From contig BCHH01000021.1 of NCBI GenBank assembly GCA_001599595.1, positions 285,382-349,381 on the forward strand: 64,000 nt of DNA, read 5' to 3'. The first letter of the stretch is position 1. Every line of letters starts with the position of its first letter. Source of the stretch: Beverwykella pulmonaria. Lineage: Eukaryota > Ascomycota > Dothideomycetes > Pleosporales > Melanommataceae. A program made the position numbers and the translations under genes. Positions 1-64,000 of the stretch are shown here, in pieces. The notes under the pieces are model-generated. The model ran no database searches and was not told the DNA's origin. It worked only from the letters and a program-made list of their open reading frames with translations.

Positions 1-1
1 T

Positions 2-1000
2 GCATTAACAAACCCTTCACTTGTGGACTCTCCAAGACGGTCTCTCTTTGCAACACTGATACAGAGTCATTATCTCTGGGGCCAGGTGGCGCGACGAGCG
101 TGTCGACCAGAGAATGTTGCTCAGGGTCCGAACAATGAGTATATAAGTATGGCAGCATTACTCAAACGCTTTGAGGACAAGCTTCCTATACAACACAAAT
201 GGTCTATCTGGAGCCTAAAGGTATGGAAGGATCTAGGCTTCGAGTTAGCCTACCTTTCCGTAGTCATGATGATCCGACTTAGCAACATCCTCATGAGGCG
301 CATGTATCTAGAGAATATTAAAGCCTCCATCACTGAGAGGCTTCCAGCTTCCGATGGGAACGAAGGACCGTCCGGATTTTGGAAACCTGTGTCCGAGGAA
401 TTATTCGAGAATGTCGTCGAGCTTTACCAGCAAATCGAGGTCTCGTTCGCAATGCGGTCGCGAACTGAGGCCTACCCAGCTATTCTGGTGTTCCCAATCT
501 ACGTGTGTGGTTCTTTAGCTCTGAATCTCTGGCAATGCCCACAATTGTGTCCCAGGCTAGCTGATAAGGCAGCCTCCATGCTTATGCGGTGTATTCAAGT
601 AATCAAGGACTTGCAGCATGCTTGGCCCATGGCTCGACGCTGGCAAGAAGGTCTTCAGCAAGCCGCCACACCCCTGTCTGCCGGGCCATCTCCAGCACCG
701 ACTCGAGCAGCTCCGCCGACTCCAAGTGCTCTGAATTTGCACGACTCTGAGCGAAGCCCCCTGGAGCCAAGTGCGTTCAAGCTGGGTGGAGGGCGGAGAG
801 AAACCGACACAGCTTCGATGGAACAGCAACGACCATATTCAAGACCAAACGAAGGCGGCGATGCTCAAATTGCTCAAGCATTTGATATCAACGCGCTTCC
901 TAATGATCTGTTCGATGTCGAAGTTACTGCTTTCCTCCAGGGCCATTTGCACCATGGGTTGTTGAGCGAATGGAGTCAGACTGGTTTTAGCCTTAACTGA
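2..1000 (+). CDS. C-terminal part of a fungal Zn2Cys6-type transcription factor (5' end outside window)
   Basis: The frame is open from the left edge (reading from base 2) to the TGA at 998-1000, so this is the 3' portion of a longer gene and no start is assigned. The residues resemble the back half of fungal-specific regulator domains: helices around ELFENVVELYQQIEVSF, then a hydrophobic segment (YVCGSLALNLW), then LQHAWPMARRWQEGL, a stretch that commonly closes such proteins. The last ~100 residues are low-complexity Pro/Ser/Ala followed by a short acidic-hydrophobic tail. The Zn2Cys6 DNA-binding cluster would lie upstream and cannot be seen. Family membership is inferred from the C-terminal style only; the target genes are unknown. 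Confidence 0.6.
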   Translation, partial: ALTNPSLVDSPRRSLFATLIQSHYLWGQVARRACRPENVAQGPNNEYISMAALLKRFEDKLPIQHKWSIWSLKVWKDLGFELAYLSVVMMIRLSNILMRRMYLENIKASITERLPASDGNEGPSGFWKPVSEELFENVVELYQQIEVSFAMRSRTEAYPAILVFPIYVCGSLALNLWQCPQLCPRLADKAASMLMRCIQVIKDLQHAWPMARRWQEGLQQAATPLSAGPSPAPTRAAPPTPSALNLHDSERSPLEPSAFKLGGGRRETDTASMEQQRPYSRPNEGGDAQIAQAFDINALPNDLFDVEVTAFLQGHLHHGLLSEWSQTGFSLN

Positions 1001-2519
1001 AATCATGATCTATCGGCCAAGTTTCGCGACCTAACACTTATAGTAAGAAGACAGTTTTACCTTTCGCAGTTCGTGCTGTCGCCTACTATGGTTCACGTGA
1101 CGAGAGCCCTAGCACTTAGAAACCTCTCCAGGATAAACACGTGCACCCATATTAGATCCTCATGCAGCATTTCGCGAATGAGGCGATGCGATATTTGGCT
1201 CGCTGTGGGCCGAATACCTGGCCCATTGCTTCGACGCCTTACTACGCGCTAAAGATCGACCTGCCCCCGACTCGAATGGCAATCAGTGGCTAGACTACTA
1301 ACACTTCAGGGGCTGGTCCAAGGATGTGAGAAGAATTGAGGAGGCTGTCACTGTTCCAGTGGAGTATATGCTGGTGGAGATGTTGGAGTCGACAGTTTTA
1401 CCCTGGAATTGGCTGTCATGGTAGACTAGGCCTGTGAAGGTCTGCAGTAGGACTCAGCTTGAAAGGAAAAGGATAGAATGAAAATAGCAAGTGGAGGTTC
1501 TACTTTTTATTTCGCACTGTTTTGGTTTTGCGTGACAGGCTTTCCCCTTTCTTTGCCATATAATTATTCTCCTAGGACACACAACGATACACAACGATCA
1601 CGGAGACCAATCGCACAAAGAGATCCAATTATGCAAAGGGATAGCTGCAGGGCCTTTTCCTATCAAATCAAGTTCATGCTATTTCAATTTACCTTTTCAG
1701 TAAGTGACTCATTGTAGAGTACTCTTCTGAATGCGGCACTATTTGGTCAGCACTCGATACTAACCAGATTCCAAACCTCTTATTCCAGGTAAGGATATCC
1801 TATAAGCACCAGTATGTTATGTTAAATGCGAACTAACAAATCCAGTAGAAAACAGAGTACATACATGTAACATTGTCCTTTCAATCCGGACTCAGACTTT
1901 CATGCCTGTGCTAAAGTGAAATATTGTCTTACGCGCACTGATAAGACAGAGAGTAAACACATAGGTAAACACGAAAAGCAAAAGAGACACGTCAAGCGCA
2001 GGGACGGAGAACATACAATTATACCTGTAGCAGAAATAGGATGCTAGATATTCGGCTTTCAACTCAGAAAAAGGGAGCAGGAGAATAGAACTTCGCCTTG
2101 TGGAAAGACATCAGAGATTGCTGCACCTAAGTACAATCGTCAGCATCTGCACGGCTTGCCTCATACTCATTACCCTCTCACCTAATAGTTCAATACTAGC
2201 TAGACGAAAGAAACACTACAAAGTACCACTGTATACGGTGAAAGGTGTTGTGCGCTAGAAGTATATATGTTCGAACCCTCATTTATCCTTTGGCTCGAGC
2301 ACCCGGACCAAAGACAGCATAACCATCGCACGAATAGGACTCTTCTGGTACATAGTCATCCATAGATCGTTATTACAAGAACTAGAAGTCATCTACGTAC
2401 ATCTGGGACCTCGGCCTACCTACATCAACCACCACTACACAGATCCTATGTTGGATACAGCAGAGCATGCGCAGCCCACTCGATCCATTACCCATGGGTT
2501 AGAATCGGCTATCGGGCAA
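1001..2519. other. intergenic, no supported gene
   Basis: About 1.5 kb between the tail of the regulator gene and the end of the FCP1-like gene on the other strand. Short open frames (for example 1478-1717) have no recognisable domain or codon pattern. It probably holds the two facing 3' untranslated regions. Confidence 0.6.
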
Positions 2520-3923
2520 TCAGTTGGCTAGGGAGATCTTGCGTTCGAGCTCTCCACCCTCGGCCATGTCGTCCTCCCAATCGTACTGCCACGTGCCATC
2601 AGCCATGAACGGCTGTTTCCTCATAAACTTAGATACATCCCATTGCATCTTGAGCACCTCGAGATATCCAGCCACCTCCCTAAGCACGTCGCCCTTCATG
2701 TCCTCCTCGCTGCCGGCGAACTCGGGTATCAGCAATAGATTGTTAGGCTGGGCGCTGGCCTTAATGATCGTGTCGTCAATGAGAACGGTGTTGTGCTGTC
2801 CAAACCGCTTCCCGTACTCGTAATCCGGGATTTGCGCTTGGATCTCCTCCTTATTCCAAATGATATTGAGATCTTTGTAGACTTGCACGTTCAGATTGTA
2901 GTGCTCTGGCGCAAGACTAAAGGACTCTCGAGCCAAGCATGCAACCAGCATGGAACGCAAATCGTCATCGAGAACGTTGTCGACGATAACCTTAACATTT
3001 TCCGGCTTAGCACTAGACCATACGATAACGGAGAAGTTTTCGAAGAGATATCGTAGAAACGGCTTCAAAAATGGGCGAGCAACCATGCGTGTTGCCTGTT
3101 TGCGCGGATTCGGGCGATGTATGAGCGTCCCATTGAGGTCAAGAATAACCAGCACTCGGTCGGGTGGGTCGATCACAAAGGGCTCTTCAGCAGCTTGCGC
3201 GACATATTCGGGTGTAGGTGTCGGTCCCGGCAGCATAATCTTCTCGTGGCTGTGGACCTTGCGAGGTACCTTAGTCTGGACCCGCACAGGCTGTACAGCA
3301 TCCATTTTCTTCTTATTCTTCTTCGACCGAGGCGTCTGGTAGATCTTGGCAGGAGGTCTGTTTCGTTTGTTAATTCGGAAGCTCTTTGACTTGTACGCCC
3401 GCACAAGGTGGGGGTAGTCATACTGCACCTCGGTGGGGATAGTCTCCGGCGCCGAATACTGAGGATACTGGTAAATTTGAGGAAGGCAGGCAGCGGGCGA
3501 CCCATTATTGCCTAGGTGGGCAAAAGGATGGGTCTGGCCAAGGGAAAAGGACGCTGGATAGCCGTTGTATTGCTGGTGCATTGGCTCATAATGCTGCTGC
3601 CAGAGGCCCTGCCCCGGGTACCGATACTGGGAACTGTTCGCGTAGTACTGAGCATACTGGGCCGCGTAAGGGTTATTAATGGCGTCCCAAGACGGCGGCT
3701 GCGGAGGTTGCGGTTGACCTAGCGAGGGCGCGCTCTGTCGATCTGGCTGCTGTGGGTCGGTTTCTGAGCTGTTCGCGTTCGGATCATTCATATTGGCTGC
3801 CTTCTGTAGGATATCACTGTAGCCGCCGTCGAGGCTGAGAGCAGTCTTGTCGACGTTGTTAGTTGCGACGTCTAGGTCGTGGAATTGGAAAGTGTACCGT
3901 GAGTTTAGTGCTGCGGAAGGCAT
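2520..3923 (-). CDS. FCP1/NIF (HAD-like) domain protein with a DLNGT active-site motif
   Basis: Single-exon gene of 467 residues. Residues 1 to ~240 are Gln/Pro/Tyr/Asn-rich and probably disordered, with a basic patch around 205 (SKKNKKK). The FCP1 homology domain follows: motif I VLVILDLNGTLIHRP near residue 260, a VIVWSSAKPENV segment near 300, and VLIDDTIIKAS near 395 with the DD pair that helps bind Mg. Canonical FCP1/SCP phosphatases have DxDxT in motif I; here the second Asp is Asn. That Asp is the usual general acid/base, so the protein may be a weak phosphatase or a phospho-binding scaffold. The start ATG at 3921-3923 is the first in frame. It is divergent from RRP36 with 345 bp between starts. 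Confidence 0.85.
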   Translation of the reverse strand: MPSAALNSRYTFQFHDLDVATNNVDKTALSLDGGYSDILQKAANMNDPNANSSETDPQQPDRQSAPSLGQPQPPQPPSWDAINNPYAAQYAQYYANSSQYRYPGQGLWQQHYEPMHQQYNGYPASFSLGQTHPFAHLGNNGSPAACLPQIYQYPQYSAPETIPTEVQYDYPHLVRAYKSKSFRINKRNRPPAKIYQTPRSKKNKKKMDAVQPVRVQTKVPRKVHSHEKIMLPGPTPTPEYVAQAAEEPFVIDPPDRVLVILDLNGTLIHRPNPRKQATRMVARPFLKPFLRYLFENFSVIVWSSAKPENVKVIVDNVLDDDLRSMLVACLARESFSLAPEHYNLNVQVYKDLNIIWNKEEIQAQIPDYEYGKRFGQHNTVLIDDTIIKASAQPNNLLLIPEFAGSEEDMKGDVLREVAGYLEVLKMQWDVSKFMRKQPFMADGTWQYDWEDDMAEGGELERKISLAN

Positions 3924-4268
3924 CGAGCAAACAACGCACAGATTTTCTTAGCGATAGTATCGTGTTTGACCGGTGAGAAGGAGGTTGACTGTGGCATCAA
4001 CAAGAGGCTGTGATGGTAGTGATCAGTTGAAAGGTTTGCTGCCTGGGTGAGAAGAATTGCCGCGGCGGTAAATTATCGGCAGGGCACGGGCCACGTCTAA
4101 GTGGGATATCGAAAACATTCCATGCTTCCATGGTCAAGCTGTACACCATCCAGGCGCATACGACAGTACTGTGCAAACGCGATCCGATCCTTTTGGCCGA
4201 TCCCCGGAATCGCATCTTCGAGTAAGATATTGTAAAAGCGCCCATTCCAAATCGATTTCCTTGGCCCA
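3924..4268. promoter_or_regulatory. shared upstream region of the FCP1-like gene and RRP36
   Basis: 345 bp separate two divergent start codons, so both promoters must lie here or overlap the neighbouring coding sequence. I see no clear TATA box. The short minus-strand frames crossing it (3997-4297) look like noise. Confidence 0.5.
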
Positions 4269-5469
4269 ATGCCTCTCGAGAAAAAGTTAAACCGCACGCT
4301 TCGGGCGGCGGAAGAGGACTCGGACAGTGAAGAGTACTACGAGGTTACTGATAGATCATCGCCATCTATCATCGATACAGGCGACAGCGCAGACATAATA
4401 AGTTCAGGTTCCGAGGATGAAGAAGGCGAGGGTGTGCGTGAGGAAGAGGATGCAGTAAGATTTCTAAGAGAGAAATTTGGCTCAAGCTAATTCTCATCAG
4501 TCAGAAGACTCAGACGAGGATCAGTATGAGATGCGAATGAGCAAGGTCTCGTTTGGCGCATTAGCCAAGGCACAAGAATCGCTCTCCAAGGAACAGGCCA
4601 GTCGGAAACGAAAGCGCGGCGACGGCACATCTGCATCACAGGAAGAAAAGCTGCAAGCACTACGAGAGAGACTGCGGGCTCTGAAGGCGGAGAAGCTTGC
4701 AGCAGCTCCACTCTCAAAGCCCAACAAAAAGGCGAAGACGTCCGAAAAGGCTTCCGCAAAGGCCCAACAAAAACATGACGACGAGGATGCGGATGAGGAT
4801 GAGGATGAGGATGAGGAGACAGATGGTGACTCGTCTGAGCCTGAGGCAGCACCGTTTGCGCGTTCTAGCAAGCATGCGCCTAGGGTCCAATCGAGCAAGC
4901 GTGCTGTTACTAGAAAGCGAACTGCTGTCGAGGTGAAGAAGCCCGTATTTCGAGACCCCCGTTTCGATCAACTCTCCGGAATCGGACCGAACGAAATTAC
5001 GCTGAAGAATCGATATTCCTTCCTCGACGACTACAGGGCCTCGGAGATGGCAGATCTCCGGGCCGCCATCAAGAAGACCAAGAACGAAGCAGAGAAGGCG
5101 CAACTGAAGCGGCAACTACTGTCGATGGAGTCTCAGCAAAAGGCACGAGAAGCAAAGGAAAAGCAGCAAGAGATCTTGCAAAAGCACAAGAAGGAGGAAA
5201 AGGAGCTGGTCAAGCAGGGGAAGCAGCCCTTTTACCTGAAGAAGGGTACGTCTTTCTACCACTTGTTTCCACGATACCCAGTACCCATTCTTCCACCATA
5301 TCCGTTCCAGAATACTAACCTTTTTCTAGCCGAGCAAAAGAAACTCGCCCTCATCGATCGCTTCCAAAACATGAAGTCGAAGCAGCGTGCTCATGTCATC
5401 GAGCGGCGCCGCAAGAAGACGACGGCGAAAGAGCGGAAGAACATACCTGCCGACCGGCGGGGAGCGTGA
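4269..5469 (+). CDS. RRP36: rRNA biogenesis protein RRP36
   Basis: Three exons (4269-4454, 4501-5245, 5330-5469) give 356 residues. Intron 1 (46 nt, gtaaga...ctaat...cag) restores the frame between an acidic N-terminus and SEDSDEDQYEMR. Intron 2 (84 nt, gtacgt...actaac...tag) joins QPFYLKK to AEQKKLALIDRFQNM, the conserved RRP36 junction region. Family hallmarks are FRDPRFD, YSFLDDYRASEM, the long basic coiled-coil region and the very basic C-terminus (IERRRKKTTAKERKNIPADRR). RRP36 is a nucleolar factor of the 90S pre-ribosome needed for early cleavages in 18S rRNA maturation. Residues 1-65 and 120-145 are acidic Ser/Asp/Glu runs. Intron 2 is a multiple of three and stop-free, so retention would add 28 residues in frame. 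Confidence 0.93.
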
Positions 5470-6164
5470 AACATCATCACCAAAGCACTAGACGTAGTTA
5501 TGCACCATCACAAGTATACAGTTCGTCGAAGCGATATTTCATTCGCCTCGGAAGAATTGCATGCATGCTGTACCTATGACAAGCTGCAGAGCTAATTTAG
5601 CTGTCCCAGCCTCTCGTGCTCACGGGACTCCCTGCATCGTGAGAACCGTCTTTTTCCCCGCTTGATCAGTTCATGCACAGTATGTATCCGCAACGTCTAG
5701 GACTTTGCGCTCCGCTCCCATTCAAACGATGGTGTTCCCAGCCAGCCACCACGGCGCAACCTTCCATGCACATATCCAACGCCACCACGATGGCATTCTG
5801 CACACTAAATGACACGCAGCCGTAGCTGTTCGCAGGATTGGCGTTCGCGATCGCCGCGATCCCTGATAGTGTGTCCAAGCTGCGGGGACGGTGTTGCAAG
5901 CAGGGATTACCAAGGCCGCTGCCGCCAACTTCGTCATCTACGTCATAGCTGTGATTCTGCCCCTCCCAACCTCCTAAATGTCCTGCTTTTTAAGAGCAGC
6001 GCGGCCACCTGAAGCGTAGTATTCTATCTTCCAGTCTTGCTCGTCCTTCCCGTTTTCGTCTGCGATTTTGGTTGTTTGGATACCTTGTTGTCTTTCTTCT
6101 ATCCAGTTTTTCTATAATTTAAACCACAACACACCAAAGTCACCTCACAGCTCTCCTGCCCATC
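5470..6164. other. intergenic; promoter and 5' leader of the BTB gene
   Basis: Pyrimidine-rich sequence from about 6030 leads into the ATG at 6165 and is probably the transcribed leader. Small frames at 5666-6012 on both strands have no family resemblance. Confidence 0.5.
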
Positions 6165-7230
6165 ATGCCGGACGTCACGCAAGAAAAGCCGCTCCATGAG
6201 TATGTCTCTTCTACACTTCACTGTTGCTTGTCGCAATTGTTGCATACACTCCCCTAGCCGAGTCACAGCTCCAAATCGCCTCGCATTCCCAGCTCACCCT
6301 GCCCCTCTTCCATTACCACATTCCTTTCATCCCAACTAACACGGCCGCAGGCTCCTCTCCCGCTCCATGGTAGACATCTACGTCGGTCCCTCAAACACGC
6401 ACTGGATCCTGCACGAAAAACTCCTCTGCCACCACTCGCCCTTCTTCCGCAAAATATTTTACGCCAAGGGCTCCAACACCACCTCCTATGGCCTACCCGA
6501 CGAAGAAGACTACCCCTTCAAGACCTTCGTCGGCTGGCTATACTCTTCTTCTCTCCCCGTGCCCCGCGAGGAGTCTGACCTAGGAGTCCTCTTCGACCTC
6601 TACCTGATGGCGGAGAAATTCCAGACACCAGCCCTCATCGCCGATGTCCTGCAGGTGGTAAGAGAGTGGTACAAGTACAGCGACACATACCCGGGCCTAC
6701 GGCGCGTGCAGTACATCTACGCGAATACAGAAGACGGGAGCCCGATGCGGCACATGCTCGTGCATTCCGTGGCAAGACTGATGGTGCTGGAAAACGGCAT
6801 GAAACCCCACTGGGACAAGGCGCTGCGCAAGAACGGGCAGTTGGCTGTCGACATCATCAAGGCAATTCAGGAGTGGGGGCTGGAAGAGGACGTCGTGCCC
6901 GATGCGAGGGAGGAGCCGGAGCTGGGCGAGGACCTGGTCGACGTCGAGCAAGAGCTTAAGGAGCAGCAGCAGGAGATTGATGCCGAGGAGGAGGGCGGGA
7001 GTGTGAAAGACGGAGAGGCCGATGTGGAGGACGAGCACGATGAGGCGCATGATGACAGCGAGGATACCGTCGTGGGGTCCCCCGAGGAGAAAAAGGTGGA
7101 TATCAAGTCCCAGGGCAAGGTGCAGAAGCCAAATGGGCTCACGAACGGATTTAAGAAGCTAGGTATCGAGGACGGGTTTAAGCAGATATCCAACGGGATC
7201 ACAAATGGGGACTACGGCACGCTACATTAA
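6165..7230 (+). CDS. BTB/POZ domain protein
   Basis: Two exons (6165-6199, 6351-7230) give 304 residues. The 151-nt intron has gtatgt, a CTAAC branch point and cag, and puts MPDVTQEKPLHE ahead of LLSRSMVDIYVG. The BTB fold spans roughly residues 12-115: SMVDIYVG, the W-I-LHEKLLCHHSPFFRKIF core and EEDYPFKTFVGWLYSS. A helical region follows to ~185. Residues ~190-265 are strongly acidic (Glu/Asp/Gln-rich), and the tail repeats Asn-Gly pairs (KPNGLTNGFKKLGIEDGFKQ). Short fungal BTB proteins of this kind are dimerising adaptors, some for cullin-3 ligases; the partner here is unknown. Without the first exon the frame would start at 6367, inside the domain, so the spliced model is preferred. Confidence 0.88.
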
Positions 7231-10200
7231 GCAGAGTTTATGATATCGCATTTTGGTCCAGTTTGATTTGACATAGGTATGAGTATGAATGGAAGGAAAA
7301 GAATGCACACGTGGAAAAGGTCGGTGTTTGTCTACCTCATTCTGTTCTTTTCTTCTTCTTCTCATAATGCTGTTTGACGGCGACTCTGCTTCTTAATAAT
7401 GTCTTAACTTTATCTTTGTGCATTGCTTGGGATCTCGTGTTTGGTGAGACTGTTTAAGCAAGTTAGTTAGCATATCTATTTAGGCCACGCAATCAAAATG
7501 TCCTCGTAATCGGCCTTACAATAATCCTTTTCACCATGTTGTTAAGTGGTATCATACACCAAGTATTGATGAACAACTCGTCGCTGCTAGGCTCTAAGCG
7601 AAAACCCAAATGTTTGCCTGCTCATCGCATCCTACATCACGCTTATGGCGTAAAAGCATCAAGCTTGCATCTGGTCTTATCGTCTTCGCCTTCATCTTCT
7701 TCCTTACCCACAGCCCAGCCCGTCTCGTCCCACCCTAATCAATCCCTCGCCGTGTCCTCTTGTCATGTGCTCTCTCAGCCTTAGACTCACCGCTCACCCA
7801 ACCCACATCGACATTAGAGTTGCGCCTTCTAACACCGAGATCCGTTGTCTTACAAGCTACATGATCCTCCAACTAGATCAAGATTCGCAGAACGTTGGAT
7901 AAAAGGGAGCCGCAGCTAAGCGATCCCGTCTTACGAACGGGTGATCGCAGCTCCTGAGGTAATAAGTGAGGGTGTCGCAGGGTACGAATTGTCCAATGAG
8001 ATATAAAATGATCTATCTCCCCCGATTGGGAAGAGCGGTGTGTAATAGTGCTATCGGAGGATGAAACACAAGTGTGATTGAGTGTAGAATACGATGAGGA
8101 TGAAAGCAATTGGGTGGGCTGGGTGGAGGATTGAGTGGGTGAGAGTGGTTACTCTGCTTGCATTGAAGGGGCGTGGAGTGGTACAGTGTTTTGAGAGGCG
8201 ATGTTTTTGAGGAATCAGCTCATTCTTAGGTTGGAAGAAACAGATAACGGAACATGGAGCATAAAATAGTGAGCATTTGTGTTGGAGGCTCGCATTTTAT
8301 AGACTGCCTATCGAGCGCAGAGGAAGGGGGGTTTGTTGACTCAGACCTGAATTCGAGCATGATCTTGTTGTGCGATACAGATTGAACTCAGGGAGGTGAA
8401 ATCGGCTCGAGACGATGATTAGCGTGTCAGAACGGTGTGTTGCACCAAGTCTAGCGTCCCTTTCTCCCACAAGACTAGACTTCGAACCTCCGATTCAGAA
8501 GGGGTATTAGTCGTTAAGCAACAATTACTGTGAGAATATAGACTCGAAGCATAGTCGCGTTGCACTAAAACATGTTGTGATCTCCGCTAGAGTCAACTTG
8601 GCTCCATTCAACTAATGTATACAATCTCATCAACGCGCTTGTGCTGAAATTAAGTTCTCGAGGCAAGAGATTACGGGTAAGAAAGCTCTCAGGGTGGTAC
8701 TGAACAAGTGTCGTCACATGGCCGCGAAGATGGTCCTCCGCAGCGACGAAACGGGTAGTGCAACCTAGCCAAACAAGCATCTACAGCGACGTCCACTCAC
8801 CTCCACACTCTAAAAATGTCATTAGTGTATTCCTGAAAACCATATGCCCCTACAATCCTACGCTTTTACGTAACGTTCTCTCGAGTTCAGTCCATGTAAA
8901 AGGCATGCTAGTCAGATCCACTTCCCAAAATGTCTCTGTAGATAAGCATGTACATGCTGTACCACCTTGCGATGGGAAGAAGAAGTATTTGCGCCACCAG
9001 CTCGACACAGCCGAGTGGAACGAGCGCAGTGCCGAACGGTGAGATTTATCGAATGTGATGGAGAAGGTGGAACGGTAGGTGGGGAGGAATGAGGTTGCAC
9101 GACAGCATGGGTGCACAGGCGCGGCGCGGACGCGGGGAACTTCGGATAGACGAGGGAGTTGAAGTGCGCGTGAAGGGAAGTATCAGAATAAGGCGAAAAG
9201 ATTTGAAGAAAGTGAGAATGGAAGGTGTTCGGAATAGGAGAAAGTATTTAGCAAGGAAATAACGCAAGATTGGGCTCAGTGAAAGGTTGCGATATCGAAA
9301 GCCTCATGTAGAGGGTAGGCAATATCGCAGATTCGATAAACCAAGGTCGCGCTCCCTCACGTTGAACGCCTGTCTATCTTGAGGCCCAATCGCGGGACTT
9401 GATCTCGCTGCGTGCCAAGCCAGGTGCCTCAATATGAGATAGCATTCTGAAATGATGGAGTGCGAGGTAAACATGGTGATTTCGAACCGTTCTCGAAATA
9501 GACTTGATACAATCTATCCTGGCGCACGAAATAGAGTCGGTCTATTGTTCTCGGTGAACTACACGCATGTAGATCAGTTTTCTCAACACGCCCATGTCCT
9601 GGTCTTTCGGCTGTTATTGTTCTCGGACCCACCGGTTCCATATGGAATGTTTCCTCAGGCTACAGGTGTCTAATTATCCAGCTCCGGCCCATGGCGCTGG
9701 AGTCTGGACTGCGAGTCGTCTGGAAGGTGTACCTGTCGATCCGGCTGGGGTAGGATAAATAGAGGAAGAAATGGAAGGAGACGAACGGAAGCGAGGAATA
9801 AGATAGACGCTATAGTGTAGAAACAACTTTCCGTCAACGACAGGTGTTTCTCGTGTTCACAAGAGACACCATGGAGCCCTTGCGTACAGAATGTCCGCAG
9901 TGGTCAGGCCTGTCATATGAATCTGGCGGTCAGTCTGACTAGCTGTTCGTGCTCGCAAGGTGTTTCGGACGGCGGACGTTGGCATAAGCAGGAAACAGAA
10001 AAGGGTTCGCGCGTCTTTGACGGATTTGACATGTCGACCAAAACGGAGCGGATGGGTGGCAGCCGAGGCAGCGGGTCTGCAACCATGCTTGAATGCTGGG
10101 AGTCTGGCAAATAGGGTAGGGTGCTGCTCACGTGGTCATGGATATGCGACAAGAGCGGGGATGGGGTTTGAGGAAGATTTCAGGAAGTATCATGTGCAGT

Positions 10201-11905
10201 CCTTCACGTCTGTTTCCTGGACGACCCCGCAGCGAGAAGTCGCGGCCGTCCAGGCAGTGGAGACTGGAGAGTGTAAGTCTGAGGCGAGATGTCTCAGGGC
10301 AAATTTTGGCTTGTGATGCGACGTACGTGATGTGATGTGCGGTGCTGGCACTATATGAGATATTGACGGGCTGCAGCACGCAGCGGGCAGAGAGCAGGAA
10401 ACGGCAAATTTAATCTATCTCACGCGTGCAGGTCTAAACATACGCGGTGTGCGCAATTGCTCAGGCCGGGGCTACGGCCCAAGAGGGCAAGACGCGCGGA
10501 TGAAGAGTGGTGATGCTAAGCGCAGCGAGAGAAGTTTACAGAACAGTGGCCAAACCACGTGGAAGAGGCAACCTGGCGGGTGAATTGGTTTTTTTTATTT
10601 TGCTGAGGCCTCAGGAACGCCGGCTGAAGTTGTTGGATGTCGGCATGCTCAGGGCCTAGCTCGTGTTGGTGTCGACGTGCACGCACACTGGTGCAGAAAA
10701 CTTGTCGAAGAAACGAAGAGTTTCCGGTGACAGGCCGGGGCCGCGGTGTCGAGTGCGTGCGTGCGCGGACTGAAACGGCAGACAGGCGGCCATTGAGCAG
10801 CGCCCCGCGAAATTTGGTGTGCTGGGCGGGCGGGCGTGGTGTTTCGAGGCTTTCGCGATGCGTCGTCGATAGGTGGCCGCTTTGGGCGCGCTCAAACCTC
10901 CTGCAACGGACGTGCGAGGTGCGTGAAACACTCAACCCACGGCCCAGCACGCATCAGCGGGAGGCAACGCGCTGATTGGCCCACGGGGCGCGACGGGCAA
11001 ATATTGGCAATGGACGTGGAACATGCCTGGCCGGCGTGCATGCGTCAATCGGCCGCTGGAGCGTAGGCGATGGCGACCATCGATGGTGGCGATGGTATGG
11101 AGAAACAAGCGATGTGGTTCCCTCCCCTTAAAGCTGAAGGCGCTGGTCAAGCTGAGTGGTGCGGGCTGCTGAATCCTCACCAGAATCGGTCAGCGGGCCC
11201 CTTCCAGCACTTGTGGTAAAGATGATGCGAACGAATGAGGGGTGAAACGACCAGGGCTCTGGTACAGCGGGTCCTCGTCCTGTGGTTGGTGTGGCGTCTT
11301 TGCGCGGGCCAACCACTGGACGGCTGTCCGCCGCCCGCCTCTGCTCGCCCGCAAATGCAGCGCGACAGCGCGCCAGGCGGAAATGGCACCGTGGAAGCGC
11401 TGCCCGAGCCTGCCAAATGCTCCAAGAGCCTGCCAGAGCCTGCCCGAGCCTGCCAAAGAGCCGGCCCTTGTCAGAAGTCCGGCCTCTTTGGGTGCGTCCA
11501 GGGTTCTGGTCAAACACGCTCCTGCGCCTGCCTCCTCCGCCAGCGTCCCGTCCGTGCTTTCCCATTTTTATCCCCTCCACGCCCGCAGACCCTCTCCACT
11601 CCAAAGCCTACGCTTCACGGCCTCCTCCTCCTCGTCCACCACGCCCTCGCTCCGTGGCCACTCGCTCTCTGCGCGCCGGCCGTTTCTGCTGTCGCCGCCG
11701 CTTGAGCCGCACTGCTGCGCCATCTCGTCCGGCAGCACGTACTTTGCGCCGCTCGCCGACGCTTTTTGTTACACCCGCTCTAATATTACTTAGCTGAACC
11801 CATCCTTCGACACGTAGTGTAGCGGGCCTCCCCCGACCTTCCTGCGACACACCCTCTCATCTATTTCCCTATACACAAACACATTCTCCGACACACCACA
11901 GCACC
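7231..11905. other. 4.7 kb intergenic stretch without a supported gene
   Basis: Short open frames occur on both strands (for example 8758-9042 plus, 10516-10950 minus, 11128-11604 minus), but none shows a domain, a plausible intron chain or a convincing start. From about 10.5 kb the sequence becomes GC-rich. An imperfect direct repeat of gagcctgcc occupies 11401-11460. The last ~150 bp (pyrimidine-rich with CACA runs) look like the leader of the gene starting at 11906. Long noncoding transcripts or a rapidly evolving gene cannot be excluded. Confidence 0.5.
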
Positions 11906-13394
11906 ATGTCCACTGCCGTCGCTGCACCCCCGGTCTCTGCGGCCCATGCGCCGCAGGCCCTGGACGGAGTCGGCTCGTCGAGGACATATGCTACCATTGC
12001 GCCCTCCACTTCGTCACCTCACGTCGTGACGCCCAACTCCAAGAGCTCCAAACTGGTCACCGAAAATGCTTCACCTACCTCTTCCAGTGACAGCTCCTCG
12101 CACCAGCAGCGAGCGGAGGGCAAGCGCTCACCACTTTCGTATGTCTCTTATCGTCCCTACTCGTTCTTCCACTACTTCTTCCTTCCGCCCTCCATCCTCC
12201 TCTTCCTCCTCCGCCTCCAATTCTGCCTCACCACCCAGACAAGATGCCACGTCTAACCGTAAACCTTCTCGCAGGGCACGTGGTCCTCCCGCACCCAGGA
12301 TAGTTGTAAAGAAAGAGCCGTCGTCGCCAGACCTTACCACTTCCCGCCATCGACCACGACGACTCGACCTTTCCAACCACAACATTGTCCATTCCTCCGG
12401 TGCCCTCACGGCCCGCCCGGCCGCACCCATGAGCTCCAAGGATAGCGCAACCATTATGCAAGACGTCGGACTCGCCTGCCTATCGCCGGGCTTCCATACC
12501 CAGGACCCCACCATGAGGGAACAGCTCCAGAGAAGCATTGACGTAAGAGAGAGGCAAAGACAGATTATTGAGCAACGCCAGAAGCATGGCGGCAAGGGAC
12601 CTCAGGACGACGACTCGTCTCGACAGGACGCGAACCCGTTCCAACGCAGCATGGACACGCCCAGCAGCTCGCGACGGAAGAGACCACCACCTGGACTCAC
12701 CATTGCTCCTCCCTCTCACCAACAGTTTGCCAACGAGCGTGTCATACAATCTGCACCAATCAACCAGTCCTTCACCGGTCTGCGCAGCCTCCCGCCATCC
12801 CGCCATGTTGCCAACGGGCCGTCAAATCTGTCACAGACATCGCACATTCACCACGTACCGGCGCAGCAAACAAATAACCGACTGCCCCCGATCTCAGACG
12901 TCTTCCCCGAACCCCTCGGCGCTCCTCGCAGCCACTATAATAACAGCCCTGGCAACTCGTCGCATTCGAACCACCAGCCTACCATGCCGTCTCCTAGCTT
13001 CCCTCACAACAACCAACAGGGACCTCAGTCTGCTCGTCCGCGTGAGTACAAGTCCGCTGAGGAGGCAGTTCAGTCACTATCAGGAGGCCGTGAGGATCTC
13101 CTGCCTCGCATTGTTCACTACGGCGGCCACCAACCCCCAACCCCGCCATCGCCTATGCCGAACAAGAACGCATCGCAGGCCTATCCCCAAAACATGGATC
13201 TTCACCGGAGCGGCAGCTCAAGGAGGAGAGGGCGAGACGAATACGAGCGAGACATGGGAACACCGCCACTCGGGCGCCAACAACCACGAGTCGGACCCTT
13301 TGGCGAGGGCCGTGACACGCCGGAAACCCAGCGAAAGAAAAAGGAAGAATTTATTCAACTCTGCGCACGAGCTTGGGACCTGTTCCACTCATGA
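11906..13394 (+). CDS. Ser/Pro/Gln-rich protein of unknown function
   Basis: Two exons (11906-12138, 12275-13394) give 450 residues; ATG context CACC-ATG-T. The 136-nt intron has gtatgt, a TCTAACC branch point and cag, and restores the frame (KRSPLS to ARGPPAPRIVVKKEP). The protein is mostly disordered: Ser/Thr/Pro-rich N-terminus, an IVVKKEP segment resembling a SUMOylation consensus, and a more conserved-looking block around residues 125-165 (SATIMQDVGLACLSPGFHT, then REQLQRSIDVRERQRQIIEQR, a likely amphipathic helix). The C-terminus ends with a basic helix and KKKEEFIQLCARAWDLFHS. I do not recognise the family. The composition suggests a nuclear regulatory protein, but this is inference. 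Confidence 0.75.
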
Positions 13395-16389
13395 TGACAG
13401 TCTCTTGTTCCTTCAAAATCTTCCGTTGGCGTAATGGTTTATTGTGCGGCGGTGTATTCCCACCGGTGGTTTCGTTGAAGTAAGGCGCGCTTGGAGTTAG
13501 GAACGCGGTCAATAGACGTCCTTGTGACGGGCTATCGCTATGTTTTGTTTTGTTTTGTTTTGTTCCTCTCGCAATATTTGAATTTTCGCTTTGTTATCTT
13601 GCAAGATTCAGCCACAGTACCCACAACAGTTCGCTTTACCATCACTATTCTCGCTACATCTCGCACGCGCGCCCCTTATTTTCTACGTATCATTATCCCT
13701 CAAAAGCGCCGGCAATCTAATAGGGCACGCACCGATATCCGTTTCAATTCCTCTGAACCTCTTATTTTCATCTACTTCCACTTTTATCTCTTACGCGTCC
13801 GTTTATGACGAGAAGAGAGAAGGATTTGAAGGATTCTGATGCTCACGGTCATGATGCGCTGTATGTTCGGGATTATCTTGCTGAAACATGCTGAGTCTCA
13901 TGTCTTTGTCAATGTATGGAAGGAAACGTCTTTGGTTTGAAAACACAGCATTCAACAACATCGTCCTTTTGTGTGGTTGTTTAGTTCTTGCCCAATACCT
14001 TTTCGTATTTTCGCACGCTTTTTCTCATCTCTTTAGCACTTTACTTCCATTTTAAGGTTGTTTGTATGTATTACAACCTTTTTTACCTAGGGGGCGCAAT
14101 ATTTTATTTTGTTATTTTGTTTATTTGAGAGTCAGAGGAGAGGGGAAGTTGGTGTGGTGATGGAGCAGGGAACGAAGACGATTTGGATGGATGGATGGAT
14201 GGATTAGGGATGTTCGGAATAGGGATCATGTGTGGACGATGCCGGCACGCGTACATCTGGTACCACGGACAGCGATGATGGCTGGAGTGAAGAAATTCAG
14301 ATGTTGAAACTCTCACCAACTGCTCTATTATGTGATCCTGCAATTGTTTCTGCTCATGCTAATCCCGAAGTCCCTCTTTGATTATTGCGCCACATTGATG
14401 TAATTTGATATAATGACCCTGATCTACATTATGCAGAATGCTATACCCCTCATTCCCGCCTCTAGAATGCTAATTTCGATGCTGATAAGATAGGTGATTA
14501 TTGCGCAAGATCAACTGCGGGCGTGCATGCGTCCTCCTGCTCATTTTACACAAATGAGGGATTGCTAGGCACAAAATGAGGGATCGGCTAATGGATCGCC
14601 GGGATCATCGTCGGCTCGAAACGTTCTTCCACCTGAAACATCCGAATAAGGTATGTTTACTTAGACAATAATTAGGAGTTGTGCGAATACGAAAGTAGGG
14701 AGTTGGGCAATTTGCGGGTTGGTGTGTGTGTGGCGGACTTGAGGAGTTTGCCCGCTGTGGCGCAGGCCGTGTTGTGAGGCTGGGAGTACGTATACGGACA
14801 GGAGGGTCACAGGATGGTTGGCGAGCAGATGTGGGTTTTGGGAAACTGTCCGTCCGTGGAGATGGATTGGAACGCAGGTCTTGAGGCTGGGCATTATCGT
14901 AACGCTTCTTTGGGAGCGCGCGGGTATTAGCGCTGTTGGTGATCCATATTGGCAGTCGTCGGGATTGTGCAGGTGGTAAAAACGTCCGGATGCTAATTCA
15001 AGAAACACGAGTGTTTATTTCCTAGTACTCGCCGTTGGGTAGTAATGCTCGATTGAATGCCCTTTTTTCCCCTTCTTCTACAACCTGCTGTGCCGTTTCT
15101 CTGGGAAGGCGAGTATTGATTTCGGGATGTCGATGAGCGAGGGTAGATTAATTGTCCGGTGAGAATTCGTAATTGGCCACATTTCCTACGCGGTGAGTTA
15201 CATGGTGGCGTTTTTGAATGTCCGTAGACTAGACTGCTGTACGAGTGCCGTTACGGTTACGCTGGGCTACTGCATACTACGGTGAACTGGTGGACTAGCC
15301 GCGGAGGCATGTGCGATGCGAACGGTCGGGTCAGCATGGCATTTCCCGAGCCACGTTCAGTCCACGTTAGTCGATTGAGACAGATACGGAAACATCAGGC
15401 ATGCCAAGATGGATTAATGGAGTAAGTGCTAAGCCGCAAATTTCAATATTTGCACAGCCGTTCCGGAACCCCATACCTGAAATGTAGCGGTATGCATCTC
15501 ACGTTGCTATGCTGTGCCACAAATTTTTATTGAATGTCAAGGTGGATGTTCGGCCCCGTATCTGCGGCTTTCGAGGCGATGGCGCGGCGAGATCTGACAT
15601 ACATGTAGAGTACATACATATTTCAGATTTCTTCCCGGATGGAGTGCATTATCGATTATGTACGATAAGTTTGGATCCTGAGGGAATATGTTGTCGCAAC
15701 CTGGATTCTGGGGATGACGTGAGGGCTGATGTGCAGCGTGCGTTTGCAATCGATAATCGATACTGCAGGTGGGGCAGATGGAGTAAGGACGCAGATGCTG
15801 AGCGAGTGGGATATAGATGCAGGGCTTAGGTGAGGTATATAAAAAGTATGGATTGGGGATCGACAGGGATAGAAGGGTTCTTGAAACGTGACTGAATCCA
15901 ACGAGGTTGAAATACTGAAGTCCACTGCATGTTCTCACATTCAAAGTGCATTCGCAGGACGATCAGGCACATTCGGAAGAGGGTCAAAGCATTAACGTGG
16001 CCCAACTGTAGAAACTGAGAAAGGAGATCTGATTAATAACTATTTAATTACGGGGTCTGGTCTCTAAATAGACAGAGTAGGATCATTGCCAAGCAGGTGA
16101 ACGCGAGGTGAATGCGCGGTGAATGCTGATTGACAACAATCAACAATCAACAATCAACAATCAACAACCAACAACCAACAACCAACTATCAATAAGCATC
16201 GAAACATGATGTCATTCGTAATGGGATTCCCTATCTACAAAACACTGACTCTTCTAGGAACTGAGCCACTGATTTCAAATTGTTCTTAGCTAATGCCTTT
16301 GCTTCTAGCTATTGACTAGTGTAGCATCAAGCAACTACAAGGTATTTCTTTTCTCCTTTTCCTGTTGGCATGTGCACAATGTGTAAGCC
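13395..16389. other. intergenic with simple repeats
   Basis: No supported gene in 3 kb. It holds a ttttg repeat at about 13540-13562, a tgga tetranucleotide run near 14182-14200, and a generally AT-rich profile after 15.9 kb. Small minus-strand frames (14104-14343, 14661-15008, 15537-15944) look like chance frames. Confidence 0.5.
16134..16189. repeat. 7-bp tandem repeat (CAACAAT/CAACAAC)
   Basis: Four CAACAAT units, three CAACAAC units and one further variant follow head to tail. The T-to-C switch between the two halves marks a two-block array. Confidence 0.9.
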
Positions 16390-16866
16390 ATCAGGCTATA
16401 TCCTGAGATTCTTCTAAATACGAGTTGTCAGGTGGGTTTTCCTCAGATGTTATCTCAGTCATAGCTGTAGCATATGCCAGGTTCTGGGGGTTAAAATTGC
16501 TGTTTCTAGGTACTAAGCTCATAGAGTCCAGGTTTTGCGTCGATAAATACTCCTGTATTGTCTTCGGGCTCACTAGGTGGTTCCTAATCATCTGGCTCTG
16601 GTCTTCTTGAAGGCGCATCAGCAACGATATTTTTCTTTCCTGGTATGTGCTTTATATCGAAATTCCACATGTTCAAAATAGCTAGCTATTGAGTAATTAG
16701 CGCTCCTAGTAAGTTTGTGGAACTCTGATTGAGTTGCACAACAAGCGTATTTGCGTCTGTCTTGACTGTGAATTGAATACTGTAGATATATAGTCGAAAC
16801 TTCTTTAATGCTAGTAACAATGCCTTGCATTCATGTTTTTCTGAATCCTAATTGCGCTCGGATTTT
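16390..16866 (-). pseudogene. degraded Ty3/gypsy RNase H and linker fragment
   Basis: On the minus strand the frame starting near 16866 reads DSEKHECKALLLALKKF, then FTVKTDANTLVVQLNQSS, then NFDIKHIPGKKNIVADA. This is the C-terminal half of a gypsy RNase H (the IPGKKNIVADAL motif precedes the integrase linker). Several in-frame TAG and TAA codons interrupt it. Reverse transcriptase and integrase are absent. It lies beside a solo LTR (16933-17121), but the two need not belong to one insertion. Confidence 0.8.
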
Positions 16867-16932
16867 GACCACGCGCTGCTTTCAAATTGAATAGGATGTC
16901 TTCTTCCTTGGGCGTCGAGTTATAGGGGCTCG

Positions 16933-17121
16933 TGTCACGTATGTCACGTGTTCTACTATATGTCACGTGTTGCACGTGTCCTACCATATGTCCTATTCTA
17001 GCTAGCTCACCCTTCATGGGTATATATAGTCGTCGTGCGAGTAGTCAGCTCTTCACGGCTTTCACACTCTTTATACCCACTTTACCCATCAGACGATTGA
17101 CTCCCGCTTCTCATCGTGACA
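16933..17121. repeat. solo LTR, 189 bp, with near-perfect target duplication
   Basis: It begins TGTCACG and ends CGTGACA, 7-bp terminal inverted repeats of the TG...CA kind. The flanks are gctcg on the left and gctca on the right, a 5-bp target duplication differing by one G-to-A change at a CpG. A tatatata box lies inside near 17023, followed by a pyrimidine-rich stretch, as expected of an LTR promoter. CACGTG hexamers occur several times in the first 60 bp. No matching second LTR is in the window, so it is probably the product of LTR-LTR recombination. Confidence 0.72.
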
Positions 17122-17475
17122 GCTCAGGCTAAGGCTGGAATAACTATCTAGCGGTGGCTAGTGGATCATTGGAGGCATGGAGATCAACCGAGGCACTCAC
17201 CGATTAGCATTCTGTGGCATGATGTGCAGGTGGCGCAAATAATAAATCTATCATTTCTACACTAACCTTTGCCCCCCATCTATACAGAGCTGTCTATACG
17301 CCAATCTTCATATCTTTCATCATAAGAGTACTGTGAAGTAGTCCCGTCTGCCAAATATCCTCCTCCGTAGATGCGAATAAGGAACTGTACGACACATTCG
17401 AATACTGGACCCTAGCCCATCACGCGTACAGTGCCCTAGGTGTGATTCATGTGGTATTTGTTTGTAACATGAAGC
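17122..17475. other. intergenic, 3' side of the P450 gene
   Basis: 354 bp between the solo LTR and the P450 stop codon. I see no gene or repeat here. Confidence 0.6.
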
Positions 17476-19728
17476 TCAATGCTCTTTAGAGATAAGCCAG
17501 GCATGAAGAGCCTCAGGGTCGCGACAATAGAACTTGATACCGGCTGACCATGGAATAGCCTGAGCCTCAGTGGGCGTCGCGGTGTCGGCAAGAGCGTCCA
17601 TTTCGAGCGAGCACTCACGCTCTGCACGGAAAGGAGGAAAAACATGCTTTTTTTGCTCTGTTCCGAGAGGTTGTCGCTCCCAGGTGAAGAAGTGCAAGAG
17701 GAGTACAAGCGTCGAGTAGAGGCCGCGGTTGGCCACTGAGAGGACAGGTCAGCTAAGGGTAACACGAATAGTATCTGTCGGACAAAACGTACTGTCGATA
17801 CCGGGGCAGACACGGCGGCCGGCGCCATAAGTCAAATGTGTGACGCCGAGCTTATCGCCACCTTCACCGAGCAAGTCAGTGCGACCTTTGCGGCCGTTCA
17901 ACCACCGCTCGGGCAAAAACTGGTCAGGCTGGTCGAATGCGACGGGATCGCGGTTGCCAGCCATCAAGTTCATAATGACGAGCTGAACAGGTAAGGTTAG
18001 ATACAATCATTAGCCTAGCAATAAACATACCATGTCTCGAGGGATTTTATGGCCCATATAGCTGGCGCCATCCAGGGTCTGGCGTGGGAAACCGAGACGA
18101 ACCGGTGTGTATATACGAGAGCCTTCCTAGATTGCCATCAATTCAGTAGGCATGGTTAATAGTAGAAAGGATAGAGATACTAACGGTATGCAGAGCCTTA
18201 ACATACTCGACACGGTCGAAATCATGGGGCCTAGGTGGCTCGCCGTTGTACACTTCACGGATAGCCTCGAAGCCATTCTGTTGCAAGTCGGGCCTATTGG
18301 CGAGGTAGCCGATGATCCAAGTGAGAGAGTAGCCAAGGTTAACGCCGGCAGCGACTGTTGACGAGTGGTGATTAATGATACAACTAAACAAAATCAAAGG
18401 AGGAAAGGACATACTGCCAGTATAAGAAGCTAAAAGAATCTCTTCATCTTTCAGAATACCTTGGCGAAGGATGTTGCCAAGGATGGAGGGAGTTTCGTCG
18501 CCAGATGCGATTCGGTCCTTGAGGTCGACAAGCATCTTGTTGATATAGACTTGCTGCTTCTTACGGTACTCACGGGCGTTTTCTTCTTTCTCGTCAAATG
18601 CCCAATTCTTGATACCAAGAAGCTTGCCTGCTACGTAGCGAAGCCAACCTGCGCCGCGCATGATAGGGATATAGTCGCGAACAGGTGAGCCAATGGTTCG
18701 CTGACGGACTGAATTAGGGTGTAAGCCAACAGAGCATCAAGCGGAGTCGACGGGGTACTTGCATATGTTTGTCTCGTTTTCAGCGAGCATTCCCACCATT
18801 TCATCATCAAGGGGAACACCCATGAGCTGCTCTGAGACCTGGCCAGTGCCGAAACGGTGAAGCTTCTCAGCCATGTCGACAGCGGGGCCTTGGCTGATTT
18901 CGAGTATGTCGCCAAAAAGTTTCTTCAGCTTGGGGTGAATGACGGGAACGTAAACAGGCAGGAGGCGAGGAGCAATCTGAGAAGAGAGAGCTTTGCGAGT
19001 GCGGACGAGGCGTTCGCTAAAGGGCGATGCTACAAATAGAGTCATTTGTGAGCTGAATAGTGACGTTATAAACTTTACTTAGACTTACTGCCAACAGTCC
19101 AGATACCAGAGGACGCGAAATCGCTATGAAAGAGTTTGAAAGTAGGACGTGACTGATATGAGGGACCTTGCTGGACGACCGTCTTCGCTAGAGCCTTATG
19201 ACTGTTGATAAATACCTGTGAAGCAACGCGTTAGGTCCAATGCCTTTCTGTCAGGTCAGCACAAGATAGAGCTTACCGCCTCACGTTCACCAAGGGACAC
19301 GCGGATAACATCACCATATTTCTTAGTCCACTCGGCGATCTTCTGGACGTGGCCATCTTTCAACTAGAGGTAGCGGTTAGATAAAAAAAAACCCATATTC
19401 ATATAACCAAACAACTTACTTCAAAAAGATTTCCAACAATAGGAAGACCGGGAGGACCAGGAAGCGTGACAGTATGAGGGGCACCACCAAGCATGCGGTC
19501 GAAGAACCAGAAAATGCGGAGGAGGGCTTTCCGTCCTGCCTGAAATCCGCTCAGGAGGGCAGCAGTGAGTGCAACGGCAGCGGTCGCATGTAATATGCTA
19601 AGATTGCGGGTGCCATGCACGAAGTCTAAGGTGACTTCAGATCCAGGACTAGTCTCATTTGGATTAAAGATCATGTTCATGTTCATGTTGATGAGGATGA
19701 AGGGTGAGTTATGACCTGTGTCCTTCAA
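17476..19728 (-). CDS. cytochrome P450, CYP504 (phenylacetate hydroxylase)-like
   Basis: Nine exons (19728-19420, 19363-19277, 19215-19089, 19029-18763, 18708-18415, 18354-18185, 18126-18031, 17982-17793, 17735-17476) give exactly 600 codons, 599 residues. A hydrophobic anchor spans ~44-62 and the proline hinge LPGPPGLPIVGN ~89-100. The K-helix ExxR is E419-G-S-R422, and the heme loop LTYGAGRRVCPG has its ligand Cys near 509. RPTFKLFH, TVGTSPFSERLVRTRKA and MANRGLYS recall CYP504 enzymes, which hydroxylate phenylacetate-type acids, but the subfamily is inferred. The I-helix reads AAGVNLG where most P450s have AGxDT, so the acid/threonine pair is missing. Intron 4 uses a GC donor (GCAAGT). The start could also be M16, M18 or M20. 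Likely ER membrane protein. Confidence 0.93.
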
Positions 19729-21577
19729 AGAATGACGACCTTATATGCGCTCGAGCTGCACCGCCAAGAATCTATTTTGTGATTCATCCTGCGAGGGCGC
19801 TTCGGCCAGGAGCCTCGAGATGACTAGGTCATCAGAATCAGCTTACTCCAGTCTTTTTGCCACTGCTATATACACAAGGACTAGCCTCATTGATTAGCCA
19901 TATGAGTCCTAACTCCGCTCAAGTAAGAGAGAAAGTAGGCAAAAGTATATGCAAAAGAGAAAGCAGGGATGGGCTCCTGGTATCAGTTGGACCTTAGTGA
20001 TTAAACATTGCATAGAGAGTTATTTCTTTGTGCTAAGCTTATATTAGTACTTTTCTGTTTCTAGTAACTTGTTTCAAATCGCCTGCTCTAGTGGTAGTTA
20101 AAAAAATCAACCTGCTGCTACTTGGTCATCTAAATACTGATACCAAGCTACGACTTGAAGAGAAAAAGATCATTGTTCACTTGACCCTTATTGTCTCAGA
20201 GATCAATGATGTTGAGTAGAATACCGTTGTGAATCCATTTGCCATGATCGTTGGGTTCAATAATATATAGGCACACTGAAATCTCCTGTAATGAAACACA
20301 GTATCACTGAGGCTTGCATTCCTCTGCTTGCTTTAGCTTGCTCTTTTATTTTTAAGAAACAGGTAAGTGACAACCACTAATGAAATGACATATATCCTTT
20401 AGGTAATGATGAGATCTCCTTGGTGGGTAACGTTGGCTCAATGACTAAATCCCTGTAGTCACATTTGTCATTCCTTGAAGGCAGCAATTATAGCTGAACT
20501 GAAGTTGCTCTGACTCTAAATCTGTACAAGTCTGAGATGTTGCAAGACTGCAGTGACAGGCTGATGTAGAGTAAAAGCTTTTCTGAAGAAAAGTTACGAT
20601 GTAACCTCAGAGCGGCGATGAGTATTCAATGTTTATCTCTGTAATCAATTGGTTTACCACGGGTGGTTACAAAACGTTGATCCACCAACCAAACCGCTTA
20701 CCTAATTATTTAGGAAGATAATTCGGCCTGCGCTATTTCTTAGTAAACTTACTAAGCGATCTAGCTACACCAAATAGAGCATAGTTTCTTGCTGAGTCAT
20801 ACTTGAAAAGAGTTTATAACGTTAAAGTAATCAACGTGTTACCAACCAACCCAACATTACAACCTTATCAGCTGTCTTATCCCCACCTTAGAGTCTAGAA
20901 AGATGAAAGTTCAGGGATTTTTAGGGCCACGAGCGGGTGGAAGCATATGCAGATTGCTAGTGTCAGTCCGAACTTTTCGTAAGTAAATCATTTTTTCTCT
21001 CATAAACTCTATTGATGCACGTTCGCTTTCGTGACGTCTGCTTACTCAAACGCCCCGGTAGTCTGAGAATCACGTGTTTTGCCACCAACTTTTGATTGGA
21101 AGGACCCACTTTTTTAACGGACCTGGTGAGTTTGATTGGCTCTGACGTTGTGCTGCATGCACGTGATTCTCACACTAGTGGTGTTTACTAAGGTGGGTAT
21201 GAGTAGCTACCCTGCATAGTGGGACTGGTTGCATAAACGACCTGAGTGAGCGCCATTCTTTGAGCTTACCCTTGATCCTTGGAAAATGTACTGTCCCGCG
21301 TCTGTGACCAAACGTTATTGCCTCTAGAAATGAACGTCATTGTAGTCTGGATTACTTCATTGTTACTCGCTCATGTAAGCAGAGTGACGACTATCTGCAT
21401 GTTCAGCCGCCATATCCTGACATCTAACGCGGCTCTGTACTCGGTAATTTTGGATCTTGTGCTGTAAACCTAGTGGGCTACTCTTCATTTACAGACACCC
21501 TCCTTCTCTGAAACCACTTGGTGATAGTCCTTACGATATCTTTTTCTAATCTTCCCACTTTATCTCTGAACGACGAT
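19729..21577. other. AT-rich intergenic region between divergent P450 and kinase genes
   Basis: 1.85 kb with no supported gene; it must contain the promoters of both flanking genes. The stretch 20000-20900 is notably AT-rich. Small frames such as 21279-21467 are not convincing. Confidence 0.55.
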
Positions 21578-22691
21578 ATGACTTGTACAATCATTATCAA
21601 GCTCGGCACTTCGTCCATCATCGACGAGACCACCGGTAGCATACGATATTCGCTTGTGAGTAGAGTAGCATCCACTGTTGCTACTCTGCGTGATTCTGGT
21701 TTTAGAGTCGTCCTTGTAAGCTCTGGAGCTGTCGGGCTTGGATTGCTACGGATGAGCTTGGGATCACGTCCTAAGAGCCAACATGGAAAGCAGGTGAGCT
21801 AGCTATCCTTCGTCTACTAATCTAAATACCTATTGATTGAGCACTTAGGTACTTGCGGCTATCGGGCAGGCAGAGATGATTTCGATGTGGTCGAATGTCT
21901 TTTCTCAGAGAGACATTGCTGTTGCTCAAATTCTGCTTACTCATGATGATATCTCATCGGTACGTTCGAGATGTATTCGTAGTATTCATGGCTAAGAATT
22001 TGTTTCCAAACAGCCTAAACGGTACGGTAATGCTGTTAAAACCTTCAATGAGCTGTTTTTGAGTAATGTGGTGCCAATCGTCAACGAGAATGACACAATA
22101 TCCATGAAGGTAAGGCTACAGTTTAATGGACCGAACTAGCTGCTGAATCTCTGCCTGACGTAGGATATCCGAATAGGGGACAACGATACTCTTGGCGCGA
22201 TAACAGCGGTCATGGTTCAGGCATCCTATCTCTTCCTGCTCACCGACGTTGACTCGCTCTACGCAAGCAATCCAAAATACGACGTCCATGCTTTGAGAAT
22301 TGATTTCGTCACCTCCATCAGCTCTTTAAAAGACCGCAGTAAGTCAGGTTCAACTAACTGTCCACAAGCATCATTCTTGCTAATGAAACAATTCTTAGTC
22401 GACTTTTCCAACCTCGGTGCTGGCTCGGCGAATAGTACCGGGGGAATGGAGACTAAGTTGCGTGCAGCAGAGATTGCATCAGCAGCTGGAATTTTCACCG
22501 TAATTGCGTCTTCGTCGAGACCATCGGTCGTCACTGAAATTATTGAGTACTACAACGACCAGCGATTGTACAATCTTGCCTTGATGGTATCCAATCCTTT
22601 AACCGCGAACGACGGTTCGAGTGGCAATGAGGAGGATCCCCGCCCATTACATACGCTCTTTTTCCCGGACACTTACCCAGCCCATCCCTAA
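21578..22691 (+). CDS. glutamate 5-kinase-like protein without the C-terminal PUA domain
   Basis: Five exons (21578-21793, 21849-21959, 22014-22109, 22164-22338, 22399-22691) give 296 residues. The amino-acid kinase fold is clear: IIIKLGTSSIIDE at the N-terminus, VVLVSSGAVGLGL, FNELFLSNVVPIVNENDT, IRIGDNDTLGAITAVM, YLFLLTDVDSLY and STGGMETKLRAAEIA. Glutamate 5-kinase phosphorylates glutamate, the first step of proline synthesis. Usual fungal Pro1 enzymes are ~430-450 residues and end with a PUA domain; this protein stops just after the kinase (LHTLFFPDTYPAHP). It may be a paralogue with another role or a decaying copy. The last intron (60 nt) is a multiple of three and stop-free; removing it shortens the link to the GMETK motif to family-like length. 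Confidence 0.85.
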
Positions 22692-23301
22692 CACCTATCG
22701 GGTTTAATATCTCCCCGATCTCTACCCGAGAACGATTATCTCTGGAGTGACCTTGTTGTTCAGTTCTTTGAGCTGAACCGCTTCGGTCGCAACCCAGAAC
22801 CCGCCACATTCTTTCAGATAGTACGATTCTTCTTCAACCGATGTAGATAGGCACATGACTTTAGACTATATAGATCAAATTGTAAAAGTGTTCTATTTTC
22901 CCGTAAGGTGTAATAAATTTTTATGAAATGTAACCGAAACGAGTCTTTAGATTCAATTCAGTGAGATTGGGGTCTATATACATCCGTATTTTTCGTATAA
23001 GCGGCTAGGGTGGCAAGTACAACAGCGCCCGCTATGTCGGTCTGTATCGTTTGGTATCTGAGTTACGTGACGTGCAAAAGGTTTTGAGGCAGACATTTCG
23101 CCTAGATATGTGCTCGTACTTGTAATATAGATACCTATGACTATTTCAAATTCGGCTACCAACTTTATGTGACAGTCCTGTTACACCTACGGAAGATGAC
23201 TCCTCCAGTACAGTCCAAGCTTGACGAACATACACGTTATAGTCGAGCCGCACCACCTCCATGACCTCTTTGTCTTTTGTACTAGTCGAATATAGCCCTC
23301 C
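22692..23301. other. intergenic, up to the copia insertion site
   Basis: No supported gene. The 3' flank of the kinase-like gene ends at the 5-bp target duplication cctcc (23297-23301) directly before the left copia LTR. Confidence 0.6.
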
Positions 23302-23559
23302 TGTTGATAGGGATCTTACAGCTAGCTGCATAGTGGTGCGAGCACTAGTCGGCAAGGCATAAGACAGTTGTACGGTGTACACAGCGTACGGGGATAGTAG
23401 GGTGGGCAACAGGTTTCTGGTTATTGCTCTGCTAGTCTATGTACGAACGCGAGCGATATTTAAGGAGGCGCGCTCGTGCACGGGCATCACGTGGTATAAC
23501 CACGTGATCCTATACCAGGCTAGACATACTTTACGCCGTATCGCTCCTGCGTACAGACA
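23302..23559 (-). repeat. copia 3' LTR (left)
   Basis: Starts TGTTGATAGG and ends GTACAGACA. It differs from the right LTR at only four positions by eye, all transitions. It contains a 23-bp hairpin-forming inverted repeat at 23486-23508 (ten-base arms, three-base loop) centred on two CACGTG hexamers. Confidence 0.93.
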
Positions 23560-23758
23560 CTAGCAACTTTTTCTTTTCTAGCAATGCTTACTCTTATCCC
23601 TTTGTACGTGCTTGACTTGCCATGCCTCTTTCTGCCTAACAGCGTCTGCCCTGCTAGCGCCACCCAATTTCTCCTTCCAATCTTGTTGTTAGTATCACAT
23701 AATTTCTCAGCGTTGATATCACGTGATTTCCCTGCTCTAGCAGCAGTCACATAATTAG

Positions 23759-24274
23759 TGTAAGGGGCCAGGTGCTCGAGGAGCCAATGTAGTGCCAAAA
23801 GAATACTTATGAATTCGATGTAGAGTCTCGGAGGTTTGGAACCTCAGCTATATACATGGAATGTGCTTAGTCACCCCGATCAGATGTTCCGAGGTCTGTG
23901 GCCTCCCGAGGTCTGTGGCCTCCCGAGGTATGTGGCCACCCAAGGTCTGTTGCCTCCCGAGGTATGTGGCCACCCAAGGTCTGTTGCCTCCCGAGGTATG
24001 TGGCCACCCAAGGTCTGTTGCCTCCCGAGGTATGTGGCCACCCAAGGTCTGTTGCCTCCCGAGGTATGTGGCCACCCAAGGTCTGTTGCCTCCCGAGGTA
24101 TGTGGCCACCCAAGGTCTGTGGCCTCCCGAGGTATGTGGCCACCCAAGGTCTGTGGCCTCTTTCATCTCGGAGGTTGGGAACCTTAGCCATATACGTGAA
24201 ATGTGCTTAGTCACCCCGACCTGAGGTTCCGAGGTTCACCAACCGAGTATTCCTGAGGTCTGTAGCCTCTTACA
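23759..24274 (-). repeat. gypsy A 3' LTR (left), 516 bp, expanded 17-mer array
   Basis: TGTAAGGGG...CTCTTACA. It is 153 bp longer than its partner, fully explained by nine extra 17-bp units. A ~68-bp sequence occurs on both sides of the array (from 23827 and from 24167) as a diverged direct duplication. Confidence 0.95.
23889..24160. repeat. 17-bp minisatellite in the gypsy A LTR, 16 units
   Basis: Units follow the pattern CCGAGGTCTGTGGCCTC with two main variants (CCGAGGTATGTGGCCAC and CCAAGGTCTGTTGCCTC) that alternate to make a 34-bp higher-order period. The array is exactly 272 bp. Each unit has GAGG/CCTC-type inverted ends. Confidence 0.97.
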
Positions 24275-24774
24275 TACCCTCCTGCTCTCCCGAAGCGGGG
24301 TCAACAGGCTTAAACTGGGGGCTCGGGTGCCAATGTTCGCAACAAGGGTCGTAGTATCGCCCGCTCCGCGCGCATTCCGAGGTATCCCCAAGCAGCGGCC
24401 GAAAAACCTCATCGAATCCTTAAATATCTACGCTCGCTTGTACTTTCGAGGCTCAGCGTTGTGCCGCAGCTCTATCCCAAGGTTCTATCGCTCAGCATTG
24501 TGACTCAGAGTTTCCGGCCGGGTTTGGCGCTGCTTTCACTTTGTCGTTGTTTGTTTACCTGGAAACCTGCGCTCCTGCTTTCACCTGAGGCTCCGAGCTT
24601 CGGATGCTGTGATTGGTTGCTCCCGCGCTAGAAGGTTCTAACGCGAATAACAGTCCCTTGTTGTTGAGCTCCCTTTCCTTGCTCTCTTTCCATGCCAACC
24701 CTTCCCCTTCAGAGCTTCGAGCACCTCAACTCTTTCTTTCGGACATTCTTTCTTGCTCGTACACCTCAGTCACT

Positions 24775-25862
24775 ATGACCAGCAAGCGCGAGGCCTCTTC
24801 AGAGCTCCAGCCTGGCACACCCAAGCTGCAGCGCGTTGATTATTTCGAGGGCTTGCTTCAAGGCTCACCCCAAAGGATCGGCCGCAAAGTCAAGGCCAAG
24901 TTTGCTCCTGCCGTTGATGAAGACGAGCTTGAGTCTGCTCGCTTGGTGGGTACTTGAATTGTTCTATAGCTTTCCTTGGCTGATTCGTGTAGACGCTTGA
25001 GGATTGGGGTCTTAATTCTGATTCTCTCACTAAGCTTGAGGAGCACGAGCAGGTTCAAATCGCCAACGGTATCTTGAGGAACTGCCGCCACTGTATGGAT
25101 TCGCCCCGCGAGTGCAAGTACCGCGCTTCTCGTTCCGTCAAGCAGTCTGTTCCGCCTGACTTCAAGTATTGCCCTTGCGCCAACTGTCAGAGCAGCAGCA
25201 GGCAGGATGAGTGTTCCGGTCCCGTAAGTCTAGTTTCGTTCCTTAGCTTCTTGGTGTGGCTCCTAATCTCGTCACAGCTTCACTTCTTCATTCCATCGGA
25301 TGACGCCGCTCTCCGCCTCGAGTACGCCAATCTCTGCGTGGGCCAGTACCGCATGTATACCAACACCGCCGGTCCGCTGCAGAAGGCTAGCTACCCCCTC
25401 GAGGTTTACAAGCTGCTGGAGAGGATTGACTTCACGGTTAAGGATGATGACGCCCAGAAGACTGGCGGCCAGAAGTTCAGCGTTCCCAACCTTCCTGAGC
25501 TTGGTCGCGTCGTCCAGGCAGCCTTCGCGCCTTCTCTTGGTAGCATTGTAGCTGAGCTTGAACAGCTTCGTGCTCCCCTCCCTGTAAGTTCTCGGCTATC
25601 CTCCTTTTGCTTTGGATTTTCTCAAACTAACATCGTACGGGCGCTCGTGTCTGAGGTTCAGTCGCTGCGCGCTGAAGTTCGCGGTCTCCCCGAGTCGTTT
25701 GCCGACGCTCTCGCTGATGCCATGCGCGCCCGCTTCGTCACTCGTGAGGAGCATGGTTCTGTGGGTAGGTTGTGATTCTTCGCCTTGTCCAGAGCTTTCG
25801 CTGATAATCTTGTAGGTGGTGAGCGTGGTGAGGTTAGTGATATTGACGGTTCTCATGGTTAG
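24775..25862 (+). CDS. antisense accessory gene of gypsy A: Cys-rich, Zn2Cys6-like protein
   Basis: Opposite to gag-pol, between the pol stop and the 3' LTR. Five exons (24775-24945, 24993-25223, 25278-25583, 25662-25764, 25816-25862) with introns of 47, 54, 78 and 51 nt, all GT-AG, give about 285 residues; exon 4 could also start at 25656. The ATG context is CACT-ATG-A after a pyrimidine-rich leader; an inverted CCAAT box (gattgg) lies at 24611. Residues ~88-133 hold C-x2-C-x6-C, then C-x2-C-x8-C (CRHCMDSPREC ... CANCQSSSRQDEC): Zn2Cys6 spacing but with a 20-residue linker. A phase-0 intron follows almost directly. The rest is helical, with a leucine-rich stretch (IVAELEQLRAPLP) and an arginine-rich C-terminus. 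I do not recognise the family. An in-frame upstream codon extension to 24613 is possible but less likely. Confidence 0.8.
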
Positions 25863-26001
25863 TGGGTTCTAGGCTGCTGCGCTCAATGTATTGGCGTTTT
25901 CTTCCCCCGTGCGTTCCGTGTGGCTGCTCAGCGGCCTCCCTGTTTCGGCGGGTTTCTTTGACAGCCGCTGTTCATGCCAATCTGGAACCCCCTTCTTGAT
26001 T

Positions 26002-29000
26002 CTAGTAGAAGGAGATTTGGGGTATATAGCGGTGGAAGTTTGGTGGTAATCTTCCTTGCTCATTCCGATGAGACCGGGTGAACTCTTCCCACCTGTCCAG
26101 CGCTGCTGCTTGATTGAAGTTTTCTCGTGGTTCCCACGTTCGTTCGGCGTAATTCTCCCATTGCACAAGGTATTCAACCCTCTTGCCGTTGCGTGACCAG
26201 CGTTCTTTGCAGATATCCACTACACTGTACTCCTCCTCGCCCTCTTCGGTGATTATTGCGGGAGGTTGGGAGTCGTCGGTTATCTGGCTGGGGAGTGGAT
26301 TGTTAGGAGACAGTTTGAGCCGGTCCACGTGGAACCTTGGGTGCATGCCGGGCGGCACGTTTAGCTCCACAACGTGGGAGTTCGCCACCTCTTTGACTGT
26401 AAACTTCCCATTTTTCCAGTCGAGCTTCTTGCTGGGCCTCGAATTCCTCAAGTGGTCACCGTATTTGAGCCAAACTTTATCACCTTCCCTTAGGATAGGA
26501 GCGTCCTTCCTCCGCTTATTCGCCTGGCGTTCCTGTTCCTGTTGGGCTAGGGCTAGTTTGGCCTGTGCGAACTCAAAAACCTCGCGGAATTTATTCACCA
26601 TGGCCTCTGCAGCCTTTGCCTGGTTCAAGGCGCCCCGCGCTGCGCGTACCTCTTCAGTGGGCAGTGACTGTATGGGTTCCACATTCCAGCCATGAGACAA
26701 GAAAAACGGGCTGACACCCGTGGAGGTGGCGTCCCGCCCCTTGATAGCGATTTGGGCCAAGGGCAACCACCTCATCCAATCATCTTGCTGCCAATTGCAG
26801 TATGCCCTAAGGTATTCCTCTAGGACTGAGTTCATTCGCTCCGTTTGGCCGTCTGTCTCAGGGTGTTTGGCCGTAGATAGCTTCCGATCGATGCTCGTGA
26901 GCTCGCAAAGGCGGGTCCAGAACTCGCTCACGAACTGTCCTCCCCGGTCTGAGGTTATTGAGTCTGGGAGGAAATGGTCTGCAACCCAGTGTCGCACGAA
27001 GGCTTTGACTACTGTTTCCACTTCAAGGTTTGGCAGTCCCACAAATTTCACGTCCTTGCTAAGTCGGTCTACAATTACCATAATATTGGTGCATCCCTCA
27101 CTCTCTGGTAGCTTGGTGATGAAGTCCATGGTGATATCTTTCCATGCTCGCTCAGGCAACGGCAGAGGTTTTAACAGTCCTCTCTTCGCCTCCCTCCAGG
27201 GTTTTGTGCGACCGCACACGTCGCAGTTCTTGATGTATTGGCGCACGTAGTTTGACATCCCTGGGAAGAAGTAGTCTCTGGCGAGGATCTTGTACGTGTT
27301 TTCCCTGCCTGAATGGCCAGAGGCTGGGGAGCTGTGGGCTACGGCTACTAGGCTCGTTCTTAAGGGTTCGGAGTTCGGGACCCATCTTCTGTCCCGGTAA
27401 CAAAGTTTCCCTTGGGGGTCAATAGAGCATTCCCCTATGCTGGCGGTCAATTTCCAACGAGGTTCGAACCTCCGGGCTTGGTTCATCACGGCTTCTTTGA
27501 TAGACTGGTACTGTTCATCACGTTTTGAGGTTTCTGCCTCATGCCACATGGTGGCGAAGTCCGGTTCCTTCGGTCTCAACATGGGGGGACCGGGAGTTAG
27601 GTCGGCTGTACTGCCTGCCAGCGTGCTATTGGTTCCTGGTCCTCGGTCTAGAGGGGCGGCATTCTGGCTCCCAAGGTTGGCAGTCTGGGGACCTGAACTG
27701 TCGGTAGCCTCACGCGAGCGGCCCGGGGAATCGCCAGAGGGGGTGGGGCTGCGCTCCTCTGCCTCAGCGCGGCGCCCGTTCCTTTCGCGTACTGCGGGGG
27801 TTGCCTCCTCTCCTTCAAGGTTCTCTTTGTCGGTTCCGCCAGCTCGTCTATCCCTAGGTGGCGGGGTCCCCAGTGGTGTTGGGGGGGTAGGCGCGCCTTG
27901 GTGAGCTTCGCGTGTTGATCGCCGAGTCCGTACGGGGTAGGCGTGTAAAGGTGAGTCTGTTCCTTGACCTGGCTCCTGGGGGGGGTCCCCCTCCGTGGGT
28001 CCTTCGTTAGTGGCTGTAGGTTTCTGGGGGGAAAAGACTTTGGTGCCATCTTCCCTAGTTTGTTTCTTGAGCAGACTAAAGTCGCGGGACTTCAGCCTGG
28101 CGTCGTCTGCGTCTTTGGGCAAGTCTTGTTCTCGTCGCGAAAGGGCATCAGCCCGAGAGTTGACTGTGCCTGGTCGGTATACAAAGGTCATGTTGATCTT
28201 ACTTAAGATGTCAGCCCACCTCACATGCCTCTCGTCTAACTTCCGGCGTTGGGCGAAGTATGTGAGGTTCTTGTGGTCAGTGTATACCGTGAGGTGGTCC
28301 ACGGCGCGACACATGTAGTCCCATTCCTCGACACACTTAATCACGGCCAACATTTCCTTGTCGTGGATAGCGTAGTTGCACTCGGCGGGGGAGTTCTTGG
28401 CTGAGAAGTAGGCTACCGGCCTTAGCACCCCTTGTTCGTCATACTGGGAGAAGCATCCCCCCGTGGACCATCCTGAAGCGTCCGCCTCAAGGACAGATTC
28501 CCGCTCCGGGTCGAAGTGGGCCAGGACTGGCTCAGTACAGAACACATTTTTGAGGAACTCAAAGGCGCTTTGTTGTTCTTGGCCCCAATGAAACTCCACA
28601 CCTTTCCCCGTGAGCTTAGTAAGTGGAGCTGCAATTCCAGAGAAGTCCTTGATAAACCTTCTGTAGAAGTTGGCGAAGCCAATAAAGCTCCGGACGCCTT
28701 TGACAGATGTTGGTACCTGCCACTCCCTTATGGCTTGGACCTTCTCTGGGTCCATACTGACGCCCTTGTCCACTTCGACTATAAATCCCAAGTACTTAGT
28801 CTTCTTTACACAGAACTCGGACTTCTTGATGTCAAGGTGTAAGCCAGCCGCTCCCAGCTTTTGGATCACAATCCTGACCTTCTCCTCGTGATCCTTCCGG
28901 CTCCCGCTCGAGAAGATGAGGACGTCGTCTATGTAGGCTGAGCAGAAGTCGTCTAGATGCTCGCGCAGGGTCCAATTTATGTACCTCTGGAAGGTACTGG

Positions 29001-30297
29001 GCGCGTTCGCAAGGCCAAAAGGCACCACAAGCCACTCGTAGAGCCCGAATCTGGTTCGGAACGCCGTTTTCCACTCTTCACCCTCAGCGATTCTCAGCCT
29101 GTGAAACGCTTGAATCACGTCAAGCTTGGTGAACCATTTCGCTTTGGCCAGTAGTTGCAGAGTCTCACCAATCAAAGGCAGTGGGTATCGGTCCTTCTTG
29201 GAGAGGGCGTTAAGGGCGCGATAGTCCACGCAGAATCGAAGCCCTCCGCCAGGTTTCTTTGCGAACAGAACTGGTGCCGCGGCGCTCGACTTGCTCACGC
29301 GTATGAACCCCTTGTCAAGGTATTCTGTGAGTTCTTTCCTGAGGACCAAAAGCTCTTCTCTTGACATGTTGTACAGGGGGCCGTAGGGGATCTCAGGTGT
29401 TGTGCCGTCTTTTTCAATCAATGGGATTGAATGGTCTACTCCGGCTCCGCGAAAAGGCGGCAACCGGTCTGCTTGCTCGCGGCTGAAGGTCTCCCAAAGG
29501 TCCTTAAAGGCCTCAGGCAATATTTCCCGAGGGTCCACTTTGGGTTTCGGGCTGAGGGCCTTCTGGATATCCCTTAGCGAGGCGGAAAAAACCTTTATCC
29601 CATTCTTCAATCTTCGGTTCCGTCGGTCAATTGATAAGAAAGCAGACGCTTGGACCCCTCTTGGCTTGGGGAGAGGTTTCCTTCCCTCCCGATCTCGGAT
29701 CCTTACTCGCGAACTCCCAATCCAGATGGACTTCTTCGCTGGTGCGAGCGTCACCTGGTTTTTCTTCATCCATGGGAGTCCTAGGATGAGATCGTAAGCT
29801 TCGTCGTCAGGAGCGACGTACGCCATCATGGTTTCGACGTGCCCTTCAATATCAACCTCAAATTCTGCTATTTCGTGGACCGACATACGAACGCCACCTA
29901 TCCCTATCACCTCACGGGCGTTCGCCAGCTTTTTGCGCTGCAGATGGGTTTTCTCTGAGAATCTTTCAGACACAAACCCGAAGGTCAGACACCCTGTATC
30001 AAGCATAGTGGATGCAAACTCAATATCATTAACAAGCGAGTGTACAGTTACTGGTGTTGAATCTGGCCATAACCTTCGGAAGTTGTTGAAACTCGTTCTC
30101 GAACCCTTCTCTACTTCCCTCCCCCAACGGCGACTATCGCTGGGAGATCCTAGTTTTCCGATTCCTCGGAAACCTCGTCGTCGTCGTTCTCTTCTTCTGC
30201 ATCTGCCGAGGTTCCCGGCCTTGCTGCGCGCACCTGTGCTGGTCTCTCGGCCGGGAGGAGCTCGCAACGGTTCGCTCGGTGGCCCGTTTTTCCACAA
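26002..30297 (-). CDS. gypsy A pol polyprotein (protease, RT, RNase H, integrase, chromodomain)
   Basis: Open for 1431 codons with no stop. Order: aspartic protease (DTG at ~100-102), reverse transcriptase (AYIDDVLIFS, catalytic DD at ~456-457), RNase H (LEADASGWSTGG near 600; AIHDKEMLAVIKCVEEW), integrase zinc region ending CDVCGRTKP near 1022, catalytic core (TMDFITKLPESEG, SDRGGQFVSEF, and the Glu in ETDGQTERMNSVLEEY), and a chromodomain at ~1353-1408 (EYLVQWENYAERTWEPRENF). It is therefore a chromovirus; the chromodomain would direct insertion to particular chromatin. The first ~50 codons overlap gag in another frame, so the true product is probably a gag-pol fusion made by -1 frameshifting rather than initiation at 30297. 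Confidence 0.95.
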   Translation of the reverse strand: MWKNGPPSEPLRAPPGRETSTGARSKAGNLGRCRRRERRRRGFRGIGKLGSPSDSRRWGREVEKGSRTSFNNFRRLWPDSTPVTVHSLVNDIEFASTMLDTGCLTFGFVSERFSEKTHLQRKKLANAREVIGIGGVRMSVHEIAEFEVDIEGHVETMMAYVAPDDEAYDLILGLPWMKKNQVTLAPAKKSIWIGSSRVRIRDREGRKPLPKPRGVQASAFLSIDRRNRRLKNGIKVFSASLRDIQKALSPKPKVDPREILPEAFKDLWETFSREQADRLPPFRGAGVDHSIPLIEKDGTTPEIPYGPLYNMSREELLVLRKELTEYLDKGFIRVSKSSAAAPVLFAKKPGGGLRFCVDYRALNALSKKDRYPLPLIGETLQLLAKAKWFTKLDVIQAFHRLRIAEGEEWKTAFRTRFGLYEWLVVPFGLANAPSTFQRYINWTLREHLDDFCSAYIDDVLIFSSGSRKDHEEKVRIVIQKLGAAGLHLDIKKSEFCVKKTKYLGFIVEVDKGVSMDPEKVQAIREWQVPTSVKGVRSFIGFANFYRRFIKDFSGIAAPLTKLTGKGVEFHWGQEQQSAFEFLKNVFCTEPVLAHFDPERESVLEADASGWSTGGCFSQYDEQGVLRPVAYFSAKNSPAECNYAIHDKEMLAVIKCVEEWDYMCRAVDHLTVYTDHKNLTYFAQRRKLDERHVRWADILSKINMTFVYRPGTVNSRADALSRREQDLPKDADDARLKSRDFSLLKKQTREDGTKVFSPQKPTATNEGPTEGDPPQEPGQGTDSPLHAYPVRTRRSTREAHQGAPTPPTPLGTPPPRDRRAGGTDKENLEGEEATPAVRERNGRRAEAEERSPTPSGDSPGRSREATDSSGPQTANLGSQNAAPLDRGPGTNSTLAGSTADLTPGPPMLRPKEPDFATMWHEAETSKRDEQYQSIKEAVMNQARRFEPRWKLTASIGECSIDPQGKLCYRDRRWVPNSEPLRTSLVAVAHSSPASGHSGRENTYKILARDYFFPGMSNYVRQYIKNCDVCGRTKPWREAKRGLLKPLPLPERAWKDITMDFITKLPESEGCTNIMVIVDRLSKDVKFVGLPNLEVETVVKAFVRHWVADHFLPDSITSDRGGQFVSEFWTRLCELTSIDRKLSTAKHPETDGQTERMNSVLEEYLRAYCNWQQDDWMRWLPLAQIAIKGRDATSTGVSPFFLSHGWNVEPIQSLPTEEVRAARGALNQAKAAEAMVNKFREVFEFAQAKLALAQQEQERQANKRRKDAPILREGDKVWLKYGDHLRNSRPSKKLDWKNGKFTVKEVANSHVVELNVPPGMHPRFHVDRLKLSPNNPLPSQITDDSQPPAIITEEGEEEYSVVDICKERWSRNGKRVEYLVQWENYAERTWEPRENFNQAAALDRWEEFTRSHRNEQGRLPPNFHRYIPQISFY

Positions 30298-31487
30298 CGA
30301 AAACAGGCTCCCCTGAGCTTGCGGGTCTTAATTTCTTCATTAGATACCCACGCTGCTCGCTTCTTGCCGCTGTTGGGCTTGGAACCTTCTCGTTTCTGCT
30401 GATTGGCAGAAAATCGGCCAGGACTCGCCCGGGTGGATTCCCAATCCATCTCTTCAGGAGGGGCTGTGCTGGCGGCTAGTTGAACTTGCCGAATTTTGCT
30501 GCGGAGGATGTTTTCCTCAATCAAGTTGACCCTGTCCTGGAGGCGTTGGAGGTCCCAACTCCGGTCAACTTCAACTGTGATCATCAACGACCTCAAATCG
30601 TCCCTCAGGGCGCGCTGGTAGACGTTTTTTAGAGTTTCTTGGTTATCCTCGTCAGCCTCCACCGCGCAGTTGTTGAAATCCAAATTGAAATCGCGTAACT
30701 TGCGGTTTCCTTGTCGCATTGTAAAGAGGCGGTTGCGAGCCACCTCCTCAGCCAGGGTGTCGCGGAAATTCCTGTCAAGGTGGTCCCAAAACTCTCTTTC
30801 AGTGCATTTTGGGTGGCGTGCGAGGTAAGAAAGCCCCACCTTTGCTGCTCGATCTAACAGTCGGCTCATGATGTACCCAGTAATGTTTCCAAGGACTTCT
30901 CTGTCCTCAGATATCTTGAACTCCATGACCTTCTGGAAGCGTCGATAGTCTCTCCGGTCTCCTTTAAAGTGTTCAGGGTCCGCGACCCGAGGTCGGCGGT
31001 TGCTGCCTCCCTCTTTGTTTACCATCCGTAACACCATTTGTTCTAGGAAGTCAAGCCGGTCGTTGGTTGGTTTGCTTTCTGCCGTCAAGGTTTGTGCCCC
31101 TGAGGTGTCCTCGCCCCCCACATGGCCCGTGGGTGCCGAGCTCGGGGGCGGCTGGGTCTGCGTCGTTGTTGGGGGTTCAGAGCGTCCCCCGCCCATAGTT
31201 GCGAGGCGTCTGTTAAGATTTTGAGCTTCAGTTTGGAGCGCGTCCTCGTGGTTGATAAGTTTCGTAACTTCGTTCAGGAACTCCGGGAGATCTGCTTCGT
31301 CTAGCCCGAGTCCTCGTAACTCGGAGTTGAACTGTTCAACGATCCTGCCGTCGTCCCATCCACCGTCGTCTCGTAGGCTAATGGCCCGTCTCGCGTATAC
31401 TCCTGCGCGGAGATGTAAATTTTCGGTGGAAGGTCTCTCACCCGGTTCCATACCCGGTTCCATACCCGGTTCCATACCCGGTTCCAT
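30150..31487 (-). CDS. gypsy A gag with zinc knuckle
   Basis: 445 codons. The N-terminus begins with four Met-Glu-Pro-Gly repeats encoded by a perfect 12-bp tandem repeat (31441-31490), so several Met codons could start translation. The capsid-like middle contains ADPEHFKGDRRDYRRF and FWDHLDRNFRDTLAEE, typical of fungal gypsy gag. The zinc knuckle CFRCGKTGHRANRC (C-x2-C-x4-H-x4-C) is near residue 393, and the C-terminus is acidic. It overlaps pol by 148 nt; pol is in the -1 frame relative to gag. A GGAAAAC heptamer (30159-30153) directly precedes the gag TAG. Confidence 0.93.
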   Translation of the reverse strand: MEPGMEPGMEPGMEPGERPSTENLHLRAGVYARRAISLRDDGGWDDGRIVEQFNSELRGLGLDEADLPEFLNEVTKLINHEDALQTEAQNLNRRLATMGGGRSEPPTTTQTQPPPSSAPTGHVGGEDTSGAQTLTAESKPTNDRLDFLEQMVLRMVNKEGGSNRRPRVADPEHFKGDRRDYRRFQKVMEFKISEDREVLGNITGYIMSRLLDRAAKVGLSYLARHPKCTEREFWDHLDRNFRDTLAEEVARNRLFTMRQGNRKLRDFNLDFNNCAVEADEDNQETLKNVYQRALRDDLRSLMITVEVDRSWDLQRLQDRVNLIEENILRSKIRQVQLAASTAPPEEMDWESTRASPGRFSANQQKREGSKPNSGKKRAAWVSNEEIKTRKLRGACFRCGKTGHRANRCELLPAERPAQVRAARPGTSADAEEENDDDEVSEESEN

Positions 31488-31672
31488 ACCCGGTGTTTTG
31501 TGGTGGTCAAGAGTCCGTCGGGTTTCTCTTGATGCTCGCTGTGGGGAAACTCTCTCCCTCCACAGGTCGTGGCCCTCGTTCGTGAGTTGCTTAGCAACCT
31601 CGGTGTCCTTGAGTTAGGAGTCTCACTGCCCCGCGGCAGATTGAGCTCAGAAAGTTGGGTGATCGAATTCAA

Positions 31673-32035
31673 TGTAAGGGGCCAGGTGCTCGAGGAGCCA
31701 ATGTAGTGCNAAAAGAATACTTATNAATTCGATGCAGAGTCTCGGAGGTTTGGAACCTCAGCTATATACATGGAATGTGCTTAGTCACCCCGATCAGATG
31801 TTCCGAGGTCTGTGGCCTCCCGAGGTATGTGGCCACCCAAGGTCTGTGGCCTCCCGAGGTCTGTGGCCTCCCGAGGTCTGTGGCCTCCCGAGGTATGTGG
31901 CCACCCAAGGTCTGTGGCCTCTTTCATCTCGGAGGTTGGGAACCTTAGCCATATACGTGAAATGTGCTTAGTCACCCCGACCTGAGGTTCCGAGGTTCAC
32001 CAACCGAGTATTCCTGAGGTCTGTAGCCTCTTACA
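31673..32035 (-). repeat. gypsy A 5' LTR (right), 363 bp
   Basis: Same ends as the left LTR, but with seven 17-bp units (31803-31921) instead of sixteen. Two positions are N (about 31710 and 31725), probably consensus conflicts between repeat copies. Confidence 0.95.
31803..31921. repeat. 17-bp minisatellite in the right gypsy A LTR, 7 units
   Basis: Exactly 119 bp. The units are the same variants as in the left array, except that the CTGTTGCCTC variant is absent. Confidence 0.97.
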
Positions 32036-32040
32036 ATTAG

Positions 32041-33139
32041 CTTTCTAAGTCAAGGATCCTCAAGGATCCTTATATCTTAGAACCTCAAGAATATCATCAC
32101 CACACAAGCCAGACACTCTACTGTGACTGTAAATAACCTTAGGGTTATTAACACTTGTAAATAAATAATAAAACAAATAAGTGTGTGCAATAGAAAAACA
32201 TAAGGAAATAGGCCTTATACAGAGGCGTTGTTAGTCTAGTTGGTCTAAGGCATCTTTGCGTGCGGGATCCAGCCACTCCACAGATGCTTCTATTTAGACA
32301 AAGAGGCAGTTAGTTAAGACTAATAATTAAAGGGCTTAATTTGGCGTTTTCTTTATACATGCATTAGCAGGATTGTCTTTGCTGTTAATCTATCTAATCT
32401 TAGCAATTTCTCTCTTCTTGTACAATTTGCAGAGTAACATAATGTCAATTATAAGTTGTTTTTTACTAGTAGTGCCCAGCTTAACAAGGCAATTATACAG
32501 AGATCTCAAGTCTGTGCAGATAACTACTAGGATTAGCAGCAGTTTGAGCGTTTGTACAATCTGCTGTAAAGTCATACTAAGGGCAATTGTGTTGTTAAAC
32601 CCTCTAACTATTCTATACAGTTCACTAGCAAGGACGCTCCTAGTTACTCTTTTATACTTAGTAGAATTCTAGTGTACAATGTTGCCTAGTATTTTAAAGT
32701 AGTCACTTTGTTCTATACAGTCCTTATTACCTAATACAATTAAGAATCCCAGCTGTAAGCTAAGATCCTTGTTGTTGGCAAATAATCCATTAGTAAAGAT
32801 AAACAGCTTTATGCAATCTAGTTGCAGTGGCACAAAGGTAAGTCCTCTGCTACTATTGTCTATCTGCTACTAGATACATACGTTAAGGGCTTTAATGTCT
32901 TTATGCAAGGGGACTGTAGTTTAAGCAGCAACTAAGAGATTAAATGCTGCCTCTAGTTAACATACTAAGGCAATATATGCGCCTCTAGCCCTTTGCGTAA
33001 CATACTGTTGTGCAGCATCCTCTGCTATAGTGTTAATTGTACAGAGGTCCTTAGCCTAACCTTTCTAGGTAAGGATAACCTTGTCTTATACAAGCTAAAT
33101 CTTCCCTCCATTAAACTTAATAGGTTGGTCTTTGGATAG
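32041..33139 (-). pseudogene. copia 3' internal piece (RNase H region), degraded
   Basis: Bounded by the gypsy A target duplication on the left and the gypsy C duplication (gatag, 33135-33139) on the right. Its place after the reverse-transcriptase piece on the minus strand, and its base composition, identify it as the copia C-terminal and 3' untranslated part. No open stretch over ~60 codons remains. A tRNA-promoter-like sequence sits at 32232-32274. Confidence 0.65.
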
Positions 33140-33629
33140 TGTCACGAGAGGCTATCGGTAGCAGAGGATAAAGGTTCAATTAAATATCGGATACTACGGA
33201 TACAATCTCAGGTGCGATAAATTATCATACAAGACGTTGCGTAAGGAGCTCGACCAGAGGTCCTTCGAGGTTCAATAAATACTTAGTCTGGTTCGTGCGT
33301 CAGGGGTCTGGTTCGTGCGCGGGCTGAGCCCGGTTGGGACTTGGTTCAGTATTTTAGGTTAGATTGGGTCGGCTAGTTGCTGACCTCGTTGAACTGTGAG
33401 TCGCAGTACAGTGCTGACGGTCGTCACCGTTGGTGTACTGTGAGTCAGAATGGGATGATGTGCGCAACGGGTATTAGTTGGTATTGTGCGCGAGTTTGGG
33501 TGTGTGAAGTACTGTGCTGCGGAGTACAGTACTTGTCAGGACTGTTGTTTAGGACTGTTGTTCGGGACTGTTGTTTGGTATTGTTTGGGACCATTGTTTG
33601 GAATTGGTGTCGCAGTGGTTACTGTGACA
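33140..33629 (-). repeat. gypsy C 3' LTR (left)
   Basis: TGTCACGAG...GTGACA. Near its right end it holds an imperfect 13-bp direct repeat (a gggaccgtcgttc type, here mutated at most CpG sites). Confidence 0.93.
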
Positions 33630-35646
33630 GTACCCCCCTCTTAGATTTGAGCGAATTGCAAGGGTGGTTTAGGGCAGGTTTAAGGCAGGTTTAGGTATGC
33701 TTGGGTATTTCTTGTGGAACAGTGAGACAGCCTTAGTGTCTTTTATCTCTGTTGCAGGTTCCCAGCTTGGTTCATCATATCTAGTCCATTGGACTAGGTA
33801 TTTATAGTATTGGCGTTGACGGTTGTAGCGGAGTTCCTTAACGCTGTTGACAGTCTATTCAGTTTCACCTTCAACCTCTATGGGTTTAGGTGGCAGGTTT
33901 TGTTAGCTAGGCAGGTAATTAGATTCAGGTGCCGCAGGTTGGAGTAATGACACATGAAAGACAGGGTGTATTTTTATGGTTTTAGGTAGTTTGAGGTGGT
34001 AGGCGTGTGAGCCAACTAGCCTTAAGATTAGGTACAGGCCAAGGTTCTTCCAGTCTAATTTCTTTGACTTGCGCTTAGTTTAGATGTTTTGGGCGTTTAG
34101 CTAGACTTTATTACCTACCTTATAGTTAGGTGCAGGTGATTAGTTTTAGTTTGCATACTCTTGTTAATATGCTTGTGCCCACAGGAGTTCCTCTCGCACA
34201 AATTCCTGGAGCTCCTTTATATTGTCAACGAAGTAGTTTGCGGCTTCTACTTGGGTAGCTTGGAAGCAATGCTTATTAATCTTAGAGGAAGGCTCAAATC
34301 CTATTTGTGGGTGCTGTCTGTATGTGGCTAGGAACGGCGATACTTGTGTTGATTTGGAAGTTGTATTGTTAGCTTCAAATTCTGCAGCAGGTAGCCATCT
34401 TACCTAGTTATCTTGTCTGTAGTTTGTAAACGCACGTAGGACTTGTTCCATCACCACGTTAGCGTTCTTAGTCTGTCTATTAGTCTTGGGATGGAAAGCA
34501 GATGACAATAGGGGATTAATTTGGAGTAGCCAACAGAGTTTGGTCTAGAATGCGGAGACAAACTGCGTCCCTCTGTCTAAGATAATTGTGTTGGGAAGGC
34601 CATGTAGTTTCCACACGTGTTGGTAGAACAGGTTGGCTACGTTAGGAGCTTGGATACTAGCACACAGAATTAGGTGTTGATACTTAGTCAAGCAATTGAC
34701 CACTACTATAATATTTGTGCAGCCTTTAGATTTAGGTAGTTTAGTAACAAAGTTGACAGAGATGTGTCGCCATCTTAGTTCAGGCACTAGTAGCAGTTTT
34801 AGTAGGCCATGTTGTTTCTCGCGGGAGGCTTTCAACCATCAGCATGTGTGGCAACACAATACGTATCATCTAATTGTCTTAAATATGCTGTGCCAGTAGT
34901 ATTCTCTTTGCAGGATATCTAGGGTCTTGCCGCGACCTAAGTAGCCCCCTGCAGGCAAGTTGTAGGCTAGTTACAACAGCTTTAGCTTTAGTTTATTGTG
35001 GTTAGGTATTACAAGTTGGTTCTAGAAATACAACTGTCCTTAACAGTCCTTGCACTTACTAAGGGAGATCTTCTTTGACTGTTGTGTGCTAGAGCGCAGG
35101 AGACCCAAAATCTCTAAGATAAACTTGTTGTTTGCATATTTGTCAGCGATAATTTGTTAGATGGATTAGTTAGTCTCTACTAGGTTTAGTTTAGTGTATG
35201 GGGGTGCTAAGGAAGCCTTCTTGTCAACCCCTATAGGGTCATTGAACAAGTTAGGGTGGAGCAGTGTTTGCTTGCGGGCTTCTTGGGCTTGATCCTTGCC
35301 TAGTTTATCCTGGGATTGTTGTGTTAGTGCATTAGGCTTCTTACTGTACTTGCTAGGCTAGTAGGTAATTGTGAAATTAAATTGGGACAGGTATTTAGAC
35401 TACTGCGCTTGCCAGTGGCTTAGTTGTTTTATAGTAGTGAAGTACTGCAGGTTCTTATAATTGCTTAGTACTTGTATTAGGAACAAGGCTCCTTTAAGTT
35501 TAGGTTGCTATTGTTTAAAGCATTGGATAATTGCTAGTAACTCCTTGTTGTAGATCTTGTAGTTACACTTAGCAGGGTTCATGCGTTTTAAAAAGTACGC
35601 GACTGGTCTTAGGATTCCTTCAGCATCTTGCTGCAAGATAATGCTA
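33630..35646 (-). pseudogene. gypsy C pol, downstream half (RNase H end, integrase, chromodomain)
   Basis: A 96-codon open piece at 34545-34835 carries the integrase core start (NFVTKLPKSKGCTNI) and a degraded second catalytic block (LDRGTQFVSAF). The first Asp and the usual VDRLTK Asp are now Asn, fitting G-to-A changes. Nearer the LTR, around 33760-33850, the minus strand reads a chromodomain (YYKYLVQWTRYDEPSWEP). Other parts contain many stops. Confidence 0.85.
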
Positions 35647-35832
35647 TGTAAGGAGACTGTCGGCAGGAGATAGAAATATGGGTATAGTGTGTATTCAAGA
35701 CGAATCCTTGAGGAGTACTCAGGAGTCGGAGGGTAACTATATACATATCAGCACGTGACTGGAGGTCACGTGGTCCAAGACCTAGCTGAAGGCTAGCTGA
35801 GGATGGCCCGGAGAGGAAGGTTGCTCGTGACA
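35647..35832 (-). repeat. gypsy B copy 1, 3' LTR (left)
   Basis: 186 bp, TGTAAGGAG...CGTGACA as read on plus. It contains an 8-bp-arm hairpin around two CACGTG hexamers. It differs from the right LTR mainly at CpG and CTG positions. Confidence 0.93.
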
Positions 35833-36770
35833 GAGCCCCCCCCTTTCTTGAGGGTCGTCCCAATCCTCTAATACAGAAAAGATTCAGGGAACCTTCTAGA
35901 CTTCCTCAGTGCCACACTAGACAAGCATTGGCCCTTTCCTATCCATGCCTTAGGTGGATTAAACTCCAAAAAACCCTTTTTAGGAAAAATCATGTTAGGA
36001 GAAATACACCCAAAGCGCCTAGCAATAGGGCTGCAGGGATTTCTATCCCCACACCTTACTACACCATGTCCGTCACAAGCAAACTACAGGTCACAACCTT
36101 GATTAATCCATCTGCTTTATGAGATGGCGCGTGGACCAGCAATTCACTGTAAGTGCCCTGCTATAAACGTATTCTCTATAAATCCTGGCTAGGGCGACAT
36201 CAGTCAGTGTATAGAGGTCCCTTGGGGCGTCCTTAACTATGTACTAAGTAGGATACTCCTCAGAGAATTGCCTAGAGGTAGATTGTGCAGTGCTATAGCT
36301 CTGCGTACCCAGTAGATCACGTCGCTTAACAGTGACCTTACAATTGGGTATGTGTAGCTTAACAGGCGCTGTATAAGTCACAGGTAGGTGTCACATTCAG
36401 CAGTTGTCCCCCTTGGTGCTCACGGGCTCCATAGGGTCACTGTTTTTGACCATTTTCAGGTCAAGATACGTTATTTATAGACTTCTGTTTCCAGGACGAC
36501 AATCTTGGCTAATCCACGTGGTTTTGACACCTCAGCTGTATTATTGCCTAGTATAGGACACACTCCGTGTACCTAATAGCTCAAGGGGAACCTCTGTTCC
36601 TTATTAGATCAAGCCCTAGATTCAGTATGTGTCAGCTAAGTAATGCTTGTGAAGCATACGCATGTTTCCTCACTAACCTAATACCCAAGGACTTTCTTCC
36701 TTATAAGCAGTAAGAAGGCGGCTCTGCGCCGGCACGGTCACGGGTGAAAGAGTGAGAGCTGTTGGGTGGA

Positions 36771-36780
36771 TATAAGAGAG
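36771..36780 (+). promoter_or_regulatory. TATA box of the gypsy B antisense gene
   Basis: tataagagag lies 67 bp before the ATG at 36838; copy 2 keeps the same box at the same distance (about 56299-56294, minus strand). It fits an own promoter for the antisense gene, separate from the LTR. Confidence 0.55.
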
Positions 36781-36837
36781 CTTCCTTTCGCCCTCAAACT
36801 CCATTACCTCAACCACTTACTCTCCTCCTCGCCCATC

Positions 36838-37720
36838 ATGCGCGCTCCTCATATAGTCTCTAACTCTATCCTTCCCAATCACGTTTATCAGTTGCCGCTA
36901 AACATGCAGTCACAGCCTAGCCTAACTCAGTTCTAGTGCGAGGCTTGTATTGTTTCCTTCACCACGTTATCCACAAAGGAACCCACGGGCAGTGTGGAGA
37001 GCATAGTGGCCGTCATGCGCCATAGCAAATACTGCAGCCAGAAGACCCCTTTTAGCGTTTGCAATGGCTGCTAGGGTAACAAGAAGGGCAGCTGCGTGCA
37101 GGTAGGTCCTTCATCAGCCCGCTGTTGGGGTTTTTGCTAACCCGCGCTTGGATTAAACCCATCTTTCAGCGTGCCGTGAACATCCTTAACTTCCTAATTA
37201 AACGCGCCCTTGACAAGACTGCCAAAGCCTTGCTTGCTGCCCCTAAGACCAATCCTAAGCAGCTTATCGCGGACGAGACTGTTCTCAAGTATTGGCGTAA
37301 CTGCTATGAGTACGCAAGGCACCTTCGCGACGCCTTTACCGCCTACAGCAACAATCTCAAGCGTAAGATTAAGGCGAGCGGCCTGGACGAGGCGGAGTAT
37401 CAGAAACAGCGTCAGGCTTCTCGTGAGCACAACATAGACAGGTACAAGGTAATAGTTCTCCTACCCCTTCTCCTGCTGCAAGGTTCTAATTCCCCTAGGC
37501 TAGCATTAGCAGTGTGGGTGAGAAGAAGCCTAGCAATGTTGTCTGTGATGAGCACTAGGAGCGCCACTTCACTACTCCAGAAGGTGGAGCTACCAATTGC
37601 AAGAAGCGTTGGTACTACTACAGGACTAATGTTCCTAATGGCAATAAGGTTGGGACTCCCGTAACTCCGCGTCACTCACAAGGCGCCAGTCAAGGTTACA
37701 AGTTGAGCCCCTGCTCTTAG
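36838..37720 (+). pseudogene. antisense accessory gene of gypsy B, copy 1 (three in-frame stops)
   Basis: Three exons (36838-37101, 37170-37448, 37499-37720) with GT-AG introns of 68 and 50 nt make 254 codons plus the final stop. In-frame TAG codons occur where copy 2 has Trp (before CEAC), Gln (after CNGC) and Trp (DKHW). The product would have CEAC, then KYCSQKTPF, then C-x2-C-x7-C immediately before intron 1. Exon 2 encodes a helical domain (ALDKTAKALLAAPKTNPKQL, YARHLRDAFTAYSNNLKRKI), and exon 3 a basic, Gly/Ser-rich tail. The first Cys pair and the C-x2-C-Q-x-C block echo the gypsy A antisense protein. Function unknown. Confidence 0.75.
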
Positions 37721-37969
37721 TAATGTAGAATATTCCTTTCCTTTGACTAGCCATAAAGGCTGTTAGGGTGCTCACAGGCAACAGCCAGCCCTCAGGCGGA
37801 CTAATAGTAGGGTTCTAAATTTTATATCATTCAGTATTCATGTGTGATCGTCAGTAACATGTAATCTGGCTAATTTAGTCTAGGATACGTGATGCTGCAA
37901 GCCTCAGGCCTTAGCCTTTTCATTCCTCAAATTGCTATTGCTTCTGACCTCAGTCAGGCTTTTCTTAGT

Positions 37970-40900
37970 CACCCACAGCGTCATTTTAGTAGATCCTCAG
38001 ATCTAGTGTGTGAGGTGGTATAAGCCTTGACAGTCCGTTGTCAGCCCCGCCTATTCCCGCCCGTGCCCTAAGACACATCTCATGGGGTACAGAGGTAATC
38101 CTCAAGCAACTTGTTGCATCTGTTAAGATGGTCTGCAGGTTCCCAGGTGTTGTCCTTATTAGACCACCCAAGCCATTTCACTAAGTACTCCCTTCCTTAG
38201 GAGACTGTGTCACAGTGTCCAAGTATCCCTTCAACCTCATATCTGTCTGCGGAAAGAGCTTCTTCCAGGATCTGTACAGGTCCTAGTCAAAACCCCTTTA
38301 ACTCCAAGGGTGCAACCTAAGGTTCAAGGAGGGATACGTTGAACACTAGATGTACACGCTCTATTAATAGAGGGAGATCTAGTTAGTACACTAAGCGTCC
38401 AATGCGTTCAGTAATTGTGAAAGGCCCTAGGAACTAGGCATCAAACTTCTTTAAAGGACGCATAGTTGTAATGTTTTTTGCTTGTAGGATAACCTGCTCT
38501 CCTTTAGCAAAGAACCTGTCAGCGCGCCTAGTGTTATACCATTTTGCTTAACTACGCTGGGCGTGTTCAAGGCTGTATTTAGCAGCCTCCCACATCTCAT
38601 TCCATTGCTTAAGATGACCAGCAACCTGCTGTCGCAATTCCAGTGTCTTAGCTTCCTTGTCCTAGACCTGCNGTGGCCTACAGAGCTAGTGTTNATNAGG
38701 TATTCNATTAAATCCCTTAGGGTCTATCCCAAAGGCAACTCGTATNGGACAGTGTTTATGAGATGCATAGGTTTTGGAGTTATACGCATACTCCGCGTAT
38801 AGTAATAACTCTCCCCAATTGTCCTGCTTGTAATTCATGTACATGCGCAGGTATGTCTCTAACTCCTAATTCTAGCGCTCTGTTTGCCCATCAGTCTAGG
38901 GGTGGAAAGCCATACTAAGCCAGTAGTCTATCTTAAGATGGTAACAGATGTCTAACCAGAACTAGCTGGTGAACACAGATCCACAGTCCAACAGAAGCGT
39001 ATCCAGCAGGCCGTGGGCGAGGAAGCACTGTTTCATCAACAGATCAGCTACCCTCTAGGCCATTACCATCTTAGTAACAGGGAGATAGCGGACATACTTT
39101 GTGAATCTATCAACTAGGACTAGAATCGCGTCATATTTGTTCCCCTTCTCATCTTTAGACTTTAGGAGATCTGTTACAAAGTCTAAAGAGTAGTAACGCC
39201 ACAGCGTACTTAGTAGTGGGAGTGGCTCAAGCAGCCCCCAGGGTTTGTGCCGCCTAATCTTGTTCAGCTAACAAGAAGGGCACCGGCCAATGTATCTTAA
39301 TACATCCCTCTTAAGGTATAGCCAATAGTACTTGCGCCTTAGCAAGTCCACAGTTTTCTCAATGCCATAATAGCCCCCCATTAGGTTATTATAGTTCTTC
39401 ATCAAGATGTTTTCCCGCAGAGCAGAATCTTCAGGAATCCACACTTTCCCATTCCTACAGAGGACGCCATTGGGGTTAACTTCCCAAAATAGACTACCCT
39501 TCTTCACCCCGCCCACTTCCTGACGCGTTAGCAACTCATAAGCAAGATAGGCCAAATCTCATTCCTAAACCTGCCTAATGTAATCTAGGAGGCGGTCTGG
39601 AATCTCCAGTGCGTAAGCAGTTTCGTCTTGCGTGGCTTCTATCGCAAGAATATTTAGCAACAAAACTTGTCCGTTGAGAGCCTAAAGGAGACCCTCTGCA
39701 ACGTCAAAGTTCTCATGCCTAGCTTTGAAATTATCAAATTGACACCAGCACTCCTGGCCTGTAGGTAGGGCTGTCAATTCAGAGAGCAACGCATTGCAGT
39801 TGGCTAAACACATGTCAGGGAATTCCTTTCCAGGAGTATTAACCTTTTCAGGAGGCTAACAGGGCGCTACTAGCCCCTCCTTAGGGAGGTCTAGTCCCTG
39901 TACTGCCTAGCCAGCACTTAAAGCCCTAGACGTCCAGAGCATCCAGATTCAAAGCTTTTGTTGGAGAGTAGGAAGCATCACATCACAACATACTTGCCCC
40001 TCTCCCAGAGCAAAGCCCTTTGCATAGTCAGGTCTTCGCGAGGGCCTATCAGCTAGATTTTCTAATCCTAGCTTGTATTCAACTTCAAAGTCAAATCAGG
40101 CTAACTCTTCCACCCAACGCGCTTGCTTGGGGGAGAGCTCCTTCATAGTCATAAAGTAACGCAAGTTACTGTAATCAGAGAGCACTCAGATTGTTAACAG
40201 GGTGTGCTTAAGGTACTGGCGCCATGCCCTAAATGCCTCTACAATCACACATAGCTCCTTGTCATGCGTATGCCAACAGAGCTTTAGCCCTAAGAGCTTC
40301 TGGCTCCAAAACGCAACCAGCTTCCAATAACAATTGGTTGCCAGCTCTAACATTTCAGGCTAAAGGAGGATTGCTGCCATAGCAAATTCTAAAGCATCCA
40401 TAAGAACTATCACTAGCTTCAAGGGATTGAAGTGCTAGAGTACTAGAGCGTCCAAGAACTTTTCTCACAGTATAAAGAAGGCTTCTCACACTTCTTTAGG
40501 CCAGGACCACTCACAGTTCTACTTTGTAGGACCCTTACAGGGTTTCTTTTAAAATTTGCGTTTCCTCACCCCACCCTCTTAAGGCAACAGGGCTTGAGCG
40601 GCCGTCATATAGTCCACCAACAGGCGTATAATAGAGGAGTAGTTGAAGATAAACCTCTAGTAGAAGTTCATAAACCCAAGAAAGACCTAAATGTCTTTGT
40701 AACTCTTAGGTTCAGGCCACTCCTTAATTGTGTGTACCCGCACAGGGTCTATCACCACACCCCCTAGTGTGACAATAAACCCCAAGTACTCAACTAACTT
40801 AGTTAAGAACGTGCACTTGCTAGCCTTGCAGTACAGCCCCCATTCAAGGAGACAGTCAAGGACCTCTTCAACGTGCCTAAGGTGATCCTCCTCATTCTTA

Positions 40901-43900
40901 GAGTAAATCAAGATATCATCTAGATACACCACGCAGGTGCGATCTACCAGGCCGCCCAAGGCTCTGTGGATGTAGGATTAGAATGTCGCTAGGGCGTTTG
41001 CTAACCTAAACAGCATGACCAGATACTCAAAATGTCCATATCGTGTTTTGAAGGCTGTTTTCCATTCATCTCCCCCTCAAATGCGGAGCCTGTGATAGGC
41101 GTCGCGCAAATTGAGCTTAGTAAAGATTCTGGCCTTCAACAGGCAATCCATCATTTCACTCACAAGTAGGATAGGATACCTGTTTTTAATTGTAACTTTG
41201 TTTAACCCTCTATAGTTAACGCAAAGCCTCAATGTCCTATCTACTTTAGGAACAAAGAGAATCAGAGCACTAACCAGAGACTTGCTTAGGCAGATCCACC
41301 CCTTCTCCTGTGCTGTGTCAAGGTAATCGCGCAGGATATCTAATTCATGGCTAGAGAGATTGTAGATAGGAAGATTAGGTATCCTTGCCCCCTCCTCTAT
41401 CTCAATCGCGTAATCATATTCCCCATTAGGACGTAGGATCTTAGTTTAATGCTTACTAAAAGCAAGCCATCTATAGTAAAGTTCCTCCAGCACAAACCTT
41501 AGTTTGTCAGGGTCTGGCTTATCATCCTCAGGCGAGATGTATGGAGCATCCTCCTCATCCCTAGGGAGGATACAGGCCACGCCCGGAGGCAGTGTTGCCC
41601 GCCTTAGGTTCTCATCATACATGCTGGCCACAACTTGACGTGCTGTTGCCTCTAGTAGCTAGGAGAGTTGCAGGAGGTCCTCCACGCACTTCTAAAGGTA
41701 ATTAATAATCTTAAGGGTCATGTTTTTTAGCCAGAGTAACCCTTGACGGTGGAACCATTCTGCATCTTGAACTACATCGCCGCTAGGTCCCGCAGGTCTA
41801 CTAAGTGGCGGTCTAGGCCTGAGGCCTTTCTAACGCAGTTCCTAGATGAGAGCGTTCTTAACACTGTTGGTTACTAGACTAATAAAAAGCTTCCCTGGGT
41901 AGAGCACGTATGCTCGCTCTCCTTGTGCGATGTCATGGAGGAGGTGATCCACAGATGTTAACTAAATCTGCTCAGCTTCATCCTCCCACCATTCCACTTA
42001 ACCTGTTGAAAAACAGATCTTAGGATCAGCTTCTTAAAGCCACGGGTATCCTAAAACAAGGTTGTATCCCTCAAAGTCAGCTGCCCAGAATCTTTGAGGA
42101 CCTACAGTTTTTATAACTTGCAAACTGCTAGGGCATTGCAGTGTCAAGTTGTAAGGCTTTTTGAGTTTCAAGTGATTTTCGTCTAAGAAAGTGGCAACAG
42201 GCTTCCAGTGGAAAAGCGCCTGTTCCAGTTTGAGGTCATCAACCTTACATTAGCTAATAAGGTTAATTTCTGCGCCTAAGTCGTAGAGGGCGCGGAGCTT
42301 TATCAGGGCTCCGTCAGCTCTTTGTAGGTACACGTCCATTGCAATACGCAGATTCTTCCCATTTAAGTTAGGCCCTAGCCGCAGATAGGAAAGGTTTGCT
42401 ACTAGGGCTTCTCTTTTTCTGCATTGTCTTTGCAGTTTTTGTTGTTGTCGCCCTAGCTTCTGTTTTTCTAGTGTGTCTTCTAGTAGCCATTGCAGTTGTT
42501 GTTTCCACAACTATTGTTGCAGCCTTGCTAGTCACGGTTCCCGCCTTAGCTTTAGTCATTAGGCAGGTTGCTATTGGCTTGTGAGAGGGACAATTGGCAA
42601 GAGTATAACTAGTTACCCTGATTCGCGGGTTTCTAGTCTTGTTTCTTCTCTTGGCCCTTAGGGTAGGGCTGTAAGGAGGCTTGTTGTTTGTTTCTTGGGC
42701 CCTGGCCGTTGTCTCACTAGGGTGTTGACTGGCCGTTGTCTTGCTGGGGCGTTGACTAGCCAGTAGCAGGTCAGGCTACTATTTCCGCGTTACAGAGTGC
42801 TCTCTTGAAGTCTGCCTATATTAACACATTCTCCAAGGCGCCATTTCTTTGTAACTCTTTACAGTATGCTTCTGGGATCTTCGCCTAGACAAAAGCAATC
42901 TTTAGTTCATCATCGTCGCTACTATCGTCCAGCTTAAAGAAGCTGTGCGGCAGGAGTGATTCCTTCTTTAAGAGATAAAGAAGGAAAGAGTTGACGGTAT
43001 TATTATCACGCCAGCTATAGTTCTAGAACCTTCAGTAGTTCTCAAACTTAGTAAGGACTAGGTCCTGGACAAGCTTCTGCTTAGCAGAGTGTAGGTCCGC
43101 CCAGGAGGTGATTGATCTGTTATTAATCCTTTGTTGGATTAGTTCTTAATAGATACTGTACTGTATAGTACCCATTGCCCAATGTGTACAAGTAACGGAG
43201 TCTTCTAGCACTTGTGCGTACTAGAAGGCTCCTTCAACATTCTTAGCCCACTAGTCAACTTGCTGTGGCGTTGGTATGCTAAACTCTGTTCCCAGCTTAG
43301 GCTTTGGCTGGACGTTGTTCAGCACTCAGATTAGTTTCCCAGCGTCGTCGTAGGTTAACCAGGAGTAATCTGTTAGTGGGCCGCTTGACTTCAGGCCAAG
43401 GGCCTAAGAGGCAAAGTCCACCTAGTTCTTTAGTGTTTCCAATTGCTCAGGGGGAGCGTTCGCAGTTTAGGCTGCGAAGTACTCTGCCAGGAGGGATTGC
43501 ACGAAGGCTTTATTGGACAGGGCTAACGTTGGTATGTCAATAGGCCCCCGTTGGGGATAAGTGAGGCCTTCTCTAAGTGGTAAGTTATTAACCCCCGTGG
43601 CCAGGTGTCTTCCCAATTGGTGTAAACTCTAAAGAGGGTTTTCAGGAAGTAGGTGTTGTGGCAAAGGGGCGCCCTAATCTAGACTAGCGGTGGCTTGTTA
43701 GTTTCCCAGCCCTTCACTAGTAGCGCTCCAACAGTCAGTTCGCTCTAGTTGGGGGTTTTGTTGATCCCCCGCCTCTAAGTCCTCAACAAAATCATTGACT
43801 TCGTCCAGCTCTTCCATGCCAGTCTCTTTGCTGTTGAGACAGCAATTGTTTTCGTTGTCAAGCTGTTCGTCAGACTCCAATAAGTCCAGGATTGACTCCG

Positions 43901-43985
43901 CAACGTCATCAGGGTGGCTTTGGATTGGCTGCTTTCCCTTATCAGCGTCATCTTTCTTCATAGCTGTCTTGCGGGTCCCCGCCAT
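37970..43985 (-). pseudogene. gypsy B copy 1 gag-pol, degraded
   Basis: Starts at ATG 43985 (MAGTRKTAMKKDD, acidic N-terminal gag). Recognisable open pieces are: protease (ALYDLGAEINLIS near 42300; copy 2 has NSG, so the ancestral motif was probably DSG), reverse transcriptase (VVYLDDILIYSK with intact catalytic DD, 40687-40959), and integrase zinc domain (39268-39555, ending RYIGRCPSC). A chromodomain region follows towards 38.0 kb. Stops are mostly TAG at former CAG or TGG codons. Scattered N bases lie at 38672-38746. Confidence 0.88.
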
Positions 43986-44098
43986 AGTTTCGTTTCAATA
44001 GGTGGACGTTGATAACAGTAAGGTAACAAAAAAGATGAGTTTTTTCCCCAAAATCTCAATCGACTGCCTTCCTGAGTAGGAGTATGAAGGATTCGAAT

Positions 44099-44471
44099 TG
44101 TAAGGAGACTGTCGGCAGGAGATAGAAATATGGGTATAGTGTGTATTCAAGACGAATCCTTGAGGAGTACTCAGGAGTCGGAGGGTAACTATANNNNNNN
44201 NNNNNNNNNNNNNNNNNNNNNNNNNNNNNNNNNNNNNNNNNNNNNNNNNNNNNNNNNNNNNNNNNNNNNNNNNNNNNNNNNNNNNNNNNNNNNGACTGTC
44301 GGCAGGAGATAGAAATATGGGTATAGTGTGTATTCAAGACGAATCCTTGAGGAGTACTCAGGAGTCGGAGGGTAACTATATACATATCGGCACGTGACTG
44401 GAGGTCACGTGGTCCGAGACCTGGCCGAAGGCTAGCCGAGGATGGCCCGGAGAGGAAGGTTGCTCGTGACA
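44099..44471 (-). repeat. gypsy B copy 1, 5' LTR (right), interrupted by the gap
   Basis: The first 95 bp of the LTR (44099-44193) are followed by 100 N. The LTR then restarts at its 9th base and runs to its end (44294-44471). The 95 bp are therefore present twice, most simply two contig ends overlapping in one LTR. Confidence 0.85.
44194..44293. other. assembly gap (100 N)
   Basis: Exactly 100 N, the conventional size for a gap of unknown length, placed inside the LTR. Confidence 0.99.
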
Positions 44472-44476
44472 TGCTA

Positions 44477-47400
44477 GCAGTCACGTAGTTAGAAGAGTTA
44501 GCCTCAACTACTATTAGTAGATTAGGGTTAAAGTGTTAGAGGATTAGAGCAGATACAAACGCGTTCTTCAGGTTGTTAAAGGCATGTTGACAGGTTAGAT
44601 TAAAACAGAACAGGATTTCCTTTTGGGTAAGAGCAATTAGAGGAGCAACAATCCTAGAGAAATTGTTAATAAATCTCCTGTAGAAGTTGGCAAATCCTAT
44701 AAAGGCTCTGACGTCTTAGACGTTCTTTGGGTACTCCTACTTAACAATAGCTTGTACCTTCTTTAGGTCTATCTTAATGCTGTTAGTTGATATCACATAT
44801 CTAAGGTAGGTAACTTTAGTTTTATAGAACTCGCACTTGTCAATGTTAAGTTGTATACTATGTTCCTTGAGGGCTGCGAGGACAAGTTGGACGTGTTTCT
44901 TATGTTTCTTTAGAGAGTTACTGTAGATTAGGATGTTGTCAATGTACGTGGTACAGAAGATGTTAAGATAAGGACGCAGGACATTATTTACAAAGTGCTA
45001 GAACGTGCTTGGAGCATTAGCTAGACCAAAGGGCATAACTAGGTATTCAAACAGGCCATATTAGGTTTGGAAGGCGGTCAACTATTTATCTCCTTTAGCA
45101 ATGCGCAGTTTGTTAAAGGCGGTGATAATGTCAAGTTTCATGTAGTATTTAGCCTTGCTAAGTTAGCTTAGGGTTTCTTGTATTAGTGGGATCAGGTAAC
45201 AGTTCTTGACAGTTAAAGTATTTAGGGCACAGTAGTTGACGCAGAATTGGAGACTACCTCCAGGTTTCTTTACAAAGATGACGGGTGATGCAACAGGAGA
45301 GGAGCTAGCTTGTATAAATCCTTTGGCTAGGTGATTGTTGAGATACTTTTGTAGTACTTTCAGTTTATTCTGTGACATGCTATATAGTGGTTTGAAGCCG
45401 TGTTCCTTTCTGTCCTGCAGGATAATCTTGTAGTCATATAATCTTCTTAGGGGAATCTTATTAGCTTCCTTGCAGGAGAATACATGCAACAGGTCATAGT
45501 ATTCTGCTAGGACCTTTGTGGCTAGATTAGTGTGCTCCTTAGGAGCTAAGGCTTTATTAATGTTAGCTATAGTGACTGCAAAGATTTTGTGATTGCGTTG
45601 TTAGGCACTGCAGAGGAATAGGGCGGCTCTAATGCAGTAGATGTCTATTTCTAGGGCAGACGTTAGTTTGGGTTTAGGTTTAGGTTTAGGTTTAGTGTTG
45701 CCTCTCTTAGTAACAGGAGGAGAAGCTTTGTGTTTGTGAGTAAGGTTGTCTGCGGACAACTGTTAGTTTATCTTAGCTATTGCATGATGGTGTTAGGTTT
45801 AGGTGGTGAGTTTAAGACAACGCTTTGGTTTACGGGTTAGTTTTAGGGGATGGTTGTGGACAGTTGCTAATGGTTTGTGTTGTGCTGCACCGTGTGTATT
45901 TTGTACTGTGTTACATAGTACGTCTAGGGTCTTAGGTTGGCGCAGACAGTGTGTCTGGCATTGGGGGGCGTTGAACAGGAGTTGTCTGTTGTTATAGTTG
46001 GGGACGACCCTGTGTTTGTACAACTATAGTTGGCCAAGAATTATATTATGTCAGCTAGTAGTTGTAACAAAGAGGCGGATGCGTTTATAGTGGTTTATGT
46101 GCTGGAGGGTTATCATCACTGTATTAGTAATTGTACCTCCTTTAAGTTGTTTGCCATTAAAACTAGTAGGTATTAATAGCTAGGCTAGCAGAGTTAGTTA
46201 GAGTTTTAGTTTGCGCGCCAGAGATCTGTTTATGTAGCTGCAACTAGTGGCTCCTAAGTTAACTAAGCAAAATGTGCTATAGGTTACTATGTCTTGTTAG
46301 AGGCTAACAGGAATATTAATGTAGTATTTCTATAAGCTTAGTTCAGGAGGTGTAAGCCATAGGTCAGCAGAAATCTAGTAAGGGCGCGGTCCTAGGCAGC
46401 GGCTTACGCTTAGGACTTTCCTTTTAGGGATGGGTTGTGCTTGTTGCGAGGACTGCGTAATTATGGCCAACGGTTGGTGATGGTTAACAATGCTGTGGAA
46501 CTTATAGTAGACGATGAGTTCTGTTGTGTTTGGGTTGGAGCCAAGGGAGGTTAGCTGGTGCTAGTTGCTCTAGCAGCAGGCATGGGGACAGTGCATTACA
46601 GGGAGATGTGATTCTTTGAGTTACATTTGAAGCAATGACCCTCCTTTATCTGTTTCTGGCGTTTAGCTGATCCTACCAGGGCGTAACCTGCTAGGTTAAT
46701 TTCTATAGCGTCTAGGTCTTGTTTAGCAGCAGCAGCGTAGGTTGATTGAGTTGGTTGGGCAGCAGAATGTTTGTGGGGTTAGCGACGGGGCAGCAGGCGG
46801 AGCATGTCGTTGTATTGTTTGCTAATAATGTTGGCACAGTTAACAAGTTTTTTAGGGAAGTCTACACTAATAAGGGCTCCTTGGAGGTCCTTGTTTAGTA
46901 ATTTAAGCAAGCGGTCTAGCAGTGCTGTGTTGTTCTATCTAGATTCTTGTCTGTAGCAATAGAACTTGGTAAAGTATAAAGGGAAGCTCTTCTTTCCTTG
47001 GTGGAGTCTTGCTAGTTTTCTTTGTGCAGTAGCTTGTTAGTTTAGGTTGCCATATGTAGATTGTAACAGGTTCACAAGTTCTTCTACTAATTCTAGGGAG
47101 AAGGAATTAACTAGGAGAGCAGCGTTGTCTTAGAGGCGTGTGATTAAGTATTGAAGGCGTTTAAGTTCTGTAGGATATTAGTCAAGGTTTCTGTGTAGCT
47201 TGTTCTTAAGTTAAGACAGGAAGGTGGGTAGTTCCTGTTGTTTGCTAGTAAAGAGAGGGGGATTAGGTAGTTGTTTAGTTTGGCGGGTGGTATTGGTTAG
47301 CTTAGTGGTTGGTTGCGTCAGCAAGCTGTCAGGTGTGGATAATGGGGTAACTATGGTAGGGATCTGCGGGTAGGCTGGAGATTCTACAGCTTTTAATCTA

Positions 47401-47650
47401 TTATTTAATTCTGTTACTGGTTGGTCCGTGTTAGACGCATTAGGGGACAGAGTCTTTAACTTGATTGTTTGTATCTCTTTGTGTAGAGACGCAATTTGTT
47501 TTTCAAAGGCCTGTTGTTAATTGCTTAAGGCTTTAGCGAAGGAAGTCTGCATAAGCTGCATCTGTTCCTAGAAGGTTGCTATTAAGTCTATTAACTAAGG
47601 ATTTAGTTTAGTTGGCGTTGTTATGTTGGTGAGGGTTTAACACAACGTAA
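44477..47650 (-). pseudogene. gypsy C gag and reverse transcriptase half, degraded
   Basis: The minus strand near 46620-46665 reads a gag zinc knuckle, CFKCNSKNHISL then a stop then C, i.e. C-x2-C-x4-H-x4-C with one TAA. A 108-codon open piece at 45163-45489 is the start of the reverse transcriptase (SPVASPVIFVKKPGGSLQFC). Downstream RT sequence continues to the gypsy B junction at 44477, with frequent stops. Confidence 0.85.
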
Positions 47651-48140
47651 TGTTACAAGAGGCTATTGGTAGCAGAGGATAAAGGTTCAATTAAATATTG
47701 GATACTATGGATACAATCTTAGGTGCGATAAATTATCATACAAGACGTTGCGTAAGGAGCTTAACTAGAGGTCCTTCAAGGTTCAATAAATACTTAGTCT
47801 AGTTCGTGCGTCAGGGGTCTAGTTCGTGCGCGGGCCGAGCCTGGTTGGGACTTGGTTCAGTATTTTAGGTTAGATCGGGTCGGCTAGTTGCTGACCTCGT
47901 TGAACTGTGAGTCGCAGTACAGTGCCGACGGTCGTCACCGTCGGTGTACTGTGAGTCAGAATGGGATGATGTGCGCAACGGGTATTAGTCGGTATTGTGC
48001 GCGAGTTCGGGTGTGTGAAGTACTGTGCTGCGGAGTACAGTACTTGTCGGGACCGTCGTTCAGGACCGTCGTTCGGGACCGTCGTTCGGTATCGTTCGGG
48101 ACCGTTGTTCGGAATTGGTGTCGCGGTGGTTACCGTGACA
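47651..48140 (-). repeat. gypsy C 5' LTR (right)
   Basis: 490 bp, starts TGTTACAAG (C-to-T and G-to-A relative to the partner) and ends GTGACA. In contrast to the left copy, the 13-bp gggaccgtcgttc repeats keep most of their CpG sites here. Confidence 0.93.
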
Positions 48141-48145
48141 GATAG

Positions 48146-48779
48146 TATAGTCTTATCTTTTGCACAGAGATTTGCCTTCTGCAGTTCCTCTTCTTCTCTC
48201 TGTGCAAAATCCTTTGTTACAATACTTAGGGTATTATCTATCTGCAAGCCTGTAATACTAAAGGTGTGCTCTCCTTTATCTGTAATTAAGAGGCAAGGGT
48301 TGTACAAAGAGATATACATTTAGAGCTTCTCCTTGTAGTAGTTGTAGTATGTCTTAAACTAATACAGTCCTAACTTGGCAGCTCCATACAAGGGTTGTAT
48401 AACCTAGAATATTGTATTTAGTAGGAAGCTCTAGCGCATCTCCCTTAGTAGCTTTGCGTACAGCGTGCGCAGGAGCTTATCTGTTAATTAAATGTACGCT
48501 TGTGTAATATCGCGCAGTTCAAAATGCATGCTGTACGTAGCTCTTAGGCTTGCTCCAATAGCTAGAAGCAGTCTCTAGCTTATCCTTTAGATAGTTGGTA
48601 ATTAAGTAAGGATTTCTTCCTTCTCTTTGTCCAAATGGCCAGCAAACACTAGGTAGGACTTCTTATACAGTTTTGTTGTTTTGCCTTTAACTTCTTGTAC
48701 AAGGCGTAGGTTGAAGATCTAGCCTTTGTGCCTTGTTAGATTATATACTATAACCTTGAAAGTGCTGTTGGCAATTAGG
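48146..48779 (-). pseudogene. copia reverse-transcriptase piece
   Basis: On the minus strand an open stretch reads PCLLITDKGEHTFSITGLQI, then DNTLSIVTKDFAQREEEELQ. It corresponds to the copia RT palm region, where fungal copies have a TDDTL motif; one catalytic Asp is now Asn. It is flanked by gypsy C on the left and gypsy B copy 2 on the right. Confidence 0.75.
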
Positions 48780-48784
48780 GTGTC

Positions 48785-48970
48785 TGTCACGAGCAACCTT
48801 CCTCTCCGGGCCATCCTCGGCTAGCCTTCGGCCAGGTCTCGGACCACGTGACCTCCAGTCACGTGCCGATATGTATATAGTTACCCTCCGACTCCTGAGT
48901 ACTCCTCAAGGATTCGTCTTGAATACACACTATACCCATATTTCTATCTCCTGCCAACAGTCTCCTTACA
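48785..48970 (+). repeat. gypsy B copy 2, 5' LTR
   Basis: TGTCACGAG...CTCCTTACA. It contains a CACGTGAC/GTCACGTG inverted repeat with a five-base loop. The sequence just after it (attcaaatcc; attcgaatcc in copy 1) may be the primer-binding site, but I cannot assign a tRNA. Confidence 0.95.
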
Positions 48971-49083
48971 ATTCAAATCCTTCATACTCCTACTCAGGAA
49001 GGCAGTTGATTGAGATTTTGGGGAAAAAACTCATCTTTTTTGTTACCTTACCATTATCAACGTCCACCCATTAAAATAAAACC

Positions 49084-52000
49084 ATAGCAGGGACCCGCAA
49101 GACAGCTACAAAGAAAGATAACGCTAATAAGGGAAAGCAGCCAATCTAAAGCCACCCTAATAACATCGCGGAGTCAATCCTGGACTCATCAGAGTCTAAC
49201 AAACAGCTTAACAACAAAAACAATCACCGTCTCAACAGCAAAGAGACTAGCATGGAAGAGCTGGACAAAGTCAACAATTTTGTTGAGGACTCAGAGGCAG
49301 GGGATCAACAAAACCCCCAACCAGAGCAAACTGACCGTCAGAGCGCCACTGGCGAAGGGCTAGGAAACCAACAAGCCGCCACTAGTCTAGATTAGGGCGC
49401 CCCTTTGCCACAACACCTACTTCCTAAAAACCCTCTTCAGAGTTCACACCAATCAGGAAGACACCCGGCCACAGGGGTTAATAACTTACCACTTAGAGAA
49501 GGCCTCACTTATCCCCAACAGGGGCCTATTAACATACTAATGTCAGCCCCATCTAATAAAGCCTTCATGCAATCCCTCCTGGCAGAGTACTTCACAGCCC
49601 AAACTGCAAACGCTCCCCCTAAGCAATTGGAAACACTAAAGAACCAGGTAGACTTTGCCTCTCAGGCCCTTAGCCTAAAGTCAAGCAGCCCACCAACAGA
49701 TTACTCCCAGTCAACCTACGACGACGCTGGGAAACTAATCTAAGTGCTAAACAACGTCCAGCCAAAGCCTAAGCTAGGAACAGAGTTTGGCATACCAACG
49801 CCACAGCAAGTTGACTAGTGGGCCAAGAACGTTGAAGGAGCCTTCCAGTACGCACAAGTGCTAGAAGACTCCGTCACTCATACACATTAGGCAATAGGTA
49901 CTATACAGTACAGTATCTATTGAGAACTGATCCAACAAAGGATCAATAACAGATTAATCACCTCCTAGGCAGACCTACACTCTGCTAAGCAGAAGCTTGT
50001 CCAGGACCCAGTCCTTACTAAGTTTAAGAACTACCAAAGGTTCTGGAACTATAGCTGGCGTGATAATAATACCATCAACTCTTTCCTTCTTTATCTCTTA
50101 AAGAAGGAATCACTCCTGCCGCACAGCTTCTTTAAGCTAGACAATGGTAGCAACAACAACAAACTAAAGATTGCTTTTGTCTAGGCAAAGATCCTAGAAG
50201 CATACTATAAAGAGTTACAAAGAAATGGCGCCTTAGAGAACGTGTCAATATAGGCAGACTTTAAGAGAGCGCTCTGTAACGCGGAAATAGTAGCCCAACC
50301 TGCTACCAGCCAGTCAACGCCCCAGCAAGACAACAGCCAGTCAACACCCTAGCAAGACAACAGCTAGGGCCCAAGAAACAAACAACAAGCCTCCTTACAG
50401 CCCTACCCCAAGGGCCAAGAGAAGAAACAAGACTAGAAACCCGCAAATCAGGGTAACTAGTTATACTCTCGCCAATTGTCCCTCTTACAAGCCAATAGCA
50501 ACCCGCCTAATAACCAAAGCCAAGGTAGGAACTGTGACCAGCAAGGCCGCAACAATAGTTGTGGAAACAACAACCGCAATAGCTACCAGAAGACACACTA
50601 GAAAAACAGAAGCCAGGGCGACAACAACAAAAACCGCAAAGACAATGCGGAAAAAGAGAAGCCCTAGTAGCAAACCTTTCCCATCTGCAGCTAGGGCCTG
50701 ACTTAAATAGGAAGAATCTGCGTATCACAATGGACGTGTACCTACAAAGAGCCAACAGAGCCCCAATAAAGCTCCGCGCCCTCTATAACTCAGGCGCAGA
50801 AATTAACCTTATTAGCTAATGTAAGGTTGACAACCTCAAACTAGAACAGGCGCTTTTCTACTAGAAGCCTGTTGCCACTTTCTTAGACAAAAATCACTTA
50901 AAACTTAAAAAGCCTTACAACTTGACACTGCAATGCCCTAGCAGTTCACAAGTTATAAAAACTGTAGGTCCTCAAAGATTCTGGGCAGCTAACTTTGAGG
51001 GATACAACCTTGTTTTAGGATACCTGTAGCTTCAAGAAGCCAATCCTAAGATCTGTTTTTCAACAGGTCAAGTAGAATGGTGGGAGGATGAAGCTGAGCG
51101 GATTTAGTTAACATCTGTGGATCACCTCCTCTATAATATTGCACAAGGAGAGCGAGCATACGTGCTCTACCCAGGGAAGCTTTTTATTAGTCTAGTAACT
51201 AACAGTGTTAAGAACGCTCTCATCCAGGAACTGCGTTGGAAAGGCCTCAGGCCTAGACTGCTACTTAGTAGACCTGTGGGACCTAGTAGTGATGTAGTTC
51301 AAGATGCAGAATGGTTCCACCGTCAAGGGTTACTCTAGCTAAAAAACATAACCCTTAAGATCATCAATCACCTTTGGAAGTGCGTGGAGGACCTCCCACA
51401 ACTCTCCTGGCTACCAGAGGCAACAGCACGTTGAGTTGTGGCCAGCATGTATGACGAGAACCCAAGGCGGGCAACACTGCCTCTGGGCGTGGCCCGTATC
51501 CTCCCTAGGGACAAGGAGGATGCTCCATACATCTCGCCTAAGGATAATAAGCTAGACCCTAACAAACTAAGGTTTGTGCCAGAGGAACTTCACCATAGAT
51601 AGCTTGCTTTTAGTAAGCATTAAACTAAGATCCTACGTCCCAATGGGGAATACAATCACGCAATTAAGATAGAGGAGGGGGCAAGGATACCTAATCTTCC
51701 TATCTACAATCTCTCTAGCCATAAATTGGATATCCTGCGCAATTACCTTAACACAGCACAGGAGAAGGGGTGGATCCGCCTAAGCAAGTCTCTAGTCAGT
51801 GCTCTGATTCTCTTTGTTCCCAAAGCAGACAGGACATTGAGGCTTTGCGTTAACTATAGAGGGTTGAACAAAGTTACAATCAAAAACAGGTATCCTATCC
51901 CACTTGTAAGTGAAATGATGGATCGCCTGTTAAAGGCCAGAATCTTCACTAAGCTCAATTTGCGCGACGCCTATCACAGGCTCCACATTTAAGGGGGAGA

Positions 52001-55000
52001 TAAATGGAAAACAGCCTTCAAAACATAATACGGACATTTTGAGTATCTAGTCATGCCGTTTAGGTTAGCAAACGCCCCAGCAACATTCCAATCCTACATC
52101 CACAGAGCCTTAGGCGGCCTGGTAGATCGCACCTGCGTGGTGTATCTAGATAATATCTTGATTTACTCTAAGAATAAGGAGGATCACCTTAGGCACGTTG
52201 AAGAGGTCCTTGACCGTCTCCTTAAATAGGGGCTGTACTGCAAGGCTAGCAAGTGCACGTTCTCAACTAAGTTAGTTGAGTACTTGGGGTTTATCATCAC
52301 ACTAGGGGGTGTAGTGATAGACCCTGTGCAGGTACACACAATTAAGGAGTGGCCTAAACCTAAGAGTTACAAAGACATTCAGGTCTTTCTTAGGTTCACA
52401 AACTTCTACTAGAGGTTTATCTTCAACTACTCCTCTATTGTACGCCCATTGGTGGACTATATAATAGCTGCTCAAGCCCTGTTGCCTCAAGAGGGCGGGG
52501 TGAGGAAACGCAAATCCTAAAAGAAACCCTGTAAGGGTCCTACAAAGTAGAACTGTAAGTAGTCCTAGCCTAAAGAAGTGCAAGAAGCCTTCTTTATGCT
52601 GCGAGAAAAGTTCTTGGACGCTCTAGTACTCCAGCACTTCAATCCCTTGAAGCTAGTGATGGTTCTCACAGACGCTTCAGAATTTGCTATAGCAGCAATC
52701 CTCCTTTAGCCTAAAACATTAGAGCTGGCAACCAATTGTTATTGGAAGCCAGTTGCGTTTTAGAGCCAGAAGCTCTTAGGGCTAAAGCTCTGTTGGCATA
52801 CGCATGACAAGGAGCTATGTGCGATTGTAGAGGCATTTAGGGCATGGCGCCAGTACCTTAAGCACACCCTGTCAACAATCCAAGTGCTCTCCAATCACAG
52901 TAACTTGCGTTACTTTATAACTATAAAGGAGCTCTCCCCCAAGCAAGCGCGTTGGGCGGAAGAGTTAGCCCAATTTGACTTTGAAGTTGAATACAAGCTA
53001 GGATTAGAAAATCTAGCTAATAGGCCCTCACAAAGACCTGACTATGCAAAGGGCTTTGCTTTAGGAGAGGGGCAAGTATGTTGTAATGCAATGCTTCCTA
53101 CTCTCCAACAAAAGCTTCAAATCTAGATGCTCTAGACGTCTAGGGCTTCAAGTACTAGCCAGGCAGTACAGGGACTAGACCTCCCTAAGGAGGGGCCAGT
53201 AGCGCCCTGTCAGCCTCCCAAAAAGGTTAATACTCCTAGAAAGGAATTCCCTGACATGTGTTTAGCCAACTGCAATGCGTTGCTCTCTAAATTAACAGCC
53301 CTACCCACAGGCTAGGAGTGCCAGTGTTAATTTAATAATTTTAAAGCTAGGCACAAGAACTTCAACGTTGCAGAGGGTCTCCTTCAGGCTCTCAACAGAC
53401 AAGTTTTGTTGCCAAACATTCTTGCAATAGAAGCCACGCAAGATGAAACCGCTTACGCACTAGAGATTCTAGACTGCCTCCTAGATTACATTAGGCAGGT
53501 TCAGGAACAAGATTTAGCCTATCTCACTTATAAGTTGCTAACGCGTTGGGAAGCGGGCGGGGCGAAGAAGGGCAGTCTATTTTAGGAAGTTAACCCTAAT
53601 GGCGTCCTCCGCAGGAATGGGAAAGTGTGGATTCCCAAAGATTCTGCTCTGCGGGAAAACATCTTGATAAAGAACTATAATAACCTAATAGGGGGCTATT
53701 ATAGCATTGAGAAAACTGCAGACTTGCTAAGGCGCAAGTACTATTAGCTATACCTTAAGAGGGATGTATCAAGATACATTAGCCAGTGCCCTTCTTGTTA
53801 GCTGAACAAGATTAGGCGGCACAAACCCTAGGGGCTGCTTGAGCCACTCCCACTACTAAGTACGCTGTGGCGTCACTACTCTTTGGACTTCATAACAGAT
53901 CTCCCAAAGTCTAAAGATGAGAAGGGGAATAAATATAACGTGATTCTAGTCCTAGTTAATAGATTCACGAAGTATGTCTGCTATCTCCCTGTTACCAAGA
54001 CAGTAACGGCCCAGAGGGTAGCCAATCTGTTGATGAAACAGTGCTTCCTCGCCCACAGCCCGCCAAATACGCTTCTGTCAGACCGTGGATCTGTGTTCAC
54101 TAGCCAGTTCTAGTCAGACATCTGTTACCATCTTAAGATAGACCACTAGCTTAGTACAGCTTTCCACCCCTAGACTAACAGGCAAACGGAGCGCCAGAAT
54201 TAGGAGTTAGAGACGTACCTGCACATGTACATAAATTACAAGCAGGACAATTGGGGAGAGTTATTACCATACGCGGAGTATGCGTATAACTCCAAAACCT
54301 ATACATCTCATAAACACTGTCCTATACAAGTCGCCTTTGGGATAGACCCTAAGGGATTTAATAGAATACCTAATAAACACTAGCTCTGTAGGCCACCGCA
54401 GGTCTAGGACAAGGAAGCTAAGACACTAGAATTGTGACAGCAGGTCGCTGGTTATCTTAAGCAATGGAACAAGATGTGGGAGGCTGCTAAATACAGCCTT
54501 AAACACGCCTAGCGTAGTCAAGCAAAATGGTATAACACCAGGCGCGCTGACAGGTTCTTTGCTAAAGGAGAGCAGGTTATCCTACAAGCAAAAAACATTA
54601 CAACTATGCGTCCTTCAAAGAAGTTTAATGCCTAGTTCCTAGGGCCTTTCACAATTACTAAACGCATTAGACGCTTAGCGTACCAACTAGATCTCCCTCT
54701 ATCAATAGAGCGTGTACATCTAGTGTTCAACGTATCCCTCCTCAAACCTTAGGTCGCACCCTTGGAGTTAAAGGGGTTTCAACCAGGACCTGTACAGATC
54801 CCAGAAGAAGCTCTTTCTGCGGACAGATATAAGGTCAAAGGGATACTTAGACACTGCAACACAGTCTCCTAAGGAAGGGAGTACTTAGTAAAATGGCTTG
54901 GGTGGTCCAATAAGGACAACACCTAGGAACCCGCAGACTATCTTAACAGATGCAACAAGTTGCTTGAGGATTACCTCTGTACCCTATAAGATGTGTCTCA

Positions 55001-55103
55001 GGGCACAGGCGGGAATAGGCAGGGCTGACAACAGACTGTCAAGGCTCATACCACCTCACACACTAGATCTGAGGATCTACCAAAACGACGCCGTGGGNAA
55101 CTA
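49084..55103 (+). pseudogene. gypsy B copy 2 gag-pol, degraded
   Basis: The gag start codon aligned with copy 1 is ATA here (49084-49086). A 112-codon gag piece is open at 49405-49743. The protease motif reads LYNSGAEINLIS near 50780, and RT at 51726-51992 (RLCVNYRGLNKVTIKNRYPI) continues to VVYLDNILIYSK with DD changed to DN. RNase H (LTDASEFAIAAIL; HDKELCAIVEAFRAW) lies at ~52.65-53.05 kb. The integrase core is at 53883-54113 (MDFITDLPKSKDEKGNKYNV; LLSDRGSVFTSQF), and a chromodomain near 54.83-54.98 kb includes [18 protein letters not shown] stops dominate. Confidence 0.9.
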
Positions 55104-55348
55104 AGAAAAGCCTGACCAAGGTTAGAAGCAATAGCAATTTAAGGAACAAAAAGGCCAAGGCCTAAGGCTTGCAGCATCACGTATCCTAGACTAAATCAGC
55201 CAGATTACATGTCACTAACAATCACACATGAATACTAAATAATATAAAATTTAGAACCCTACTATCAGTCCGCCTAAGGGCCAGCTGTTGCCCACAAGCA
55301 CCCTAATAGCCTTTATAGCTAGTCAAAGGAAAGGAATATTCTACATTA

Positions 55349-56231
55349 CTAAGAGCAGGGGCTTAACTTGTAACCTTGACTAGCGCCTCGCGAGCGACGC
55401 GGAGTCACGGGAGTCCCAACCTTATTGCCATTAGGAACATTAGTCCCATAGTAGTACCAACGCTTCTCGCGATTAGTAGCTCCACCTTCTAGAGTAGCAA
55501 AGTGGCGCTCCCAGTGCTTATCACAGACAACATTGCTAGGCTTCTTCTCACCCACACTGCCAATGCTGGCCTAGGGGAATTAGAACCTTGCAGCAGGAGA
55601 AGGGGTGGGAGAACTATTACCTTGTACCTGTCTATGTTGTGCTCACAAGAAGCCTGACGCTGTTTCTAATACTCCGCCTCATCCAGGCCGCTCGCCTTAA
55701 TCTCACGCTTGAGATTGTCACTGTAGGCGGTAAAGGCGTCGCGAAGGTGCCTTGCGTACTCATGGCAGTCACGCCAATACTTAAGAACAGTCTCGTCCGC
55801 GATAAGCTGCTTAGGATTGGTCTTGGGGGCAGCAAGCAAGGCTTTGGCAGTCTTGTCAAGGGCGCGTTCAATCAGGAAGTCAAGGATGTTCACAGCACGC
55901 TGAAAGACAGGTTTGATCCAAGCACAGGTCAGCAAAAACCCTAACAGCAGGCTAATAAAGGACCTACCTGCACGCAGCCGCCCTTCTTGTTACCCTGGCA
56001 GCTATTGCAAACACCAAAAGGGGTCTTCTGGCTGCAGTATTTGCCATAGCGCATAACAGCCACCATGCTCTCTGCACTGCCCGTAGGTTCCTTTGTGGAC
56101 GACGTGGTGAAGGAAACAATACAAGCCTCGCACCAGAACCAAGTCAGGCTAGGCTGCAACTGCATGTTTAGCGGCAACTAATAAACGTAATCAGGAAGGA
56201 TAGAGTCAGAGACTACATGAGGAGCGCGCAT
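55349..56231 (-). pseudogene. antisense accessory gene of gypsy B, copy 2 (one in-frame stop)
   Basis: Exons 56231-55968, 55899-55621 and 55570-55349 match copy 1 base for base in length, as do the introns (68 and 50 nt). Only one in-frame stop is seen, a TAG near codon 18 (former CAG). An internal Met further on could still open the Cys-rich part. The sequence shows FWCEACIVSF, KYCSQKTPFGVCNSCQG and GGC before intron 1, then the helical domain DKTAKALLAAPKTNPKQL and the basic C-terminal tail with TPVTPRRSRGASQ. A TATA box lies 67 bp upstream. Length conservation without indels despite heavy point mutation suggests both copies were functional at insertion. Confidence 0.75.
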
Positions 56232-57236
56232 AATGGGCGAGGAGGAGAGCGAGTAGTTAAGGTAATAGAGTTCAAGGGCAAAAGGAAGCTCTCTTATATC
56301 CACCTAACAGCTCTTACTCTTTCACCCGTGACCATGCTAGCGCAGAGCCGCCTTCTCACCACTTATAAGGAAGAAAGTCCTTGGGTATCAGGTTAGTAAG
56401 GAAACATGCGTATGCTTCACAAGCATCACTCAGCCAACACATACTAAATCCAGGGCTTGATCTAATAAGGAACAGAGGTTCCCCTTAAGCTATTAGGTAC
56501 ACGGAGTGTGTCCTATACTAGGCAATAATACAGCTAAGGTGTCAAAACCACGTGGATCAGCCAAGATCGTCGTCCTGGAAACAGAAGTCTATAAATAACG
56601 TATCTTGACCTAAAAATAGTTAAAAACAGCAACCCCACAGAGCCCGCGAGCACCAAGGGGGACAACTGCTAAATACAACACCTACCTGTGACTTATACAG
56701 CGCCTATTAAGCTACACATACCCAATTGTAAGGTCACTGTTAAGCAACGTAATCTACTAGGTACGCAGAGCCATAGCACTGCACAATCTACCTCTAGGCA
56801 ATTCTCTAAGGAGTATCCTACTTAGTACACAGTTAAGGACGCCCCAAGGGACCTCTATACACTAACTAATGTCACCCTAGCCAGGATTTGTAGAGAATAC
56901 GTTTATAGCAGGGCACTCACAGCAAATTGCTGGTCCACGCGCCATCTCATAAAGCAGATAGATTAATCAAGGTCATAACCTGTAGTTCACTTGTGACGGA
57001 CATAGTGCAGTAAGGTGTAGGGATAGAAATCCCTGCAGCCCTATTGCTAGGCGCTTTGGGTGTATTTCTCCTAACATAATTTTTCCCAAAAAGGGTTTTT
57101 TGGAGTTCAATCCACCTAAGGCATAGATAGGAAAGGGCCAACACTTGTCTAGCGTGGCACTAAGGAAGTCTAGAAGGTTCCCTAAATCTTTTCTGTATCA
57201 GAGGATTGGGACAACCCTCAAGAAAGGGGGGGGCTC

Positions 57237-57422
57237 TGTCACGAGCAACCTTCCTCTCCAGGCCATCCTTGGCTAGCCTTTGGCCAGGTCTCGGACCACG
57301 TGACCTCCAGTCACGTGCCGATATGTATATAGTTACCCTCCAACTCCTGAGTACTCCTCAAGGATTCGTCTTGAATACACACTATACCCATATTTCTATC
57401 TCCTGCCGACAGTCTCCTTACA
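57237..57422 (+). repeat. gypsy B copy 2, 3' LTR
   Basis: 186 bp. It differs from the 5' LTR at a handful of transition sites. It is followed directly by the gtgtc target duplication. Confidence 0.95.
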
Positions 57423-57427
57423 GTGTC

Positions 57428-60400
57428 CATCTCCATGCAGTCTAATTCCTTAAATAGTTCTCCTAGTGTAGTAATTACACTATCTATATAGAGCTTAATA
57501 GACAAAGCCTAATTATCCTTCTCCTTCTAGGTTAGAAATACCTAATCTAGGTTTTGTGCAGGTTTCCTTTGCCTTCTACTTCTCCTAGTATCTGCATCTT
57601 CCCTTTATACAGGTGCAGTATTATTGTCCTAGGAGACTTAATCCAAGACAGGTTCTAGTTCTGCCTGTGCAGCATTCTTGTAGGGTTGTCCCCTCTTCCT
57701 CTTCTACAGGGGATCCCTTTGTACAGGGATTAGTTTGTTAGGGTCATCTGTCACAGGTGGGTTCTCTTCCTCCTCTTCTCTGTAGTACAGTTTAACCTGC
57801 GTACATTAGAGCTTTAGTAGGCCATTCTCCATCTTAATAATAACATCTCTCCCTTTAATGCTTTTAATCTTATACAGGCCAGTCTAGCCTTCCTTCTCTC
57901 TCTATACTATAATCTCTAAGCTAAGGGGGAGGTTAAGAACTTTATGCAATGTAGGGCTATTGTAGGTGTTAATTGCGCAGTTAATGTTAACTCTTGCGCG
58001 GTCCTTTTAAAGCATCCTCATTGCCTTCTGTACAGCGCTTGCTTGTGCGATAATATTAGGTAATAGTAGAGAGTCTAGGTTAACTCTTGGGTATGCCCTA
58101 AAGACAAGCAGCGTGGGTACTAGACCGTGCAGGCCAGCTGTATTATTTAGGGCCTTAACTGCCATCTGTAGAATAGCCTTATTATCTATACAGTCGCCTA
58201 GCTCTGTCTTTAAGATGTTAAACACGCGTTAGAGAGGCGCGTGCGCACGCTCAACTTTCCTAACTACCTAGTGTGCTTCTACAGGCATCTGCCTGCAGGT
58301 AGCTCTAACAATCTTTGCACAGGTTTAGAACTCCTCTAAGGCAAAGTTTGTACTAGGGTTATATACAATGTAGTCTAGAGGTCCCTAGTAGGTGTTAATC
58401 TAGCATTTACACAGTGCATCCTAGGTATCTTGTGCAGACATAGATTTTAGGAAAGTAGCAGCCTAAAATAATGTGTCTGCGTTAATTACATGTAGAACGT
58501 CCCTATTGCCAATTTGTACAACGTTAATAACAACCTTATAGTTAAAGTAGGTGTTATCCTTAATTGTAAACTTAAATCTTTGCAGTGCCTAGTTGTACAA
58601 TTAGCAGAGGTGGCAGAACTTCTCAATCTCTTCTAATACAGCAGCATTAATGTTATAGCCAGCGCTAGTTAGCATCTTCTAGAGTCTCTCTATACAGGGG
58701 TGTCTAAAGCAGTAATAGAGGCGGCAGAGCTCTAGTTTAGTAAAGAAGGACATAGATTCTTCCTTGCTAACATTAAAGAAAGGGTGTCCCCATTTTTGTA
58801 CAACAGGGACAGTAGTTTTATCTTTGCGTATAATAACATTTAGAACATTGTTAAAGTATGCCCTAAGCTAATTAGCATCTGCTAGTAATAGCAGAAATAG
58901 TGTTAGAGTCTCCAGAATATAATAGGTAACTAGACTAATTGGGTTCTAGATTTATACAGTACTAATTAATCCCTTTGGCGTCTGGCCTCCAAAGCTAATA
59001 TCTGTTTGGCTAGGTGTCTAATTAATTTCTGTACGTAGGTTCTCTCGCACGTACGCCTTAAGTTAAGACTTGCTAACAGTAGAGATCTTTGCTGCGCCTG
59101 TGTCCCATAGTTTACCTTAGTATACTATACAGTATTAGTTGTTAAGGATAAACTGCTTAGCGTACTCCTTAGGTTCAACGCTGTAGATGTCCTCTCTAGT
59201 TGCACAGTGTAGGTATGCAGCAGAGGTAAGGTAGTTGACAGCTTCCTTAGCATCCTCAATCTCCTATTCTATTTCCTCTATATCCTGCAAATCCTCTTCT
59301 TCCTTAGGGTAACCTTTAAAGTCTTAGATGTACAATATAATAGCTTCGCGCAATAGAGGCTTATTATAGAAGCCTTTGTATAAGGCAACATACTAATTCT
59401 TTGCACGCGTACAGTTGTTGCAAGGGTAGTTTAATAACTAACATCCTTCCTTGTAGCAGACAAAGCACTTCTTTGTCTGTGTACAGTTGTCCCTAGAACG
59501 TAGCCTAAACCTTAATAGGGATCTTCTGTGTTGTCCTCTTCCACGCAGTAGAAAGCTTCTCTCCTATTGTACAGAGTTGTATTAGCAGTTAGTGTAGTAC
59601 GCGTTGGGCAGTTCCTAGAGGTATTAGTTTGCCCTACAGTCTATAGTAACTTAAAGCGCTACTTACAGGTTACTAAACAAGGCTTTACACAAGGGCTTAA
59701 TAGTAAACATGGCATGTTCTAGTTCTAGCTGTCCTTGACAGGCTTATACAATAGCAGTGTGCAGTAGAACATCCCCTTAGAATTCTATTCTAAGTGCCCT
59801 CTATGCAAGCGTAAGCTTGTTAATTATTGTCTTAAGGACTTTATGCAAACTCTTGTTAGGGTTTTCTTGTTAGCATTGTGCAAAGGTTATTGTTATCTAG
59901 TCTGTCTAGTACTAGCTGTGGTTCACGTTAGTGTTAAAGTGACTGCTTAAGGTATTATACAAATGCTTCTAGTTGTGTCCTAGGCCAATATTGTGCATAT
60001 AGTACATATTCACACGACCTTCTAGGATATCTAGAAAAATATCTGCGTACTAAGTTTCCTAAATATCTAGCTATTAACATAGGTTAATAAAGATCTGCGT
60101 TTTGTCTGCAAGGATGTCGTACAGTTAACCTGTGTAGTTGTTGTCCTTTTTCTATGCCTTTTAGAATTGTATAATCTTGTCTACTAGGAGTTTCTCTTTA
60201 GCAACTTCTCTCTACAGTAGTAGCTTATATAGGTTGCAGTGTAGTAGGGATTGTACAGGGGGTACTAGTAGTGTATACACTACAGCAGGTAGTAGTGCGT
60301 ACAATTAAGGGTGCAGAGTAGGCGTTGGATAGGGTGGTGTGTATTGTTTATACAGTAATAGATGTAGTGCTAACTAGGGTGCTAGAGCAGGTGATGCTAA

Positions 60401-61252
60401 TACTTTTAGGGTTAGCAGCATTATTAGTAGTCTGCTTCTGTGCAGAGCCTTATACAGTAATAAGGTTTGCGTACAAAGCTTTTTAGGTGCAATAGCTTTC
60501 CCTTGTAGTATCTTGTATAGTGTAATAGCTACAGTTAGGCTGCTTCTCCCTAAAGGCGTAACATTCTTGTCTAATAGAACTTGTAGCAACTCTCTCTTAA
60601 ATGCACAATTAAGCTTATCTAATTGCGTTAATGTCCATCCCTTAAAGTCTTCCTAATACGCCTAAAGAAGCTGTGCGCTAGTTATAGTTGTTGTACAGAG
60701 GCCAGCAATAGCACATCCTGCGTACAATATCTGTTGCCTGCACGTAGATGTTGCTATATTAATCCTGTCCTCCCAGAATTCTAGGTCAGTTTCCTTTATA
60801 AGTGTTGCTGCTAATATCCCTATGTCCTTTGCATATTGTTTATATACGCAGAGGTCCTCCTTGCTTCTTGTTTTGCGCAGGGGGGGCAGCACTAGGGCTA
60901 AAGGCTCTAGCAACTAGTTGCGCAACATTGTAGGTTTGTGCCATTTAATTAATTAGTTTTGTACAGTAGGTAGTCTAGTAGCTGGTTGCTTGTTTATACA
61001 GCCTTGTTGTCATAGGTAGTGTGCTTATTGCACAGTCGCTTGCTCTTCTCATACAATGTCTTTACTTTAGTGCTGTATGCTCCTCTGTGCCAGGCTCACA
61101 ATACAGTACAGAGTCTTCTTTGTGCAATAAAGGAATTGACCTCTATTAGTTAAGATAGGTGACGAAACAGAAGAACACTAGCTGCCTAGCATTGACTTCT
61201 GTCTTCCTTCTTGCCAATTTGTGGTCAATTGTGCCAATTAACCACTAATTAG
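57428..61252 (-). pseudogene. copia gag and integrase pieces, degraded
   Basis: The minus strand carries a gag-like piece (60662-60913), a zinc-knuckle-like stretch near 59.4-59.5 kb (KKCFVCYKEGC), and an integrase-core piece (58007-58225: AILQMAVKALNNTAGLHGLV, PTLLVFRAYPRVN). The latter recalls the integrase C-terminal part of fungal copia polyproteins, which usually reads NDTAGP there. Stops separate all of them. Confidence 0.8.
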
Positions 61253-61510
61253 TGTTGATAGGGATCTTACAGCTAGCTGCATAGTAGTGCGAGCACTAGT
61301 TGGCAAGGCATAAGACAGTTGTACGGTGTACACAGCGTACGGGGATAGTAGGGTGGGCAACAGGTTTCTGGTTATTGCTCTGCTAGTCTATGTACGAACG
61401 CGAGCGATATTTAAGGAGGCGCGCTCGTGCACGGGCATCACGTGGTATAACCACGTGATCCTATACCGGGCTAGACATACTTTACGCCGTATCGCTCCTG
61501 CGTACGGACA
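61253..61510 (-). repeat. copia 5' LTR (right)
   Basis: 258 bp, same ends as 23302-23559; hairpin at 61437-61459. It is followed by the cctcc duplication and, 40 bp later, by the stop codon of the MFS gene. Confidence 0.93.
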
Positions 61511-61555
61511 CCTCCTACTACTACATCGAGGTTTTACGGATAGTGTCGTGAAACA

Positions 61556-62974
61556 TTACACCTTCTGCCATTTCCAGAAATTTTCCAATATTGTCCGTCT
61601 TCCTGTTATTCTAGCCGCTTCATTGGTGGATCCTAAGTCAACATCCAGAAAGTCCATACCATTTAGGTTTTCATTCTTCATTCTCGCGATCTCGTTTAGC
61701 TCGCCCACTTTCCACCCTCGTAGGAACAGCATACACAAAGCTGCGGCAGTATACATAAAGCCAACAAAGAGTTGTGTGCTCAGGTAGCCCCCCGTGTTAC
61801 TACGGAACTGAAGAGCTATCGGCTCGCTAAAGGTGCATGGAAGAACGATAATCAGCCACTCAAGGTTAAGAGCGGATGGAAGATCTTGAAGGCCAACAAC
61901 CTCAACAGCGACTGGACCAATGGTTGCCCAGAACGCGCCGGCTACAGTACCGCCGATTAAAGCATAGAATATCAGTAAACCATAACTCTTCGCGAAGATC
62001 CAGACGACGAAAGTTAAAAGTGCGCAAAATAATGTGGTCAATCCAGCCATGTTGATTCGCCCGATGTTGTCGGAAAAGTATCCAGTAAGTGGCCTCCCGA
62101 GTCCCTGGCCTAAGTTTAAAACGGCTGAGACAACAGACGCTTGCGAGGCATCTAGTCCGATATTCTCCGCATAGTCAGCCAAGGAAAAGACCAGGGCGAT
62201 ATAACCAAGCATCGAGAGAAAACCGTAACCGTTCAGCAGAAGATATTCCGGACGCTTGAACAGCCTAACTTCGAAGGCGTTCTGTCGGGACCCGATGATT
62301 TTGTTACGATCCCGGATCAATATGGTACAAATTGCGTTCGATCCAAATGCTAAAAGTCCTAGCACCCGGAAACACCAGGCCAGCCCAATTGACTTGATCA
62401 TAGCTCCAGCTGCTAGAGAGTATAGTAGACCGCCGAAACCGGAACCGGATGCGCTGATACCGTTCGCAAGTGATCTCTTAGTAGTAAACCATTGTGCTGG
62501 GATACCAACAGACCCAACGAAGAGGAAACCCATGCCGATACCAAATGCGACTCCTTGGCTTAGGAACAGTTGCCATATATTATACGCAAAGGATGCTCCG
62601 ATTAAACCCGCTGTCTCAAGTGCTATACCGAAGGAGAGCGTGACATGAGTCCCAAAGTAGCGTGTTGACAAGGTGACCAGCGGCGACACGAGCATCGCAC
62701 ATGAGATAGAAAGTCCACCCACGAAGGCATATTGCAGGTATGTTGCTCCGTCAAACACGTTGGTGGAGAGGTAATGTGCGAGAAAAACGCCGTAGGAGGA
62801 GTTTATGCCCCATGTGTGTGCATTGATGAGAGCAACGCTTAAAGTGCAGACCCAACCGTAGCCGCCATTTGGCGGCAGTGTAGGACTTCGTTGTGGTGCA
62901 GGAGATTCCTCTGACTTGTTTTCGGGACCCGGAACTGTGCAAGCCGGGGCTTCACTGTCGACCTTTTCAATCAT
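61556..62974 (-). CDS. MFS transporter, monocarboxylate-transporter (MCT/Mch) type
   Basis: Intronless, 472 residues, about 12 hydrophobic segments. The cytosolic N-terminus (~1-37) is Pro/Ser-rich, then NGGYGWVCTLSVALINAHTWG matches the MCT signature at the first membrane helix. NGISASGSGFGGLLYSLAAG is the usual helix-5 region and FSDNIGRINMAG the central-loop MFS motif. The family carries mono-carboxylates or related small molecules across membranes by proton-linked or facilitated transport; the substrate here is unknown. The copia element sits ~40 bp after its stop and may affect its 3' end. The gene faces the glutamate-kinase-like gene across the transposon block, with the P450 beyond; a small metabolic group is possible but unproven. 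Confidence 0.9.
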   Translation of the reverse strand: MIEKVDSEAPACTVPGPENKSEESPAPQRSPTLPPNGGYGWVCTLSVALINAHTWGINSSYGVFLAHYLSTNVFDGATYLQYAFVGGLSISCAMLVSPLVTLSTRYFGTHVTLSFGIALETAGLIGASFAYNIWQLFLSQGVAFGIGMGFLFVGSVGIPAQWFTTKRSLANGISASGSGFGGLLYSLAAGAMIKSIGLAWCFRVLGLLAFGSNAICTILIRDRNKIIGSRQNAFEVRLFKRPEYLLLNGYGFLSMLGYIALVFSLADYAENIGLDASQASVVSAVLNLGQGLGRPLTGYFSDNIGRINMAGLTTLFCALLTFVVWIFAKSYGLLIFYALIGGTVAGAFWATIGPVAVEVVGLQDLPSALNLEWLIIVLPCTFSEPIALQFRSNTGGYLSTQLFVGFMYTAAALCMLFLRGWKVGELNEIARMKNENLNGMDFLDVDLGSTNEAARITGRRTILENFWKWQKV

Positions 62975-64000
62975 GATATCGTCTTCTGGTGGCAGGGAGA
63001 CCTGACCTGGAATCGGTTTATTGTTAAATGCTTTCAGTGACCAGAAAACGACTGTACCGGCAAGCCCGCTGTCTAAAGTATTACAATAAAACTACTGACT
63101 GTCTTGAATACTAGAGATGTAATAGATACTGTTGAGAAGATGGTATACGTGAGGTGGTCAGAAGCCCTACCTTCTGTGCTGCATCACGGTCTTTTTTCTA
63201 GAAGAGTCACGATTTAACTAGGAGCAGGGTAGGAGACATAATTTTAAGTTTGAAGCTGGTTATAGTCCGTAATGGGACCTTGGTGCTAGTGCTTATAGCC
63301 CACTTTGTGTAACATTTAACCGCAGGCAGGTGCCGTTTTCTGCCTGCGGCTAGATTTAGGGTTGAAAATCTATTATAGATCGACGCCACTCATATTATAG
63401 TAGAGTAATCTGATCGATGAGCATTATAAATATGATTTAAAATGTGTAGTTCTATGCATGGTAACGTACCTAACAAGCTATAAAACATCTCATAAGCGCC
63501 ACGTACGTCAGGAAAAGTACAGAGTGCCAAGACATATATCTGTTTGAGTTAGCGCAGGCAGTGCTGGCTGCCGCCCAACCGACTAAGCGAACGGTCAAAT
63601 GACGGTCGTTTGACTGTTGGGTTGCCGCGGTCGCTGCAGTCGCTATAGTCGCCATTGTCGCCGCATAGTCGCCCCAGGCACTCCAGTTTCTAATGTTTAT
63701 AATAATATTTTTGATTTTACTATCTGTTGGTTCCACAGGGCTATTGCAATAGCAACAAAGGGGGTTCTAAGCAAAGTATTGATTCGTGTCTCTGTCTATC
63801 TGAGGTGAGGCTCAGGAGGTTGTATCATCCCTTTGCCGCCAAGCGTCGCTAGTGTCTCATGTGATAAACATGTGATCACGACATCACCACGTGATCACCA
63901 CATCGATATATATTCCAACACTGGCAACTCTTTCTTTTGTCGTTGTCGTTGCCAGTTGCAATCAAATAAGGAAAAGAAACATGTAACGAACGGACGCTCA
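62975..64000. other. intergenic, upstream of the MFS gene
   Basis: No supported gene. gtcgc-type short repeats lie at 63625-63675. CACGTG/ATGTGATC-rich sequence with a tatatata run near 63905, followed by ggcaactctttctttt, resembles part of an LTR, but no ends or duplication are visible. Confidence 0.5.

Follow-up and report, generated by a model that had tools for sequence, protein, structure and literature searches.

A predicted multi-exon antisense gene between pol and the 3' LTR of a Ty3/gypsy element of Beverwykella pulmonaria

Can an LTR retrotransposon, which passes through an RNA stage, own a gene with introns? The question is raised by a 64-kb stretch of Beverwykella pulmonaria DNA (G000:C21:285382-349381, in a genome of 45.6 Mb and 31 contigs), here called the window, in which an open frame with intron signals runs antisense to a gypsy element, gypsy A. 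The earlier note on this DNA had described an undamaged ATG-to-stop gene between pol and the 3' LTR, and this description is correct: the spliced coding sequence of 858 nt encodes 285 amino acids and a stop, with no internal stop codon. Judging from the sequence, we consider it probable that the gene is a resident accessory of the gypsy A family, with a promoter of its own, and that its product is a regulator of the element, probably a zinc-binding one.

The element and its antisense gene

Gypsy A is a Ty3/gypsy element on the minus strand of the window, and extends from the 5' LTR (31673-32035) to the 3' LTR (23759-24274). It is flanked on both sides by a 5-bp target-site duplication, ATTAG. 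In the pol product, matches to protease, RT, RNase H, the integrase zinc-binding domain and the chromodomain (PF00385) exceed the Pfam cut-offs; those to the integrase core and SH3 fall short of them. The best-scoring solved structure for it is that of Ty3. Among the 120 closest pol relatives listed, the named fungal sources are Berkeleyomyces, Ascochyta and Alternaria; most of the 120 are unnamed metagenome proteins, and the list also includes two proteins from amphibians and a record that is filed under Escherichia coli. The features of the element and of the gene are as follows.

23759-24274, minus strand: 3' LTR of gypsy A, with TG...CA ends and 34-bp internal tandem repeats
24275-24774, plus strand: upstream region, putative promoter, with CCAAT (24330), TTAAATA (24420), ATTGG (24612) and a pyrimidine-rich leader
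24775-24945, plus strand: exon 1, starting with the ATG
24946-24992, plus strand: intron 1, GTGGGT...TGTAG, 47 nt, removal needed for the frame
24993-25223, plus strand: exon 2; the Cys cluster occupies 25083-25214 (residues 88-131)
25224-25277, plus strand: predicted intron 2, GTAAGT...CACAG, 54 nt, open and in frame
25278-25583, plus strand: exon 3
25584-25661, plus strand: predicted intron 3, GTAAGT...TTCAG, 78 nt, open and in frame
25662-25764, plus strand: exon 4
25765-25815, plus strand: intron 4, GTAGGT...TGTAG, 51 nt, with an in-frame stop inside
25816-25862, plus strand: exon 5, with the stop codon
26002-30327, minus strand: pol ORF, with protease, RT, RNase H, integrase and chromodomain
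30150-31613, minus strand: gag ORF, with Retrotrans_gag and zinc-knuckle matches, both slightly below the Pfam cut-offs
31673-32035, minus strand: 5' LTR of gypsy A; target-site duplication ATTAG at 23754-23758 and 32036-32040

The gag and pol frames are both open. They overlap by 178 bp (30150-30327) in different frames, which suggests that pol is expressed by frameshifting. Over the 129 + 121 bp compared, all of them outside the tandem-repeat core, one base and two Ns distinguish the LTRs; the element is thus young, as had been proposed. The 34-bp tandem repeats (23889-24172 and 31803-31921) are present in unequal copy number, so that the LTRs measure 516 and 363 bp. Because the 5' LTR has single Ns (31710 and 31725) and the neighbouring repeat a gap of 100 Ns (44194-44293), the assembly is less than fully reliable in these places. 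Two inverted stretches of 8.5 kb in the window (35647-44193 and 48876-57422), 92% complementary and separated by 4.7 kb, each contain gypsy RT matches with stops.

Where a primer-binding site is expected, adjoining the 5' LTR (31650-31672), the sequence is TTGAATTCGAT. By eye, about 10 nt of it are complementary to the 3' LTR (23759-24274; sense CATCGAATTCAT); an automatic check against the 5' LTR, which contains Ns, gave no complementary match of at least 9 nt. Self-priming is known from Tf1-like elements, and the complementarity suggests that gypsy A may prime itself as well.

The antisense gene lies on the plus strand between the pol stop (26002) and the 3' LTR. Its ATG at 24775 stands in the context CACTATGACC, and its stop codon occupies 25860-25862. 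All four introns are of the GT-AG type, with the branch-like motifs CTGAT, CTAAT, CTAAC and CTGAT in this order, and intron 3 has two possible acceptors (25655 and 25661). GC content is 0.43-0.47 in the introns and 0.49-0.65 in the exons, each intron being lower than exons 1-4. The position next to the 3' LTR, the leader with its CCAAT-type and pyrimidine-rich elements, and the well-formed introns together argue for an independent transcript.

The earlier proposal of five exons and four introns stands in part. Unless introns 1 and 4 are removed, the reading frame is broken, so these two are needed; introns 2 and 3 are free of stops and divisible by three in length, and their splicing is a prediction. 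The five-exon structure is therefore likely. The alternative, to which we give a low probability, is that the gene is real but intron 2, intron 3 or both belong to the coding sequence or are retained in some transcripts, which would make three or four exons, or isoforms. It is favoured by the frame 24993-25775, which is open across both introns, and by a mechanical search for spliced coding sequences, which reads both as coding. However, the two introns have GTAAGT donors, branch-like CTAAT and CTAAC motifs and AG acceptors, and their GC content of 0.46-0.47 compares with 0.55-0.58 in exons 2 and 3. They also score below these exons on codon usage, although under the host model intron 3 scores about as exon 4 does (-0.115 and -0.110).

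Alternatively, the stretch encodes no protein, and the frame is open by chance in what is really a functional non-coding antisense RNA or mere spacer DNA. This we consider improbable, but several observations speak for it. The open frame of 260 codons at 24993-25775 is by itself unexceptional, since the longest frame in 3000 shuffles (six frames) has a median of 141 codons and a 99.9th percentile of 320, and ORF length alone is thus weak evidence. The codon usage of the antisense coding sequence is only weakly coding-like, and that of the reverse complement is more so (0.256 versus 0.066 bits per codon with the gag-pol model, 0.193 versus 0.133 with the host model). Moreover, homologues were not found among 5.8 billion proteins: the 1795 candidates of one search included none at E<=0.01, and the 52 of another none at E<=10, and both reach only relatives sharing short exact words. 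On the other side, the spliced coding sequence is longer than any found on one strand in 150 Markov shuffles of the region (maximum 225 aa, median 97). Applied to the real sequence, the same rules gave 401 aa for the plus strand and 165 aa for the sense one; the 401-aa mechanical model differs from ours of 285 aa in its upstream start, its reading of introns 2 and 3 as coding, and its end. The lower GC content of each intron relative to exons 1-4 also argues for a gene, as do the GC content by codon position (0.65/0.45/0.63) and the Cys cluster, one of only three matches to its pattern in the 64-kb window; the other two are Cys-rich runs in the inverted repeat arms (42431-42520 and 50549-50638). 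An AlphaFold model was uninformative (mean pLDDT 38.5), with the contiguous frame 24993-25772 as the input and introns 2 and 3 read as residues.

Genomic copies, host homologues and sister families

A DNA search of the genome returned five places, namely the window, contig C1, two pieces on C15, and C17. The C1 copy is complete (85%). The C15 copy is split, with another gypsy RT between its pieces, and the C17 copy is truncated, the 5' part of the gene adjoining the LTR. In C1 and in the split C15 copy, the stretch with the antisense gene is contiguous with LTR and pol. The gene is thus present in all three other copies that retain this stretch, and full gypsy A copies lacking it were not seen among the few that exist. 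The region upstream of the gene was also found in pieces on C3 and C4.

All three of these other copies bear damage from repeat-induced point mutation (RIP). Over 24275-26000, 251 of the 253 differences between C1 and the window are C>T or G>A changes, and the same holds for 173 of 176 and 88 of 91 differences in the two C15 pieces. Changes of nearly this one type indicate RIP, and their pattern suggests that the host is a filamentous fungus with active RIP. Stops occur within the gene matches of the C1 and C15 copies, and the RT of C1 has stops as well. The C1 and C15 copies are therefore uninformative about selection. C17 has many non-RIP changes, of which the coding ones amount to four synonymous and four nonsynonymous, beside 26 of the RIP type. 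Because of the RIP mutations, dN/dS among the genomic copies was set aside.

It is also conceivable, if rather unlikely, that the gypsy A lineage captured a host gene once, and that this gene plays no role in the element. The gene resembles an ordinary fungal gene with a leader and introns of its own, as such a capture would. A search of the Beverwykella genome with the window protein gave 15 matches at E<=10 among the best candidates scored, all of them in gypsy A copies. The possibility that homologues occur as unrelated host genes, raised in the earlier note, thus found no support: no host relative appeared at E<=10 among the scored candidates, and none in the protein database, so that there is no sign of a recent capture from the host genome. 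Neither TRP28 nor any other Pfam family matched the spliced protein at E<=0.1, and it had no match to viral contigs, nor was any match of the gypsy pol alignment to viral contigs confirmed. The occurrence of the same stretch in the C1, C15 and C17 copies bears out the claim that the gene belongs to the element, as do antisense frames, at least some of them apparently spliced, at the corresponding position in other gypsy elements (see below).

The sister families speak in favour of a capture, since those examined have no room for the gene. The nearest gypsy elements by RT are L023-L025, with 55-56% RT identity. In these three sister elements, only about 150-190 bp separate the pol match from the repeated block taken as LTR. 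Either the gypsy A lineage therefore acquired the gene, or the other families lost it. A weak match of 41 residues to the C-terminus of the window protein, obtained without composition correction, was noted in L052 (E 0.008) and L053 (E 0.058), on the antisense strand within the approximately 150 bp between pol and the inferred LTR. We gave it no weight, because the remainder of the gene would not fit there and L052 and L053 are 97% identical to each other; it might nevertheless be a remnant of the gene. Further weak matches were seen in L054 and L055 (best E 0.014).

Antisense frames and Cys clusters in other gypsy elements

A scan of bacterial and archaeal assemblies with the pol alignment yielded 21 gypsy contigs, which presumably represent eukaryotic contamination. 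L066, L075, L078, L081, L117 and others are filed under cyanobacterial, proteobacterial and other bacterial assemblies. In L066, L117 and L119, the first 55-159 bp recur at the end, as expected of circularly closed single-LTR contigs.

Antisense frames with a Cys cluster similar to that of the window protein follow pol in L066, L075, L078 (with its near-copy L081) and L117. The finding of such frames with a similar six-Cys motif in four other gypsy elements is new. In L078, LTR-like repeats are located at 3-183 and 6880-7060, the pol match ends at 5123, and the antisense frame spans 5469-6761. The clusters read C-x2-C-x11-C-x10-C-x2-C-x6-C in L078, C-x2-C-x7-C-x8-C-x2-C-x8-C in L075, and C-x2-C-x11-C-x8-C-x2-C-x6-C in L066. 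L081 is 97% identical to L078 and has lost one Cys. The antisense frame of L117 (first seen as L097) is broken by introns, and its cluster is whole only after removal of a GT-AG intron in the mechanical model. The window gene thus has in common with these elements the slot, the strand relation and the C-x2-C ... C-x2-C-x(6-8)-C cluster. In contrast to the other antisense proteins, its exon 2 cluster, C-x2-C-x6-C-x18-C-x-C-x2-C-x8-C, is more loosely spaced, with an x18 linker and a seventh Cys. The Cys pattern is all that the window protein was found to have in common with the L066, L075, L078 and L117 proteins, and homology among them is only a possibility.

The six-Cys pattern, which was set after the sequences had been seen, occurs in 3 of the 21 loci, each time antisense after pol, compared with two matches in 20 rounds of shuffling (0.1 per round of 21 loci). 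A looser pattern, applied to 51 loci (L066-L116, overlapping contigs included), added only an L078 duplicate and three matches from one Cys-rich stretch of L108. L117 was found afterwards with a less specific half pattern, which gave 11 matches in the 51 loci (two being repeats of one contig) and 2-6 in shuffles. From a second set of loci, four whole contigs (L117-L120) were inspected by eye. Translations of the antisense strand after pol contain the cluster in 4 of 18 non-redundant stretches, L070 being covered by frames of at least 150 aa only, and L068, L069, L072, L074, L084 and L086 being too short after pol to count. It is absent from the other 14, and hence not universal.

Rule-based searches for spliced coding sequences returned longer products on the antisense than on the sense strand for L117 (305 versus 175 aa), L066 (534 versus 319 aa) and L078 (381 versus 80 aa), and the L066 and L117 frames appear spliced in the mechanical models. 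For L075 the search gave 131 aa, as the input stretch had no stop codon and the 181-aa frame was missed. Such recurrence of antisense frames in the same slot of other gypsy families argues against a one-off capture.

The Zn2Cys6 domain (PF00172) of fungal transcription factors follows the spacing rule C-x2-C-x6-C-x(5-12)-C-x2-C-x(6-8)-C. The window protein does not conform to this class, having no Pfam match at E<=0.1, too long a linker and one extra Cys. The antisense frames of L066, L075, L078 and L081 gave no PF00172 match at E<=1. A match of the L078 protein to a viral contig (L121) was discarded, because the contig has no pol match at E<=1e-3.

The L075 protein has weak relatives in the Beverwykella genome, with eight matches at E<=10, of which seven have E<0.1 (best 4e-6); the eighth, with E 3.7, is not significant. 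Three of the seven follow gypsy RT matches at distances of 1631, 1739 and 1778 bp downstream, and are antisense to them. The probability that this arises by chance is about 9e-7, given that 0.3% of strand-specific positions fall in the 4 kb downstream of any of the 70 RT matches. The remaining four lack a gypsy RT match nearby (G000 C1:3148303-3148557, C8:2190556-2190870, C3:3781078-3781395 and C5:745-942; E 1e-5 to 0.02), and are candidates for stand-alone, perhaps co-opted, copies or remnants. The window protein did not match the L075-relative loci in its own genome, and the L078 and L117 proteins gave no matches there. Common descent of the window protein and the L075 relatives is possible. 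Elsewhere, the L075 protein matched only itself and two weak candidates (E 0.16 and 0.27) in ten contaminated assemblies, and nothing in viral contigs.

Known antisense genes and a possible role

The protein had not been recognized from fungal elements in the earlier note, but the arrangement has a precedent. The brtn gene of Boty-like elements in Botrytis cinerea was reportedly described by Zhao et al. in 2011. According to the accessible parts of several papers, Boty of B. cinerea carries brtn as an antisense gene (PMC8365987, PMC7264820, PMC4227169, PMC5987419), a Boty-like element has a chromodomain (PMC4227169), and similarity to truncated Pol and BRTN is described for a Monilinia transcript (PMC5987419). 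Antisense additional genes are recorded there from plants and from Boty of Botrytis, and in Sclerotinia too (PMC7264820). As far as these excerpts go, gypsy A is like Boty in layout, as a fungal chromodomain gypsy, by the PF00385 match above cut-off, with an extra antisense gene between pol and the 3' LTR. Among the open-licence papers listed in literature searches, titles and abstract openings mention no antisense gene of fungal gypsy elements with a Cys cluster or with several introns; brtn may have either.

The plant aORF-3R genes (maize Grande gene23, rice RIRE2, Retand TRP28), as outlined in the review text available, are similar in position, in antisense orientation and in being present in most copies of a family; the window gene likewise lies between pol and the 3' LTR, antisense to gag-pol, and recurs in the complete, split and truncated copies. 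A regulatory role has been suggested for them in reviews, in whose accessible portions the function is unsettled (PMC7264820, PMC11963269). In contrast to them, the window gene is multi-exon and its protein lacks a TRP28 match; the word "intron" has no occurrence in PMC7264820 and PMC11963269.

A retroviral parallel also exists. HTLV has an antisense gene, HBZ, and is transcribed in antisense from the 3' LTR. An antisense promoter of HTLV is mentioned in a review (PMC7264820). Gypsy A resembles HTLV in that the antisense product stems from the 3' end of a retroelement, but HTLV is a retrovirus, and the presumed promoter of gypsy A is internal to the element, beside the LTR.

With respect to mechanism, RNA polymerase II would start upstream of the ATG, in the approximately 500 bp that separate it from the 3' LTR, and produce an antisense mRNA, which the host spliceosome would splice. 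The replicating genomic RNA would be the complementary strand and would have no splice signals there, so that the introns should survive retrotransposition. This argument had been put forward before, and is sound as reasoning. A small protein with a Cys cluster suggests metal and nucleic-acid binding, and the product is accordingly predicted to bind zinc and nucleic acids, probably both. It most likely acts in trans on the transcription, RNA or integration of the element, in line with proposals for other antisense accessory genes of LTR elements, and regulation of gypsy A, by analogy with what has been suggested for the plant genes, is the most likely role. In addition, the convergent antisense transcript may pair with the genomic RNA to form double-stranded RNA.

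The window gene seems to exemplify an antisense type of accessory gene that has been little studied. A wider reading, which we offer tentatively and hold to be possible though doubtful, is that fungal Ty3/gypsy elements broadly carry an anciently shared, often spliced antisense regulator of zinc-cluster-like type next to the 3' LTR, with the window gene as a divergent member and some stand-alone host copies co-opted. If true, fungal gypsy elements would have a shared antisense accessory gene akin in layout to the retroviral antisense regulators. Antisense genes of LTR elements have been described mostly from plants, and in fungi from Boty, none with a settled function in the reviews as far as their accessible text goes. 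The multi-exon case shows how an element may carry an intron-containing gene through its RNA stage. Finally, a Cys-cluster signature common to the antisense genes of several gypsy families would be a handle on their function, and presumably unnamed fungal Cys-rich proteins might be identifiable by it as genes of such elements.
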